From Arabidopsis thaliana (lineage: Eukaryota; Streptophyta; Magnoliopsida; Brassicales; Brassicaceae), in contig NC_003071.7 of assembly GCF_000001735.4 (NCBI RefSeq), positions 15,785,443-15,849,442 on the forward strand: a DNA stretch of 64,000 nucleotides, read 5' to 3'. Position numbers and translations under genes: made by a program. Shown here one piece after another: positions 1 to 64,000 of the stretch (position 1 is its first letter; every line of letters starts with the position of its first letter). A model generated the notes under the pieces. The model was not told the origin of the DNA, ran no database searches, and saw only the letters and a program-made list of their open reading frames with translations.

Positions 1-2634
1 AGTGCATGTTTCCCAGTTGCGAATCGTAAGATCTATCATTAATCACATGTTTAATAAAAAAAATAAAAAATAAAAATGAATAGTTTTTTATTATCAGGCG
101 ATTCGGACCATTTTGGTCCATAGTCTCTGATCAACCTTCAATAATATTTGTGATGGATCCACAGACATTAATCATCATGCATAGTTCATAATATTGCATG
201 GCCCTCGCGACCTAACATGATATACATTTTAGAATTTTGATTCCGGAGGAAAAAAACTTTTAGTAAGCAAAACAATAAAAGAAGGATAAAATATACTATA
301 CTGTATATATAGAAGGGAATGTGAAACAGAGCAAAGACAGTAAAAAAAAAGAGAAGGTAAAAGGTGATGGTATCAGAGAAAGGTGTTTTTGAAATAGGAA
401 AATAATAGTAGTGAGGGAAATGACATGACATATGAGTTGTCAAATTGAGGCAGATCCCTTCTCTGATCTTCTCTCTGCCATCTCTTGCCTTTTACCTCAT
501 GTGCTCCATTCTCTCCGGCTTTTTTTTTTCTCTTTTCTCTTTTCTTTTTCTCGTTTTTTTAATATTTATAAAAACCTTTTTTCCTACAAAATATGTAGGG
601 ATATTTTCAATTTGGATACATTCCTACATGGAATTTTCTTTAATTGGTAAATTTGTTGAAAAATAAAATTTGTCTTTAGTGTTTGTAAAACTAGATTTTT
701 TTGGGTAGTTAAGCTAGGTTTTCTTTTAGAAGACAAAGCTAGTTTTTCTTTAGGACGTCTTGGTAGTAGCGCTTTTTTAATAACTAAATTTTTATATTTG
801 TATTAATATGTTTTATTCTAACTTAAATTCTTAGAGTAGGAGTATTTTTCAGCTAGATTCTTTTTCAAACTACAACTTCTTATTAATTAATCAGTAGTTT
901 GAGTAACAACATGCCTATAGGACCATAGAAAAATCGACTCGGTTAATTAATGGTTTTACTTGGACAATTATAGTGATTTCTTGAATAATAGGGTTGTAGG
1001 CGTTTTGGTTCATGAAGATATGAAACTGGTTCTGATGGCGTGAATTGACCATTCTCTAATAATTAAGCTATAAAGATAGGGAGATTGGCCGGATTGGGGT
1101 ATATATTGAACCAATTGGATATTCATCCGATCTTTTTTCCGAGCATTACAGCTAAATAATTGAACTTAACTTAACTTGAGATTTTGATCCCCAAAAAAAA
1201 AAAACTTAACTTGGGATTATGGTATATGAAATTATGAGTTTGGGTCAAGAAACTTGTAGGACATGTTCATAACTGGTTAAGGAGAATAACATGTGTATCA
1301 ATTGAACAATAAAGAATATTGAATCGTTCTTTTAATGATATCTTTCGACCATCCTATTTATTTAAATATGGTTTATGTAGACGTTATAATTCAGGTTATC
1401 ATGGAAATGTTGAAATTTGGATCATGCATGCTTGATCCGGCTAGCCATTTCGTTGTGTGACAATTGACAAACCATTATGAAATTGACTTGTTCCTTTGTT
1501 GATTTTTTTTTGTAATCGAACCTATTTAAATGCTAATTATAATTAAATTTCCGTTTTGGATTGGGGAAATGTTTGTTAATTTGGTCTGATATTGGACTAA
1601 AGAGTTGCTTGTACTTGGTGTTTATGGCAAATGACCAGCAGAACAGGTAAAGATATAATAAGATAACGAAGTAGCTAAGTAATAAATAAAGACAAATGAT
1701 ACTAATGTGATGAGGATCATGATAGTATGAATCAATGAATGTATGATTTAGGTTAAGTGTCGTATGTTATGTTTTATTGATTTATGACATGCATGTTCTC
1801 ATTCGAGTTTCATAGTATATTAGTATAGCGATCATAAAGAGTCGTACGTGAACACTCTACACATTAAGTAAAAGAACATGGATCAAAATAACAATAACAA
1901 TGCTAAACAAGAAAATAAAGCATAACATGTACTAAAGAGTTTGACAAAAAGAAAAACATATACTAAAGAAATCACAAGCACAATGACACACAAAAATGCA
2001 ATAGAAAGTAACGAGTACGTAACCTCACAAACTGGCAAATCCGTTTCTATATCCATCTCTTTTCTTTAGCTAGTCCATAACGACATTTAATAATACCTTT
2101 TAACTTTCATAACCACTTTGCCTGGGCCAATATAGCCTTTAAAATCACAACCTTAATAATGCAAACTACAATCAATTGTCTTTACTCTTAACTCTTAAGT
2201 CATAAGACGCGGAGAACTGAGTCCCACATGAATTATGAAATCGAGTTTAAGAAAAATTGTAATTTAGTAGTATTTCAGATTTTATATCAAGAAAACTTGG
2301 CCCAATGGCCCATTACACGGTCCATTCGACTCGATCACTGACTGTTCGACACTCTTTGGCTTATTAGCAGAACGAAGATGCCACCAACGAAATAATTAAA
2401 GGAACAAAATAACCAAGAGAAAAACAAATCACTCGTAAATCGCAAAGATTAAAAGAAATTTTGCTGATAATAATACTAAAAACGGAAATATTTTCCACAA
2501 GCCACCGGAATATTCCCAAGAAAATTAAAGGGAAAACCCAGGGCTGGAAAATGTCTCATCTCTCTTCTTGTTTGTGTCTTCTTCCATTGTAAAAAATAAA
2601 ATTAAAAAACATCTTTTGGGTGGTTTTTCAGATT
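1..2634. other. Intergenic, no recognisable gene
   Basis: AT-rich DNA with only short open frames that lack family resemblance or splice context. A C/T-rich stretch near 460-560 could be leader or promoter sequence of a gene beyond the left edge, but nothing proves it. The one structural oddity is a small A-tailed insert bounded by direct repeats at 1168-1218. The right end is the 3' flank of the expansin gene. Confidence 0.6.
1168..1218 (+). repeat. Micro-insert with A tail between direct repeats
   Basis: The 16-bp direct repeat AACTTAACTTGAGATT at 1168-1183 recurs with one mismatch at 1203-1218. Between them lie 19 bases ending in a run of A. This is the form of a target-site duplication around a nearly empty retroposon. 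An alternative is slippage in an A-rich region. Confidence 0.45.
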
Positions 2635-4370
2635 TCAGACTCGAAAGTTTTTGCCGGAGAAAGTCTGACCAAACTGCCACGTGGCAGGAGCAACGTTCCA
2701 TGAGGTAGAAGAACGTCGGTCAGAGGCGGTGACTCGGAAAGAGAGTGATTGGCCGATGAGAACGGCGTTGGATTGCCAGTTCTGTCCCCAGTTCCGACTC
2801 ATCCTCACCCAATCTGTCTTTGATCCCTTTACGCTAACTCCGTTAATATCTCCGGCGCCGGCAACGTTAGTTACCAGAACAAGATTGAAGTATCTGAATC
2901 CGTTTACTGTGAATCTTATCCCTCCTATCTTCCGACAAGGTACCCTTCAGAGGAAACAGAAATTCAGACAATTATTAACAACAAGACAAGTGAGACTGAG
3001 AGTGACAGAGAGAGGTGGATCTCTGGGTTACTGTGTCTATGTGTCCTGCTTGGTTTCCCGAAAAGATAATTGGAAATACTATATAAATAATTCGTATTTA
3101 AATTGTGTATAAAGAGAAAGAAAGAAACAAAAAATAATACTAATAATCGAGAGTGATGGTTTCAGTTTCTGAACTCTGAAACACATAGGCCGTTATCTAA
3201 AAGTGCTACAAGCCTAGAGGTAAACAAAAAAACATGTTCGGTAGTCGGTACAAGTATCTTTTAAAGTTAATTAAAGAAACAGAACCTAAAAAGAAAAAAA
3301 TAGATATTGTGAAAATACTATTTTAAAAAAAGAATCTTTAGATTTATAAAGGATTTTTTTTTTTTTTTGAATATTGGATTAAGAAATTTTTAAAACGTCA
3401 ATTTCACATGAGACATGAAAGTGCTATATTCAAACTCTGTAGTTTCTAGCATATTATAACGAATAATCGAAAACTAAAGCCTCTAATTTGTTTTACACTA
3501 AAGCCTCTAATTTGTTTTACACGTAAAACATTTATCTCCCCTTCAAAATATTAATCTCCTTTAAACATAATCTAGATTTGCAAAAGTCACTATCATGAAT
3601 CATCCATTAATGCATATGGTTCTTTGTGTAATTTCTTCACCGTATTATTAACAGTGAAATTCTTATTGATTTCGCCAAATTATAATAGCCGACAAAACCA
3701 AAACGACGCAAAACAAAAAACAGAGAGAGACCTGCGATAGGAGACGGGGACAATGCCTGCACGGTATAGACCGATCTTGAGGAACATAGGCATGGCGAGA
3801 TCAAAATGCTCGCGCGGCGGATTGCACCACCCTCCGTCGTCACTCGGCTGAGCAAAATTCGGCGGACAAAAGTTCGTCGCCGTCACAAGAATAGATGGAT
3901 TTCCCGGAACACACCATCTCGGATCATCAGTACACTTAATCTCAAAACAAGCACCACAGCTGAATCCGTTGTTGAACAAAGCAGTGCTCAACGCCGCCGT
4001 GTTCACACCGTATCCTTGGCTGTACAAGTTCCCGTACCCACACGCGCCGCCTAGCAAAACCCCACGCGCCAAAAAGAAAAACAGAGAGAACAAAAAAGTT
4101 AGAAACTTCACAAAAAAGAAGAAGTCAGAAATCATAATTCATGGTATATGTACGAAATGAAATCGACAATGGTGGATTTGGTAAGGACGTAAGGTAGTGA
4201 ATATTTATACCCATTGTGCCGGAGGCGTCACTGCCACCGTAGAAAGTGGCGTGTGCATTCTGCCACGGTCCGCCACTGTAAACGCCGGGGATTTTGGCGT
4301 TTGTTGCGGTTAAGAGAAAGGAAGCCGTAACGGCCAACCACAAGCCGACCCTAAACGCAGTCGCCGTCAT
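2635..4370 (-). CDS. EXPA3: Alpha-expansin (EXPA3)
   Basis: Secreted cell-wall loosening protein that lets cellulose and xyloglucan slip during growth, without hydrolysis. Three exons (4211-4370, 3732-4050, 2635-2944) join in frame to 262 residues, the length of EXPA3. Residues 1 to about 25 form a signal peptide (hydrophobic [14 protein letters not shown]). The six-cysteine GH45-like domain 1 follows: GGACGYGNL at the exon 1/2 junction, then CGACFEIKC and the HFDLAMP motif that is the expansin hallmark. Exon 3 encodes the carbohydrate-binding domain 2, ending GKNFRV. Both introns are GT-AG; intron 2 (787 bp) holds a perfect 24-bp tandem duplication. A TATA-like CCATAAATA lies on the minus strand near 4437-4446, about 70 bp before the ATG. 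Family and length are certain; the paralogue name is from recall. Confidence 0.95.
3473..3520. repeat. Perfect 24-bp tandem duplication in EXPA3 intron 2
   Basis: The unit beginning ACTAAAGCCTCTAATTTG occurs twice head to tail (3473-3496 and 3497-3520) with no mismatch. That suggests a recent replication-slippage event, likely to vary between accessions. Confidence 0.9.
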
Positions 4371-4446
4371 TGAGTTAATAAGAGAGAGAGAGATGTGTAT
4401 TGGATAGGGACGAGAGAAAGCGGGAAGGACTACGAGTATTTATGGG

Positions 4447-6906
4447 GACTGATGCTGGTTGGGTGTTTTTAACCTTCCAGTTAAAGTTTTCTGTAATTTT
4501 TCAGATTTATAGGTTTTGGTAGGTAAATTAATTGCTGCCCATCTCATTGGTTTGATTGGCTTTCACTTTCTGAGACTAAACCGAAGGTGGCAATTGTGGT
4601 TATGTGCCAAAATTAAATTAGTGCAGATAAATTAGTAAACCAAAACTGAAAAATAGATGTTGTTTTAGTTATGTTATATCCGAAACCAAACAGCTCTCAA
4701 CCCAAAATTTAATTTCGGTATTCATAGTTGAAAACCGAAAAAACCAAAAGCTCGAATTTCGTATAACCGAATCAAACCAAAATTATAAATATAATATTTT
4801 TTTTGGTAAAACAAACCAAAATTATATGCCAAACACAGTCACGTATGTTTGTCTTTCCTTTTCACGAAGTAAAAAGGTTATAGTTATTTTATTTGCCATT
4901 ATCTACGCATGCACGCATGTATAAGTTTTTTTAGTCACAGAGCATGTTAAGTTGTTAACATATATAAATGTATTAAACAAACGTAAAAACATGTATGAAG
5001 TTTTCCTCTATATTTTCTTGTGAACATATCTTATAAATGAACCAAACGAATCGAGCATCACATTAAGAGCATGTGGTTAGACTAAGGTCGACATACAAAT
5101 AAATAAATTAGTTTTGCAGCATCAGCATATGAATATTGTTTATTTATGATTTTTCTGAACAATAATAAAAGTTGTATTAAATGGATGACATTGTCACATT
5201 CTCATAGGGCCGCAAAAGTTGAATGACAAGCTTCTCGAGAGTTATCGTATATTATATGAGCATGTGGAGTGTCTGTGATATAATTGTTACACAAGGTTTA
5301 TGTTCCATGTGAATTATTATAAGTTCCAAGGCTCCGAATGGCTGATTTTAGAGCAGCTTTGTTTTACTGTTTACAATAATTGAAATACATTATTCCAAAC
5401 ACTTCCAACTTCATATGTAGAAACTAAAAAGTAAAAAGACATATATAATTTCAACAGTTAAAAGAAATTTGTTGAACCAATCAATTTGTTTCGATCATTG
5501 TAATTGTTCAAAGAAATTTACTTGAATTTATATAACTATTCACACATAATGTATAGCAAATCATTTGCAGAAATATGGGAATAGAAAGACATGGATAGAG
5601 AAGCAAAAGAACGGTTGGACTAAAAAAATGAAAATCTTTGAATCTTTCTCTATGTAGCATTTAGTCAAATTAGAATATCACAATTTTCTCCACAAAAAAT
5701 TACTAGATAGATCTACTATATAAACGGTCTAATAAGTTTTGAGATCATGCTCTCTACTATGTAACAAGCCTGTGATGAATCAAGTCTTTAACCCTGACTA
5801 TCCACCGGCATATGGGTGGATGTCGGTGCTGCCCTGTTTGCGTCAATGGAAACCATAAACTCTAGAATTCCATTTGCAATCCATGCGTTAATGTTAGTTG
5901 GTGGTCGCATGTGCGCAAATGCAATATCTTTGTAATCTACAAATGGAGGGTTGTAATATCTCAGTACGATTCAAATCTACAAAAGATGGAGATGTTGGCC
6001 GCTTAATTTGTTAGAAACAGCTAAAACGAAATGAGTAAGTTTTTTGTTTGTGTTTTTATAAAGAACTAAGCATTACAAACGTAACTAAAATAAACTAAAC
6101 TAGATAAAGAAAGAAGGATGCATAAAATGACAATGAACTATTGAATTTATATTAGGGAGAAAAGTCAGCAAATATATGAATACTTGCATCCAGAGAATAG
6201 ATCATAGACGAATCATACGCAAAGATTATGCGAGAGTTCGTTTGCGGTCTTGCTAAAATGTTAAGGACTTTTACATGCTTGATCTAACACTAGTTGTGGT
6301 CTAGCTATCTGTTTTTTTTTTTACGGTTTTTTCACGTGAGCATATAACCATCGTATTACTAAGACGCAACCAATATGAAAGTTGAAAAATGTTTGCACGA
6401 ACATTACTATCTTACTCCTTTAAGCAAGCAATAAACACAAAAACATTTTTGTATGAAACATAAATCGATAAATTTTGAATGGCACTTAGCATGGATTTTT
6501 GTTGGGTATAAAATCTGGTTTCGATTGCTACTGAACACATAGCATGGAGCATGGATTAACACAAGCAATACCCTAAAAATATGATTCTATTTTAAAGTTG
6601 GAAACGAATTTTATAGCCATTGTGCCGTTGGGGGAAGGTCGAGAGACTCTCTCATTATCTTAATCAAATGGGTCTTAATTAACTAAGAAAATTATTAAAA
6701 AGTTTAAAGAACTCTGTCAACATTTAAGGTTCTTAAAAACTAATTAAGGTTTGATTTTAGTACCATCCAAGTTGGGGAAAAAAACTATACATAAATCTCA
6801 TTAAATGTGTACTTGCCACTAACCCAAAATAAAATAAAACTGTACTACTCGTACTAATTTGCATATTAAAAAATAATTAAGTAAGCTTTACTTACTGTAA
6901 TGACGA
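4447..6906. other. Divergent intergenic region, EXPA3 to SCL9
   Basis: About 2.7 kb separates the two divergent genes. It is AT-rich and carries no long open frame. A slightly GC-richer island near 5775-5860 contains an ATG-to-stop frame of 27 codons, which may be chance. No transposon ends were recognised. Confidence 0.5.
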
Positions 6907-6912
6907 CACGTG
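6907..6912. promoter_or_regulatory. G-box / ABRE-like CACGTG upstream of SCL9
   Basis: The palindrome CACGTG sits in GACACGTGGCG, about 270 bp before the SCL9 ATG. The ACACGTGGC core is the consensus bound by bZIP ABF/AREB factors and can also bind bHLH factors. Functional use here is inferred from sequence and position only. Confidence 0.45.
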
Positions 6913-7180
6913 GCGAACAATGAACCGATAAGAAAAGCACATTTTAGCTATTGTCAAAAAAATGATAAAGCACGACGACGACAGGTCCCCACAAAACGCA
7001 TATGATCCAACGGCTCTGATTTGCTTTTCCCTACCTCGTAGATTAGGACCTTTTTATTTTAATTATTTTAAAAATTAAAAACGCATTTATTCTGATTCCT
7101 CTCTTCACCCTCTAAACGTCGTCTTCTCTTCTTCCTTCGGTAATCATCTTCTTCTTCCTTAATAATTTCTCAATCGAGAA

Positions 7181-9337
7181 ATGATTACTGAACCAAGTCT
7201 AACCGGGATTTCAGGTATGGTTAATCGGAACCGTTTATCCGGTTTACCCGATCAACCTTCTTCGCATAGCTTCACTCCGGTAACACTATACGACGGTTTC
7301 AATTACAATCTCTCCTCCGATCATATAAACACCGTTGTAGCAGCGCCGGAGAATTCAGTTTTTATCCGGGAAGAAGAAGAAGAAGAGGATCCAGCTGATG
7401 ATTTCGATTTCTCTGACGCTGTTTTAGGATACATTAGTCAGATGTTGAATGAGGAAGACATGGATGATAAAGTCTGCATGCTTCAAGAGTCTCTAGATCT
7501 CGAAGCTGCTGAGAGATCGTTATACGAAGCTATTGGTAAGAAGTATCCTCCATCTCCAGAACGAAACTTAGCTTTCGCTGAACGAAACAGCGAGAATCTT
7601 GACCGTGTGGTTCCAGGAAACTACACTGGAGGAGATTGTATAGGTTTTGGGAACGGTGGAATCAAGCCTTTGAGTAGTGGTTTTACTTTGGATTTTCGAA
7701 ATCCTCAGAGTTGTTCTTCGATTCTAAGTGTTCCACAATCTAATGGTTTAATTACTATCTACGGAGATGGAATTGATGAATCGTCGAAGAACAATCGGGA
7801 GAATCATCAATCTGTTTGGTTGTTTAGGCGTGAGATTGAAGAAGCTAATAGGTTTAATCCTGAAGAAAACGAGTTGATTGTGAATTTCAGAGAGGAGAAT
7901 TGTGTGAGCAAAGCAAGGAAGAACTCTAGCCGTGATGAGATTTGTGTTGAAGAAGAGAGGAGTAGTAAATTACCTGCAGTGTTTGGTGAGGATATTTTGA
8001 GGTCAGATGTTGTAGATAAGATCTTGGTTCATGTACCAGGAGGAGAGAGCATGAAGGAGTTTAATGCGTTGCGTGACGTTTTGAAGAAAGGAGTGGAGAA
8101 GAAGAAAGCTTCAGATGCTCAAGGTGGGAAGAGACGAGCCAGAGGAAGAGGACGTGGAAGAGGAAGAGGAGGAGGAGGAGGGCAAAATGGGAAAAAAGAA
8201 GTTGTGGATTTGAGAAGTTTATTGATACATTGTGCTCAAGCTGTTGCAGCTGATGATCGTAGGTGTGCAGGTCAGTTGTTAAAACAGATAAGATTGCATT
8301 CTACGCCGTTTGGTGATGGGAATCAGAGGTTGGCTCATTGTTTTGCTAATGGTCTCGAGGCGAGGTTAGCCGGTACTGGAAGCCAGATTTACAAAGGGAT
8401 TGTGAGTAAACCGAGATCCGCTGCAGCTGTGTTGAAGGCTCACCAGCTTTTTCTTGCGTGTTGTCCTTTTAGAAAGCTCTCTTATTTCATAACTAATAAG
8501 ACGATACGTGATCTTGTTGGGAACTCTCAGCGCGTTCATGTTATTGATTTTGGTATTCTTTACGGTTTCCAATGGCCAACTCTTATTCACCGGTTTTCGA
8601 TGTATGGATCACCGAAGGTTAGGATCACCGGGATTGAGTTTCCGCAGCCCGGGTTTCGTCCGGCACAGCGGGTTGAAGAAACTGGTCAAAGGTTAGCAGC
8701 GTATGCCAAACTCTTTGGGGTGCCATTTGAGTATAAAGCAATTGCTAAGAAGTGGGATGCAATTCAACTTGAAGATCTTGATATCGACAGGGATGAGATT
8801 ACTGTTGTTAATTGCCTGTACCGGGCTGAGAATTTGCATGATGAGTCAGTCAAAGTAGAAAGTTGTAGAGACACTGTTCTCAATTTGATCGGGAAGATCA
8901 ATCCTGATCTCTTTGTCTTTGGCATTGTGAATGGTGCATACAACGCACCGTTTTTCGTAACACGGTTTCGCGAAGCTCTATTTCATTTCTCCTCGATTTT
9001 TGACATGCTTGAGACAATTGTGCCACGAGAAGACGAAGAGAGGATGTTCCTTGAGATGGAGGTCTTTGGGAGAGAGGCACTGAATGTGATTGCTTGCGAA
9101 GGTTGGGAAAGAGTGGAGAGGCCTGAGACATACAAGCAGTGGCACGTACGGGCTATGAGGTCAGGGTTGGTGCAGGTTCCATTTGACCCAAGCATTATGA
9201 AGACATCGCTGCATAAGGTCCACACATTCTACCACAAGGATTTTGTGATCGATCAAGATAACCGGTGGCTCTTGCAAGGCTGGAAGGGAAGAACTGTCAT
9301 GGCTCTTTCTGTTTGGAAACCAGAGTCCAAGGCTTGA
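7181..9337 (+). CDS. SCL9: GRAS-family transcription regulator (SCL9)
   Basis: Intronless 718-residue protein matching Scarecrow-like 9 of the LISCL/PAT-type GRAS subfamily, which acts in the nucleus as a transcriptional co-regulator. The N-terminal half is acidic and variable. A basic Arg-Gly run (KRRARGRGRGRGRG, about residues 316-330) is a likely nuclear-localisation or nucleic-acid-binding patch. The GRAS domain follows from about residue 342: first leucine repeat (LRSLLIHCAQAVAADD), VHIID region as VHVIDFGILYGFQWP, second leucine repeat, PFYRE region, and a SAW end (WKGRTVMALSVWKPE). The start is an ATG in a C/T-rich leader; a G-box lies about 270 bp upstream. Downstream, splice-like sites at about 9414 and 9506 suggest a 3' UTR intron. 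Confidence 0.95.
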   Translation: MITEPSLTGISGMVNRNRLSGLPDQPSSHSFTPVTLYDGFNYNLSSDHINTVVAAPENSVFIREEEEEEDPADDFDFSDAVLGYISQMLNEEDMDDKVCMLQESLDLEAAERSLYEAIGKKYPPSPERNLAFAERNSENLDRVVPGNYTGGDCIGFGNGGIKPLSSGFTLDFRNPQSCSSILSVPQSNGLITIYGDGIDESSKNNRENHQSVWLFRREIEEANRFNPEENELIVNFREENCVSKARKNSSRDEICVEEERSSKLPAVFGEDILRSDVVDKILVHVPGGESMKEFNALRDVLKKGVEKKKASDAQGGKRRARGRGRGRGRGGGGGQNGKKEVVDLRSLLIHCAQAVAADDRRCAGQLLKQIRLHSTPFGDGNQRLAHCFANGLEARLAGTGSQIYKGIVSKPRSAAAVLKAHQLFLACCPFRKLSYFITNKTIRDLVGNSQRVHVIDFGILYGFQWPTLIHRFSMYGSPKVRITGIEFPQPGFRPAQRVEETGQRLAAYAKLFGVPFEYKAIAKKWDAIQLEDLDIDRDEITVVNCLYRAENLHDESVKVESCRDTVLNLIGKINPDLFVFGIVNGAYNAPFFVTRFREALFHFSSIFDMLETIVPREDEERMFLEMEVFGREALNVIACEGWERVERPETYKQWHVRAMRSGLVQVPFDPSIMKTSLHKVHTFYHKDFVIDQDNRWLLQGWKGRTVMALSVWKPESKA

Positions 9338-10038
9338 CCGAGAAATCCTCGTTGGCATATGAGAGACCATCTCTTGATTTTCTTCCTGTGTAATTCCCAG
9401 AGACAGAATTACAGGTACAACTCGGATTCATATTCACATAGCTTTATTAATACCATCAGAATTCTTTCTAGGCATTGTACTGAGACTGTGTTATCTCTTT
9501 TGCAGATGTAAGAAGAGAATGCTGCACAAAGAACTTGTTCAAAGATAATATTGATGTAAGTCCTGTTTTATAACTTTCTAGCTGTGTTTTTGTTGTTTCT
9601 CAGCTAGATTCTCCTAACGGTATTCTTGTAGCTAGGGTGATCAGATTGTTTGTATATTGCTAGCAGAGTTAGTTTGTCTAGATTGTAACACATATAAGAG
9701 GAAGCTTAGAGAAACTATGGTTTAAAGAGAAGTTTTTTCCTTCTCCAATGTACACACGAGAACCAATGTTGCATTGAAATAAGATGTTTTACTATTTCTG
9801 GAAAACTCTTCTGCTTGGAACTTGAGCTCCTAGTTATTAGTTGTGGTCCCTCAATACTATTAGCGAGTTTTGATGATCTCTAAAGATATTTCAAAAGCTT
9901 TTGATGTTACTTAGAGATTCTAGGGCAAGACATCTTGAGAAATAGAAAGAGCCGGTTCAGACACATAAAGAACTCATCCCTCTCAGTGTCAATTCTAGGA
10001 CTTTGCTACAATGACAAAGGGAACAAAAAAATACTTAA
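9338..10038. other. Convergent 3' flanks of SCL9 and the SDR gene
   Basis: This contains the SCL9 3' UTR. ACAG/GTACAAC near 9413 and TTTGCAG near 9506 look like donor and acceptor of an intron downstream of the stop. Poly(A)-like AATAAG signals occur near 9778. The rest reads as the 3' flank of the converging minus-strand gene. Confidence 0.5.
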
Positions 10039-11535
<1,497 letters not shown>

Positions 11536-11941
11536 TGACTGGAGTTTGATAGCTCAGACGAAGAAGACGAGAGAGTGAGAAATATCGCAAAATTTCCGAT
11601 TTTCGCCACGTCACCTTATCTTTTGAATTATATTTGTCTTTTTGTTTCATTCTAATTACGCTTTAAACGGGCCTGATTTTAAAATGGGCCATGGCCTATC
11701 TCCCACGAATGATCGAAGAACATCTAATTAATTGAAGTAACATAGTTTTACTGTTTGATTTATATTTGGAGAACTACACAAATTTTTCTCTGTGTATACA
11801 ACTCAATATTTTGAACGTCGAGAGAGGTTTCTCAACACTATAAGACGGTTGTTTCTGTATAAGAAGGTTTCTTTACGTACTCTACAAGCAACAAAGATAC
11901 AAATCAAGAAAAATAAAACACCGGTTCCTTCCTTTTTAAAA

Positions 11942-14900
11942 TCAAAACAGAGTAGTTTGGCGACCGATTCTTCTCGGTAAACCAAAGTTTTGATAAGATC
12001 GGATCTCACCATGAACTGTAGCCGTCACAATCACCATCCCCCAAGCCGTTGGCTGTATAGTTTGCGGACCATGCCCTCCACTGTCGAACCATGACCAAGA
12101 AGATAACCTTGACGATGTGTTTATCGATGGAGATTCCCCAAACCTCGATGAATGCTGCTCCGAAGAGTTCATACTCGACCGAAACGACTCACTGCTTCCC
12201 AGCTCCGGTCCTGCCTCTTCCTCTGGTTGAATCTGACTCTTTGTAGCGGCTTTCTTAGGCATTGGAGGTAACCCTGATTTTTTATTCCGGTTAGATGTAG
12301 TTGGTCCAGTCGCCGAGGTTTCTTCTTTTGTTGGTGAGCTTATGGTGGATGAAGGCTGGCTTGAAGTAGATATGCGCTTTGAGTGGCGTTTAGAGTGAAT
12401 CTGAACTGGTGGTGGCTCACCTCTAACATGACCATGCCAAGGAACAGCGGCTGAGACATCTTTGCAATGAAAATGTTCGTGAGATTGTGTCGTGAGTGTT
12501 GATCTTGTTCGGTGAAAGTCATTCTTCCATAAGTAAACTTGAGAGTCTTCACTCGCACATATTATGTATTTCCCATCTTGGCTATACGAAGCAGAGAGTT
12601 GGCTACATGTGTTTCTAAAGCCTGTCAACAAAAAGTATCAGTTTTTGTTTTTGTTCATCTTGGCTCTAGTGCTTGTAGAGAATTTACCTTTGAATTTGTG
12701 AATAACTTCAGAACCGTCTAGTATTCGAATCCGTGAATCAGCGGATGTGACAAGAACTTCAGATGGATTCACCGGGGAAAACTATATAATGGCATCAACA
12801 ACTTGTTAACATTTTAGTTTACTAAAGTCTTAAGAAGGATTTTGGCTTTTAAAGAAAGGAACCTGAAAACTAGTGATCTTCCTTTTCGCTTGTGATTTCT
12901 TGTTGCTCTGAACATCAATCTGATTAGTTTGGCTCAGCTTACAATCTGTTCTACAGAAGAAAAAAGCGCGTCGCAATGAAAAGAAGTATTCAACTGGTAA
13001 ACATGATGTTTGATACAGAAAGAGCTTAGGAAGAACCTTCTGTATCGTAAGCACGACAAATTCCTTTATGTGACCCGATAAGTGCACCCTTCAACCGAAA
13101 AAACCAAAACTTCCATCATTATAAAAACACCATAATGGATGGATTTTGTAGACTACTCCAAGAAACAGAGCAAAAAACAGAGCAAAAAAACAGAGCAAAT
13201 ACCTGACCGTCTGGTGTGTAGCAAGCAGCAGTAACCATTTCATGAAGATCACTCCATTCCACAACATGTCGATCTTGTATGCTCCATATCCTTATTTTAG
13301 CGTCAAGTGAACCACTTAAGAAATAATTTTCATCCACTGGACTGAACTGAATACATGTCACTGTTGAATCAATGAGACAATATAGTCAAAAGTGCATGCA
13401 GAAAATTAATAGCTAGATGTGAAGATAGGATACAAAAGATTTGTCTTACCATAGTCATTATGGGCAAACAGTTTGAGACATGTTTTGGTTTCTATATCCC
13501 ATAACCTGACTGTTTTGTCCATAGAAGATGAAAGAAGAAGCTGAGATTTGGACCATGAAAGATCCAAAATAGCATCCAGATGACCTTTCAAAGAGCAAAC
13601 AGGCTTATCAGAAAACGAGAAGACTGTTTCAGGAACATGTACGTAATCCGGAATATGATTGTGTCGTCTCCCGGATGATCCCTTTCCTTTCTTTTTCTTC
13701 TCTACCACAGTTATCTCATTTCCAGAAGAGTCACAAAGTGAAGGATGAATAGGAGTGAGACTTCCTTCATTCATAGACATTAGTTCACATTCTTGAACCT
13801 CCCACACATGAATGACTCTATCCGCTCCTCCGCTCGCTAGATAATGAGCATCTTGACTAAACTTGATAGTCCAAACCGCACCCTCATGAGCTTGAATCTC
13901 TTGACACATATGTAAAGCACTTAACTCCTTGTAAGATTTCCCTGTTGGTCTAACTTTCACCCACTCATTAGCTTTACCATGTTTATGATCTTTCCCCTTT
14001 TTCGGACTATCAGTGCTTCCATCGCTTACATCTTTATCCGCAACGCGTAAACTCATGGAATGAGCTACACCTTTAATGTTCTTCAACAATGCAGCTCCTC
14101 TTCTCTTACTTAACCTCACACTCTTGGAAAGATACGAATTAAACTTGCGAAGATCCATTAACGGTTCGTAGTTAATCCTATTCACATTCTCTCTACGCAT
14201 AAGCTCTTTAACCACAGGTGAATAACCAACACATTTCTCAAACTCCTCCAAAGTTAATTGCTTCCCTGTTTGCAGATCACTAAGCCTATTCCACATTCCA
14301 TCTTCATCATACTCATTCACTATAAACTCTTTCCCTGTATCAAGATTCTTTATCAAGAAAAACGCGCCAACCCTCGCATTCGACATTACCGATGTCAACG
14401 CCTCTCCACCACCGCGCAAAGCTTTTCCATTTCCACAAACCGCAGGTGTTTGTCTGATCGGAGTTTGGTACTGACAAATCCTTGTCCTTGTAGGACAAAT
14501 AGTAGAATACGTTCTTGTAAGACGCTGCTTTGAGATTTTCCCTAAAATCTCTTCTTTTCTTCGTTTCTCAATCAAGAACCTCTCAATATCTGATTCCGAT
14601 CTTGACCTCGCAAGCATAACCGGAACATGATCATGATCTTGTTCATCAACCTCATGATTCATCTTCTTCTTCATCTTCTTTTCTTCACCGTTACTAACAA
14701 CAGGCGCATTAGAAACAACGCGACGAATGGAAACAGCACTAACCATATCTTTATTACTAGCAAGTCCCATCCCATGGAGAAGACGACGACGACGCTCAGA
14801 TATAGATCCCGGAGCAGCCATCCAAATATCGTAATCAGGAGACATCGCCGGCGTACGAAATTTCCTAGAGGCGGTGGTTAAGGAAGAGACGGCTGAAGAA

Positions 14901-15097
14901 AACGAGAGTCGACAATCGTCGAAATCTTCATCTTCATCGGAAGAAGAAGCATTAGCCATGTCGAAAGTTAAAGCAGAAGAGAGACGATCATGAGTTTCGA
15001 AGAATCTATCATCATCTTCATCTTCAAAATCTCCTAATCCTTCCCAGTTCATCGTCATTGTCTTCTTCCGATCCAATTTGTTTCCATCTTCCATCAT
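11942..15097 (-). CDS. WD40-repeat protein, WDR44-like
   Basis: Six exons (13450-15097, 13203-13360, 13037-13088, 12863-12945, 12688-12781, 11942-12621) join in frame to 904 residues, or 903 from the second of two adjacent ATGs. The N-terminal 400 residues are acidic, Ser-rich and lack a known domain. WD repeats start near residue 410 (IQAHEGAVWTIKFSQDAHYLASGGADRVIHVW is split here as AHEGAVWTIKFS and GGADRVIHVW) and continue with GHLDAILDLSWS, DKTVRLWD, SGSLDAKIRIW, GSHKGICRAYDT and SEDSQVYLW. A Ser/Pro/Lys-rich insert precedes a short C-terminal strand, HGEIRSYQNFGLPRRI. The family resembles WDR44/Rabphilin-11, suggesting a scaffold in membrane traffic; this role is inferred. The terminal exon contains a GTGAG that is read through, since the downstream strand is family-typical. 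Confidence 0.9.
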
Positions 15098-16246
15098 CTA
15101 CCAACTAGCTCCACCGAATTTGAAAATGGTGATTGAAATCTGAAATCAGAAAATTTGGCCGATCATTGATGATTCAGAGGCACCGTTATGGAATGATGGG
15201 CAAATCGGGAATTATGGAGGAAAGTGTTGAAGACGTGTTTTGTCTTTTTGTAAGACACATCGATCTCTTCACGTTCAATTTCATTACCATAAGTCCATAA
15301 CTAATAAAAATGTTTGATGATGTTAATTAAGATCTTAAGTCAAAACCAAAGGTCGTGGAAGCATGTTTTGCTTTCGTTATAATTCAAACCTTAATTTACG
15401 TTTTGTTCGACTATTAGTGTGAACAAAATCATATACTATGTTCGACTTTACGTGTTAAAGATACTTACATAAAATTACTAAGGATAACTATTTTTAAAGT
15501 TTGGTGTTAATTTCTTTTTAATCAACAATTTTTTGTTTTTGTTTTTTTTTGCTATTTTTATAGCGAATTTAAAACTACTAGACATTGACCAAGAAGACTG
15601 ATAATGCGAGGGAACCACATTCTAGCAAATCTTGAGTCTTGACCATCATGCCAAAATGTTTTACTAGGAAGAATATCAATAAGCTATCATCTTTTTCTTT
15701 ATTAAATCAGTTTAGATTTTACATTAGAAAGGAACAAGTTGAATATTAACAAGACTTTTGACCATAATAAGAAAAAGTTATGAATTTTTGTATTATGTTC
15801 AGAAGAGAGTGTATTGGAGATAATTTGGAGAGAGCAGATTGAATATAGGTGACCAACCAAAAAAAGAAGAAGATATCATCTGAACAAACTTATTAAAGAA
15901 CATTGACTCTCATTTCTCAGTTAAGTTGGTACTGAAATACATCAGGGATACTCTTGAACACAAGATTGGTTCATATGAAGGATCAGAGTGTCATAATCAT
16001 CTCAGAATTTTTTTATACTAACTTTTATTTCTGATCCAGGCAGAACAAGATATATAAGCAAGATTAGTTTTGCAAGCTAATAAAAATCTTAAAAGTTGAA
16101 GACTAGAGTTGCAAACATTTCAAAGAAGCTCTCTAATCACTTTGAATTGAACGTTTTTTTAAGGTTGACAAGAATCAAAACAGAACGAGTACAGTTCTAT
16201 GTACATACATCTCTTCATATATGTTTTGAGTCTCAACATCATTTTG
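15098..16246. other. Intergenic, WD40 gene 5' side to FHY1 3' side
   Basis: AT-rich, no credible coding frame. The first 150 bp next to 15097 should be the WD40 gene leader and promoter; sequence close to 16247 is FHY1 3' UTR. No repeats recognised. Confidence 0.5.
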
Positions 16247-17254
16247 TTACAGCATTAGCGTTGAGAAGTATTGTTCAAATTCTTGATCAATGGTAGGCTT
16301 CTTTGTCTCATGTAGAGTAGAATCATCTGTACACATGAAACCAAGTTAGTGAATCCCCGGTTCATTGAATCAATACGGTCAAACCAAAATCCGGTTTTCT
16401 TTACCTTGGTTAACAGTCCATCTTCCAGAGGACAGAACAAACTTAGCAGCATTACTACTACATCCTTTAGCATCTTCCTCTTCTTCTTCTTGTTCATCGA
16501 GATAGAGAATGTTTTCAATGACTTTCTCTGAAAAATCCTCTAAGTTCTGAGTCCCATAGATGTAATCTAGATGGCTTTCGAAAGAGATCATCTTGTCTTC
16601 ACCGCATGATCCAGATGATTCCTCTTTCATCTCTATATCATTGTTACACTCCATAGAAGTTGTTGAGTTCACATAAGAAGACATTGAATACTCTGTATCA
16701 ATCTCCGAGTTACCATTTGTATTCTCTGAACAAGCAACATTGGCAAAACAAGTGTGTTTTGACAGAGGTAATAACGATAACTCATCAGATTGATCTGTCT
16801 GAAATTTCCTCTTCTTGCTCACCTCAACTTCTTCCATTTTCAACACATTTTTACTACTACTTATGATCATGTGATGGAAACTGCAAAAAAAAAGAACAAC
16901 ACATATTAAGATAGTGGATGGATCTTAATCACCAAATATATGAAATTGACTTTATTAATCTTGAACTTAATAAGGGTTTAGGAAAGAATAACAGGAAAAC
17001 TTTCTTAATCTCAACGATTAAATAAGCTAAAATCAAGATAAAACTTCAATCATCCTCTGCAGCTATGATTTTTGGTCAACCATTGACATGAATACATACA
17101 TAATCAGTCAATCCTCTGTATCTTAAAGAAACTGAGAAGAAGCATAATAAGAAATTTGATCTCTAATGATAATATATAGGAATAGATTGAGAAACTGAAA
17201 CCTGTTAATCTCAGATGGCTTCTCGTTGTTGTTATCCACTTCCACTTCAGGCAT
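16247..17254 (-). CDS. FHY1: FHY1, phytochrome A nuclear-import adaptor
   Basis: Three exons (17202-17254, 16405-16880, 16247-16326) join in frame to 202 residues, matching FHY1. FHY1 carries light-activated phytochrome A into the nucleus and is required for far-red responses. Visible parts: nuclear-localisation signal SKKRK (residues 39-43), nuclear-export-type LSLLPL (52-57), an acidic middle, an EEEEED tract, and the conserved C-terminal septin-related segment ending FEQYFSTLML, which binds phyA. Exon 1 encodes only 17 complete codons. The upstream region has the CACGCGC site used by FHY3/FAR1 and an ACGT element beside it, consistent with published control by FHY3/FAR1 and HY5. Confidence 0.96.
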
Positions 17255-17478
17255 AGATCGCAGAGAGAGAGAGAGAGATAGAGAGAGTTCAAAGATAATT
17301 GTTTTTCTTATTACTCTTTTAAAAAATGCTCTTTCCACTTTCAGAGGGTCTGAAAATCTGGAAACTGCGTAACTTAAAATACATAAATTAAGCATCAAGT
17401 GTACGACGCGCTACGTTGGAGCGTGTATTACACGAAACATTTGAATCCGTTGATCTCGTCGACATGGTGTTTGATTTG

Positions 17479-17485
17479 GCGCGTG
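17479..17485 (-). promoter_or_regulatory. FHY3/FAR1 binding site (FBS) upstream of FHY1
   Basis: The minus strand reads CACGCGC, the published FHY3/FAR1 binding sequence in the FHY1 and FHL promoters. It lies about 225 bp upstream of the FHY1 ATG. An ACGT core (TACGTG, 17495-17500) sits about 10 bp further from the gene, agreeing with the reported neighbouring HY5 element. Confidence 0.8.
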
Positions 17486-17494
17486 AAAAGAGTC

Positions 17495-17500
17495 TACGTG
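17495..17500. promoter_or_regulatory. ACGT-containing element (HY5-type) upstream of FHY1
   Basis: TACGTG on the plus strand (CACGTA on the minus). HY5 binds ACGT-core elements and is reported to dampen FHY3/FAR1 activation of FHY1 through a site next to the FBS. Sequence and spacing fit; binding is inferred. Confidence 0.65.
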
Positions 17501-18057
17501 TTGGCGAGGTGACCCATCTTCTTACACGGGACCGTTTTTTATTTTTATCTTTCGCTCCATACGATTTTGCAATCTTTTTTACTATTGTCCCATAACGATT
17601 TTATGGGCTTTTGGATGAGGATGTATAAATATTTATCAATTTTTCCCTTACATAGGTATAAATATTCATTATCTTACAAAGATAATAGTTTATAAATTTT
17701 ATATCATTATTTAAAGAAAATAATATGATGTAGAACTGTCTTTTTAAATTTCTATTAAAAACTTAATTTTAGAAGAATTTGGATTTTTTTTACAAAAATT
17801 TTTAGAAAAACTTCTCAACTATTTGGTAATTATTTTTTTGGACAATTTGTTCTTTTTCCAGATAAACTATTAGCTTGGTACCATAATGACAAAATAGTAT
17901 TTTTAGTTCTTTACTTGGTCTGGTCTACTAGCTAAGCAAAAAAATATCTTACTAATAATTTATAATAATTGACACGTCATAATGTACTGGATCACGTGCA
18001 TCGCATGTTTAGACGAGAGTATCATATGGCGCTGTCTGATGATTTTGGTAGCATTCA
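17501..18057. other. Intergenic between FHY1 promoter and GID4 3' side
   Basis: Very AT-rich, no credible coding frame, no clear repeat ends. CACGTG occurs near 17995 in ATCACGTGCATC, close to the 3' side of the next gene. Confidence 0.45.
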
Positions 18058-20073
18058 TCATTGCAACTCGTAAGAAGAAAAGCTGAAACCAGATCTTCCT
18101 TCGTTAACTGTTTTCAGCTCCAGCTTCTGAAACGGACTGTCCAGAAACAAAATATCATCAGGTTTTATCTCAAACAACAACAGATTATATAGTTTGTATC
18201 TTGGACTAACCTGCTGTTTGGATCATAATAGAAACCGCTGATGGAACCATCGCTGCAGGAGAAGCATACGTAGTAAAATCCAGCTATTGTTAGTCCACAA
18301 TCTGTGCCAACGTTTACAAAGTATTGCTCTTTCCATCTCTGCACCACCACAAAAATAAACCCGAGTTGCAGGAATTATGGAATACTTGAGAGAAAATGAT
18401 GATTGGATTCGATAGGAAAAACTGAGAGTTATACCATAAATATATAAGGATAATTGTTAAGATCCAATTGCCTGCCACCATCAGATTCAACTTGTCCCTG
18501 CAGTATTAAGTCCAGAACGTTGCTTAGGAGATGTTACTGACTATACAAACAATGTTACTCGAGTGTTACCTGAAGAGGCGAAAAAGACGGGAACTTTGAC
18601 CAATGTCTCATATCATCTTCCCTCCTGTGACAAACAAACTTTCAAAAATTTATTCACGATAAGAAATCATCAGTTTCAAATCTACAAGAATATAGGAATT
18701 GGGACATACGTTGCTTCCCATTTTCCGGTGTAAAAGGTATAATTCTTTCCATCAACGATTTCCCCTTCCCAGAATGTTATGACCTGACACTCACAGAATC
18801 AAGAATCGTGTCCCCTATTAGAAATTCAAGGGGAAGCAATATGAAGAAAAAATGAGTAAGAGTGTAAGGGCTTACAGGAGTGTCTGCCATGGGAACGTTT
18901 AGAGCTTCCATGGTGCCACAAAGATAACCATGTTCAAGGTCAATACCCTGTATCTGGACGTTGACTCTCCAAGCTTCCTCCTTCTGTTGATTAGAGACAT
19001 TTTGCGTACCAGAAAATGCCTGCAGCACAGCATAAAAACATGTGTGTTCCTCATCTTTAGGTTCATTATGAATAAACAATCTCTTTGAGCCAATGAATGT
19101 TATACAATCCCAACTAGATACAAATGCACTTGAATTAAGCATACATGTCAACATGAAAAAGATATGAAGCCAATCAAAGCAGACAAGGCCAACTTCTAAT
19201 TGGTATAACAAAAATCAGCATTACTAGAGAATCGTTATGCAACCAGAACACTTGAACAAGTTGCAGATCTAATGGGAAGAAAGTAACTAGACCCATGATG
19301 TTTGTTGCCTGCCTATGAATGATGCTTTGTGCCTGAACAACGAGACACGAGATCTTTAAGTTCTTTTATGCTAACCTAAGTAGCTAAACATCATGGAAAC
19401 TTATAACTTTCCTTCTCATCTTACCATAGCCTCTCTCTCACAAATTTCACATAAAGTATACTAGCAAACCCTTGTGAAGCAAAGTTTCTTCTATAACTAC
19501 CACAGCCAATCGACAGAATCAACAATAAAAAAATTAGCTATTCTTGTGATTTCAAGTATTCATAAGTAAGAACTTGTCAAGTTTGAGAGAAAATTCACCT
19601 TTACACATAAAAACCCCTAAGATAATGTCTTTATAGGTATACTCAGATTCTGCTTACACATAAGGTTATGTTCATAAAAAGAGTGTGCATACATAACCAC
19701 AGATGCACAAGCATAACTAATAAAGTTCTTTCTAGTCCTAACCAATATTCCCAAGACCTCTATGGTCAGACACTTGAGAGAAAAACTTGTAAAAATCCAA
19801 GTATCATACGAATCCTAGAAATAAATTTCTGCAAAATAACATGTTTTGTTAATTCATTAATCGTTGTACCTGGCCAGCGCCGAGAAGTGAACTAGGGGGA
19901 AGTGGTGATCGATTCCCAGGATCAGTTCCTAAATGGCAACAAATCTCAACAAATGAGCGAGAGAGCCACAAAGAGGGAACATAAACAAACAAACCTAAAT
20001 TCAAAACTTGAAGAAGCGATCAAAAACCTGAAACTTGAGCAGGCGTGTTGCTCTCAACAACTCTCACCGGCAT
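18058..20073 (-). CDS. GID4: GID4/Vid24-like substrate receptor of a CTLH E3 ligase
   Basis: Eight exons (20028-20073, 19870-19928, 18876-19019, 18710-18783, 18570-18624, 18435-18497, 18211-18338, 18058-18136) join in frame to 215 residues. The Vid24/GID4 beta-barrel is clear: SSLLGAGQAFSGTQNVS, WRVNVQIQGIDLEHGYLCGT, then ITFWEGEIVDGKNYTFYTGKW and the terminal FYYVCFSCSDGSISGFYYDP segment. In yeast and animals this fold recognises N-terminal proline degrons and targets proteins for ubiquitination. The protein is shorter than yeast or human GID4, lacking the long N-terminal extension and starting about 20 residues before the barrel. It lies head to head with the purine gene, 595 bp between start codons. 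Family confident; targets in this plant cannot be read from sequence. Confidence 0.88.
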
Positions 20074-20668
20074 TTTCTTCCGTCTCCTCCTTTCCGTCTG
20101 ATAAAAATCCGATCTTTGGTGCGACCAAATCAAATCGTGGAGCCTAATCAAAAACCACATCTCATCATACCCGGTTCGGTTTTCTTAACCGAATCAAATT
20201 ATACATAAAACGGATTAGGCTTCTCCGGTTTTCGACTGCGTTTTGTATAAAACCTCTCAAAAACCTTTTCTTCTCTCCCCGTCAGACCGATCTTCTCTCT
20301 CCTCGCCGCCGCCTCCAAATCCGGAAGAAGCTTTTTTCCACCTCTATTATCGAACTTGCTTTATAAAAATCTAACCTTTGGACCTGACTTTCCGACTTCT
20401 CTCTCTGTCTAGCTGCTTCTCTCACCCAGGTTTGCCTTCCTCTCAAGTTGAAGCTGCGGCTTTATTAGTTTAGCTATTGACTCTAAGAATGTTACTTGAA
20501 TCCATTCACATGAGCTTCTTACGTCGTTTTCATTGGTTTAGCTATTGACGTTGACTTGGGTTTTGCTTGAGTTCATTCTCTATTGTGGTCTACCATACTT
20601 TTTCATGTTACTTGATTGCATATTTATAAAACGGTGCTAAAAGTATTCCGTTTTGTATAGCATTCTAG
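20074..20668. promoter_or_regulatory. Shared bidirectional promoter, GID4-like and PurK-PurE genes
   Basis: Only 595 bp separate the two ATGs. A short hairpin, TTCGGTT-loop-AACCGAA, lies near 20175-20192. C/T-rich leader sequence runs from about 20265 to 20428. CACCCAG/GTTTGCC near 20429 and TTTTGTATAG near 20660 look like donor and acceptor of a 5' UTR intron ending just before the purine-gene ATG. Confidence 0.55.
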
Positions 20669-23600
20669 ATGTTGCTTTTGAAACAAAGCTCAGCTGCTGT
20701 TCTTGTCGTTGGAAATACAACTCCAGTCCTTCACACTTCTCGCTCCACCTACAGAGTTGGACCTTTTCCAGTGACCAGAACGCAGTCGTTCCAGAGTTTG
20801 ACTATGGCAAATTTGCAGAAGCTTCCCACTTCTTCGTCTGGGAAATTGAATACGGCTTCAGCTGTGCCCTGTAGCTCTCACGATGCTTCTCCTATCAGGT
20901 ACCTATGTCCCCTGTATTGAGTATAATGGTGTCAACCATTCTTCTTAAGTATTTTCTCGATTCTTATTATTTTCTTGGCTATTGTGGTGTGTTAAAAGAT
21001 AAACGAGATTGGATCAATTAAGCTGAAAGGTGAAAGTCGTTGTATTTAAACCACATATCAATTAAGCCTGCATATATTAATCTGTGAAAATGAAGAAAAA
21101 TTTCTCTTTTCTTGTAAGTTTCATGGACATGAGAAGTTGCATAGCTGTTGTGGTTAAGATTGCATCACACCAATTGCAATGACGAATAAAATATAGAAAC
21201 TAGCTGTGCTTCCCTGCTCGTTTCTCTGTTACTAGACACAAAGATTTGAAAATAGTAAGACTGGGGAAGGAATTTCTAATGTTATTTATCTTTCCTCTTT
21301 GCAAGTGAGAATCGCGAGAATAAACATGTCCATGGAGTTTCTGAGAAAATTGTGGGAGTTCTTGGGGGTGGACAATTGGGTCGTATGCTTTGCCAAGCTG
21401 CTTCTCAGTTGGCTATCAAAGTGATGATTTTAGATCCTTCTAAAAATTGTTCAGCAAGTGCATTGTCCTACGGTCACATGGTTGATAGCTTTGACGACAG
21501 TGCTACAGTAGAAGAATTTGCAAAAAGGTCTCTTCTTTTGTTTGTTTCTTGAATGCTTCAGGTTCTCAATTCTTATTTTCATTACAATATTTATGGTTAT
21601 TTTTGTTTATTGTCGTAGTTAGATGTGGAGTCTTAACTGTAGAAATTGAACATGTTGACGTGGACACACTAGAGAAGCTTGAGAAACAAGGAGTGGATTG
21701 CCAACCCAAAGCTTCTACTATTAGGATAATACAGGTTTCATAACCTCTCAAATATTTCATCAAATGGAGTTATGTATAGTCAAAGTTTTTCAGCAATTTT
21801 ATTTATATGTGGCAGTTTGATGTTCCAGGATAAATACATGCAAAAGGTTCATTTCTCTCAGCATGGCATCCCACTTCCAGAATTTATGGAGGTTAGGCCC
21901 TTGTTTATACTTTGTTGAAAGAATCACTCATTAAGTTCTCCATGAATCATGAGGAGTTTGTTAATTGTTTTTACCCCTAAACCTCACCACATCAGATAAG
22001 CGATATTGAAGGAGCAAGAAAAGCAGGTGAACTTTTCGGTTACCCTCTTATGATCAAGAGCAAACGATTGGCTTATGATGGACGTGGAAATGCAGTTGCC
22101 AACAACCAAGATGAGCTTTCTTCTGCTGTAACGGGTAAACCCTTAACTAACCATATTTAATTTGGTTTCATAGTTTCTAGTAACAGTTAAACCAGTTAAT
22201 CGTGTACAATGCCACAGTCAACGAGAAAACAAAAAATTGTGAGTTACATGAACCAGAATGCTCATGTGAAACTAGCAATAGTGTTCTGAGACAATCCTTG
22301 ACATTTATTCTAAAGTTGGTATTAAGCCCTGACACCTATGTCTATAGTAGATATCCTAGACATACTTTTTAGCTCTACAGTGTAATCTTTGTTTCCCTGC
22401 GTTTGCCTCAATATTTTTTTCTCTTTTCCAGCTCTTGGAGGTTTCAGTCGTGGTTTGTATATTGAGAAATGGGCACCTTTTGTTAAGGTAGGATGACAAA
22501 TTTATCTGCTTTAGTAACTTATTGAGCTCTGACATGTATAATCGGTTGCATATCAAATTTTAGGAGTTAGCTGTTATTGTGGCTAGGGGGAGAGATGGTT
22601 CTATGGTTTGTTATCCCGTTGTTGAAACCATTCACAGGTAACTCAAAAGCGCGACTAAATTTTAATTATAAGATTGAAAGGTATGATACAAATTGTTACT
22701 TTCTAGTTTCTACTAATACACCTTGAAATGCATTCTAGGGATAACATATGCCATATAGTTAAAGCACCTGCAGATGTGCCTTGGAAGATTAACAAACTTG
22801 CCACCGATGTTGCCCAAAAGGCTGTCGGTTCTTTAGAAGGTGCTGGTGTTTTTGCAGTTGAACTGTTCTTGACAGAGGATAGTCAGGTATTTTCTCATAA
22901 ATTTTAGGCACTTTACCTTTTTTATTTTTATTTTTAACTTATCAGAGTTAGTTCCTCCCAGATTCTGCTAAACGAAGTTGCACCTAGACCACACAACAGT
23001 GGCCATCAAACGATCGAGTGCTGTTATACTTCACAGTTTGAACAACACTTGCGAGCTGTGGTTGGTCTTCCACTTGGTGATCCGTCAATGAGAACTCCGG
23101 CGTCCATTATGTACAATATTCTGGGAGAAGATGATGTAATTGATGTTTGTCTTTACTTTATCATTTGAATTTAATACCTGTTGCATCATCTTTTTATCCG
23201 TTTAATGAACATGTAGTGGACTTCTGGTTTTATTTATTTTTAAATCAGGGAGAAGCAGGTTTCAAATTGGCTCATCGGCTTATTGCAAGGGCTCTGTGTA
23301 TTCCAGGTGCATCTGTTCATTGGTATGACAAGCCAGGTTAGATTTTTGTTCTCTTATAGCTTTCTTGTGGTATGTTGCAAGTTTTTGTGAACTATTTTGG
23401 TTACTCACAAAGCCTGTATGATAAACTTCTTATTGTTAGAAATGAGAAAGCAGAGAAAGATGGGTCACATCACTCTTGTTGGGCAGTCTATGGGCATTTT
23501 GGAACAAAGGTTACAATGCATATTAAGTGAGCAAAGCCACCAAGTACACGGTCAGTTTCCATAGCATCGTTTGGTATCTATATTCTATTGGCTTTTAGTT

Positions 23601-24798
23601 TCTGAATGCCTTCAAACTTATCTCACCAAAATCTGTTGTATAACCTTTTTGTGAACAGTGCACTCTTCGTTTTAATGATTGTTGAACCCTTCATGAATCT
23701 TAAAAGTATCCGACTGAATTTGTGTTGCTTGTTATTTACACATGGCAGAGACACCTCGTGTTGCTATCATCATGGGTTCAGACACGGATCTTCCTGTTAT
23801 GAAGGATGCTGCCAAAATTCTGGACCTGTTTGGTGTGACACATGAGGTAAATGTTAAGATCTGCTCGAATAATTGAATTTGGCACGACTTACATGAATTA
23901 TTATAATCCACTGAAGACAGACAGAAGAAACCTGAAGTTTGTAATTTGGTAAAACTAACTGTGAAGAAGCTCAAACATATACTTTGCAATTATGCATTGC
24001 CCAATATTTGGTCACATAGATAATTCATGGCCTTAACCTCTGTGCATCTTGAATGGTCCGATATGGTATCATTTGCTTACAGGTAAAGATAGTTTCTGCT
24101 CATCGCACCCCAGAGATGATGTATACATATGCAACCTCAGCTCATAGTCGAGGCGTTCAAGTCATTATTGCAGGTGCTGGTGGTGCTGCTCACTTACCAG
24201 GTATGTCTTTAACATGAACTCATCTTGTCCCCTCCCACAAGATTGTTACTGTAAAATAATGGATTTTCTTGGAAATTAGGTATGGTTGCTTCACTCACTC
24301 CTTTGCCTGTGATTGGTGTCCCTGTCCGTGCTACCCGTTTGGATGGAGTTGATTCACTTCTTTCCATCGTTCAGGTACACTTTCATTGCATCATAATTAA
24401 CTTCAGCTATTGATTTTCTTGCACCATTTGAAACGATTTAGGTCTGCGATTCTTAAGCCTTTCCATTTATTCTTTTTCTTTTTGTTACCAAAGATGCCTA
24501 GAGGTGTTCCTGTTGCGACAGTTGCAATAAACAATGCGACCAACGCAGCCTTGCTTGCAGTTCGGATGTTGGGAATCTCTGATACGGATCTTGTCTCAAG
24601 GTTCTCTTTCTTATCTTTTCTTTTGTTACATATGAGTCAGATAGAAGAAGAATTAGGGAACCTTAATATAAATGAGATTGGTGGATTTTGATTTGGTTGA
24701 TCAGGATGAGGCAGTACCAGGAAGACATGAGAGATGAGAACCTGAATAAAGGAGAGAAACTGGAGACAGAAGGTTGGGAATCATATTTGAACCAGTGA
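20669..24798 (+). CDS. Phosphoribosylaminoimidazole carboxylase (PurK-PurE fusion)
   Basis: Converts aminoimidazole ribonucleotide to its carboxylate, step six of de novo purine synthesis, in plastids. Sixteen exons join in frame to 642 residues (starts 20669, 21306, 21623, 21829, 21996, 22432, 22564, 22739, 22962, 23249, 23440, 23749, 24083, 24280, 24494, 24705). Residues 1 to about 75 are Ser/Thr-rich and fit a transit peptide. The PurK half opens with the glycine loop [12 protein letters not shown] and has ATP-grasp features ([28 protein letters not shown]). The PurE half begins near residue 474: [14 protein letters not shown], then SAHRTP (histidine 512) and [12 protein letters not shown]. 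This PurK-then-PurE order is that of yeast ADE2. All introns read GT-AG. A 5' UTR intron is likely. Confidence 0.95.
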
Positions 24799-25138
24799 GA
24801 GTGTTACTGGTCAGAGCACTCATTGGGAAATTGGGGAGTGAACCATCACGATTGATTTTGCTGCTACGAAGATCATAATAGAGTGATCTGAGAGTTAGCC
24901 TCAATTCTTGAGTTAGTTTGTTGTTGTAATTGTCATTGCCATCCGCTTTAAGTTTAAAGCATGATTCATTGGGAGTCAATGTAATTGAGCTTGTTTTTCC
25001 AAAAGATGTCCATGAAAACTGTAAGTTTTAACACTAAAGAGTCCTTTAACATGTGGATTTTGAAATAACACTGTTTACCCAAAGATTTGAGATTTTGTAT
25101 TTTTTCAAATCCAAATCCATTACAAATTGTTGAACCCG
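24799..25138. other. Convergent 3' flanks
   Basis: 3' UTR of the PurK-PurE gene runs into the 3' side of the minus-strand CER1-like gene. No gene or repeat seen. Confidence 0.6.
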
Positions 25139-28100
25139 TTAGGTCTCTAAAGATGGCAGAAGTAGAGGTTGGAAACCATTTCGAAGAGCAGCTTCCCAAA
25201 CTCTAGGAGGATTAATGATTGAATTGTCGTCGAGACCGCACTCGTGTTCCTTCCACCCTTCAAGCGCGTGTACTATCCCACCAACTCTCCATGCGCTCAT
25301 CACTCTCCTCCCCAGCCAATTCTATAGACATACATGTGTTAAGTACAAATTATAACCTATCTTCATCAAATACAAACACTTGACACCATAAATATATGTT
25401 CTGTTTGTGCATGTTTGAAATTTACGTGTAGAGCATGGTTAAAATGTTTTAAGTGTATTAGGTAAAGATTAGAAAAAATATAGTAAACCTAAACGCTAAC
25501 GCAAAGAAACTACAAAGACTATTTTACTGGAATTGTTGTATACATACCTCACAAGAATCAATGTTTTGGGCAGAGTGAGGGATAATCATAGCCGGAGTGG
25601 TGTGGTAAAAGCAGTCTTTTCGTAGTGTTTTAGGAGGAAATTGAGAGAAAGGAAGAAATAGAGTTCCATCTTTTGCCATCTTCTGCTCTTTTGTGCTTAG
25701 CCCATCTCCCACCAACCAAATCTACATCGTACCGTTACATATTAATTTGTATGTAAACTTGAATATGTTACTATCAATTTAATGTCGTTTACGCATACCA
25801 TTGGATAGTAATTGGTTGTGAGCACAAGATTTTCCTTACACTTATCGTCCAAGAATTCGGCGAGCATGGAATGCTCTTCCTTGCGCAACACCATTACCTA
25901 TTTATTTTAATTTATTGAGCATGAAAACCGATTATAATTTCTCTGAAATATGAATTTATCATTAAAATGTTTTAATATGTATATCTTTCGCAAGCTCAAA
26001 CCAAATCATAAAATGATATGCCAAAATTGTGTTGGACTTAAAAAGTAGGCCACGTGACTGTAGATAGTTAGTGGCGTAACGTTTATATATGGAAACTCCA
26101 TTGACTCTATTTACGTTCGATCCTATTTTCACGCGCAAATTGGCTTTGTATATTGACACTAGCTAGAGAAGAATTAACATATATTTATATTTTCTTTTTT
26201 ATAAAAACGGTCCATCCAAATTGAATCCTTTTGTTTCACTCTCTCCATTTGTAGAAAAAGAAGGTACCTTGATGGCATTTTGGCAAAGAGAAAAGACAAT
26301 GGCACGAGCAACTTTTGTGATTTGGCCTCTAAAGAGAACCTCTTTGGTCCCAACAGGAATGCTATGAAGCACCACCTCAGCTGCAAGACTGCCTCCGTCC
26401 ACTATCCTTATCTTTAGCTTTGGATGCCTCCTTACGTACATTTCTCCATACCCATTTAATTCTTCACCCTGAGGATATTAATAATTATATTAGGGTTTAT
26501 TATATAAAGCATTTTTCTCGTCAAAACTTGCAAAAACATAAGAATAACCAATTAATGTATTAATTGCATGCCTGGTTCAATAGTCCCAAACTCATTACTT
26601 TCACACCCTTCTTATCCGCTTCAAGAATAGCCGCCTCTATCATTTTGTTGATACATTCTTTCTGCTGGTGCGACATGTACTGTAGATAGCCAAACAAAAC
26701 TTGTTACTACTAGACGTGAAATTGTTAGATGTTTAAAGACTAGAGAAAGAGAAAAGAGAAATACATGAGAGGAGAACTTGGGAAGAAGGTGGGAGTGAAG
26801 TGTGAGATCACGGAAGCGGTTTCTCTCGACGACAAAGGTTTGAAAAGAGAAGGACCTGAGAATGAAGGAGAGGATAAGAGCGAAGGGCTTCATGAGAAAT
26901 AGGTAACACCGGGAAGAGAGCGGGTGAGAGGAGAGGGAAGCAAAGCCAAGCCGGAGATGGTAAATAGAGTCGAGTGATGTTAGATGAGTAAGATGAATCG
27001 CGTCAGGCTTCTCTTCTTCTTTCTCCAACGATGTTTCGTATAATGAGTCACTGCACTCGTCGGTGGTGCCATAGATGTAGTCGTACATTGGCATGAATAG
27101 AGAGTAGTTCGTCCTGAATTGCGTATGGTGGAGCGAATGAAACCTACAATTATCATATATATTTAGTCACAATGCTTTTATGTTTTGTAACCAAAACTTC
27201 TAATGTTTTCGTTGACATTCATTTGTATATTGTAAACGCAAAAGTCAAACGCTTGTTTACGATTACCAATTTAAAATTTACAAAACTATATCTTTAGAAC
27301 ATTATTTTATAAAAATGTGAAAATAGTATTACAACACAGAAATTTAAACGCGTTCAAAGGAATCGTGGTAATAGTATAATTACTATTCTAGTGGATTTAA
27401 GTACTTACGAGGGAGTGTAGCAGAGGAACTTGAGTGGAGGTAAAAGAGAGAATAAAAATTTCGGAATGAGCTCAAAGTTGCAGTGACCCATATTGTTCAT
27501 AAAATCTATGTAAGTTAGGTATAAGGCAATGGAGACTACCGAGACCGTTCCACACATAAAAGTCGTTATTAGCGGTAGCCCCAAGATTAACGTATATCCG
27601 ATGTGCTCTGCAAACGGATGTACCACCGCTACAATCAAGACCCAAGGTTTAGAATTTGTTGCGCATACTAATAAAAATAAGTACGACAGTGAACATATAT
27701 TTTTCCAATTCATTTGATATTATTTTGAAACTAAACCATAATAATTGCTATGAAAGTGTACTTAAAATAACAGATAAATTCATAAAATCAATAGATTATG
27801 AGAAAAACAAACAAACAAACAGTAACAAAAATCATTGACATGACTACTATGTCAAAAAATAGCAAAATAACAGAATAACAGAATAACTAGCAGAGCGAAC
27901 TAGCTGGACAAAGTTTTCCTAGAATAATTATAAAATGTTGAATGTAACAAATTTTAGAATATTTATCTTTCTTTTTCTAGTTATTGTTGGACACATTTAG
28001 TAGGATGTATCAAAATCATTAGAAAATAGCGAAATCATTTTTTTCAAAGCGTGAAAACGTGAACAAGTGTTCATCATTAGTTTTTATGAAACAGAAAGAG

Positions 28101-28734
28101 TATGTACGTACAAGTGATCGGCTCGGTGACAATGGAGGAATGGTGGTGAGAATGGTAGCGAGAGTAGAGGAAGTGGTGGTGAAGGGCTCGATGAAACCAG
28201 TAGTAGATGAACTCCACCGGACCAGCATGGAGGAGAGCGACTAAGATCACTCCATCGGTTCGCCAGAAGGGAATGGTACTGGTCCCTGAGACGTACACTT
28301 TGGTTAAGTAAACAATGAGAGTGTTGAAGATGATCTGATCGTCCCAGGTTCGTTCTCGGTCAACTTGGTCAAACTCTATGGACTTGTTCAGGATCCGCTT
28401 GGTTCCTTTTGCAGTTTGGTAACGGGATAAACTTATCCATATTTGGCTATGAACAATCCGCCACACCGTCACGGCCACTATCAAAAGTTTTTCGTGATCT
28501 CGTATGGTTGCATATGAGTAGATGCTGTCAAAAACCAGCGGGGCCAACAACAAGTACTGCAATATTTATCCGTATTCATACTATTATCATGACTAATGGC
28601 TAATATAAAAAACCAAGGACTATAAATGGATGTTTTTGAAGATGGTATACAGCAAAAGAGGCATAGAAAGAGACCTTAAAGCTTCCAAGAGGTGTCCATG
28701 GCCAGTCCGTGAGAAAACCTGGTCTAGACGCCAT
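25139..28734 (-). CDS. CER1-like aldehyde decarbonylase / wax enzyme
   Basis: Nine exons (28675-28734, 28112-28556, 27409-27628, 26765-27143, 26572-26679, 26268-26468, 25799-25897, 25548-25721, 25139-25321) join in frame to 622 residues, close to CER1 (625). CER1 makes very-long-chain alkanes of cuticular wax in the ER. The start MASRPGFLTDWPWTPLGSFK is almost identical to CER1. The N-terminal fatty-acid-hydroxylase-type domain keeps three histidine boxes: HRALHH (142-147), HSHHH (155-159) and HSLHH (244-248). The C-terminal WAX2 half has SLGLLNQGEELN, WLVGDG and GWKEHECG. Intron 5 has a GC donor (CAG/GCATGC at 26571-26570), forced by phase and by NQ/GEELN homology. Recognised as At2g37700 (a CER1-like paralogue); it looks intact, but substrate and activity are inferred. 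Confidence 0.9.
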
Positions 28735-29491
28735 TTTTCTTCCGCACAAAGACTCGGTCACGTCCGTCCAACTTTTTGTATGTACGAATGCTCTATATAT
28801 ATACAAATACTTGCATAGTTAGAATAGAGGGAATCACATTCACATGTGAGGCACATGAGACTTCCTTTTTCCGAAAGTCAAAAAAGATTCTAAACCTAAT
28901 ATTTAAGTTTAACAGATAAGAGATCCCGTTTTATCGGTCGACTTTACGAGGCCTTTTCTTCATTAAATTCTCTTGAATCTACACGCTTCCCAAATACTAT
29001 GTTAATCATTTGACAATTGCCTTACTGTTTTCATTAATTGGTTTCTTGTTGGGAATTTAAGGAGCTGCTTTTCCAGCGAAGCTGGGGTCTTTGTTTAATA
29101 CATCTTCATACAACCATGTTAGAGGACTGAAAAATCTATAAGTATACCTTTCCTAAAAGATATTGTCAATAGTACTTATTCACAGGGTAGATTCATACAA
29201 CCATTTCAACTCTTATTATGCCCACATGATTATGAATGGAATAGAGTTGAAATGAAGGAAATAGAGGAATCATTTCACAATCTTGTAACGTCATTATCAT
29301 GTGGCCATAATATTCTTTAGACAGTAATTTTCAACATATGCTGAAGTATATATACATAGTCCCATTCCCATATCTCGCCCAAATAGTCTCTACAGATGAA
29401 ATGCAAAACACACAAAAAGGTTCAAATATATTTAAAACATAACTATCGCCATTAAATAACATATACTTTATATAACTTCAAAACATTCTAT
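28735..29491. other. Intergenic with a foldback sequence
   Basis: This holds the CER1-like promoter and the 3' flank of the lectin kinase. Overlapping inverted repeats lie at 29202-29312: one pair at 29202-29217/29240-29254, another at 29214-29234/29292-29312 (about 18 of 21 matching). It may be a decayed foldback element. Confidence 0.45.
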
Positions 29492-31519
29492 TCATCTCCC
29501 GCCAGAAAGTTGAGAATCAGCGATGGAAGATCCACCGGTAAACCCTTTGAATACGGAGGAGGAATACGACATTCCTAATTCACTAAATCCGTCATGAACC
29601 CCAAACATCATCCCACTTCCGGACAAGTCCAACGGAGACAATTCTGGTAACTTTGCATCTCCTCTTAGATAATGTAGCACTTGTCTCATACTTGGTCTAG
29701 CCCTTGGGTCAGAGTGAGAGCACAAGAGACCTAGCTTCAAAACCATTTCCACCTCTTTTTCATCACATTCCGAACCCATATTCGGATCTTTAGCAGCCAA
29801 GATGTCTCCCTTGTTCCACAACCCGAAAACCCAATCCACGAGCAAGAACGTCTCATCGGTCTCTTGCTGGAACTCGATAGGACGTCTACCGCATGCGACT
29901 TCGAGTAAGAACGCCCCAAACGCAAAAACATCGGTAGCCATCGTGGCACGTCCTGTCCTAGTATGTTCAGGAGCTAAGTATCCCAATGTTCCAACAACAT
30001 GCGTGGTCTGAGGATCCGATCCGTGATCATACAACCGAGCCAAACCGAAATCCCCAAGTCTCCCATTGAGCTCTCCGTCCAACAAGACATTGCTAGCTTT
30101 GACATCCCGGTGAATCACCACTTGTTCCCATTCCTCATGGAGATAGAACAAGCCAGAGGCAACACCTAGAATAACCTTAATCCTCTGTTTCCAATTAAGT
30201 GTTACCTCCGGAGTGTTGTACAAGTACTTGTCTAAGCTTCCATTAGGCATGTAATCATACACCAAAAGAAGCTCACCTCTCCTACGACAATAACCCAAGA
30301 GAGGAACTAAATTCCTATGACTCATCCGACCAATACTCACAATCTCCGCCACAAACTCTTTCATCCCTTGACGAGACTCATGCGAAACTCTTTTAACAGC
30401 GATCTCCAACTTCGTACCAGGCATCACACCTTTGTAAACACTCCCGAACCCACCAGTTCCAAGAAGTCCCTTCTCCTTAAACCCTTTGGTCGCGTAGTAC
30501 AAATCCTTGAACCTGAACCGATTCTTCCCGAACTCTTTTTCCCATTCCTCGAGCTCCTCCGCAAACTTCCTCCTCCTCCTCACGATGTAACAAACGAGGA
30601 AAATAAACGAGAAAATCAAAAACAGAGAAATCAAAGGCATTCCGATCTTGTAGAACTCAGAGATTCTCTTGGGCTCGAAGCGAGGAAGCTTCGGGAGTCT
30701 CGATAAAGCTAAAGGTGGAGCCTTTTCGTTCAAACCGAAACTCCACCCGAGAATATAATGTTCCGACAGAACAGAGCCTGTCGCAGAGGAGAAACCCACA
30801 TACATATCTTGGAGTAGAACCGAAGAAAGATCTCTAACAGCCGTAACAAGCGGTCTTGTAGGTTTATCTTCGTTGAACGGAGCCATCGTCACATCGATTT
30901 TATTTGTACGTCCGTCGTAATCGACCCAGACCTGCATCGGCTTACGACTGATCAAAGTCAGATTCTTGAATTGACCTTTCTCGTCCCAATACCCAGCAGG
31001 CGAGCTTTGCACAGACTTCAAACTATTGATATCGATTCCGACATGATTATCGTTTGTATCATTGAACTCTGTACTCAAGATCGTATCTAATTCAACAGCA
31101 AAGACATGATTTGTCTCATTACCGTTGTTTGCGAGGTTGAAGAGACCTATGTATTGACTTGGGTTGCCGTAAGGAAGGCTTGCGTTAGGAGCGACGACGA
31201 AAGCTATGCCATGACCGCTGAGAATCGCGATCTGAGAGTGAATAGCGAAGACGAACGATGTCGAGAAGGATGAAACGGTGCCGTTTGGAGAATCTTTAAA
31301 CCGGATCGGTTTGGTATAGAAGGCGTGACCGGTTTTCTGAACGGTTGTGTTGGTTAGCTTCAAGAGACCGTTGGGTGTGACGGTTGTGATCCCTTGGATG
31401 GATAAGTCCGTCGGTGGATTAAAGCCATTGTTGTAAGCAAAGTTGAGACTTTGAGAAGAAGATTGAAAGATGAGGTTGAAGAAGAAGAAGAAGAAGATGG
31501 TTAAAAGCTTCAAGAACAT
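29492..31519 (-). CDS. LECRK41: L-type lectin receptor kinase IV.1
   Basis: Plasma-membrane receptor-like kinase, intronless, 675 residues as in LecRK-IV.1 (At2g37710). Residues 1-23 are a signal peptide with a run of phenylalanines encoded by a GAA/TTC repeat. A legume-lectin domain spans roughly 24-275 (LNFAYNNGF, FSTSFVFAI, VAVELDT is FAVELDTILS here). A membrane span near 290-315 (MPLISLFLIFSFIFLVCYIV) is followed by basic RRRRK. The kinase has GTGGFGSVYKG, IAVKRVS, the HRDVKASNVLLD catalytic loop (an RD kinase), DFGLARL and GTLGYLAPEH. The C-terminal tail is Ser/Gly-rich. LecRKs sense extracellular cues such as eNAD or eATP in other clades; the ligand here is not known from sequence. Confidence 0.96.
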   Translation of the reverse strand: MFLKLLTIFFFFFFNLIFQSSSQSLNFAYNNGFNPPTDLSIQGITTVTPNGLLKLTNTTVQKTGHAFYTKPIRFKDSPNGTVSSFSTSFVFAIHSQIAILSGHGIAFVVAPNASLPYGNPSQYIGLFNLANNGNETNHVFAVELDTILSTEFNDTNDNHVGIDINSLKSVQSSPAGYWDEKGQFKNLTLISRKPMQVWVDYDGRTNKIDVTMAPFNEDKPTRPLVTAVRDLSSVLLQDMYVGFSSATGSVLSEHYILGWSFGLNEKAPPLALSRLPKLPRFEPKRISEFYKIGMPLISLFLIFSFIFLVCYIVRRRRKFAEELEEWEKEFGKNRFRFKDLYYATKGFKEKGLLGTGGFGSVYKGVMPGTKLEIAVKRVSHESRQGMKEFVAEIVSIGRMSHRNLVPLLGYCRRRGELLLVYDYMPNGSLDKYLYNTPEVTLNWKQRIKVILGVASGLFYLHEEWEQVVIHRDVKASNVLLDGELNGRLGDFGLARLYDHGSDPQTTHVVGTLGYLAPEHTRTGRATMATDVFAFGAFLLEVACGRRPIEFQQETDETFLLVDWVFGLWNKGDILAAKDPNMGSECDEKEVEMVLKLGLLCSHSDPRARPSMRQVLHYLRGDAKLPELSPLDLSGSGMMFGVHDGFSELGMSYSSSVFKGFTGGSSIADSQLSGGR

Positions 31520-32757
31520 GGCTACCTCTTTTTTTTCTCTGCTCTGTGTTGTTCTTTCTTTTGCTTTGTTTTTAGTTGTGAAGAGAGAAAGAGAGACGAT
31601 TTATGGTGTGAAGAGAGTGGAAAAGTCGTCACTAGCTCTTTTATTTTTCCTTGTGTGGGGATATACTCGTGATTGAGAAAGATTATGAAGGTAGGTGATA
31701 TGTGTTACAACTTCCAAGATTAATGCTTAATTAACTCTCTGTTTGGTTTTAAAATACTCCATTTCTATACTCAAAATATCAATATTTAAATCTGTCATCT
31801 ATCAGGCTCATTTATGCTGTAACCATAAAAAAGAAGATGTTTTAGGCACTACTAGTATATATCAAAGTATTTATCGGTGATGATGGAAGATTCGACGGTA
31901 ACTAATAACAGTGACAGTTTGTTTATTTGAGACAAAACTTAAAAATTAATTAATTAAGATTTATAGTCATTATGATTAATTATGCTTATGAATTTGATCT
32001 TTAAGAATGGCATCAGAATTGGCATCAGCATAAGCTGTCACGTTTCCGAGGAGTATTTGAGTAATTAGCCCTAATATTGACTTTTAGTTTTGGCTTTTGG
32101 CTACACTACTTCCTCTATGATATTTGTGATTGTCAGAGACTCACAGTCGTCTAAATTAAGTCACACAGTCGTCTAATAAGCCAACCAAATACAGCGAGTT
32201 TCAACATTTCCTAAAGTTATAAATGTGAAAGAGATATTGGAAGACACGTACTACCAATCAAATGTAAGAATCTAATTTGGGCATATTTGTGGACACAAAA
32301 GCCTTATTGGTTCACAAAGTCTTGAAATAACTCCTTACATTTTTTTGCTAATGAATAAAAATCTCTTACAAATGAATTATTGTAGAGAGAAAAAATGATT
32401 TTCTTTAAATGATTATATACTTTACTTTTCTATTTATATGCTTAAACTATATAATTCAACTAGTTTAATTTTAAGTAAGATGATTTAAAAATCATATGTA
32501 TAGAATTGTTAACCTTTTAGCAGCATTGTTTACAAATCATGAAACCATGAGAATTATTTCTTTTGCCATCTCATTGTACAATGGAATTTAATAGTGTAGG
32601 GTTACAACATTTTACTTTTTATGAGTTTTATCTTGAATAATGGTGCAGATTGTGCCCCACGTAGCAAATGCACACATGGTCAAAACTTCTAGAAAAGGGT
32701 CCACTCTAATCGTGGAAGCTCCTGACTTAGATAATCGTTGATTTTTTGAGTCAACCA

Positions 32758-33098
32758 TGTGAATATTCTCCCTTTGGCTTTTGGTCTACTGGAGTTTTGC
32801 ATGAGATTAGTATCCGTATATGTTAACAAAGTCTTATTTCTCAATCTTGTTGTGGTTCGAGAAGAAGAGTTATTTGGTGCTAGGAAGAAGTTGAAGTAGA
32901 GATCTGACTTTTTTACCGTGTGAATATTCTTGTCCTTTTGGTCTACTAGAGTTTTGCATGCATGAGATTGTCCGTATGCTAACAAAGTCTTCTCTCTCTC
33001 AGACTCTTAGCGCTTGTCGTAGTTGGAGTAGAAGAGTGTTGCCCGACGCGTCGATGTGGTGCTAGGAAGAAGTTGAAATGGAGATCAGACGTTTTTGC
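32758..33098. repeat. Diverged tandem duplication, two units of about 160-180 bp
   Basis: Unit 1 (about 32758-32918) and unit 2 (about 32919-33098) share in order TGTGAATATTCT, TTTTGGTCTACT, GAGTTTTGCAT, ATGAGATT, TAACAAAGTCTT, GTGCTAGGAAGAAGTTGAA and GAGATC. Unit 2 carries extra bases near 33000-33055, including GCCCGACGCGTCG. A shorter echo, AGAGATCTA-CTAAAGTTTTT, follows at about 33102-33178. Origin unknown. Confidence 0.8.
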
Positions 33099-33774
33099 CA
33101 TAGAGATCTAACTAAAGTTTTTAATGTATATTTGTTTTTTTTATTATCTCTTTATAGAGATCTAGCTAAAGTTTTTATCTCTTAATTTAAAGTACCGATC
33201 TAGTATTCCGTTTACACTTCGTTTTGGTTTTACTATATCATTCGACCCAAATGTCAAATAATTCTCTGTACAATCTAAAATTTTTTTGTACTCGTATTAA
33301 CCATAAACCAAAAAGAAAACTGTGCAATCTTTAAATCGACATAACCTTGTCTATCAGGTCTTTATTGTGGGAGGGTCGTGAAAAGCTAAGTTGTTACAAT
33401 AGTGTGTTTTGAAGCAACAAGACATACTTTTTCATGAGCTATCAAATGCATTAAGTTTAAGACTTTGATTTTTTCATAGAACTTGATCAAGTCTACTTAA
33501 CAGAAACTCCATCAAACTACACAATGGAAATTAATAAATCAGATTTGGGTTGATAATAAAATACTGTTTATGCCCTGATTTCTATGAATACGTTTGTTTC
33601 AAATTTAAACCTCAGTATTTGTCTTCTCTCATCCTTAGTCATTACCTTCCATTTTTTTTTTTTAACTTGCAATAGACATTACTACATGATTAACAAAAAA
33701 AAACAAAAGAGAGAAAGACATTGCTATATCAAGAGGTGGGCCTGAATATTCTAAGGCTACAATTTAAAACTATG

Positions 33775-34150
33775 AGACCATCATTATTGATAGTTTCTTA
33801 GGTTAGTTCTTAGATAAAGTAGGTCTTAAATTTAATGTTATAATTCAATTAATTGTTAAGAATGACTCCTATATAAGAGCCAAATCTAATATTTCTTAGG
33901 TTAATTTTTAGATAAATTAGGTATTAAATATAATGTTTTAATTCAATCAATCTTAATTGTTAGATAAATTAAGTGTTAAATCTAATTGTTTGTCATATTT
34001 GTTAAAAAATTTATGTCATATATGTTTTAATTTTTATGAGTTGTAATAATTATTAAATTTTTAAAAATTATAATGTTTCTAAAAAAATTTTCTAATTTTT
34101 TTCTTTTTAAGAAGTCCAAGTTAAGAGTCCACCATTGCATATTGCCAAAA
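33775..34150. mobile_element. Probable decayed non-autonomous DNA transposon (MITE)
   Basis: The left end has GACCATC then TTCTTAGGTTAGTTCTTAG. The right end, read on the minus strand, gives CAATGGTGGACTCTTAACTTGGACTTCTT, a loosely matching inverted end of the type seen in many small Brassicaceae elements (written here only as landmarks CAATGGTGG and CTCTTAACTTGG). The interior repeats the TTCTTAGGTTA...AGATAAATTAG motif. No clean target duplication was found, so the limits are approximate. Confidence 0.35.
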
Positions 34151-34205
34151 TTTCAATCTCTTAACCAAATTCTTAACTTCAAAATTTTCAAAATCAATTA
34201 TAAAA

Positions 34206-34440
34206 ATATTCATAAGAACTATGTGAAGATTATGCTAAGAACTACCATTAATGATGACTACTATTAAAAAACTATGACTATGACTACAATTTAAAAATAT
34301 GACTATACTTTAAAAACTATGACTATGACTACAATTCTAAGGCAACAATTTAAAACTATGGCTACTATTTAAAAACTATGACTATGACTACAATTTAAAA
34401 ACTATGACTATGACTACTATTTAAATTCATATCTACACTT
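34206..34440. repeat. Degenerate ACTATGACTA minisatellite
   Basis: Units of about 25-27 bp built from AAAAACTATGACTATGACT plus ACAATTT recur about seven to eight times with substitutions and length changes. The array ends some 180 bp before the TBL15 ATG, so it may lie in the promoter or leader. Confidence 0.85.
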
Positions 34441-34622
34441 CAGATTTGAGAGATCCAAATTTAGTGGTGGATTCTAATTGCTTGCTGTCAAGATCTACAC
34501 ATCAAAGCTCACTCGTTGAAGATTCAATCATCATCAATCATTTCCGGATCTTGAACTTCAACAACAGAGCAAGCATCTTTCTTTGTTTGAGAATTGGTGT
34601 TATCTGTAGCACTCAATCTAAG

Positions 34623-35777
34623 ATGTATGGTGGAAAAAGTTACATACTCAAAGGGAGTGTATCACTTTCCTTGATCATCCTCATTCTTTTGGTGACAACA
34701 CTCCTGGTTTCCGCAAAAAACCAGCCTCGCATTTCTCTGATTGAAGTAAAAACTTGTAACTTGGCAAAGGGGGAATGGGTTGAAGACAAGAAGCGGCCAT
34801 TGTATTCTGGTTTTGAATGTAAACAATGGTTATCAAACATATTTTCCTGCAGGGTAATGGGCAGACCCGACTTCTCATTTGAGGGTTACCGGTGGCAGCC
34901 AGAAGGTTGCAACATACCAGAGTTTAACAGAGTCAACTTCTTGAGAAGAATGCAGAACAAGACTATAGCATTTATAGGAGACTCCTTGGGAAGGGAACAA
35001 TTTCAATCCCTGATGTGTATGGCCACTGGAGGTAAAGAGAGTCCGGAGGTTCAAAACGTGGGATCGGAGTATGGTCTTGTGATACCTAAAGGAGCTCCTC
35101 GTCCTGGTGGTTGGGCTTATAGGTTTCCGACCACAAACACAACGGTTTTGTCTTATTGGTCAGCTAGTTTAACAGATTTGGTACCGATGAACAATACAGA
35201 TCCACCTCATCTTATTGCAATGCATCTTGACCGTCCACCAGCATTCATAAGAAACTACCTTCACCGTTTCCATGTATTGGTTCTAAACACCGGTCACCAT
35301 TGGAGCAGAGATAAGATAGAAAAAAATCATTGGGTGATGCACGTAAATGGAACACGTGTCGAAGGCGGATATTTCAAGAACGTTGAAAACGCTAAAATTT
35401 TTACAATACACAGCCTGGTGAAGTGGCTTGATGCACAACTTCCATTGCATCCACGGTTGAAAGCTTTCTTTACGACGATTTCCCCTAGGCATGAAAAGTG
35501 TAACAATACTATCCCTTTGTCTAGAGGAAGCAAAATCACAGGCGAAGGTGGATCGCTCGATACAATAGTTGAGAGTGCTGTGAATGGGACAAGGGTCAAG
35601 ATTCTTGACATAACTGCACTTTCTAAACTAAGAGATGAAGCTCATATCGCAGGGTGTAAACTCAAACCGAAAAAGGCGAGTAACGTGACTTCAGCTCCAA
35701 CGTTCAACGATTGCTTGCATTGGTGCTTACCCGGGATCCCGGATACTTGGAATGAACTTCTCATAGCACAGCTTTGA
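34623..35777 (+). CDS. TBL15: TBL15, DUF231 wall-polysaccharide O-acetyltransferase
   Basis: A TRICHOME BIREFRINGENCE-LIKE protein; the family O-acetylates xylan, pectin or other wall polymers in the Golgi. From the ATG at 34623 it is 384 residues: a membrane anchor near 13-31 (VSLSLIILILLVTTLLVSA), the TBL domain (CNLAKGEWVED, then CKQWLS), the GDS motif (IGDSLGREQ, residues 119-121) and the C-terminal DxxH (DCLHWCLPG, D363/H366). The frame stays open for 59 codons upstream but has no ATG there. TCTGTAG just before the ATG could be an intron acceptor, so either a 5' UTR intron or an additional N-terminal coding exon is possible; I recall a longer annotated product. The DUF231 core is certain, the N-terminus is not. 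Confidence 0.85.
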   Translation: MYGGKSYILKGSVSLSLIILILLVTTLLVSAKNQPRISLIEVKTCNLAKGEWVEDKKRPLYSGFECKQWLSNIFSCRVMGRPDFSFEGYRWQPEGCNIPEFNRVNFLRRMQNKTIAFIGDSLGREQFQSLMCMATGGKESPEVQNVGSEYGLVIPKGAPRPGGWAYRFPTTNTTVLSYWSASLTDLVPMNNTDPPHLIAMHLDRPPAFIRNYLHRFHVLVLNTGHHWSRDKIEKNHWVMHVNGTRVEGGYFKNVENAKIFTIHSLVKWLDAQLPLHPRLKAFFTTISPRHEKCNNTIPLSRGSKITGEGGSLDTIVESAVNGTRVKILDITALSKLRDEAHIAGCKLKPKKASNVTSAPTFNDCLHWCLPGIPDTWNELLIAQL

Positions 35778-35922
35778 AGTATTCAACATCATTGTACACA
35801 AGTAGTTCAATGGATTGATTCTTTGTTATAATAAAGGTTTTTTATTACAGTCTTTTTGGGAGAAAAACAAAGCTCTAGCATTTTATTTTTTATTTTTTTA
35901 TAATATATATATAAAACTGTTA

Positions 35923-36179
35923 GAGCATGTTCATAGGTAATACTCACAAAGTATCATTAAAAATTTTTTTAGTATTATTTATAATATTTGTTTAATAAAT
36001 ATATATAATATTTTTTGCTTTTGTTAAATGTGACCAATCAGAAGAAGCCACGTCAGATGATACTGGTATCACAAATATCAGTGGGCTGATACTGATCAAG
36101 CATATTCTAATTGCTTTACTAATATAAAAATAATTTTTGGACTTGTGATACTCTAAAAATATCACCCATGTACATGGTC
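35923..36179. mobile_element. Tourist-like (PIF/Harbinger) MITE, 257 bp
   Basis: Both ends abut TTA (35920-35922 and 36180-36182), the 3-bp target duplication of PIF/Harbinger elements. The ends are inverted: GAGCATGTTCATAGGTAATA at left and, on the minus strand, GACCATGTACATGGGTGATA at right (16 of 20 match). The interior is AT-rich with no coding capacity. It sits between TBL15 and the DUF604 gene, 145 bp past the TBL15 stop. Confidence 0.75.
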
Positions 36180-36743
36180 TTATAAGATAGTACGAAGGTG
36201 ATCATACAGTTCAACAAAGCGGAACAGAGTAACAAAACACACAAAAGATCCGAAAGCATGAAAAGTAGGGAGAAAAATAAACGTTTTGAAACTAATTTCG
36301 ACTAATTGGGTTTATCTAGTTGAGTCTGTTTGTCGTTTATTTTTTCTTTGGGGGCAATGGAACATTTTCTACATTAGCGTTTATTGCGGTTGCGGTTCTG
36401 CTATTCGCGTTTGATAAGTTTGCCTTTGACCGATACATTTGTACGATAGTAATTCATCTTTTTAAAAAAACATGTAAAAGATTTTTGGATATGAAGAATC
36501 CGAACTTGTCTCCTACACCATCAATTTCAAGATATATCGTCTAGCTAGACCCCAAGCCCAATCTATAAGCAATACGAATAAATATATCTAGGGAAAATGT
36601 TTACATGACTAGATAAGACTATACTCTTCAAAATGAAATGCTAAACAACTAACAGTCTGTATAATTTTGACATTATAAAAATTTTGATATTCGGTTTGCT
36701 GATATTTACATAAATGAATAGTTCATTTCCTCTTGAGATAAAA

Positions 36744-39096
36744 CTATATAGTCTCTGTAGATAAAACGGAGTCGGTCCATTCGTCGTTCGGATGCTTTGA
36801 CTGAGGAGTTACACTTTCCAAAGGATTAAAATGCCGTATCTTGACATTGATTACGCTTTCTGAGTCTTCTTCACTGTTGACAATTTCACAACATTGTCTA
36901 CGTGGCGCCTGTAAACCCAATCAAATAAAAAAGATATCAAAAATCAAATACACCGAATTTAAAAGTATACTAGATTAAAAGTATACACCGAATGTACAAT
37001 ATACCACGAAAGGACGCTTTCTATGTTTCTTTTGTCACGAATACACCGAATTTATGTCTATATATGTTCACGAAGATAGCGGATATTTTACTAACCATTT
37101 TCCAAAGATCCGGCGTCAACGTAGTAGTTGAAACGTCGATGAACTCGACCGGGTTGGCACGAGAATAATCAGGCGAATTACATTGTGTACTCTCGCCCAC
37201 TTCAACATGTTTCCGATACGTCGTAAGCGTCTGACCCGAACCGACCTCATAAACCCGGTCCAAGAAATAGACAAGGGGTCTCTCGCACGGATCTTCACTG
37301 ATGGGTCGGGTATCAAACGAGAAAGGCTCAGAGCTCGAAGTCCGCCACGACTTGAACGTAAGAAATGGCGTCTCAAGCTCTTTAGCGGTGACCAAAGTTG
37401 GATAAATTTGGATGGTATAGCCCCATGAAACGGACACATACCAATTACGGGTCTGGTCATGGCAGAAGCTGTGCTGGATGATCCGGCTTGGATCCGTCTT
37501 ATAGGCCGATACGAGTCTTCTTAAGGCGTCTATTTGAGTCGTCCCCGGAAATATTGGATCAACATAGTCGAGATGGTGGAGCGTAACCAGAGGAGCCACC
37601 GGATGGGCAGCTAGTAAACCGTATGGATTGCCACGTATGTCAACCTGGATTTTACCATGCAAAGAAAAATAATTAAATCCCGATCTTATAATTAGAAATG
37701 TCACTTAGTTAGTTATATAGTTACACCAAGACTAAAAATTTAAAATTTCACATAGTAAGAAGTAAATCGTTGATAAAAACAGGACACCGAAATCTGAGCA
37801 TTGAAGCGTCTAAACATTTTTTTTTTTTTTTGATAATTATTTTAATCTTAAATCTGGCAAGGGATAAAAATTTTGAACGATTTGAAATTTAAAACTGAAT
37901 ATTCAAAATTTCAAATAAAAGGAAATTCAGTATTTGCAGCTAAAAACTAGAAACCAATTAATAGTAAATTTCCATTTATTGATTAGGTCAAAATAAGTGA
38001 ATTTCCAGTAATCATGAGAAAAACAAAAAGGAAAATGTGAATATACCTGATGGAACCCTAGTTCCTTGGTCAGGGGAACTCCAATCTCGCTTAAACAAGC
38101 TTCAATCTTTTGATCAGATCCATATAACGATGCGTAACGATCAATACAACCATCGAGTAACTTTACAAGCTCGACGGCCAATGGATAGCTAATTGCTATT
38201 CCTCCACCACCGTAAGCCATGGCGTAAGAGTGAACAATGTCTTGTTCCACACTCTCGGAATTTCCTCCGATGTAATACATTTGATTGTGATCATACTTAT
38301 TTAGAACCGTTATAAGATTATCCACAAAGAAAACGGTGTCGTCGTCACCCATTATGAACCATCTCACGTCCGTTAACCCTAGCTCAAAAGTCTCTTTGAT
38401 AATTCTCGCCATTCGTATAGCTGATCTTGAACCATACCTTAAAACAAAAAGTGGAAATCGAATGAATAAAATTATAGGTTTTGTATGGTTAGGTATTCAT
38501 CCAAATACATTTTCACAATGGTTAAACATTGACCCTTGACTTAACTTGACTAAGATCATCTCGTTGAAATAATGATGTTATAGAAGTAGAAATAGTTTGT
38601 ACCAGCAAGTGTAACTGAACCGGGAGGTATCCGCCGAGACTTGGTACGGTGGAGAAGTTGAGAGCCATGTCATATTAAGAGGCGGTTCTTCGTCAAGCCA
38701 TATGAAGCCGCGTGTGACGTTGGGACGCCACCAGAGCTCGGAGTAGCGGCTGCGATCTCTCCACGTTTGAATGGAGCCACCTATCCCGAAAGCTATGTGG
38801 GAGATATCAGTAGCCTCCGAGGACTGATTCGGCCGGCGGATAGTCGAGGAGGAGGCTGAGGAGTTGGTAGTTAAGTTTACATTTTCAGGACCTAAGCGAC
38901 GGAGGCCGGTGATGTGGTGGCAATCGGAGCAACCGAAGAAGATTATGTAGAAGGAGATCATAGCAACGGAGATGAAGATGCATATGGTGAAGAAGAACTT
39001 AGCGACGAGGGAAAGAACATGGCTTGGTTTTACAGTTGTTGCCGGAAAAATCGACGGCGGCTTATGGTGGAGCTTAAACGGATCGAAGATGGCCAT
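36744..39096 (-). CDS. DUF604 / fringe-like glycosyltransferase (GT31-type)
   Basis: Four exons (38603-39096, 38047-38437, 37096-37644, 36744-36908) join in frame to 532 residues, matching At2g37730. It has type II Golgi topology: cytosolic N-terminus, anchor at about residues 28-52 (VLSLVAKFFFTICIFISVAM), then a Ser-rich stem. The fringe-like catalytic core contains HIAFGIGGS, a WRPN motif and the DxD metal/sugar-nucleotide site GDDDT (195-199). The DUF604 C-terminal half has GGGGIAISYPLA, HQVDIRGNPYG, HHLDYVDPIFP and WYVSVSWGYTIQIYP. The acceptor sugar is unknown. Confidence 0.93.
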
Positions 39097-42000
39097 TTTT
39101 TTTTTTTTGATGTTTATGGTCTGTGGAACTTTATTTTGTACAAATATGTTACGACTGTACGAATAGGGTTTAGTGGAAATAAGATTGACATTTATTTTTA
39201 TTTTTATTTTTATATTTTTGCAGCTAAAGTTTACATATATTGCGATACAAATTGAGAAAGTTTATATTCGACGAATATTCCTACTCCTTTATTTTCGTTG
39301 ATGAAATATATGGTTTCGAGAAAACAAATCTTCTAAAACATAGGAATGGTTTTAACTTTGAAGCATATAGGATGACTATCAGATACTGTATGACTAGAGT
39401 AATGGACCTTTGTTGACCACCAAATTTTTTTAAAAAAGTTATGGACCCTAAGCTGTTGCACATACGTATGTTATTGGGCCAAGCATGGTGGAGTGAAGGA
39501 AATGTCCAAAAATCTTAACCATAAGACTAAGAGAGTAACAAACTTGAATCAAAGGTATATTTTACTCTTTTGAGTCGTTGACAAAACATCACTTACATAA
39601 CCTCACTCACATCTTTAAAACTGAGAATAAAATAAAAGAAACCAGACTGGTAAAGCGGACCAACCAAGAATTTTTGGTCTTTTCTTGTTGTCAGGATCCT
39701 CTGTAGAACTTTCGCTTACATATGTACCAGTGTACTTGTGTGTATTATATTTCTGTTAGTATTCGAAGTCTAGTTGTTGATTAGTTTCAAACAGACATAT
39801 GTCGACTGGTCTTGCTATTGGGAAATAATTGATAACCAATTTTTGTCCAGTAATTGATGCATTATATTATTATCTAAAGAATCGTCCAAAATTCCGTGAC
39901 ACTTTAATTCTTAGAATCCAAAAAAAAATTCCCTTCACGTATTGTATATATTTGATTATTGTCATATTTGAATTATTAATTTAACTATTGAAATATGTGA
40001 GTTACAGAGAATGAGATTCATTCCCCATGTGGAAGCTCTGCTTTTATTCGAAGACTTCACTTCCACCTATGTATTGTTATATACAGAGAAGACCACTTCA
40101 TTATATTTATAGCAATCTAAAGAGCGTATCTAACTAATAACCAAACCCTAGCTAGGTAAACCAAGAATTAGTTGATAGCTTTGAAGTTTATGCCAATGGG
40201 TTCATGAACGAATCGAAAAACATTCAAGAGAAAATATCTGTTTTTAAATTCTTTTCAAAATCAACTTGCACAAAAAGAAGAAAGTTTCTATGTTATTTCA
40301 CTGTATCATTTCTTAGAATCTCATACAACATATATATTTTACACTATAAAATCATATCAAATCAAATCACTAAGAGACTATACTAATTGTTTTTCATTTT
40401 TAGACTTCTAGTAAAATCTCACTAATAGATTAGCTCCAAAATTCTTTAGACAAGTAGATATATCATATATACTTGCCCGTATATGCATCTATATATAGTT
40501 TCCCCTATAAAGCTCACCACCTTATTTAATGTACTACGTAGTGGGATTGGGAAGCAACTTGGGTAAACATTTTCCACTAATGTAAAAACTTTCACTTATT
40601 GTATTCAAAAAGTTTTTTTGGTTGTATCAATAGAAACCGGATGGTTGATAGAAATTAAGAATGAAAATACTATGGTTTATGTAATGTAAATGTGTAATAT
40701 ATAATTAAGTATAAACAGATTCTTCCAATGCGTTATGGGTTTTTGATATATAGAAACAGTGCAAACCTAGTTTACAGATACGATATGAAAATTTATAGAT
40801 TAAGTTAAGTCTAAGCGATAGAAGAGTTGGTAACCCATGGGGCTAAAAAGTTAGGGTAGAGACTCTAAATGGTTGGAGTAGTATATAATTTTATTCTATT
40901 CAATTATCTATTGAGACAAAACAAGCGAAAGGGAATATGTGTTGTGACATATTTGGATTTTTGTGCTCTTTCTTATGCTTATTTTTATGATTTTGACAGA
41001 ATGGCATGTTACGTACTGAGATGCGAATGTATGTGGAAACGAGCTTATAACGACGTTTAACAACGAGGAATTAGTCATTATTAAACTATTTCCTTATTGT
41101 TTTACAAAATTAGTTACGAACTTATTTGCCAGAGTTCCTGCAATTATGATAGGAAAAAGAACAATAATTAGTTGCTTCCGAGTTTTTCTACTTTACGTAA
41201 ATATTAATTATATTATAGCTATCGAAATTCCTTTAATAAATTACTAACTAAGATCTATGGGAGAATTATTCATCATTCGATCTCTTTCTTGGAAATTGTG
41301 ACAGAAAATATTCCATCTTCATGTGATTTTATTTTGGATTGTTGTTACACAACATGCTTCAAATCACTCAAGGAAGTATAGACGTGTCAATACTTTTTTT
41401 TTAATTTTTAACCAAGAGGTTTCGGACTTAAGAGTTATTAAGACCCCGTATTCTTATTATGGAAACCATAACAACTTAGTTAGTCATTTTTCCGGTAAGA
41501 TTCGAATTAAGCTGAGATTTTAAAGCGCATTTAAACGATCGCCTAGGTAGTGAAGCTGGGCTATACAAAATACTTTGCTCTTGTTTATATATACAAAAGT
41601 ATTTTGCTCGTTTTCATGGTTTCGTATTTTCATGTACATTATCATTTCAAATACTACTATTACTAAATAATATACTACAGAGTTCATATAGTCATTTGCA
41701 TATCCAAGCTAAATCATATATATCGAAAACTTTACCCAGAAAATGAATCATAATATGGGCTCATCTGACCCCATTAACCAATCTTTATTTTTTTCTCTGT
41801 GAATAGATATCTCAACGTCGTAAACTAGAAGCTGAGAAATGAATGGTATGTGGTAGCATATGTATGATTCACTCCTGGAAACATTGTCTAAACATGTACT
41901 ACTAATTATAACAAAATGACTTAGGGTGTCAATATACCTAATTGTATATGAAATTTTGTTCTCAAGCCTCAAGTGTACATACATATACTACTCAATACTT

Positions 42001-42263
42001 CCTTTAGATTTTTCCATTTTTTTTTAGCTGAACTTTTCATACAATTTATCCCCCAAAATAAAACAATAGAAATAAAACCCAAAAATCAATCATCAGTACA
42101 TTTTAGACACACAAAACGAAGGAACGATAAATCCAAGTACACACATACACATTCACATACATACCATATGAAATGTGTTATTTTGTCTCACCATATGAAA
42201 TGTTACTATTTATATATATCTTCCCTTTACCTTTGTTTTGGTAGAGATTCATCGGTCCATCAA
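39097..42263. other. Intergenic, no recognisable gene
   Basis: About 3.2 kb of AT-rich DNA. Short open frames show no family resemblance or splice structure. The left 200 bp should be the glycosyltransferase leader and promoter; the right end is the ZFP10 3' flank. No repeat ends recognised. Confidence 0.5.
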
Positions 42264-43178
42264 TCAAATTCCTTTTGGTGGATCAGTCCCTAGCCTAAGC
42301 TCAAGATCTAAATCCTCAAAGCGATCACCTTTGTGTTTGCTTTCCTCGTTTCTTGTAATTATGTCACTCTTACAAGATAAACTTGAAATGAAAATCGACT
42401 GCTGCGACGGACTCTCATGTCTTCGTCTTCTTTTACGGATATCCACCCTACCAATCTCTTCATCGCTACCGTGAGCAGTAATCGGAAAACTTTGGTGGAT
42501 GACCAGATTCATACTCACCGAGAGATCAGTGGTGTTTCCAAGACTAAGTTTTGCTTTATGCCCGATTTTTGGCACATCACTCTCAGTCTTTCTCTTCTTT
42601 TCTCCTTCCATAGCCGGAATTTCATATAGATCACAACTCTTTTGCTCCACAACAGTACTTGGGCACGACCATGGGGAAGAAGAGGGAATATATTTAGAGT
42701 TCTTGGAAGGTTCTACAACGAAAGAAGGAGGAGAAGAAGAAGTATGTTGCTTTCCAGGCAAACCAGAAGAAACCCTAGAAGGAGTCAAATATGGTAAAGA
42801 AGAAGACGAAGAAAGATCAATAACACAAGAGTGTTGAGTCTTAAAATAATTAGGTTTGGTGTTAAAAACCAAAGTATAGCAAGAGGTTTCATGAATATTA
42901 TCGCTATCTTTATGAGATGGATACTCTGGAGACGAAGAAGATTTGGGGAATAAGTATTGGTCGTCGGCTTGCTTAAGCCGTGCTCTGTCTCTTCGGTGAA
43001 CGTTCATATGGCCACCGAGGGCTTGAGCCGATTTAAATTCTCTCCGGCAGAAGCTACACGTATAAGATCTTGGCGGCCACAAAGATCCGGCGGCATCGTC
43101 TTCTGCAAAGGCCAGCTCTTCCCAAGATGACTCTTTGTTGCTTTTCTTGGGGATCCAGAAGCCACCAGGTTTCTCCAT
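42264..43178 (-). CDS. ZFP10: C2H2 zinc-finger repressor ZFP10
   Basis: Single exon, 304 residues from the ATG at 43178; an in-frame upstream TTG is not a plausible start. One plant-type C2H2 finger, [20 protein letters not shown] (about residues 39-60), carries the QALGGH helix that reads DNA. The middle is Ser-rich. The C-terminus has an EAR motif, DLDLELRLG, which recruits TOPLESS-type co-repressors, so the protein is expected to repress transcription in the nucleus. A KRRRRH basic stretch near the C-terminus may aid nuclear import. A minus-strand TATATAA lies near 43346-43355. It belongs to the SUPERMAN/RABBIT EARS-like one-finger group. Confidence 0.94.
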
Positions 43179-43688
43179 TGTATATGACAATATTGATCAG
43201 AAGTTGACGATACAAACCCTAGAATAAACCTTTCTTCTTCCTTTTTTTCTTGGTTGGTTAGAGGAACCCTAGATGATTAATATTAGGTGGTGGATTACGG
43301 AAGAGATCAAGAATGGTGTAATGAAAATAATGGAGGTCAAGATGTTTTATATAAAAAGAAATTAAAACCAAAACGAGTGGAGGTTTTTTAACGATCAAAG
43401 GAATTATAGTTTATTTAATTAATTAATTGGGAAATAATAATAATAATAATAATTGGACCGTAGGGATTTTATGAAGAAAAAGATGACACGAACTTTGGAT
43501 TTTAGTAAAAGTTAGCGGACTGATCTAAATCTTTTATGTTTGCTTGTTCCAAGTGGCTACCCGCAAATGAACGTAATATTTTTCCTTGAATATACAGTAA
43601 TTTATAGTATTGTAATTAATGTAGTACATATATCTGTTTTAATTTTTTTTTGAAACCAATTATAAATATCCTCACGGTAAAATGGATT

Positions 43689-43710
43689 ATATATATATAT
43701 ATATATATAT
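43689..43710. repeat. TA dinucleotide microsatellite
   Basis: An uninterrupted run of about 11 TA units immediately left of a foldback sequence. Confidence 0.9.
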
Positions 43711-43715
43711 TTGCT

Positions 43716-43840
43716 AAATGAAATATCATTTCAAGAATTTAGTTTATTAGAAATATTTTATTAAATGAAATATAATAGTTTATTATTAAACTAAATTGTT
43801 TCATTTAACCAAAATATTTTCTATGATGCTATTTCATCCC
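43716..43840. repeat. Foldback (inverted-repeat) sequence, possible MITE
   Basis: AGAAATATTTTATTAAATGA (from 43749) is mirrored by the minus-strand reading AGAAAATATTTTGGTTAAAT of bases up to 43822. TTTAGTTTA (43738) pairs with TAAACTAAA (43786), and AAATGAAATA at the left edge with a TATTTCAT at the right. No target duplication was recognised. Confidence 0.4.
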
Positions 43841-44583
43841 TGATTTTTGTGATTATGGATATATTGTTAACTTTATAACAAAACAAGAGAATTCAAGGGA
43901 CTGAAACGTTTTATGACTTTTAAATGGATGACTATATACAATGGCTGATCCAAAAAAACAATTTTGGGTAAGGCATATTCAGTGAGCTCTAGGCTTAGCG
44001 CCATATATGTTACATCAAAATTTATTTTGTAGAGTAAAAAGCTTTTTAGAACAAAAAAACAACACCTTAATTTATGTCTATTTTCGTTGTAAATGTGTAA
44101 TATATAATACATTTAATGAATTACAACAAATGGTAAAACTCATGCTGATAAAATACTGCAAACTAGTTCATAATCGAACTCAATAGAAAATAGAAAAAAG
44201 AATTTATACTTTTGTAAAAAAAAAATGCTACTTTGTTTTTCTGTTGTATCGGTAAAGATGAGAACAACACTGACCAAGCGAGGTTTTGGGCTTTAACCAT
44301 ACAAGGCCCACATGAATACAAAGTATAGAGTTTAGTTGTCCACTAAAAACCTAGTTCTATAAGGAGATTATTGCCTTGAGAACAAAATGATTTTATTCCC
44401 AATGAACAAGCAAACAAGAAGTTCAATATTTTCTTGTCGAACTTTTTGTCTTCATACCTTTACAATAAAGTGATTAACTCATTACAAATAAATTGTGAGG
44501 AATACTAGAAACTTGGATTTATTGACATGATGTTTATTGTTTTAGACATTTTATCTTCATTTGTAACATCGTGATAATGACAC

Positions 44584-44636
44584 ATGTTCTAGTTTTTTTT
44601 TTTTTTTTTTTTTGGACAAACAGATGTTCTAGTTTT
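44584..44636 (-). repeat. T-rich micro-insert bounded by a 13-bp direct repeat
   Basis: ATGTTCTAGTTTT at 44584-44596 recurs at 44624-44636. Between are a long T run and GGACAAACAG, that is, a minus-strand retroposon tail with about ten bases of body. Confidence 0.5.
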
Positions 44637-45490
44637 ATCTATCAAATTTGAGGAGAAAATATTTTAGTGTTACAAAAATATATAGAAAGGTCTTTTGTTT
44701 TTCAATGTTACTGTTAACCTTAAAGTCAAGTTTCAATCAGATAAAGAACTATATGATATAATCACAGTCATCATACAGGCAGATGAAGATAACCATTAAA
44801 TCAAGACGATAGTCAATCATACTCAATTGGCTTCTTCAATACCAACGGATTAATTAATTCCTCAATAGCTAATATATATCTTTTTAATATTTTGACTATA
44901 CCCAAATAGTTTAGTGGGCACAATTTCGTAACCTTCTCTTATTTTTTTACACCTCAAACAGTCAAACGTCATCATATATATAACAAATCTTTTGACATCA
45001 TACGTTATTTTCTATAATAATCCAAACACATCCCCCACCTTTATAAATATATTATGATACACTTCCCATTATTCAAAGATTTTATAGCACAATTTTGTTT
45101 TTTAAAAGCAATTAATTAACTACTATAGTATACTTTACTAACAACATTTGAAAAAATATACAAAAATTAAAATTTTATCATTATCAAAGCAGTCCAGCTG
45201 CATACCATTATCAAAATTGGATGTGGATAAACTTAATTTGATAAATTTCTGTATAACTTAACAAATATTAAATATGTGTTAATAGTTATGTCAACTTATG
45301 TTGAAGATAAATCCATTGGACCGGCCGTGGTTTTTATATTAGTTTGAATGTAGCTTTCAGATTCTTCCTATACCCAAATTTCACATTCAAAGGTTGCTTA
45401 TCTTTTTAACATTCAAACTCATTTAATATTTAAATACACTAACTAATGACGTGAGAAAACTTATGGATGCAGCAACAAATCATAAGACGC

Positions 45491-45520
45491 CACGTGACAA
45501 TCTTGATCGCTCTATAAAAA
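45491..45520 (+). promoter_or_regulatory. G-box and TATA box of the small gene
   Basis: CACGTG (45491-45496, in GCCACGTGAC) is followed 17 bp later by TATAAAAA (45513-45520). The ATG lies 55 bp after the TATA box. This compact arrangement resembles ABA- or stress-responsive plant promoters. Confidence 0.6.
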
Positions 45521-45574
45521 ACCAAACCTGCTCTTCTTTGGTCGCTACAGCAAAAATAACAATAAACAAGATAA

Positions 45575-45823
45575 ATGGAGGGTCTAATTCCGTTAGTATA
45601 CAAAGCCGTCATGCAAATCCGTTACGGTAACGAGTCGCAGCAACTTTCTTCTTCTTACTACGTTCGTCTTCCCGGTGATTCGGGTCGGTTTGTAAGATCC
45701 GATTTAGATGTATCGGGTCCTGGATCTAATTCCTCCAATAGGGCGTCGTCGTCGACAAGCACAACTACGTTTGCTGTTTACGCGGGAGTCCAGTCACCTG
45801 TTTCTCGTCAGGTTGTCACGTGA
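45575..45823 (+). CDS. Small plant-specific protein of unknown function (82 aa)
   Basis: Single exon, 82 residues, starting MEGLIPLVYKAVMQIRYG. This N-terminus recurs in a family of small plant proteins often reported as stress-responsive; that is recall, not shown here. The centre is Ser/Gly/Asn-rich (GPGSNSSNRASSSTSTTT) and the C-terminus polar. No signal peptide, membrane span or known domain. Support for reality is the family-type start, the ATG 55 bp after a TATA box and an upstream G-box. No function is proposed. Confidence 0.75.
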   Translation: MEGLIPLVYKAVMQIRYGNESQQLSSSYYVRLPGDSGRFVRSDLDVSGPGSNSSNRASSSTSTTTFAVYAGVQSPVSRQVVT

Positions 45824-46552
45824 TTCACACGCGCTTTTTGAAGGAACCTGAAGTTGCGTGTGAGGGAAGGGTTCGTGACTTTTGTTTTGTGCGTTTTTTT
45901 TTTGTAAGTTAGGCTTGGACCGGTTTAATAAACCTGATGTAATAATTCGGTTTGGAAAATTGATTTCTCTAAGCGTAGACTTTAACCCAAAAGGGTGGTC
46001 TCGTGGCTTTTGATTTGTCAATTGTGTGTTTTCTTTTAATTGTATAAAGTTTCTATGAATATATTTAGTTTATTCGAGAACAATTGTATGAAATGTTTAG
46101 TTAATGTTTTCATGGTATATAGGTTGTAAAACAGGTTAATTACGTTACAATTTCCTAGTTTTGGTATTAATATGCAAAAATGACATAATATCAAACTTTT
46201 AAGTAAATTGATATTTTTCACTAATGTTAATAATGAAACCAACTAACAAAAAAAAAAAAGAACAAACCAATTTCTATTTGTTTAAGACTTTGACAGTACA
46301 TCACTTTTAGAAATAAATGCCATAATTATGTTATGTGCACACTGCAAAAGAAAATGAATACGCACAATTGACTATAAAGAAAACGCCTTTAGTGGCCATA
46401 CGATTTTTAGCATTTTATGCGGAAGAAACAAAGTGCTATTTCTCCGAGTTACGTATGTTTCTTTTCTTCTGCATCTAGTTTTTTTTTTGCATATTCATCA
46501 CCTTCTCTCAGTTTTCTTCTTTCAATAGAATTATCCAGAAAACTTTTAAGAG
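45824..46552. other. Intergenic, promoter side of AKR4C8
   Basis: 3' flank of the small gene followed by AT-rich DNA leading to the AKR4C8 leader. No gene or repeat recognised. Confidence 0.5.
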
Positions 46553-48300
46553 ATGGCAGCTCCGATTCGATTCTTTGAACTGAACACTGGTGCCAAGTTA
46601 CCTTGCGTCGGTCTAGGAACCTACGCAATGGTCGCGACAGCGATCGAACAGGCGATTAAGGTATCACCTTCGGATCAAACTTCGACCTTATTATTATGCC
46701 ATTGGATATAAAATTTAACTTTGACACTTTTCTTGTCGATTATTTTAGATTGGTTACAGGCATATCGACTGTGCTTCGATTTACGGAAACGAGAAAGAGG
46801 TAAATTTGCTATCTACAATATATTTTAATTTATCTCTCTTTAACCATAGATGTCATTTGACTGGTCATCAAATGTATTCTCTACAAGAGTGTATATTTAT
46901 TATAGTTTTTGAGGGTCATGGTGGAACAAGAATCTCACAGTAAGTGTAGCCTCTATGCTTCTAATGAAAGAGTTTTTTTTTTGGTATGATGCTTCTAATG
47001 AAAAAGGTATATGAATGTTTAGTTTGTGGGAACTAAATGTGTTCTGCTTTCTTCCTATTTTCGTTGTTCTCACACTATGATTGATTTCCATTTATTAGAT
47101 TGGTGGTGTGTTGAAGAAGCTGATAGGTGATGGTTTTGTGAAGCGTGAGGAGTTATTTATCACTTCCAAACTCTGGTTGGTGTTCTGTTTCTACCAAGAT
47201 TCTCTCTGGTCTGCACTGCACACACACACACATGTTCATGTTTTTTGTTTTGTTCTGTAGGAGCAATGATCATTTACCTGAAGATGTGCCTAAGGCACTG
47301 GAAAAAACGTTACAGGACTTACAGATTGACTATGTTGATTTATATCTGGTACATAACTTATAGCAAATGAATCTTGTTTACGTGTAATTTTTTCCATTTT
47401 GATGTGTTTTTGCTTTTGTTGAAGATACATTGGCCTGCGAGCTTGAAGAAGGAATCACTAATGCCAACACCTGAGATGCTCACAAAACCTGATATAACTA
47501 GCACATGGAAAGCAATGGAAGCTCTCTATGACTCTGGAAAAGCTCGAGCAATCGGTGTAAGCAATTTCTCGTCGAAGAAGCTTACAGATCTTCTTAACGT
47601 GGCACGTGTAACCCCGGCTGTTAACCAAGTTGAATGTCACCCAGTTTGGCAGCAACAAGGTCTTCATGAGTTATGCAAATCCAAAGGAGTTCACTTATCT
47701 GTGAGTATACTTACAAATTCCAAAATTTACTCTGTTTTTGCAAGTATGAATTAACGAAGATGCCTTTTCATCTGTTTTGGATTGATGATAGGGTTACTCT
47801 CCTTTGGGTTCCCAAAGTAAGGGAGAAGTCAGGCTAAAGGTTCTTCAAAACCCGATTGTTACCGAGGTTGCTGAGAAACTTGGAAAGACCACCGCCCAAG
47901 TGGCTCTCCGTTGGGGACTCCAAACTGGTCATAGTGTTCTACCAAAGAGCTCGAGCGGGGCTCGGCTCAAGGAGAATCTTGATGTTTTTGACTGGTCCAT
48001 ACCGGAAGATCTGTTTACCAAGTTCTCTAACATTCCCCAGGCAAGTTCTTTCATCTTTCTTTTTTTTTCTCGATGAATCAAACGACAATTTCGGTTTGGT
48101 TTCTTGTCATTATTGATCTTCCCTCCTCTTCACCATCTTGTTTTCCTCGACCCCATCATGTTGATTATAGATCGTCAAATAATGGATTTTACCAATCCCT
48201 ATAAATCTTGCAGGAGAAGTTTTGCCGAGCTACTGAGTTTGCGCATGAGACACACGGCTTCTATAAGACCATTGAGGAATTGTGGGACGGTGAAATTTGA
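46553..48300 (+). CDS. AKR4C8: Aldo-keto reductase AKR4C8
   Basis: NADPH-dependent reductase of sugars, steroids and reactive aldehydes (AKR family 4C). Seven exons (46553-46660, 46749-46799, 47099-47175, 47261-47348, 47425-47700, 47792-48040, 48214-48300) join in frame to 311 residues, the known length. The catalytic tetrad is present: D43 and Y48 in [14 protein letters not shown]77 in ITSKLW, H110 in IHWP. The coenzyme end IPKS-like signature reads [14 protein letters not shown]. Intron 6 has a GC donor in an ideal context, CAG/GCAAGT (48041-48042). Intron 2 holds a T-rich micro-insert with a 15-bp repeat, intron 3 a CA run. Exon 1 is four codons shorter than in the two paralogues. First of three tandem paralogues. 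Confidence 0.96.
46955..47003 (-). repeat. T-rich micro-insert in AKR4C8 intron 2
   Basis: ATGCTTCTAATGAAA at 46955-46969 is repeated exactly at 46989-47003. The 19 bases between are GAG, a T run, and GGTATG. This looks like a target duplication around an almost cargo-free minus-strand retroposon. Confidence 0.55.
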
Positions 48301-49445
48301 GATAATGTCCCTCCTTTCTACTTGTTTAACCATAAACCATTAAGGACATTGAAATAAATATGTTATCTTTTTATATTTAATCTTTCTATGAGAAAACACT
48401 AAACACATGCTTGGGATTTCATGATGTTTGGCAAATGTTGTTATTCTGCATTCTTCAAACAATAAAATGTTTTCAACTAGTTACAACTTCAACATGACAT
48501 AGTCGATAGAACCTAAGACTATTTCCTTAGTTCGCGTCGGGAATTTTCTACATACCGCAAAAAAATACGTGTATGATAAAAAGTAAAATTCAAACCTTAT
48601 TTCAAGACTAGGGAATTGCCTTCTTCTTTTTGATTCTATAACCTACTTACTGAATCCAAGGATCTTGATCAAATTAGTTATTTCTCATGAAAACTTACAT
48701 TAACATTTCCTTAAATAAATAAAAACTTACATTAACAATTTAAAACATCCATTGTGAAGGGCCGGAATGAAGCATTATAGTAAGTGTTCCCAATTATTCT
48801 CCAATTTTTTCTCTTCAAAATGAATTACTACAAGCTCTCAACCGTCGATTCTGCATTTCGCTCGGCGCAATATATATGCGTTCACCCAAAAACGTGTTAC
48901 TTGGACGTTCACACTCGAGATAATCTAAATGAACTCATATACACTCGAGATGTTATATAAACTCATCTACAATTTTGTTGTTGTTGTAAAACCACATAAT
49001 TTTTCTTATCACAAAGATTTTTGAAAAACCAATCACAATGTATAATATTCTACTATTGCTACATTATTTATGAAATATATAAAACTTTTTTCATAATATG
49101 AAATGAATTATAAATCATGTACGAATTGTCTTGGTTGTTTGAGAGTTCTGTCTTCTGTGATACGTGTGAATTGTGGACACAAAAAAGTGTCAGTCACACT
49201 CGAGATTAGCAAAGAGGAAATCTAAATGAACGAATTTAACTCAGATACGTCCACCGTCCATTGGTCCATGTAATGATCAATATCTGACGTGACAATATAC
49301 TAACTAAGAAAGTACTAGTATTACAGAAAGAAGAAATCAATTTGGCCACGAATCTCCCGCCTCTGTCGCTCTCTCACTTCTTCTCACCCTTTAATAGCTA
49401 GTGCCGAGTGCAGTGTGCGTTGAACAACCACCACCACATCTGATA
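48301..49445. other. Spacer between AKR4C8 and AKR4C9
   Basis: About 1.1 kb with no gene and no trace of a DC1 gene, unlike the spacers after AKR4C9 and AKR4C10. A 16-bp direct repeat, AAAACTTACATTAACA, flanks an A/T-rich 16-mer (48690-48737). AKR4C9 promoter lies at the right. Confidence 0.5.
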
Positions 49446-51217
49446 ATGGCAAATGCGATCACATTTTTCAAGCTCAACACCGGCGCTAAGTTCCCTTCGG
49501 TGGGTCTTGGAACATGGCAAGCTTCTCCTGGCCTCGTCGGTGATGCAGTCGCCGCGGCTGTTAAGGTTCGTCTTTCGTAGGTTGAACTTATTTGCTTCCC
49601 ATCTCTTGTAGATTCTTTGGTTTGATGATACCATACTCTGTTTCAATTGTTTTTCTTAGGTTTTTAATGCTTTTTAACTAGTTTGATGTTAACCCTAATT
49701 GCAGATTGGCTATCGTCACATTGATTGTGCTCAGATCTATGGCAACGAAAAAGAGGTAAAACAAAAACAGATGTTTAAATTAGCTAATCTGAAGTTCAAT
49801 CTTTTTGGTATGAGTTTTGTGGATCTTGAATTGATATTACATTTGCCCTTCAATTCTTGACTGTCTTGTTCCTCTTTAAGTGTCTTTTGATCTGCTTTAT
49901 TTGTTATCTTGTGGCTTTCCTCTGTTCTGTTTTGTTGTAAGATACTGAAAAGTGAATACTCCTTACCATGCTCAGATTGGGGCAGTTCTGAAAAAATTGT
50001 TTGAAGACAGAGTAGTGAAACGCGAGGATTTGTTCATCACCTCCAAACTCTGGTATCTTTTTTTCCCACCTAATCAAATGCATATTATGTGAAAAACTGT
50101 AGCTTTAATTATTCTTACATATATTCTCAAATTGTGTAGGTGTACTGATCATGACCCTCAAGATGTCCCGGAGGCATTGAACAGAACTCTCAAGGATCTG
50201 CAGCTTGAATACGTCGATCTTTATCTGGTACACATCACTTCCTTGTAACTTTTTTTGGAATGAATGTAAAATCTATTCAACCAAAAAACCTTGTTTACAA
50301 TATATCATTTTTTCATCGAAGTTGCTTAAAACAGAGTATTTAAATTGCAGAGCAAGTAACACTTCCTTGTAAAACTACTTCTTGTGGGGAAAGATTATTG
50401 TGTAACAGTTTTTTTTTGTGATCTTGTTGAAGATACACTGGCCTGCACGGATAAAGAAAGGTTCTGTTGGAATAAAGCCAGAGAACCTTTTGCCTGTAGA
50501 TATTCCTAGTACATGGAAAGCGATGGAAGCACTATACGATTCGGGCAAGGCACGAGCCATAGGTGTAAGCAATTTCTCTACCAAGAAACTAGCTGATCTC
50601 TTGGAGTTAGCTCGTGTTCCTCCTGCTGTTAATCAGGTCGAATGTCATCCTTCTTGGCGACAAACTAAGCTACAAGAATTCTGCAAATCCAAAGGGGTTC
50701 ACCTAAGTGTAAGCATTACTCGTCTCACCAATCCATTTACTTTCTACTTTATACATTCATTGAATGATTTTTTTTTTCCAGGCATACTCGCCATTAGGTT
50801 CTCCAGGGACAACATGGCTGAAGAGCGATGTTTTGAAGAACCCGATACTGAATATGGTTGCGGAAAAACTCGGAAAGAGTCCTGCGCAAGTCGCCCTTCG
50901 TTGGGGACTCCAAATGGGTCACAGTGTGCTTCCCAAGAGTACAAATGAAGGAAGGATCAAAGAGAACTTTAATGTTTTCGACTGGTCAATACCCGATTAC
51001 ATGTTCGCTAAGTTTGCTGAGATTGAACAGGTACGTTCTTAACATTTCATTGCATAAACTTAGTTGATCTGCCTCTGCTCTTCCTCGTCTTGATCGTGTA
51101 TTGATAGTAATTTATTTGGATTAAATGCAGGCTAGGTTAGTCACTGGTTCCTTCCTTGTTCATGAGACACTAAGCCCTTACAAGTCTATTGAAGAATTAT
51201 GGGATGGCGAGATATGA
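49446..51217 (+). CDS. AKR4C9: Aldo-keto reductase AKR4C9
   Basis: NADPH-dependent reductase reported in chloroplasts, where it detoxifies reactive carbonyls and reduces sugars and steroids in vitro. Seven exons (49446-49565, 49705-49755, 49976-50052, 50140-50227, 50433-50708, 50782-51030, 51131-51217) join in frame to 315 residues. Tetrad: D47 and Y52 ([13 protein letters not shown]), K81 (ITSKLW), H114 (IHWP). Coenzyme loop: [15 protein letters not shown]. Splice phases equal those of its neighbours, but intron 6 has a normal GT donor where AKR4C8 and AKR4C10 use GC. The coding start is right at the barrel ([13 protein letters not shown]), with no transit-peptide extension. Intron 4 contains a retroposon with a 13-bp target repeat; a related copy lies just past the stop. 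Confidence 0.96.
50236..50372 (-). mobile_element. Short retroposon (SINE or LINE 3' end) in AKR4C9 intron 4
   Basis: CACTTCCTTGTAA is repeated at 50236-50248 and 50360-50372 as a target duplication. Between lie 111 bp starting with a T run, i.e. a minus-strand element with an A tail. Its 3' part reads, on the minus strand, GGTTGAATAGATTTTACATT, shared with the element downstream of the same gene. No coding capacity; family not assignable by eye. Confidence 0.7.
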
Positions 51218-51268
51218 TTTTTAGCTGATCTAAATAATGGGAGCTAGGTTTCTCTCTCTGATGAACTA

Positions 51269-51384
51269 GTCAGTATCTTTTTTTTTTTAATGAATGTTAA
51301 ATTTATTCAACCAGAAAAAACCTTCTTTACATTATATGCAACTTTGAGTAGAACATGAAACTGTATTGTGCTTGTCAGTTTCTT
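51269..51384 (-). mobile_element. Related short retroposon 3' of AKR4C9
   Basis: GTCAGTATCTT (51269-51279) and GTCAGTTTCTT (51374-51384) form a 10-of-11 target duplication around 94 bp that begins with a T run. On the minus strand the tail-proximal part reads GGTTGAATAAATTTAACATT, nearly the same as the intron 4 element, but the distal parts differ, as expected for two independent 5'-truncated insertions. Confidence 0.6.
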
Positions 51385-51630
51385 ATGGATGTTATTTATT
51401 TACAAAGTTTTTTTTTATAGAAAAAGGATCTATTTATACAATTGCAATGTATTATAGTCATTTCAAATCGAAAATGTGTTGTTTGCATATGTCTGTGAAC
51501 ATACCAATATTCACATTGCATTAGAGCTAAAAAGTCCGAACGAGTATTCAAATCCTAAATAATGTATAAAATCAATATAATAAGGATTTAACCGAAATTG
51601 AATGTGTCATTAAGTTTTTCTTTTGGTGAA

Positions 51631-51668
51631 ATATTTCCTGAAAAAAAAGAAAGAATATATTTCCTGAA
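51631..51668 (+). repeat. A-rich micro-insert bounded by a 12-bp direct repeat
   Basis: ATATTTCCTGAA at 51631-51642 and 51657-51668 flank 14 purine-rich bases. Either a minimal retroposition scar or slippage. Confidence 0.4.
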
Positions 51669-51999
51669 TTTGTCAGTAAGTTGTAACATATTCTAAATCT
51701 CACATTGGGGAAAAGAAGGTATTTTCAAAAAGGATCATAATTAATCTCTTTGTCTAACCGAGTTTGAGATGGAACGATGATCAGATAAGCATATCAATTT
51801 ATAAACACTTTTGGTGGGTTTAAATCAACATTTACATCAATGAGTAAGCAATTAACTTGAAGTTATGCGATTATATATATGAGAATGAGACACATACATA
51901 ACAAATCATGTATGCATGTAACATGAAACAACATCAAAAAAAAAAAAAAAAAAACACCATAAGCCATCAACAAGTAAAAAAACCATCTCAAAGAAATTA

Positions 52000-52860
52000 T
52001 TATTCATACGTTGTCTCGCCATCGGTCATTGCTGCAACGGCCACCTGGGCCGCTATCGTAACAGTTGCAGTTGCTGCAGCCTTCATGGCTCCAAAGAAAC
52101 CTGGCTTTTTCTTTTTCGTTTTAGTCGTAGTTGAAACTGCACTGGACTCCGATTTTGGAGAACCGGAGTTCATGTATGGATGATGATTTTGTTGTTGATG
52201 TTGATGACCATCACCTTGAGGAGTGTATGGCCCAGGCTGATGATTCTGATGTTGATGTTGATGTTGATGACCACCACCTTGAGGAGGGTATGTCTCAGGG
52301 TGACCTATAGACTCTGTTTTTGGAGAACCCGAATTCATGTATGGATAATAATTCTGATTCTGAGGTTGATAACCACCACCTTGAGGAGGGTATGGCTCAG
52401 GCTGACCCATATGTGGATAGCCATATGGGATTCCTTGACCATACTGGTGTGGTGGCGATGGCTGTCCCGCATGGCCATGCAGGCTTCTCTGCTTCGTAAC
52501 CAATAAATCCGGAGACGAGGCATGCATTGGAGCGTATGTGCAAAGCGGGTGAGCTTCAAAACTGCATTGCCTACATTTGTAGAACATCCCTTGGATAGAA
52601 ACTCGGCAAACATAGCACGAGCGTTCGGTCATGTGACCGTTGAACAGGCTAAGCTCATGATCAGGACCGTGACATGAGTTTAAGAGAATCGAAGGACACG
52701 TGGCGCAATATTCATGGAGATCATAGTCGCAGTCGCTGCACCGGTAGGTCCTGCCTTCACCGTACAATTTGCAACCATCACAAGTGTATGTGCCAATACC
52801 GTTGACTTGAGTTAAGAGATGATTATGCGTGAAATGTTGAATCGTTTGCGGTATTGACAT
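52000..52860 (-). CDS. DC1-domain protein with repetitive His/Gln/Tyr-rich tail
   Basis: Single exon, 286 residues. Two DC1 (cysteine/histidine-rich C1-like) zinc modules: HFTHNHLLTQVNGIGTYTC through LHEYCATCP (about 8-56), and HELSLFNGH through AHPLCTYAP (about 69-111). The third module of the neighbouring paralogues is absent; a low-complexity linker replaces it, with YPPQGGG/YTPQGDG and a duplicated PYMNSGSPK-ES segment. The C-terminus is basic (TKTKKKKPGFF) then Ala/Thr/Val-rich. DC1 proteins are plant-specific; some bind lipids or act in defence and hormone responses, but no specific role can be read here. It converges on AKR4C9. W-box core TTGAC at 52973-52977. Confidence 0.92.
   Translation of the reverse strand: MSIPQTIQHFTHNHLLTQVNGIGTYTCDGCKLYGEGRTYRCSDCDYDLHEYCATCPSILLNSCHGPDHELSLFNGHMTERSCYVCRVSIQGMFYKCRQCSFEAHPLCTYAPMHASSPDLLVTKQRSLHGHAGQPSPPHQYGQGIPYGYPHMGQPEPYPPQGGGYQPQNQNYYPYMNSGSPKTESIGHPETYPPQGGGHQHQHQHQNHQPGPYTPQGDGHQHQQQNHHPYMNSGSPKSESSAVSTTTKTKKKKPGFFGAMKAAATATVTIAAQVAVAAMTDGETTYE
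52137..52420 (-). repeat. In-frame coding repeats in the first DC1 gene
   Basis: The DNA contains two related blocks, each with a PYMNSGSP-encoding segment and a proline/glycine (PPQGGG-type) segment, separated by CAT/CAA-type triplet runs encoding His and Gln. Triplet slippage has probably expanded and contracted this tail. Confidence 0.8.
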
Positions 52861-53395
52861 CCTTGAGGTTGGTTTGTGGGGAAGCCAAAAGGTTTTTTGA
52901 TCTGTATTCTCTTATCAAAGGAAGTGTATCCAAAATATGCAATAAAATTGATACAAATAGTTATTATTTTAGTTGACTTTGTTGGAGTTGAATGATCATA
53001 GGGAAGAATATGTCACTTGTGATATAATTTTTCTGTTACAAATTGTTGATATTATACATGAATTTAGAGTTGATATGTTCTTCATGACTGGTTTTTCAAT
53101 TCGGACGTGTCTTCAAGTTTTCAACTAGTATTACCATATAGTGTTAAATTAAATATTTAATGAAATATAAATGCAACTTTTTTATAAACTAAGCTAGTCC
53201 TCTGTTATGAATGTGTTACCGTAAATGTTGTGAAAGCCTATTTAAGGCCCAAATATGGGCTTAACCAAAGTCCATTATCACCCAAACTCGTATATACCAC
53301 AACATCACGTTAAGCCTCAGTGAAGTCTCAGTGTCGGCTAATCAGAGGATCAGTCTCAGTGTTGATTTCAGGTGATAAATCTCTTTGCTTTGACA
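52861..53395. other. Divergent promoter, first DC1 gene and AKR4C10
   Basis: 535 bp between the two start codons. Contains TTGAC (52973-52977) on the DC1 side. The rest is AT-rich with no repeat recognised. Confidence 0.55.
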
Positions 53396-55310
53396 ATGGC
53401 AGAGGAAATTAGATTCTTTGAACTCAACACCGGAGCGAAGATACCATCCGTCGGTCTAGGAACGTGGCAGGCCGATCCTGGTCTCGTCGGAAACGCTGTC
53501 GACGCTGCTGTGAAGGTTCCGTCTTTTGATTTGCGATTTATTGTAACTTGTTAGTGACGTATAGCTAAATTGATTCTATTCTACTACTTAATGCAGATTG
53601 GTTATCGTCACATTGATTGTGCTCAAATCTATGGCAATGAAAAAGAGGTAATCCAAAAACTCATCTTTTGAGATTGTGGTTCTGGTCTTTGTATAAGTTT
53701 TTGTACGTTAAGCTGAATTGATTCAAGGAAAGTGTTGTTCTTAAGTTCAATTTTGATACTTCTGTCATGCTACTTGATTTTTATTGGGACTTAAAGTAAA
53801 AAGTTATGTTCTTGCTTATGCGTTGTGTTTTGTATCACAATGTGATTGCTTAAGACTGTTGTTCTATTGATATGTTCTGTGTTGTTTTGAATTAAGCAAT
53901 TAGAGGCTAACCTCTCTCTATATATTATTGTGGTTACTTGACAATGTGAATTATTTAGTGACTGGAAAAAACTTCATGTCTTCTTCCTTGTGTAGATTGG
54001 GTTAGTCCTGAAGAAATTGTTTGATGGTGGAGTTGTTAAGCGTGAGGAAATGTTCATCACATCCAAACTATGGTATTCTGCATCACTATGGTTTAAATGC
54101 TTTAATAGTTTTTTTTTAATCAGTTGTCAAGTCTATGTAGCTTCTAACCTGGTTACTTGTTCATATGAAAGGTGTACTTATCATGATCCTCAAGAAGTGC
54201 CTGAGGCACTTAATAGAACTCTACAGGATCTGCAGCTTGACTACGTCGATCTGTATCTCGTAAGTAATATATTTGAAAACGTTGTTTTGTTTGTCTATGT
54301 GCTTTTCTCTTCAGCATAATATCAATCCATTTTGGTACTTCAGACTTATTGATGTGGTTTTAACTACCAATATTATCACTGCAATTTTTAAAAGTCTCAA
54401 GGCTAGTGTGATATATTGTTCAAACATCTAAACTCCTTTTACTTGATTTCTTATACCGATTTGTGGAACCATTTCGATTGACTAATAGTTGTTTTGATTC
54501 TTTTGAAGATTCACTGGCCTGTTAGCCTCAAGAAAGGATCTACTGGCTTTAAACCAGAGAACATTTTGCCAACTGATATTCCTAGCACATGGAAAGCAAT
54601 GGAATCACTCTTTGATTCAGGCAAGGCCCGTGCTATTGGTGTAAGTAATTTCTCCTCAAAGAAACTCGCAGATCTCTTGGTGGTGGCTCGTGTTCCTCCC
54701 GCTGTTAACCAGGTGGAGTGTCACCCTTCATGGCAACAAAACGTGCTCAGGGATTTCTGCAAATCTAAAGGCGTTCATCTCTCAGTATGTAGAGCAAACA
54801 TGTCTATATCCTTTATGAAAAAACTAACAAAAGATCTCGGAAATTAAACATGACTTGATATTTTTTTAGGGGTACTCTCCTTTGGGTTCTCCAGGAACAA
54901 CGTGGCTAACGAGCGATGTTTTGAAGAACCCTATTCTTGGTGGTGTTGCTGAGAAGCTCGGCAAGACTCCTGCACAGGTTGCATTACGCTGGGGTCTCCA
55001 AATGGGTCAAAGTGTTCTTCCAAAAAGCACCCATGAAGACAGGATCAAACAGAATTTCGATGTTTTCAACTGGTCCATACCCGAAGACATGTTATCCAAG
55101 TTTTCTGAGATTGGACAGGCAAGTGATTTTCCGCACATTGTAGTCCATATAGGTCAAAGAGCGTTCTTTGTTTTGCTCACACACTTGGGTTATCGAATAT
55201 TGAAGACGTGTGTTTCAATGTTGCAGGGTAGGTTGGTGCGAGGCATGTCATTTGTTCATGAGACGAGTCCATATAAGAGTCTTGAAGAACTCTGGGACGG
55301 TGAGATATGA
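53396..55310 (+). CDS. AKR4C10: Aldo-keto reductase AKR4C10
   Basis: Seven exons (53396-53515, 53597-53647, 53996-54072, 54172-54259, 54509-54784, 54870-55118, 55227-55310) join in frame to 314 residues. Tetrad: D47 and Y52 in [14 protein letters not shown]81 in ITSKLW, H114 in IHWP. Coenzyme loop: [15 protein letters not shown]. Closest to AKR4C9 in exon plan and sequence, one codon shorter in the last exon. Intron 6 uses a GC donor, CAG/GCAAGT (55119-55120), like AKR4C8. Its 3' portion, from exon 6 on, together with the following DC1 gene, is the template of the decayed copies at 56840 and 59453. Function as for the group: reduction of aldehydes and ketones with NADPH; the exact substrate is not visible. 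Confidence 0.95.
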
Positions 55311-55596
55311 GACTCAGCTGATTTGATTGTCATAGATTTGTCATTAGTAATGCACGTTGTTTCATTACAAAGGTACAACATTTTACTTATAAACTCCCTC
55401 CAGCAGTTCCACGTGAAAAGACATTAATGTTCTAATTATACTGAATTGATGATCCATTATTACGAAGTTAGTATGGTAAGTTTCGTATAATTAAAGATGG
55501 TAACCAGTACATTTTTAACAAAACAAATATTGCATCATCTAACGAGAAAGAAAGCAAAGATAACGGCGTGGCGTTAGATCCCAACCGTTAGAGCCA

Positions 55597-56385
55597 TCAA
55601 AAGCACCCGTTAAGGACTTCGACAGCTGGCCCAGCAATGATGTTGCAAACGACCCCAACAGTTAAATCCATCAAAATACTAAACATTTTTCTTCCTTTAC
55701 TCCGACCCGGTTCTTGAACCTGACCTTGATTTGCATATCCGTGAACCTGACCTTGATTTGTATATCCGTGATTGTAATAAGCATGGTGGTAGTAATACTC
55801 AGAATGGTAAAATTGCGGTTGTGGTGACCCAAAACACCTTTGCTGTATCTTCGTTGCTGCTACCGACGCAGATGAACTAATGCATTCCATGTGAACATCT
55901 AACCCGCATGGACCGCATTTGTACCGCCAAGATCGGATTGCACCGCGGCAAACCATGCAGATGCTGCTAGCTCCCCACTGACTCAGCTCTAAGAGATGGG
56001 CCGGGTGAGGGACGTGTCTTACGTGCTGAGGAAGCTGCGTGCACAGTGGGTGAACATCAAAGCCACAAGGCTCACATTGGTAATAGAGCCCCTCGGCTGA
56101 TTCATCGCATATGTCGCACATACGTTTGTTCTGGTGCGTATGCTCTGGTCCTCTAAAGACTAGCCGGAGCTCGTGCTGCGGATGCATAAAGGTGGCGAGG
56201 GTAGAGGGGCACGTGGCACAATGATCGTGAAGATTGTAGTCACACCGGGTGCAACGGTAGGTCTTCCCAAAGCCGTAGGTTTTGCAGCCATCGCATGTGA
56301 ACTCACCATATCCGTCAACCTTCGTTAATGGATGGATATGGGTAAAATGTTGGACTACTAGCTGTTCTGGCCTCGATGAAGACAT
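55597..56385 (-). CDS. DC1-domain protein (three C1-like zinc modules), copy A
   Basis: Single exon, 262 residues. Three DC1 modules: HFTHIHPLTKVDGYGEFTC through LHDHCATCP (about 12-60), HELRLVFRG through HPLCTQLP (about 69-121), and HPAHLLELS through VHMECIS (about 128-170). All zinc-ligand Cys/His positions appear present. A Tyr/His/Gly-rich linker with NQGQVHGYANQGQVQ leads to a basic-hydrophobic tail, RKMFSILMDLTVGVVCNIIAG. The 252-residue copy B (57504-58262) is its near twin. It converges on AKR4C10. A TATA-like CTATAAAG lies on the minus strand near 56436-56443, and the upstream block has two W-box cores (56693-56697, 56707-56711). Confidence 0.93.
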   Translation of the reverse strand: MSSSRPEQLVVQHFTHIHPLTKVDGYGEFTCDGCKTYGFGKTYRCTRCDYNLHDHCATCPSTLATFMHPQHELRLVFRGPEHTHQNKRMCDICDESAEGLYYQCEPCGFDVHPLCTQLPQHVRHVPHPAHLLELSQWGASSICMVCRGAIRSWRYKCGPCGLDVHMECISSSASVAATKIQQRCFGSPQPQFYHSEYYYHHAYYNHGYTNQGQVHGYANQGQVQEPGRSKGRKMFSILMDLTVGVVCNIIAGPAVEVLNGCF

Positions 56386-56529
56386 CTTGGTTGTTTTTTT
56401 GTTGTTTTCTTGAGAAAGGTTAGGATTTAGAGAACTTTATAGACCATTCCCGAGCATTGTTTGGAAGATAAGTAAGAACATTTTGATTACTAGTGTCTAG
56501 TGGTTACAAAATAGAAATTGTCGTTAGAC

Positions 56530-56760
56530 CATTTCAGATCAATAATAACTTTTGTTCACTTGTGGTTACAAAAATATAAACTTTTGTTCACTTGTGGTTA
56601 CAAAAATATAAACATTTGTTCACTTGCGCTCCTACGAATAATAACTTTAACTCAGTCGTCAGAAACTACTACAATGTGGTAGAGCAGTTTAGTTGACATA
56701 GGCTAGTTGACTTCTTTTTTAAGCCACTGTTCTATTTTTTAATGATCAAAGATTAGGTTC
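56530..56760 (-). promoter_or_regulatory. Conserved DC1 upstream block with W-box pair (copy A)
   Basis: Contains CACTTGTGGTTACAAAA in two tandem copies plus a partial third, CTCAGTCGTCAGAAACT, GTGGTAGAGCAGTTTAG, and two TTGAC cores 14 bp apart (56693 and 56707). The same order recurs upstream of copies B and C. TTGAC(C/T) is the WRKY W-box; WRKY control is inferred. Confidence 0.65.
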
Positions 56761-56839
56761 AAGGTTTTCCGAGTAATTAAGAAATTTACGATTATTTTAT
56801 TTTTTCTCACCGTTAGTTGCACTCAATTTGGAATTAAGT

Positions 56840-57165
56840 AAAACTCCTGCACAAGTTGCACTACGCTGAGGTCTCCAAATGGGTCAAAGTGATCTTCCAA
56901 AGAGAACTCATATACACAGGAGGATCAAAGGAATTTCGGTTTTTTCAGTTGGTCCATATTCAGAAGGAAAAAAAAAACTTCGGGCCGTCGCACCCATGCC
57001 CACAGGTAGGTCGAAATTGTTTGTTTTGCTCATGGGCTCGGGTTATCTAAAATGGAAGATGTGTGTTTAAATGCTAAATGGTAGGTTGGTGAGAGGCATG
57101 TCATTTGTTCATGAGACGAGTCCTTGTGAGAATCTTGAAGAACTCTGAGACGGGTGAGATATGCG
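56840..57165 (+). pseudogene. Remnant of an AKR4C10-like gene (exons 6-7)
   Basis: Begins abruptly at KTPAQVALR within exon 6; the preceding bases match the upstream flank of the DC1 gene, so this is a duplication junction. The tryptophan of [11 protein letters not shown] is a TGA stop. Past [13 protein letters not shown] the frame is lost. Intron 6 is still recognisable (TGTTTTGCTCA, GGGTTATC, GATGTGTGTTT), but the acceptor AG before GGTAGGTTGGT is gone. Exon 7 ([11 protein letters not shown]) survives with its W codon also TGA. Exons 1-5 are absent, so it was never a full gene here. Confidence 0.9.
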
Positions 57166-57503
57166 ACTTGTCATTGGATGTGACAGATAATTGTCATAGA
57201 TTTATTAGTAATGCAACTTGTTTCTTACGGAGAGGCACATTTACTCATATAAACTCTCTCCAGTGGTACTCCTACGTACGTTTTCAATATTTTATTCAGA
57301 AAAGACATTAGATATTGATGTCCCTGATGCTTATTTAATTACTACGAAGTTTGGATGCCAGTTATCATAGTAATTTGTGTATATTGAAGATAGTAACACA
57401 TACATTTTGTTAATTATTGTATGAACCATGGAAAGAAAGTAAACATAAACATTATTTAGAGAAAAATACATATATAATGGTGTGACGTTGGAGACGTGCC
57501 ATT

Positions 57504-58262
57504 TCAAAAGCCTCCCATAATGACCTGGGCGGCCGGCCCAGCGATGATATTGCAAGCAACCCCAACCGTCAGAGCCATCAAAACCTTATACATCCTTCTC
57601 CCAATACTCGGACCCGACTCTTGAACCTGACCTTGATTTATATATCCGTAATTGTATCCGTGATTGTAATAAGGCTGGTGATATTGAGGAAACTCAAATT
57701 GCTGTCCAAAACCCCTTTGCTGAATTCCCGTTTCTGCTACCGAGGTAGATGAATCAACGCATTCCATGTGAACATCTACCCTGCATTGACCGCACTTGTA
57801 CCGCCAAGACTTGATCGCACCGCAACAAACCATGCACGAGTTGCTCGCTCCCCCTAGACTCAACTCTAAGAGATGGGCCGGGTGAGGCACGTGTCTCACG
57901 TGCTGAGGTAGCTGCGTGCAGAGTGGGTGAACGTCGAAGCCACAAGGCTTACACTGGTAATAGAGTCCCTCGGCTGATTCGTCGCAGATGTCGCACATAC
58001 GTCTGTTTTGGTGCGTCTGTTCTGGTCCCTTAAAGACTAGCCGGAGCTGGTGCTGTGGATGAATAAAGGTGGCGAGGGTAGAGGGGCACGTGGCACAATG
58101 ATCGTGAAGATTGTAGTCACACCGGGTGCAACGGTAGGTCTTCCCAAAGCCGTAGGTTTTGCAGCCATCGCATGTGAACTCACCATATCCGTCGACCTTC
58201 GTTAATGAATGGATATGGGTAAAATGTTGGACTACTTGCTGTTCTGGCCTCGACAAAGACAT
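57504..58262 (-). CDS. DC1-domain protein, copy B
   Basis: Single exon, 252 residues, near-twin of copy A over the three zinc modules (HFTHIHSLTKVDGYGEFTC; HQLRLVFKG; HPAHLLELSLGG). The modules start near residues 12, 69 and 128, with all Cys/His ligands apparently kept. The linker is shorter and Gln/Tyr-rich (QQFEFPQYHQPYYNHGYNYG). The tail, RRMYKVLMALTVGVACNIIAG, retains the basic-hydrophobic form. Upstream it carries TATA-like CTATAAAA on the minus strand near 58335 and W-box cores at 58568-58572 and 58582-58586. The AKR portion of this repeat unit is the remnant at 56840. The frame is clean, so the gene is likely functional. Confidence 0.92.
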   Translation of the reverse strand: MSLSRPEQQVVQHFTHIHSLTKVDGYGEFTCDGCKTYGFGKTYRCTRCDYNLHDHCATCPSTLATFIHPQHQLRLVFKGPEQTHQNRRMCDICDESAEGLYYQCKPCGFDVHPLCTQLPQHVRHVPHPAHLLELSLGGASNSCMVCCGAIKSWRYKCGQCRVDVHMECVDSSTSVAETGIQQRGFGQQFEFPQYHQPYYNHGYNYGYINQGQVQESGPSIGRRMYKVLMALTVGVACNIIAGPAAQVIMGGF

Positions 58263-58426
58263 CTCGTGTTAGAGGTACTTATATCTCGTTTTTTTTTTTT
58301 TTTTTTTCTTTAGAAAGGTTAGGATTTAGGAATTTTATAGACCATTCCCAAGTATTTTTGTAGGATTGTTTGGGAAACAACCAAGAAGTTTTGATTAGTT
58401 TTCGTTACAAAATATAAAATTTGGTT

Positions 58427-58670
58427 AGACAATTTCAGATAAATAATAATTTTTGTTCACTTGTGGTTACAAAAGTATAAACTTTTGTTTACTTGCGCTC
58501 TACGTATAATAACTTTAACTCATTCGTCAGAAACTAGAAAGTACTAGAATGTGGTAGAGCAGTTTAGTTGACATATGCTAGTTGACTAGTCAATGTGACT
58601 TATTTTTGAGCCACTAATCTATTTTTTAATGATCAAAGATTGGGTTCAAGGGTTTTTTTCGGAGTAATTA
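58427..58670 (-). promoter_or_regulatory. Conserved DC1 upstream block with W-box pair (copy B)
   Basis: Same landmarks as copy A: one CACTTGTGGTTACAAAA copy, CATTCGTCAGAAACTAG, GTGGTAGAGCAGTTTAG, then TTGAC at 58568 and 58582 (14 bp apart) plus an inverted GTCAA at 58589. Confidence 0.65.
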
Positions 58671-58734
58671 AGAAGTCTTACGATTATTATTATTATTTCC
58701 CCCCACCATTAGTTTCACTCAGTTTTGAATAAAA

Positions 58735-59452
58735 TTTGCTGCCTGTTGGGGGGGTCATTGTTGATGCCAGGAGGTCCAAACTCAGCAAGAAAAAGGAACA
58801 ATTAGCTACTATCAATATATCAATAAGTTGATCGAGACAAAAGGAAATGGCCAAATAATGGATCATATATAACTAGGTCTAGTATATCGACGGTTTTGCT
58901 TCTTAGAATTAGTAACACAACTTGATATTTTATGCTACTCAATGAATTTATATAAGATATAATTAGTAAATTAAACATGTCATTGAAGTCATAAGCCAAT
59001 TTAAAGCTAGTGAAAATGTTAAGAATTAAAGAGAACCGGCTAATACATTGGCTGCTCTTTTAGGAACAAATTCATTGGACAGAACAAATACCTTGACTGA
59101 TTCCATAGAGTTCGAGGTCTTGTTTCCCGACTTGCAATGCATATCAAAAATGGTGATATTGTATTAACAATTATCGTGGTTCTGTTTTTTTTTTTTTTTT
59201 TTTGCTAAACTTCCTGGTTTTATATAACTTAGGTAAATAATACATAGTTTATAATGGAATGTGCCACAGCAACAACGAAATCCGGGGTGAACAAGCCGGG
59301 TTCGAAAACAATAAATTAAATATGTAAGAGTTAGAGAGAAGAGCCTCCAACACCATAATTGTTCTGTTATGTTCATTTTGCTAATGGCTAAATCATGTTT
59401 ACTTTGTAGTTATCAGCGTTCAACAACGACATTGACATGTTGCAACGACTAA
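58735..59452. other. Insert-like spacer in the third repeat unit
   Basis: The flank shared with copy A ends near 58735, and unrelated DNA follows. It includes a G run (TTGGGGGGG), and a T run at 59187 that starts a stretch ending near 59355, with GTTCTGTT at both sides; that might be another minus-strand retroposon of about 170 bp, but the repeat is only 8 bp. No gene seen. Confidence 0.4.
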
Positions 59453-59675
59453 ATCGTGTTCCTTTTGCTATAGATGACGACATGATGAAACATCATTTGG
59501 ATGTTTATTGTTGGTCCATACCTGAGGACATGCTATCCAAGTTTTTTTAGATTAAACAGAGGATTGATGATTTTTTTTTTTTGGATTGATGAATTTTATT
59601 ATTTTGATTGATGATGAATTTGGTTTTGGGAATTTAGTTTTGGTTCGTGTCAGTTAGGTTGGTTGCTCACCTCTT
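59453..59675 (+). pseudogene. Second AKR4C10-like remnant
   Basis: 59453-59565 matches the end of AKR exon 6: ATGATGAAACA-CATTTGGATGTTT, TTGGTCCATACC and GAGGACATGCTATCCAAG correspond to the codons for [24 protein letters not shown] follows SK-FF where the intact gene reads SEIGQ. The exon boundary ACAG is followed by intron-like DNA holding a T-run micro-insert, and GTTAGGTTGGTTG near 59653 may be the start of exon 7. It is more decayed than the 56840 remnant, hence probably older. Confidence 0.75.
59561..59592 (-). repeat. T-run micro-insert in the AKR remnant
   Basis: GGATTGATGA occurs at 59561-59570 and 59583-59592 with twelve T residues between and nothing else. The intact paralogues lack it. 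Confidence 0.45.
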
Positions 59676-59739
59676 AAAATTTTTGTATATTTATTGTATT
59701 GAATAAAAAAAAAAAAAGCAAACATACAATAGAGAAATG

Positions 59740-59896
59740 AAACATAATAGCATAAATCTCCCAGCTGTAAGTGCTGGATTCGATGCCCGTTGAGAGGATC
59801 TCTTCTTCAAAAGAGATGAATTAACTCCTGCTTCGATATAACGCTTTCAGATTTGAACTTCCAGATATTCAAAAAAAAAAAAACATAATAGCATAA
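59740..59896 (+). mobile_element. 5'-truncated SINE-like retroposon with 16-bp target duplication
   Basis: AAACATAATAGCATAA is repeated exactly at 59740-59755 and 59881-59896. The 125 bp between end in an A run. Near the head, GGATTCGATGCCC resembles the tRNA B box (GGTTCGANNCC), with no A box before it, so it looks like a tRNA-derived SINE cut within the tRNA part. It lies 11 bp past the stop codon of the minus-strand DC1 copy C, so it must fall in that gene's 3' UTR. Confidence 0.75.
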
Positions 59897-59907
59897 CAAT
59901 AAAGAAT

Positions 59908-60609
59908 TCAAAGCATTTCTGTGATGATACTGCTGACAACTTCAACTGTAACATCCTTGAAAAATCTAAACACTCTTCTTCTTTTACTTGGACCTGACAC
60001 TTGACCTTTATTTGTATGTTCATAATTGTGTATGCCTCCGCATTCATCATTATAAGGCTGAGGATCCTGAGAAGTGTTCAAATCCATTTGCGGTTCTGTA
60101 GCAGCTGGTGCAGACGAATTAACGCATTCCACGTGAACATCCAGCATGCATGGACCGCACTTGTACCGCCAGGACAAGATTGCGCCTCGGCAAACCATGC
60201 ACGTGTTGCTCGCTCCACACTGACTCAGCTCTAAGAGATGAGCAGGATGAGGCACGTAGCTCACGTGCTGATGATGTTGTGTGCAGAGTGGATGGACATC
60301 GAAACCACAAGTCTCGCAGTGGTAATAAACCCCCTCGACCAATCTGTGGCAGATGTTGCACATATTTTCTGATCCATTGACAAATAGCCGGAGCTCATGT
60401 TGTGGATGCATAAAGCTTATGAGGGTAAAGGGACAGGTGGCACAATGGTCATGAAGAACATAGTCGCACGGGGCACATCGATAGGTCTTCCCAAAGCCGT
60501 AGGTTTTACAGCCACCGCATGTGAACTCGCCATATTCGTCAACCTTCGTTAGTGGATGGGTATGGGAAAAATGTTGGACTACTTGTTGTTCTACACTCGA
60601 CGAAGACAT
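59908..60609 (-). CDS. DC1-domain protein, copy C
   Basis: Single exon, 233 residues from the ATG at 60609; the frame is open upstream to a TTG at 60714 but no ATG lies there. Three DC1 modules (HFSHTHPLTKVDEYGEFTC; HELRLFVNG with a shortened inter-module segment; HPAHLLELSQCG), ligands apparently kept. The linker is short and acidic rather than Tyr-rich (PQMDLNTSQDPQPYNDECGG). The tail RRRVFRFFKDVTVEVVSSI keeps the basic part but is less hydrophobic. More diverged from A and B than they are from each other. A SINE-like insert lies immediately past the stop. Confidence 0.9.
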   Translation of the reverse strand: MSSSSVEQQVVQHFSHTHPLTKVDEYGEFTCGGCKTYGFGKTYRCAPCDYVLHDHCATCPFTLISFMHPQHELRLFVNGSENMCNICHRLVEGVYYHCETCGFDVHPLCTQHHQHVSYVPHPAHLLELSQCGASNTCMVCRGAILSWRYKCGPCMLDVHVECVNSSAPAATEPQMDLNTSQDPQPYNDECGGIHNYEHTNKGQVSGPSKRRRVFRFFKDVTVEVVSSIITEML

Positions 60610-62098
60610 CTCGTTGTTTGTTTGTTTTTCGTTGAGAGTGGTTAGGCTTTGAGAGAATGAATGGTGGTATAAAAAGAAACTGTTGTTTTGACCATTCCAA
60701 TCTTCATTTGGCAAACAAGTAAGAATGGACGTTCAGTTGTGGTTACAAAATTAATAAATTTGTTTGACAATTTCAAGTCATAATAACTTTGTTCACTTGT
60801 GGTTACAAAAACATAAATTATTGGTCACTTGTGCTCCGACGAATAATAACTTAACTCAGTCGTTAGAAACTCATACAACGCGGTATAGCAGTTTCGCTGA
60901 CATCAGGCTAGTTGACTGACGACGTACCCTATAAGCCTGTTCTAACTACATATAATGTGGCCTCTTTTTTGAGCCACTGTTTCTCTCTCTTTTTTTGAAA
61001 TGATCTTCAAGGACTGAGTTCCATGGTTTTTCTGGAATAAATAACTTTTGCAGAGTATTAGTTAAACTACAAGAAATGCAACGTTCTCCTACAATAAAAA
61101 TGGTAAAAATTTCGTAGAAAATATGCGTTTCTTTCTAATTTCCTACAACAAAAATGGTATAACGTTATACTATTATTTTATTTTGTGAAATTTGTAAAAC
61201 TACATTTATGTCGGTTGAATTTTAGTGTAATAACGTGAACCTTTATAAGAAAGTAAACTAGTGATATGTAGTAGAATCCATAGTAAAAAGTTCCACTTTG
61301 ATTTTGAGTAGAAATGTAAGGAGAATCCATATGATCATCATTCATTGAAACAAAATGTATGAAGTCAAAAAAGTAATAAAAGAACTGTATAAACTATAGG
61401 ATTTGCTTCGTTTTTTTATTTTTCTTTGGGAACTTGCGGCGCCTAAAAAAAGATTAGAACTATTCCAAGCAATTATGACGGAGAATCGTGATATCGTATA
61501 TTATTCCAGACAGCATTTTATATTCAACCATGTTGTCGTTGTAATATCCAATTAGCCAAACTTCAATCAAAGCATTATCATGCTTGACATGTTTGTAAAT
61601 ATAATATATTTTCAGTCTAAAACTAGTTATAGAAACAAATGTTAAAAGAATAATAGTTGTCTTTATAACCTTGATCAAAATGTACTTTCGTTTGTTATTA
61701 GTATTTTTAGATTTAGAATAAACCATATAGATAAGATAAGAATATGTAAATAAAAAATAAAAAAGTGGTCAAGTGTAACTCAACTAACAATTAAAAACCG
61801 GTAAAACCAATTCTACATAAATTTAAATATTAAAACATTAGTACATATCTATATTGAATGATTAAAAATGAACATTAAATATAATAAGGATAGAGACTTT
61901 CCCACCTCTTAAGTCAGTCAACTCGTCGAAAGTCAACTAATAACGGTGTGACACTCTGTCACAAATCAGAAGAGTAATCATATATACAACTCTCATTCTG
62001 ATATTCGGAAGAAATGTCACTATACTTTCTTTTTGTCATTATATTTCCAACACCAAACACAACTCTCTGTCTCTCTCTCTGAATCAAGAACGGTAAAG
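60610..62098. promoter_or_regulatory. Divergent promoter region of DC1 copy C and the inverted DC1 gene
   Basis: About 1.5 kb between start codons. The copy C side (60762-60930) keeps CACTTGTGGTTACAAAA, CTCAGTCGTTAGAAACT and TTGAC at 60912, with the first W-box changed to CTGAC. The plus-strand gene side has inverted W-box cores GTCAA at 61917-61921 and 61932-61936, 15 bp apart. The middle, 61040-61900, is AT-rich and shows nothing recognisable. Confidence 0.55.
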
Positions 62099-62971
62099 AT
62101 GGCTCCAAGGACACTAAAACGGCACACCGTTCAGCATTTCACGCATATTCATCCATTGACAGAGTTTAACAGCATTGGTGATTTCATCTGCGACGGCTGC
62201 AAAACCTACGGCTCAGGCAAGACATATCGATGCGAACCATGCAACTATGATCTCCATGAGTATTGTGCCACATGTCCCCTTACCCTTCCAACTTTCATTC
62301 ATCCCCAGCATGAGCTCAGCCTCGTCGTTCGAAAACAACAGTCCACACGCCAAAACGACCGCGCGTGTGACATATGCGACGAGTCGGTAGAAGGGTTGTT
62401 CTACAGATGCAAGATATGTGAGTTTGACGTGCATCCTCTCTGCACGCAGCTGCCTCAACACGTGAGGCATGTCCTTCACCCTGCCCATCACTTAGAGTTT
62501 CGCCCCTCGGGAGCTAGCACGTGTATGGTTTGTCACGGCCCGTGCCAATCTTGGAGGTATAGGTGTGAGTTATGTAGATTCGATATCCATATGGAGTGTA
62601 TCCTAGCCGTGTGTAACACGTCACCTTCTGACCAGACCGATGCGTCTGGTACTAAGAGCAGAGGACTCAAGCAACAAGGTGGACAACCGTCACCGCCCAC
62701 GCAGTGGCAACAACCACATTTTGGTTACCCGTATGCGTATGGGCCGATGGGTCAACAACAACCTTATTTTAATTATCATCCCTATAATTACAATAATTTC
62801 AATTACATGAACGGGTATAATATGAATCCGGGTCAGGTACCAATGGCTGGGGCGAGTCAAAACTCGACTCCGAGTAAGGGCTGGAGAATGTTTACGATTG
62901 CATCGAAGCTAACAATGGGAGTTGTCTCTAGTGCAATATTTGGGTTTCCCATTACAAATCTCATGTCGTGA
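62099..62971 (+). CDS. DC1-domain protein, inverted copy
   Basis: Single exon, 290 residues from the ATG at 62099; an upstream in-frame TTG is rejected as start because ATGGCTCCA lies in better context. Three DC1 modules: HFTHIHPLTEFNSIGDFIC through LHEYCATCP, HELSLVVRK through HPLCTQLP, and HPAHHLEFR through IHMECILA, zinc ligands present. The linker is long, Gln/Tyr/Asn-rich (PYFNYHPYNYNNFNYMNGYN). The tail, GWRMFTIASKLTMGVVSSAI, retains the family form. Oriented opposite to the other four, so it arose by an inverted duplication or later inversion. Paired W-box cores upstream. Confidence 0.93.
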   Translation: MAPRTLKRHTVQHFTHIHPLTEFNSIGDFICDGCKTYGSGKTYRCEPCNYDLHEYCATCPLTLPTFIHPQHELSLVVRKQQSTRQNDRACDICDESVEGLFYRCKICEFDVHPLCTQLPQHVRHVLHPAHHLEFRPSGASTCMVCHGPCQSWRYRCELCRFDIHMECILAVCNTSPSDQTDASGTKSRGLKQQGGQPSPPTQWQQPHFGYPYAYGPMGQQQPYFNYHPYNYNNFNYMNGYNMNPGQVPMAGASQNSTPSKGWRMFTIASKLTMGVVSSAIFGFPITNLMS

Positions 62972-63828
62972 CTTTTGTTTTCTTTCTTCTAATTTCGGCG
63001 CTAAAGTATAGTTACAACTTGCAAGAGTTATTTGGTGAATCCATACCCGAAAAAAAACACTAATTACAATGGTGAGTTTGGTAATAATCAATATTAGTGG
63101 TAAATTTGGTTTTCTAAAAATTGTGTGATGACATATCAGTGGTATACAGAGATATCAGATCTGATCAATATTTTTTTGACGAAAATGTAAGAAACAAATT
63201 CTTTCAACTATTTTTTTTTTTCCTGGAACATAAAACCATCGTGGATGGAACTATTAGCAAATGCAAATTCCAAAATAATCAAAATAATTACGCATCTCCT
63301 AATAGGAAATACTTGACGGAGTTCTGTGACTCATGTCTTGTGCAGTCATTTTTATGGATAGGACCGGATAATAACCAGAGTACAAGAATTCTAAGTTTTC
63401 TAACAGTACTTCTTTACATATTTGGATTTATTCTTGTTGTTCAATTTGTGACTTAGTCTCATCGTTAAGTAAGATGTTACGTAGGCATAAATTATGTGAA
63501 TTTCTTTTCGGTCAAAGTAACCAATAATTTGCATGGATGTTCTAGTATGGCTCTAAAACATTCATCCAAACTACATCATTGGTATTATGTTATTGCCATG
63601 GTATATTCAGATGGATGATAATAATTGTCACATATATAGCGTTATTGTGAAATAGGATACCAAACCAACTTCATACAAGAACTACAAATTATATACATAA
63701 ATAATCAACAAATAATATATAGACTACTAAAATTCAAAATGCTTCAGAAAACTAAGAATTTTCACATAAAATAAATTCTAGGAATTTTCCAAACGAGAAC
63801 CATTCTAAAAGATGTGAAACACCGAAGC
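62972..63828. other. Convergent 3' flanks
   Basis: AT-rich DNA between the plus-strand DC1 gene and the minus-strand glycine-rich gene. No gene or repeat recognised. Confidence 0.5.
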
Positions 63829-64000
63829 TCAGCAACCTCCTCCGCCTCCGCCTCCTCCTCCTCCTCCTCCGCCTCCACCTCCATCCCCACCGCCACCACC
63901 ACCACCACCAAAACCTCCACCACCTCCATCACCGCCAAAGCCACCCCCATTTGCTCCATCACCTATTTCCACATCTTCACCTCCGCCATCCTCTCCTCCT
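63829..64000 (-). CDS. Glycine-rich protein, C-terminal part (cut by window edge)
   Basis: The minus-strand frame stays open from the right edge to the TGA at 63829-63831, encoding about 56 residues. The visible part is acidic glycine-rich sequence (DGGGEDVEIGDGANGGG), then blocks of FGGDGGGGGF and long Gly runs with occasional Asp, ending in a single Cys. The repeated GGN codons make the DNA C/T-rich on the plus strand. The start lies outside. Glycine-rich proteins include wall-structural and signalling types; nothing visible decides between them. A competing minus-strand frame over the same bases gives a Glu/Val-rich peptide and is likely a shadow. Confidence 0.7.
   Translation of the reverse strand, partial: GGEDGGGEDVEIGDGANGGGFGGDGGGGGFGGGGGGGGDGGGGGGGGGGGGGGGGC

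Follow-up and report, generated by a model that had tools for sequence, protein, structure and literature searches.

Local clusters of divergent C1 (DC1, PF03107) genes are known from plants. The literature counts 15 DC1 genes among the Arabidopsis thaliana genes with flanking repeats (PMC2869330) and describes clustered DC1 genes on tomato chromosome 1 (PMC10707348), and tables published for tomato place AKR4, DC1 genes and ATG1 together (PMC10857258, PMC10707348, PMC9865680). The linkage of AKR and DC1 genes is probably old and the neighborhood ancestral, in which case a functional pairing would be unneeded. No paper in the literature searched combines tandem duplication with both an aldo-keto reductase and a C1 domain family protein. 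The closest described process is tandem duplication with a partial neighboring gene as cargo. The locus analyzed here resembles it in forming a contiguous direct repeat with one exonic and one intergenic breakpoint, and in keeping the complete gene while the partial gene decays; it differs in the particular genes and in its two occurrences, and in nothing more. As in other plant DC1 clusters, the copies termed A, B, and C each contain three C1_2 stretches, but this array bears stubs of an unrelated enzyme gene. These stubs (remnants B and C) differ from AKR4C8–AKR4C11 in being 5'-truncated pseudogene fragments that encode no enzyme.

Architecture of the array

The window, a 64,000-nucleotide stretch of A. 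thaliana chromosome 2, contains AKR4C8, AKR4C9, and AKR4C10, all intact and in tandem; AKR4C11 is located on chromosome 3. Blocks A and B were delimited by self-BLAST and block alignment.

49446..51217, plus strand: AKR4C9, intact
52000..52860, minus strand: first DC1 gene (D0), adjoining AKR4C9, with two C1_2 stretches and a long, Gln/His/Pro-rich tail
53396..55310, plus strand: AKR4C10, intact, 7 exons, 314-aa frame (exon chain from splice sites)
54966..56839, no strand: block A, the end of AKR4C10 (from within exon 6), DC1 A, and ~450 bp upstream
55597..56385, minus strand: DC1 A, 262 aa
56186..56316, no strand: 131-bp tract matching 58063-58193 in DC1 B at every position
56840..58733, no strand: block B, which repeats block A in tandem
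56840..57163, plus strand: AKR remnant B, covering some of exon 6 plus intron 6 and exon 7, with stops and frameshifts
57504..58262, minus strand: DC1 B, 252 aa
59458..59559, plus strand: AKR remnant C, comprising just the end of exon 6, with an in-frame stop (tblastn E 8e-7, blastn E 9e-15)
59908..60609, minus strand: DC1 C, 233 aa
62099..62971, plus strand: DC1 E, inverted, belonging to the same local DC1 group but older

Self-BLAST of positions 44001-64000 aligns 54963-56837 with 56840-58733 (74.0% identity over 2018 columns, E 0) and contains the diagonals predicted to run from AKR exon 6 to the DC1 upstream flank. The A/B repeat unit measures ~1.88 kb, and its copies are contiguous and head to tail, with noncoding flanks included. 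Its left border falls inside AKR4C10 exon 6 (54870-55118), near codon 237 of 314, and AKR intron 6 (which has a GC donor in AKR4C10) and the DC1 upstream flank are both found within the repeat in the block alignment. The earlier note had described AKR4C10 and DC1 A as a convergent pair, followed to the right by a tandem copy of the block from exon 6 to the DC1 A flank and then by a third, more eroded AKR remnant with DC1 C. This description holds: 286 bp separate the two stop codons, blocks A and B share 74% identity, and further right both the DC1 C region (60110-60917 versus 55868-56712, 73.7%, E 1.5e-157) and the AKR remnant preceding it (59474-59559 versus 55033-55118, 79%, E 9e-15) match block A. 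Block C is less complete than the A/B repeat and separated by 0.7 kb.

Adjacent head-to-tail copies with noncoding flanks, and the absence of retroposition marks, identify the A/B repeat as a tandem segmental duplication. Retroposition is rejected because the intron and flanks were copied, and chance similarity of the AKR pieces is rejected by the BLAST E values. A mobile repeat carrying DC1 is not supported: in a genome search that skips very common words, the 748-bp segment 58733-59480 has one genome match, and the module upstream of the DC1 genes has three, all inside the DC1 array. Taken as a whole, the best explanation is very probably local growth of a gene family through two tandem segmental duplications, one after the other, that carried unequal cargo; their order and dates rest on paralogue distances. 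The A/B break may have been joined via little homology (1–3 bp, judged by eye from two diverged copies), and copy C presumably arose in the same manner as B.

Reductase remnants and retained DC1 genes

The A/B segment starts about three-quarters of the way through the AKR4C10 coding sequence (945 bases), and on this reading the breakpoint fixed the asymmetry between DC1 and AKR. The duplicated segment includes an entire DC1 gene and the region upstream of it, whereas the reductase contributes just a 3' stub that lacks a promoter. Block B holds approximately the last 237 of the 945 coding bases, the last quarter, and was never a whole reductase; because the segment lacks the promoter and exons 1–5, the stub was probably a passenger, non-functional from birth. 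Exons 2–5 of AKR4C10, which hold the Asp-Tyr-Lys-His tetrad, precede the start of remnant B, and neither remnant encodes the complete barrel with catalytic tetrad of a functional AKR4C enzyme. By their stops or frameshifts and their loss of essential exons, both are duplicated (non-processed) pseudogene fragments, and the AKR stubs bear deletions as well. In-frame stops are located in the exon 6 part and in exon 7 of remnant B (the latter in 'LEEL*DG') and in remnant C ('SKFF*IKQ'), where recognizable AKR sequence is confined to the end of exon 6. The original left end of block C is eroded, so truncation at birth is, for this copy, something that we infer. The 26 differences in the exon 6 part are distributed as 16 on remnant B, 2 on AKR4C10, and 8 that are not assignable. 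Exon 7 of remnant B carries 7 mismatches in 84 positions, below expectation (P 0.019 on the DC1 clock and 4e-5 on the spacer clock), and plain decay does not fully explain this low divergence. No AKR pieces were detected beside D0 or E by tblastn at E<=10 in 44001-64000.

Purifying selection acts on DC1 A, B, and C, all of which remain intact. Each is a single open frame and scores above the Pfam cut-off of 26 for PF03107 (C1_2), with 93.7 bits for A, 89.7 for B, and 89.6 for C. Pairwise w is 0.34–0.40 for A-B, 0.28–0.32 for A-C, and 0.33–0.39 for B-C, and w=1 is rejected for each pair (2dlnL 16.8, 36.0, and 24.0, respectively), for A, B, and C jointly (2dlnL 59.9, codon-model fits on local genes only), and for every one of the 8 DC1 pairs (of 10 possible) to which the model was fitted. 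The A-B coding indels (9, 6, and 15 bp) are each in frame; the A/B spacer plus intron has 9 gap openings in 377 aligned columns. DC1 dS (0.29–0.33) disagrees with noncoding K (0.48–0.55). The A-B dS of 0.29 is larger than the synonymous divergence between A. thaliana and A. lyrata, which is about 0.13–0.15. The 131-bp identical tract suggests that DC1 A and B have undergone gene conversion (by permutation, p 0.0006 with polymorphic sites and a marginal 0.034 with third positions only). The literature searched yielded neither expression data for DC1 A or C nor a paper on At2g37800, and At2g37820 appears in PMC9614460 in an accession list only.

The earlier note had read the array as an AKR/DC1 module in which the reductase half decays and retention appears aimed at DC1. 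The duplication, the intact DC1 genes, and the AKR pieces decaying while the DC1 frames stay open are all borne out, and a dN/dS well below 1 rather than near it agrees with retention aimed at DC1; a whole two-gene module is not supported, as the A/B segment holds only a 3' AKR stub. Selection would keep the DC1 coding sequence together with its own promoter. A conserved module lies upstream of each copy, with borders set after inspecting the alignment.

56526..56720, minus strand: upstream module of DC1 A, ~195 bp
58441..58627, minus strand: upstream module of DC1 B, 81% match
60788..60917, minus strand: upstream module of DC1 C, with 130 bases matching at 87%

Module identity between A and C is 143/160 (89%), compared with 125/254 (49%) in spacer plus intron 6 (Fisher p 4e-18) and 32/49 (65%) at fourfold sites, a clear excess. 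The excess over fourfold sites is small for A-B (148/162 versus 53/62) and for B-C (137/171 versus 32/46). The five 500-bp DC1 upstreams were scanned for W-box, as-1, P1BS, root-hair element, G-box, and ABRE. Cores of the short 5-mer TTGAC occur at approximately -307 to -331 not just in A, B, and C but in E too, and at -117 in D0. P1BS and ABRE are found in D0 only, and G-box and root-hair element are absent from all five.

Alternative explanations

It is scarcely credible that the DC1 copies are decaying too and owe their intact look to young duplications. Their C-terminal tails are indeed fast-evolving and vary in length (A-B tail w 0.42, 0.21–0.87), yet every frame is open at dS of 0.29 to 0.73 and w=1 is rejected in the eight fitted pairs. 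In neutral simulations with gaps, an open frame survives in 0 of 4000 runs under each of three settings (0.65% of 4000 with substitutions alone), and for the domain part this explanation is refuted. We also consider it very unlikely that the stub was kept as a regulator, with DC1 B readthrough containing antisense AKR4C10 exon 7 and damping AKR4C10 via small RNAs or antisense pairs; if true, DC1 amplification also installed a dampener on the neighboring reductase. Exon 7 of remnant B is 92% identical and, as noted, less diverged than expected, a 31-nt exact match (57093-57123) lies antisense to DC1 B ~380–410 nt past its stop, AKR4C10 shares 13 perfect 21-mers with remnant B, and the native AKR4C10/DC1 A pair is also convergent. 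Remnant C, however, has zero perfect 21-mer matches, and the under-divergence of remnant B is modest on the DC1 clock and could be caused by conversion.

A functional AKR+DC1 module could instead have been duplicated whole, with AKR4C9+D0 as the oldest unit and repeated loss of the reductase, only DC1 dosage being useful. The AKR(+)/DC1(-) order is found twice (AKR4C9/D0 and AKR4C10/A), the tomato tables cited above list ATG1 and DC1 genes in one region with an AKR4 gene, and the local DC1 genes fill the top five ranks among 148 listed genome matches to DC1 A (388 candidates, 146 scored), E ranking fourth (66% identity, residues 9-175) and D0 fifth (56%, residues 10-123). We nevertheless regard this history as unlikely. 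Block B had no reductase to lose, its AKR part being a 3' stub, and does not represent co-duplication of a whole AKR and a DC1 gene with equal ages. For the chromosome 3 paralogue AKR4C11, the 40 kb read contain no match to DC1 at E<=1, and the two pairs share no spacer beyond AKR exon 7 plus ~12 bp. The synonymous distance is 2.7 for D0-DC1 A (lower limit ~1.45) versus 1.20 for AKR4C9-AKR4C10 (~0.94–1.72), as point estimates with overlapping limits. Three placements of D0 are statistically equal in the AU test (p 0.68, 0.16, and 0.43), D0+(A,B,C) having the lowest value and none being rejected. A rooting attempt grouped the outgroups L013, L014, L015, L018, L023, and L036 (95/91), with low support inside the local group. 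AKR4C9+D0 may be an older unit of this kind, an idea that the sequence supports by gene order and by no other feature.

Implications for the DC1 family

Growth by successive tandem segmental duplications makes this array a case of ordinary gene duplication, in which a specialist would find no surprise. It provides a clean example of how the survivor of a tandem duplication can be decided by breakpoints and not by selection between the partners. The gene duplicated in full, along with the region upstream of it, is retained, and the one severed by the breakpoint is left as a fossil. The AKR fossils aid in ordering the DC1 expansion, and the conserved module upstream gives a hint of what selection may act on in these uncharacterized DC1 genes.

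Tandem repeats of a truncated AKR gene and DC1

The loci are as follows (window positions unless a chromosome is named).

chr2:15785443-15849442, the window
49446..51217 (+), AKR4C9, reductase gene
52000..52860 (-), D0, first DC1 zinc-finger gene
53396..55310 (+), AKR4C10, intact reductase gene
55597..56385 (-), DC1 A
57504..58262 (-), DC1 B
59908..60609 (-), DC1 C
62099..62971 (+), E, inverted DC1 gene
chr3 19953238-19955171, AKR4C11

The earlier note had proposed a tandem AKR/DC1 module, and its predicted dot plot diagonals are present: self-alignment pairs 54963-56837 (block A) with 56840-58733 (block B) at 74% identity, and identifies the DC1 C region with a short AKR piece (block C) as a further repeat of block A to the right. 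In a three-way alignment, the A/B repeat begins inside AKR4C10 exon 6 and ends ~450 bp into the upstream flank of the DC1 gene; less is retained in block C (AKR homology from ~59458, DC1 C, and upstream homology to ~61 kb). As also claimed, the DC1 frames are all open (262, 252, and 233 amino acids in A, B, and C, each with three C1_2 stretches) and the AKR remnants hold stops and frameshifts. The locus is real and ordinary, a tandem duplication with a truncated passenger, and its original description was good.

PMC8695856 gives the AGI codes AT2G37760 (AKR4C8), AT2G37770 (AKR4C9), AT2G37790 (AKR4C10), and AT3G53880 (AKR4C11); together with the gene content, these mark the window as Arabidopsis thaliana DNA. 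Intron 6 starts with GC in AKR4C10 (55119) and AKR4C8 (48041), and with GT at the same site in AKR4C9 and AKR4C11. From chromosome order, we take At2g37780 to be D0, At2g37800 A, At2g37805 B, At2g37810 C, and At2g37820 E.

The AKR4C9/D0 gene order is compatible with an older unit of this kind. Self-alignment found no spacer similarity to the AKR4C10/A pair beyond AKR exon 7 and ~12 bp, and no AKR remnant was found adjoining D0 or E (44001-64000). The tree places D0 firmly in no group (AU p 0.68 for D0+E, 0.16 for D0+ABC, and 0.43 for E+ABC). D0 (52000-52860) has two C1_2 stretches versus three in its neighbors, and its internal repeats encode a PPQGGGHQ-type tail.

Selection and likely sequence exchange among DC1 copies

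The DC1 copies are kept: ω (dN/dS) is below 1, indels are in frame, and neutrally simulated copies nearly always lose the frame. The dN/dS check proposed earlier gave pairwise ω of 0.28-0.40, with ω=1 rejected.

Pairwise divergence of DC1 copies (likelihood by our own implementation, dS limits from a coarse step search)
Pair; Nei-Gojobori dN, dS, ω; codon likelihood ω, dS, 2ΔlnL against ω=1
A-B; 0.109, 0.325, 0.34 (bootstrap 0.22-0.52); 0.40, 0.29, 16.8
A-C; 0.226, 0.806, 0.28; 0.32, 0.73, 36.0
B-C; 0.231, 0.703, 0.33; 0.39, 0.63, 24.0

IQ-TREE codon models gave lnL -1734.5 with free ω and -1764.4 at ω=1 for A+B+C (222 codons), -2352.6 and -2419.5 with E added (221 codons), and -2147.1 and -2206.3 for all five genes (157 codons). 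Constraint is stronger in the C1 core (ω 0.20-0.27) than in the tail, where ω is 0.30-0.42 and its limits are wide. All A-B and A-C coding indels are multiples of three, and the B-C nucleotide alignment has indels of 10 and 2, together 12. Neutral simulation left the frame intact in 0.65% of runs with substitutions only, and in none of 4000 runs under any of three settings that included gaps.

Upstream of DC1 A lies a conserved module (56526-56720), found in three places, all in this array, when the genome (119.7 Mb, 7 contigs) was searched.

Identity by region (in brackets for the second and third regions, Fisher p of the comparison with the module, the module borders having been picked after inspection of the alignment)
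Pair; module; spacer + intron 6; rest of upstream region; core fourfold sites
A-B; 91% (148/162); 64% (4e-12); 84% (0.026); 85% (53/62)
A-C; 89% (143/160); 49% (4e-18); 56% (3e-13); 65% (32/49)
B-C; 80% (137/171); 48% (1e-11); 60% (8e-6); 70% (32/46)

Given these fourfold identities, the module is clearly above fourfold sites for A-C only. It contains TTGAC cores near -307 to -331, a 5-mer of a common kind. Within the otherwise diverged genes, 131 bases are identical between DC1 A (56186-56316) and DC1 B (58063-58193; p 0.0006 over 203 polymorphic sites, 0.034 over 98 third positions), a tract that points to likely gene conversion between them.

Fate of the AKR remnants

Remnant B corresponds to AKR4C10 codons ~237 to 314 (153/249 bases of exon 6, intron 6, and exon 7). 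It has no promoter and no exons 1-5, and therefore lacks the catalytic tetrad. Judged from this sequence, it could not have functioned as a reductase on arrival in block B. The claim that the reductase half decays thus holds for the stops and frameshifts, but the block B copy probably held only an AKR 3' piece from the start. The AKR remnant in block C is recognizable only as the end of exon 6.

The 26 differences in the exon 6 part (16 on remnant B, 2 on AKR4C10, and 8 assigned to neither) fit neutral decay (21 to 32 expected). The sole loose end is exon 7, where 7/84 sites differ although 14 to 22 differences were expected (DC1 clock, P 0.019; spacer clock, P 4e-5); conversion with AKR4C10, or function, would explain this. 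The exon 7 remnant (57083-57163) is 92% identical to its AKR4C10 counterpart, matches it exactly over 31 nt, and lies antisense to the DC1 B gene, downstream of its stop.

Age and meaning of the AKR-DC1 neighborhood

dS is 0.96 for AKR4C10-AKR4C11, 0.95 for AKR4C9-AKR4C11, and 1.20 for AKR4C9-AKR4C10. Relative to AKR4C10/4C11, which we take to be a whole-genome-duplication pair, C split at ~0.7 and A/B at ~0.3 by likelihood dS (~0.8-0.9 and ~0.4 by Nei-Gojobori). E and D0 parted from A earlier (dS lower limits ~1.25 and ~1.45). On chr3, 11 kb past AKR4C11, lies a gene related to the one at chr2:15852016-15856014, the latter presumably the ATG1-type kinase AT2G37840. DC1 was either lost from this partner segment or never present, since 40 kb of chr3 near AKR4C11 holds no DC1 match at E<=1.

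A stress-response role for the local DC1 proteins is plausible. Phosphate deprivation is reported to induce a set of plant genes that includes At2g37805 (by order DC1 B; PMC10039930), and At2g37820 (by order E) appears in tables of defense-priming genes (PMC10861594) and of root-hair differential expression (PMC4458573).

A tomato GWAS table lists Solyc09g011240 (AKR4), Solyc09g011260 (C1 protein, assigned to AT2G37810), and Solyc09g011320 (ATG1, assigned to AT2G37840) as candidates around one SNP; the interval, which holds many genes, is a locus for root phosphate (PMC10857258). Together with the phosphate-starvation induction of At2g37805, this is a lead only. According to a DC1 survey, Solyc09g011260 and Solyc09g011270 lie ~8-10 kb apart (PMC10707348), and according to an AKR survey, Solyc09g011240 is collinear with AT2G37760 and AT3G53880 (PMC9865680). 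Because these AKR4, DC1, and ATG1 genes are grouped in tomato, the AKR-DC1-ATG1 neighborhood probably predates the asterid-rosid split; the adjacency of AKR and DC1 genes in Arabidopsis is therefore likely an inheritance rather than the sign of a functional pair.
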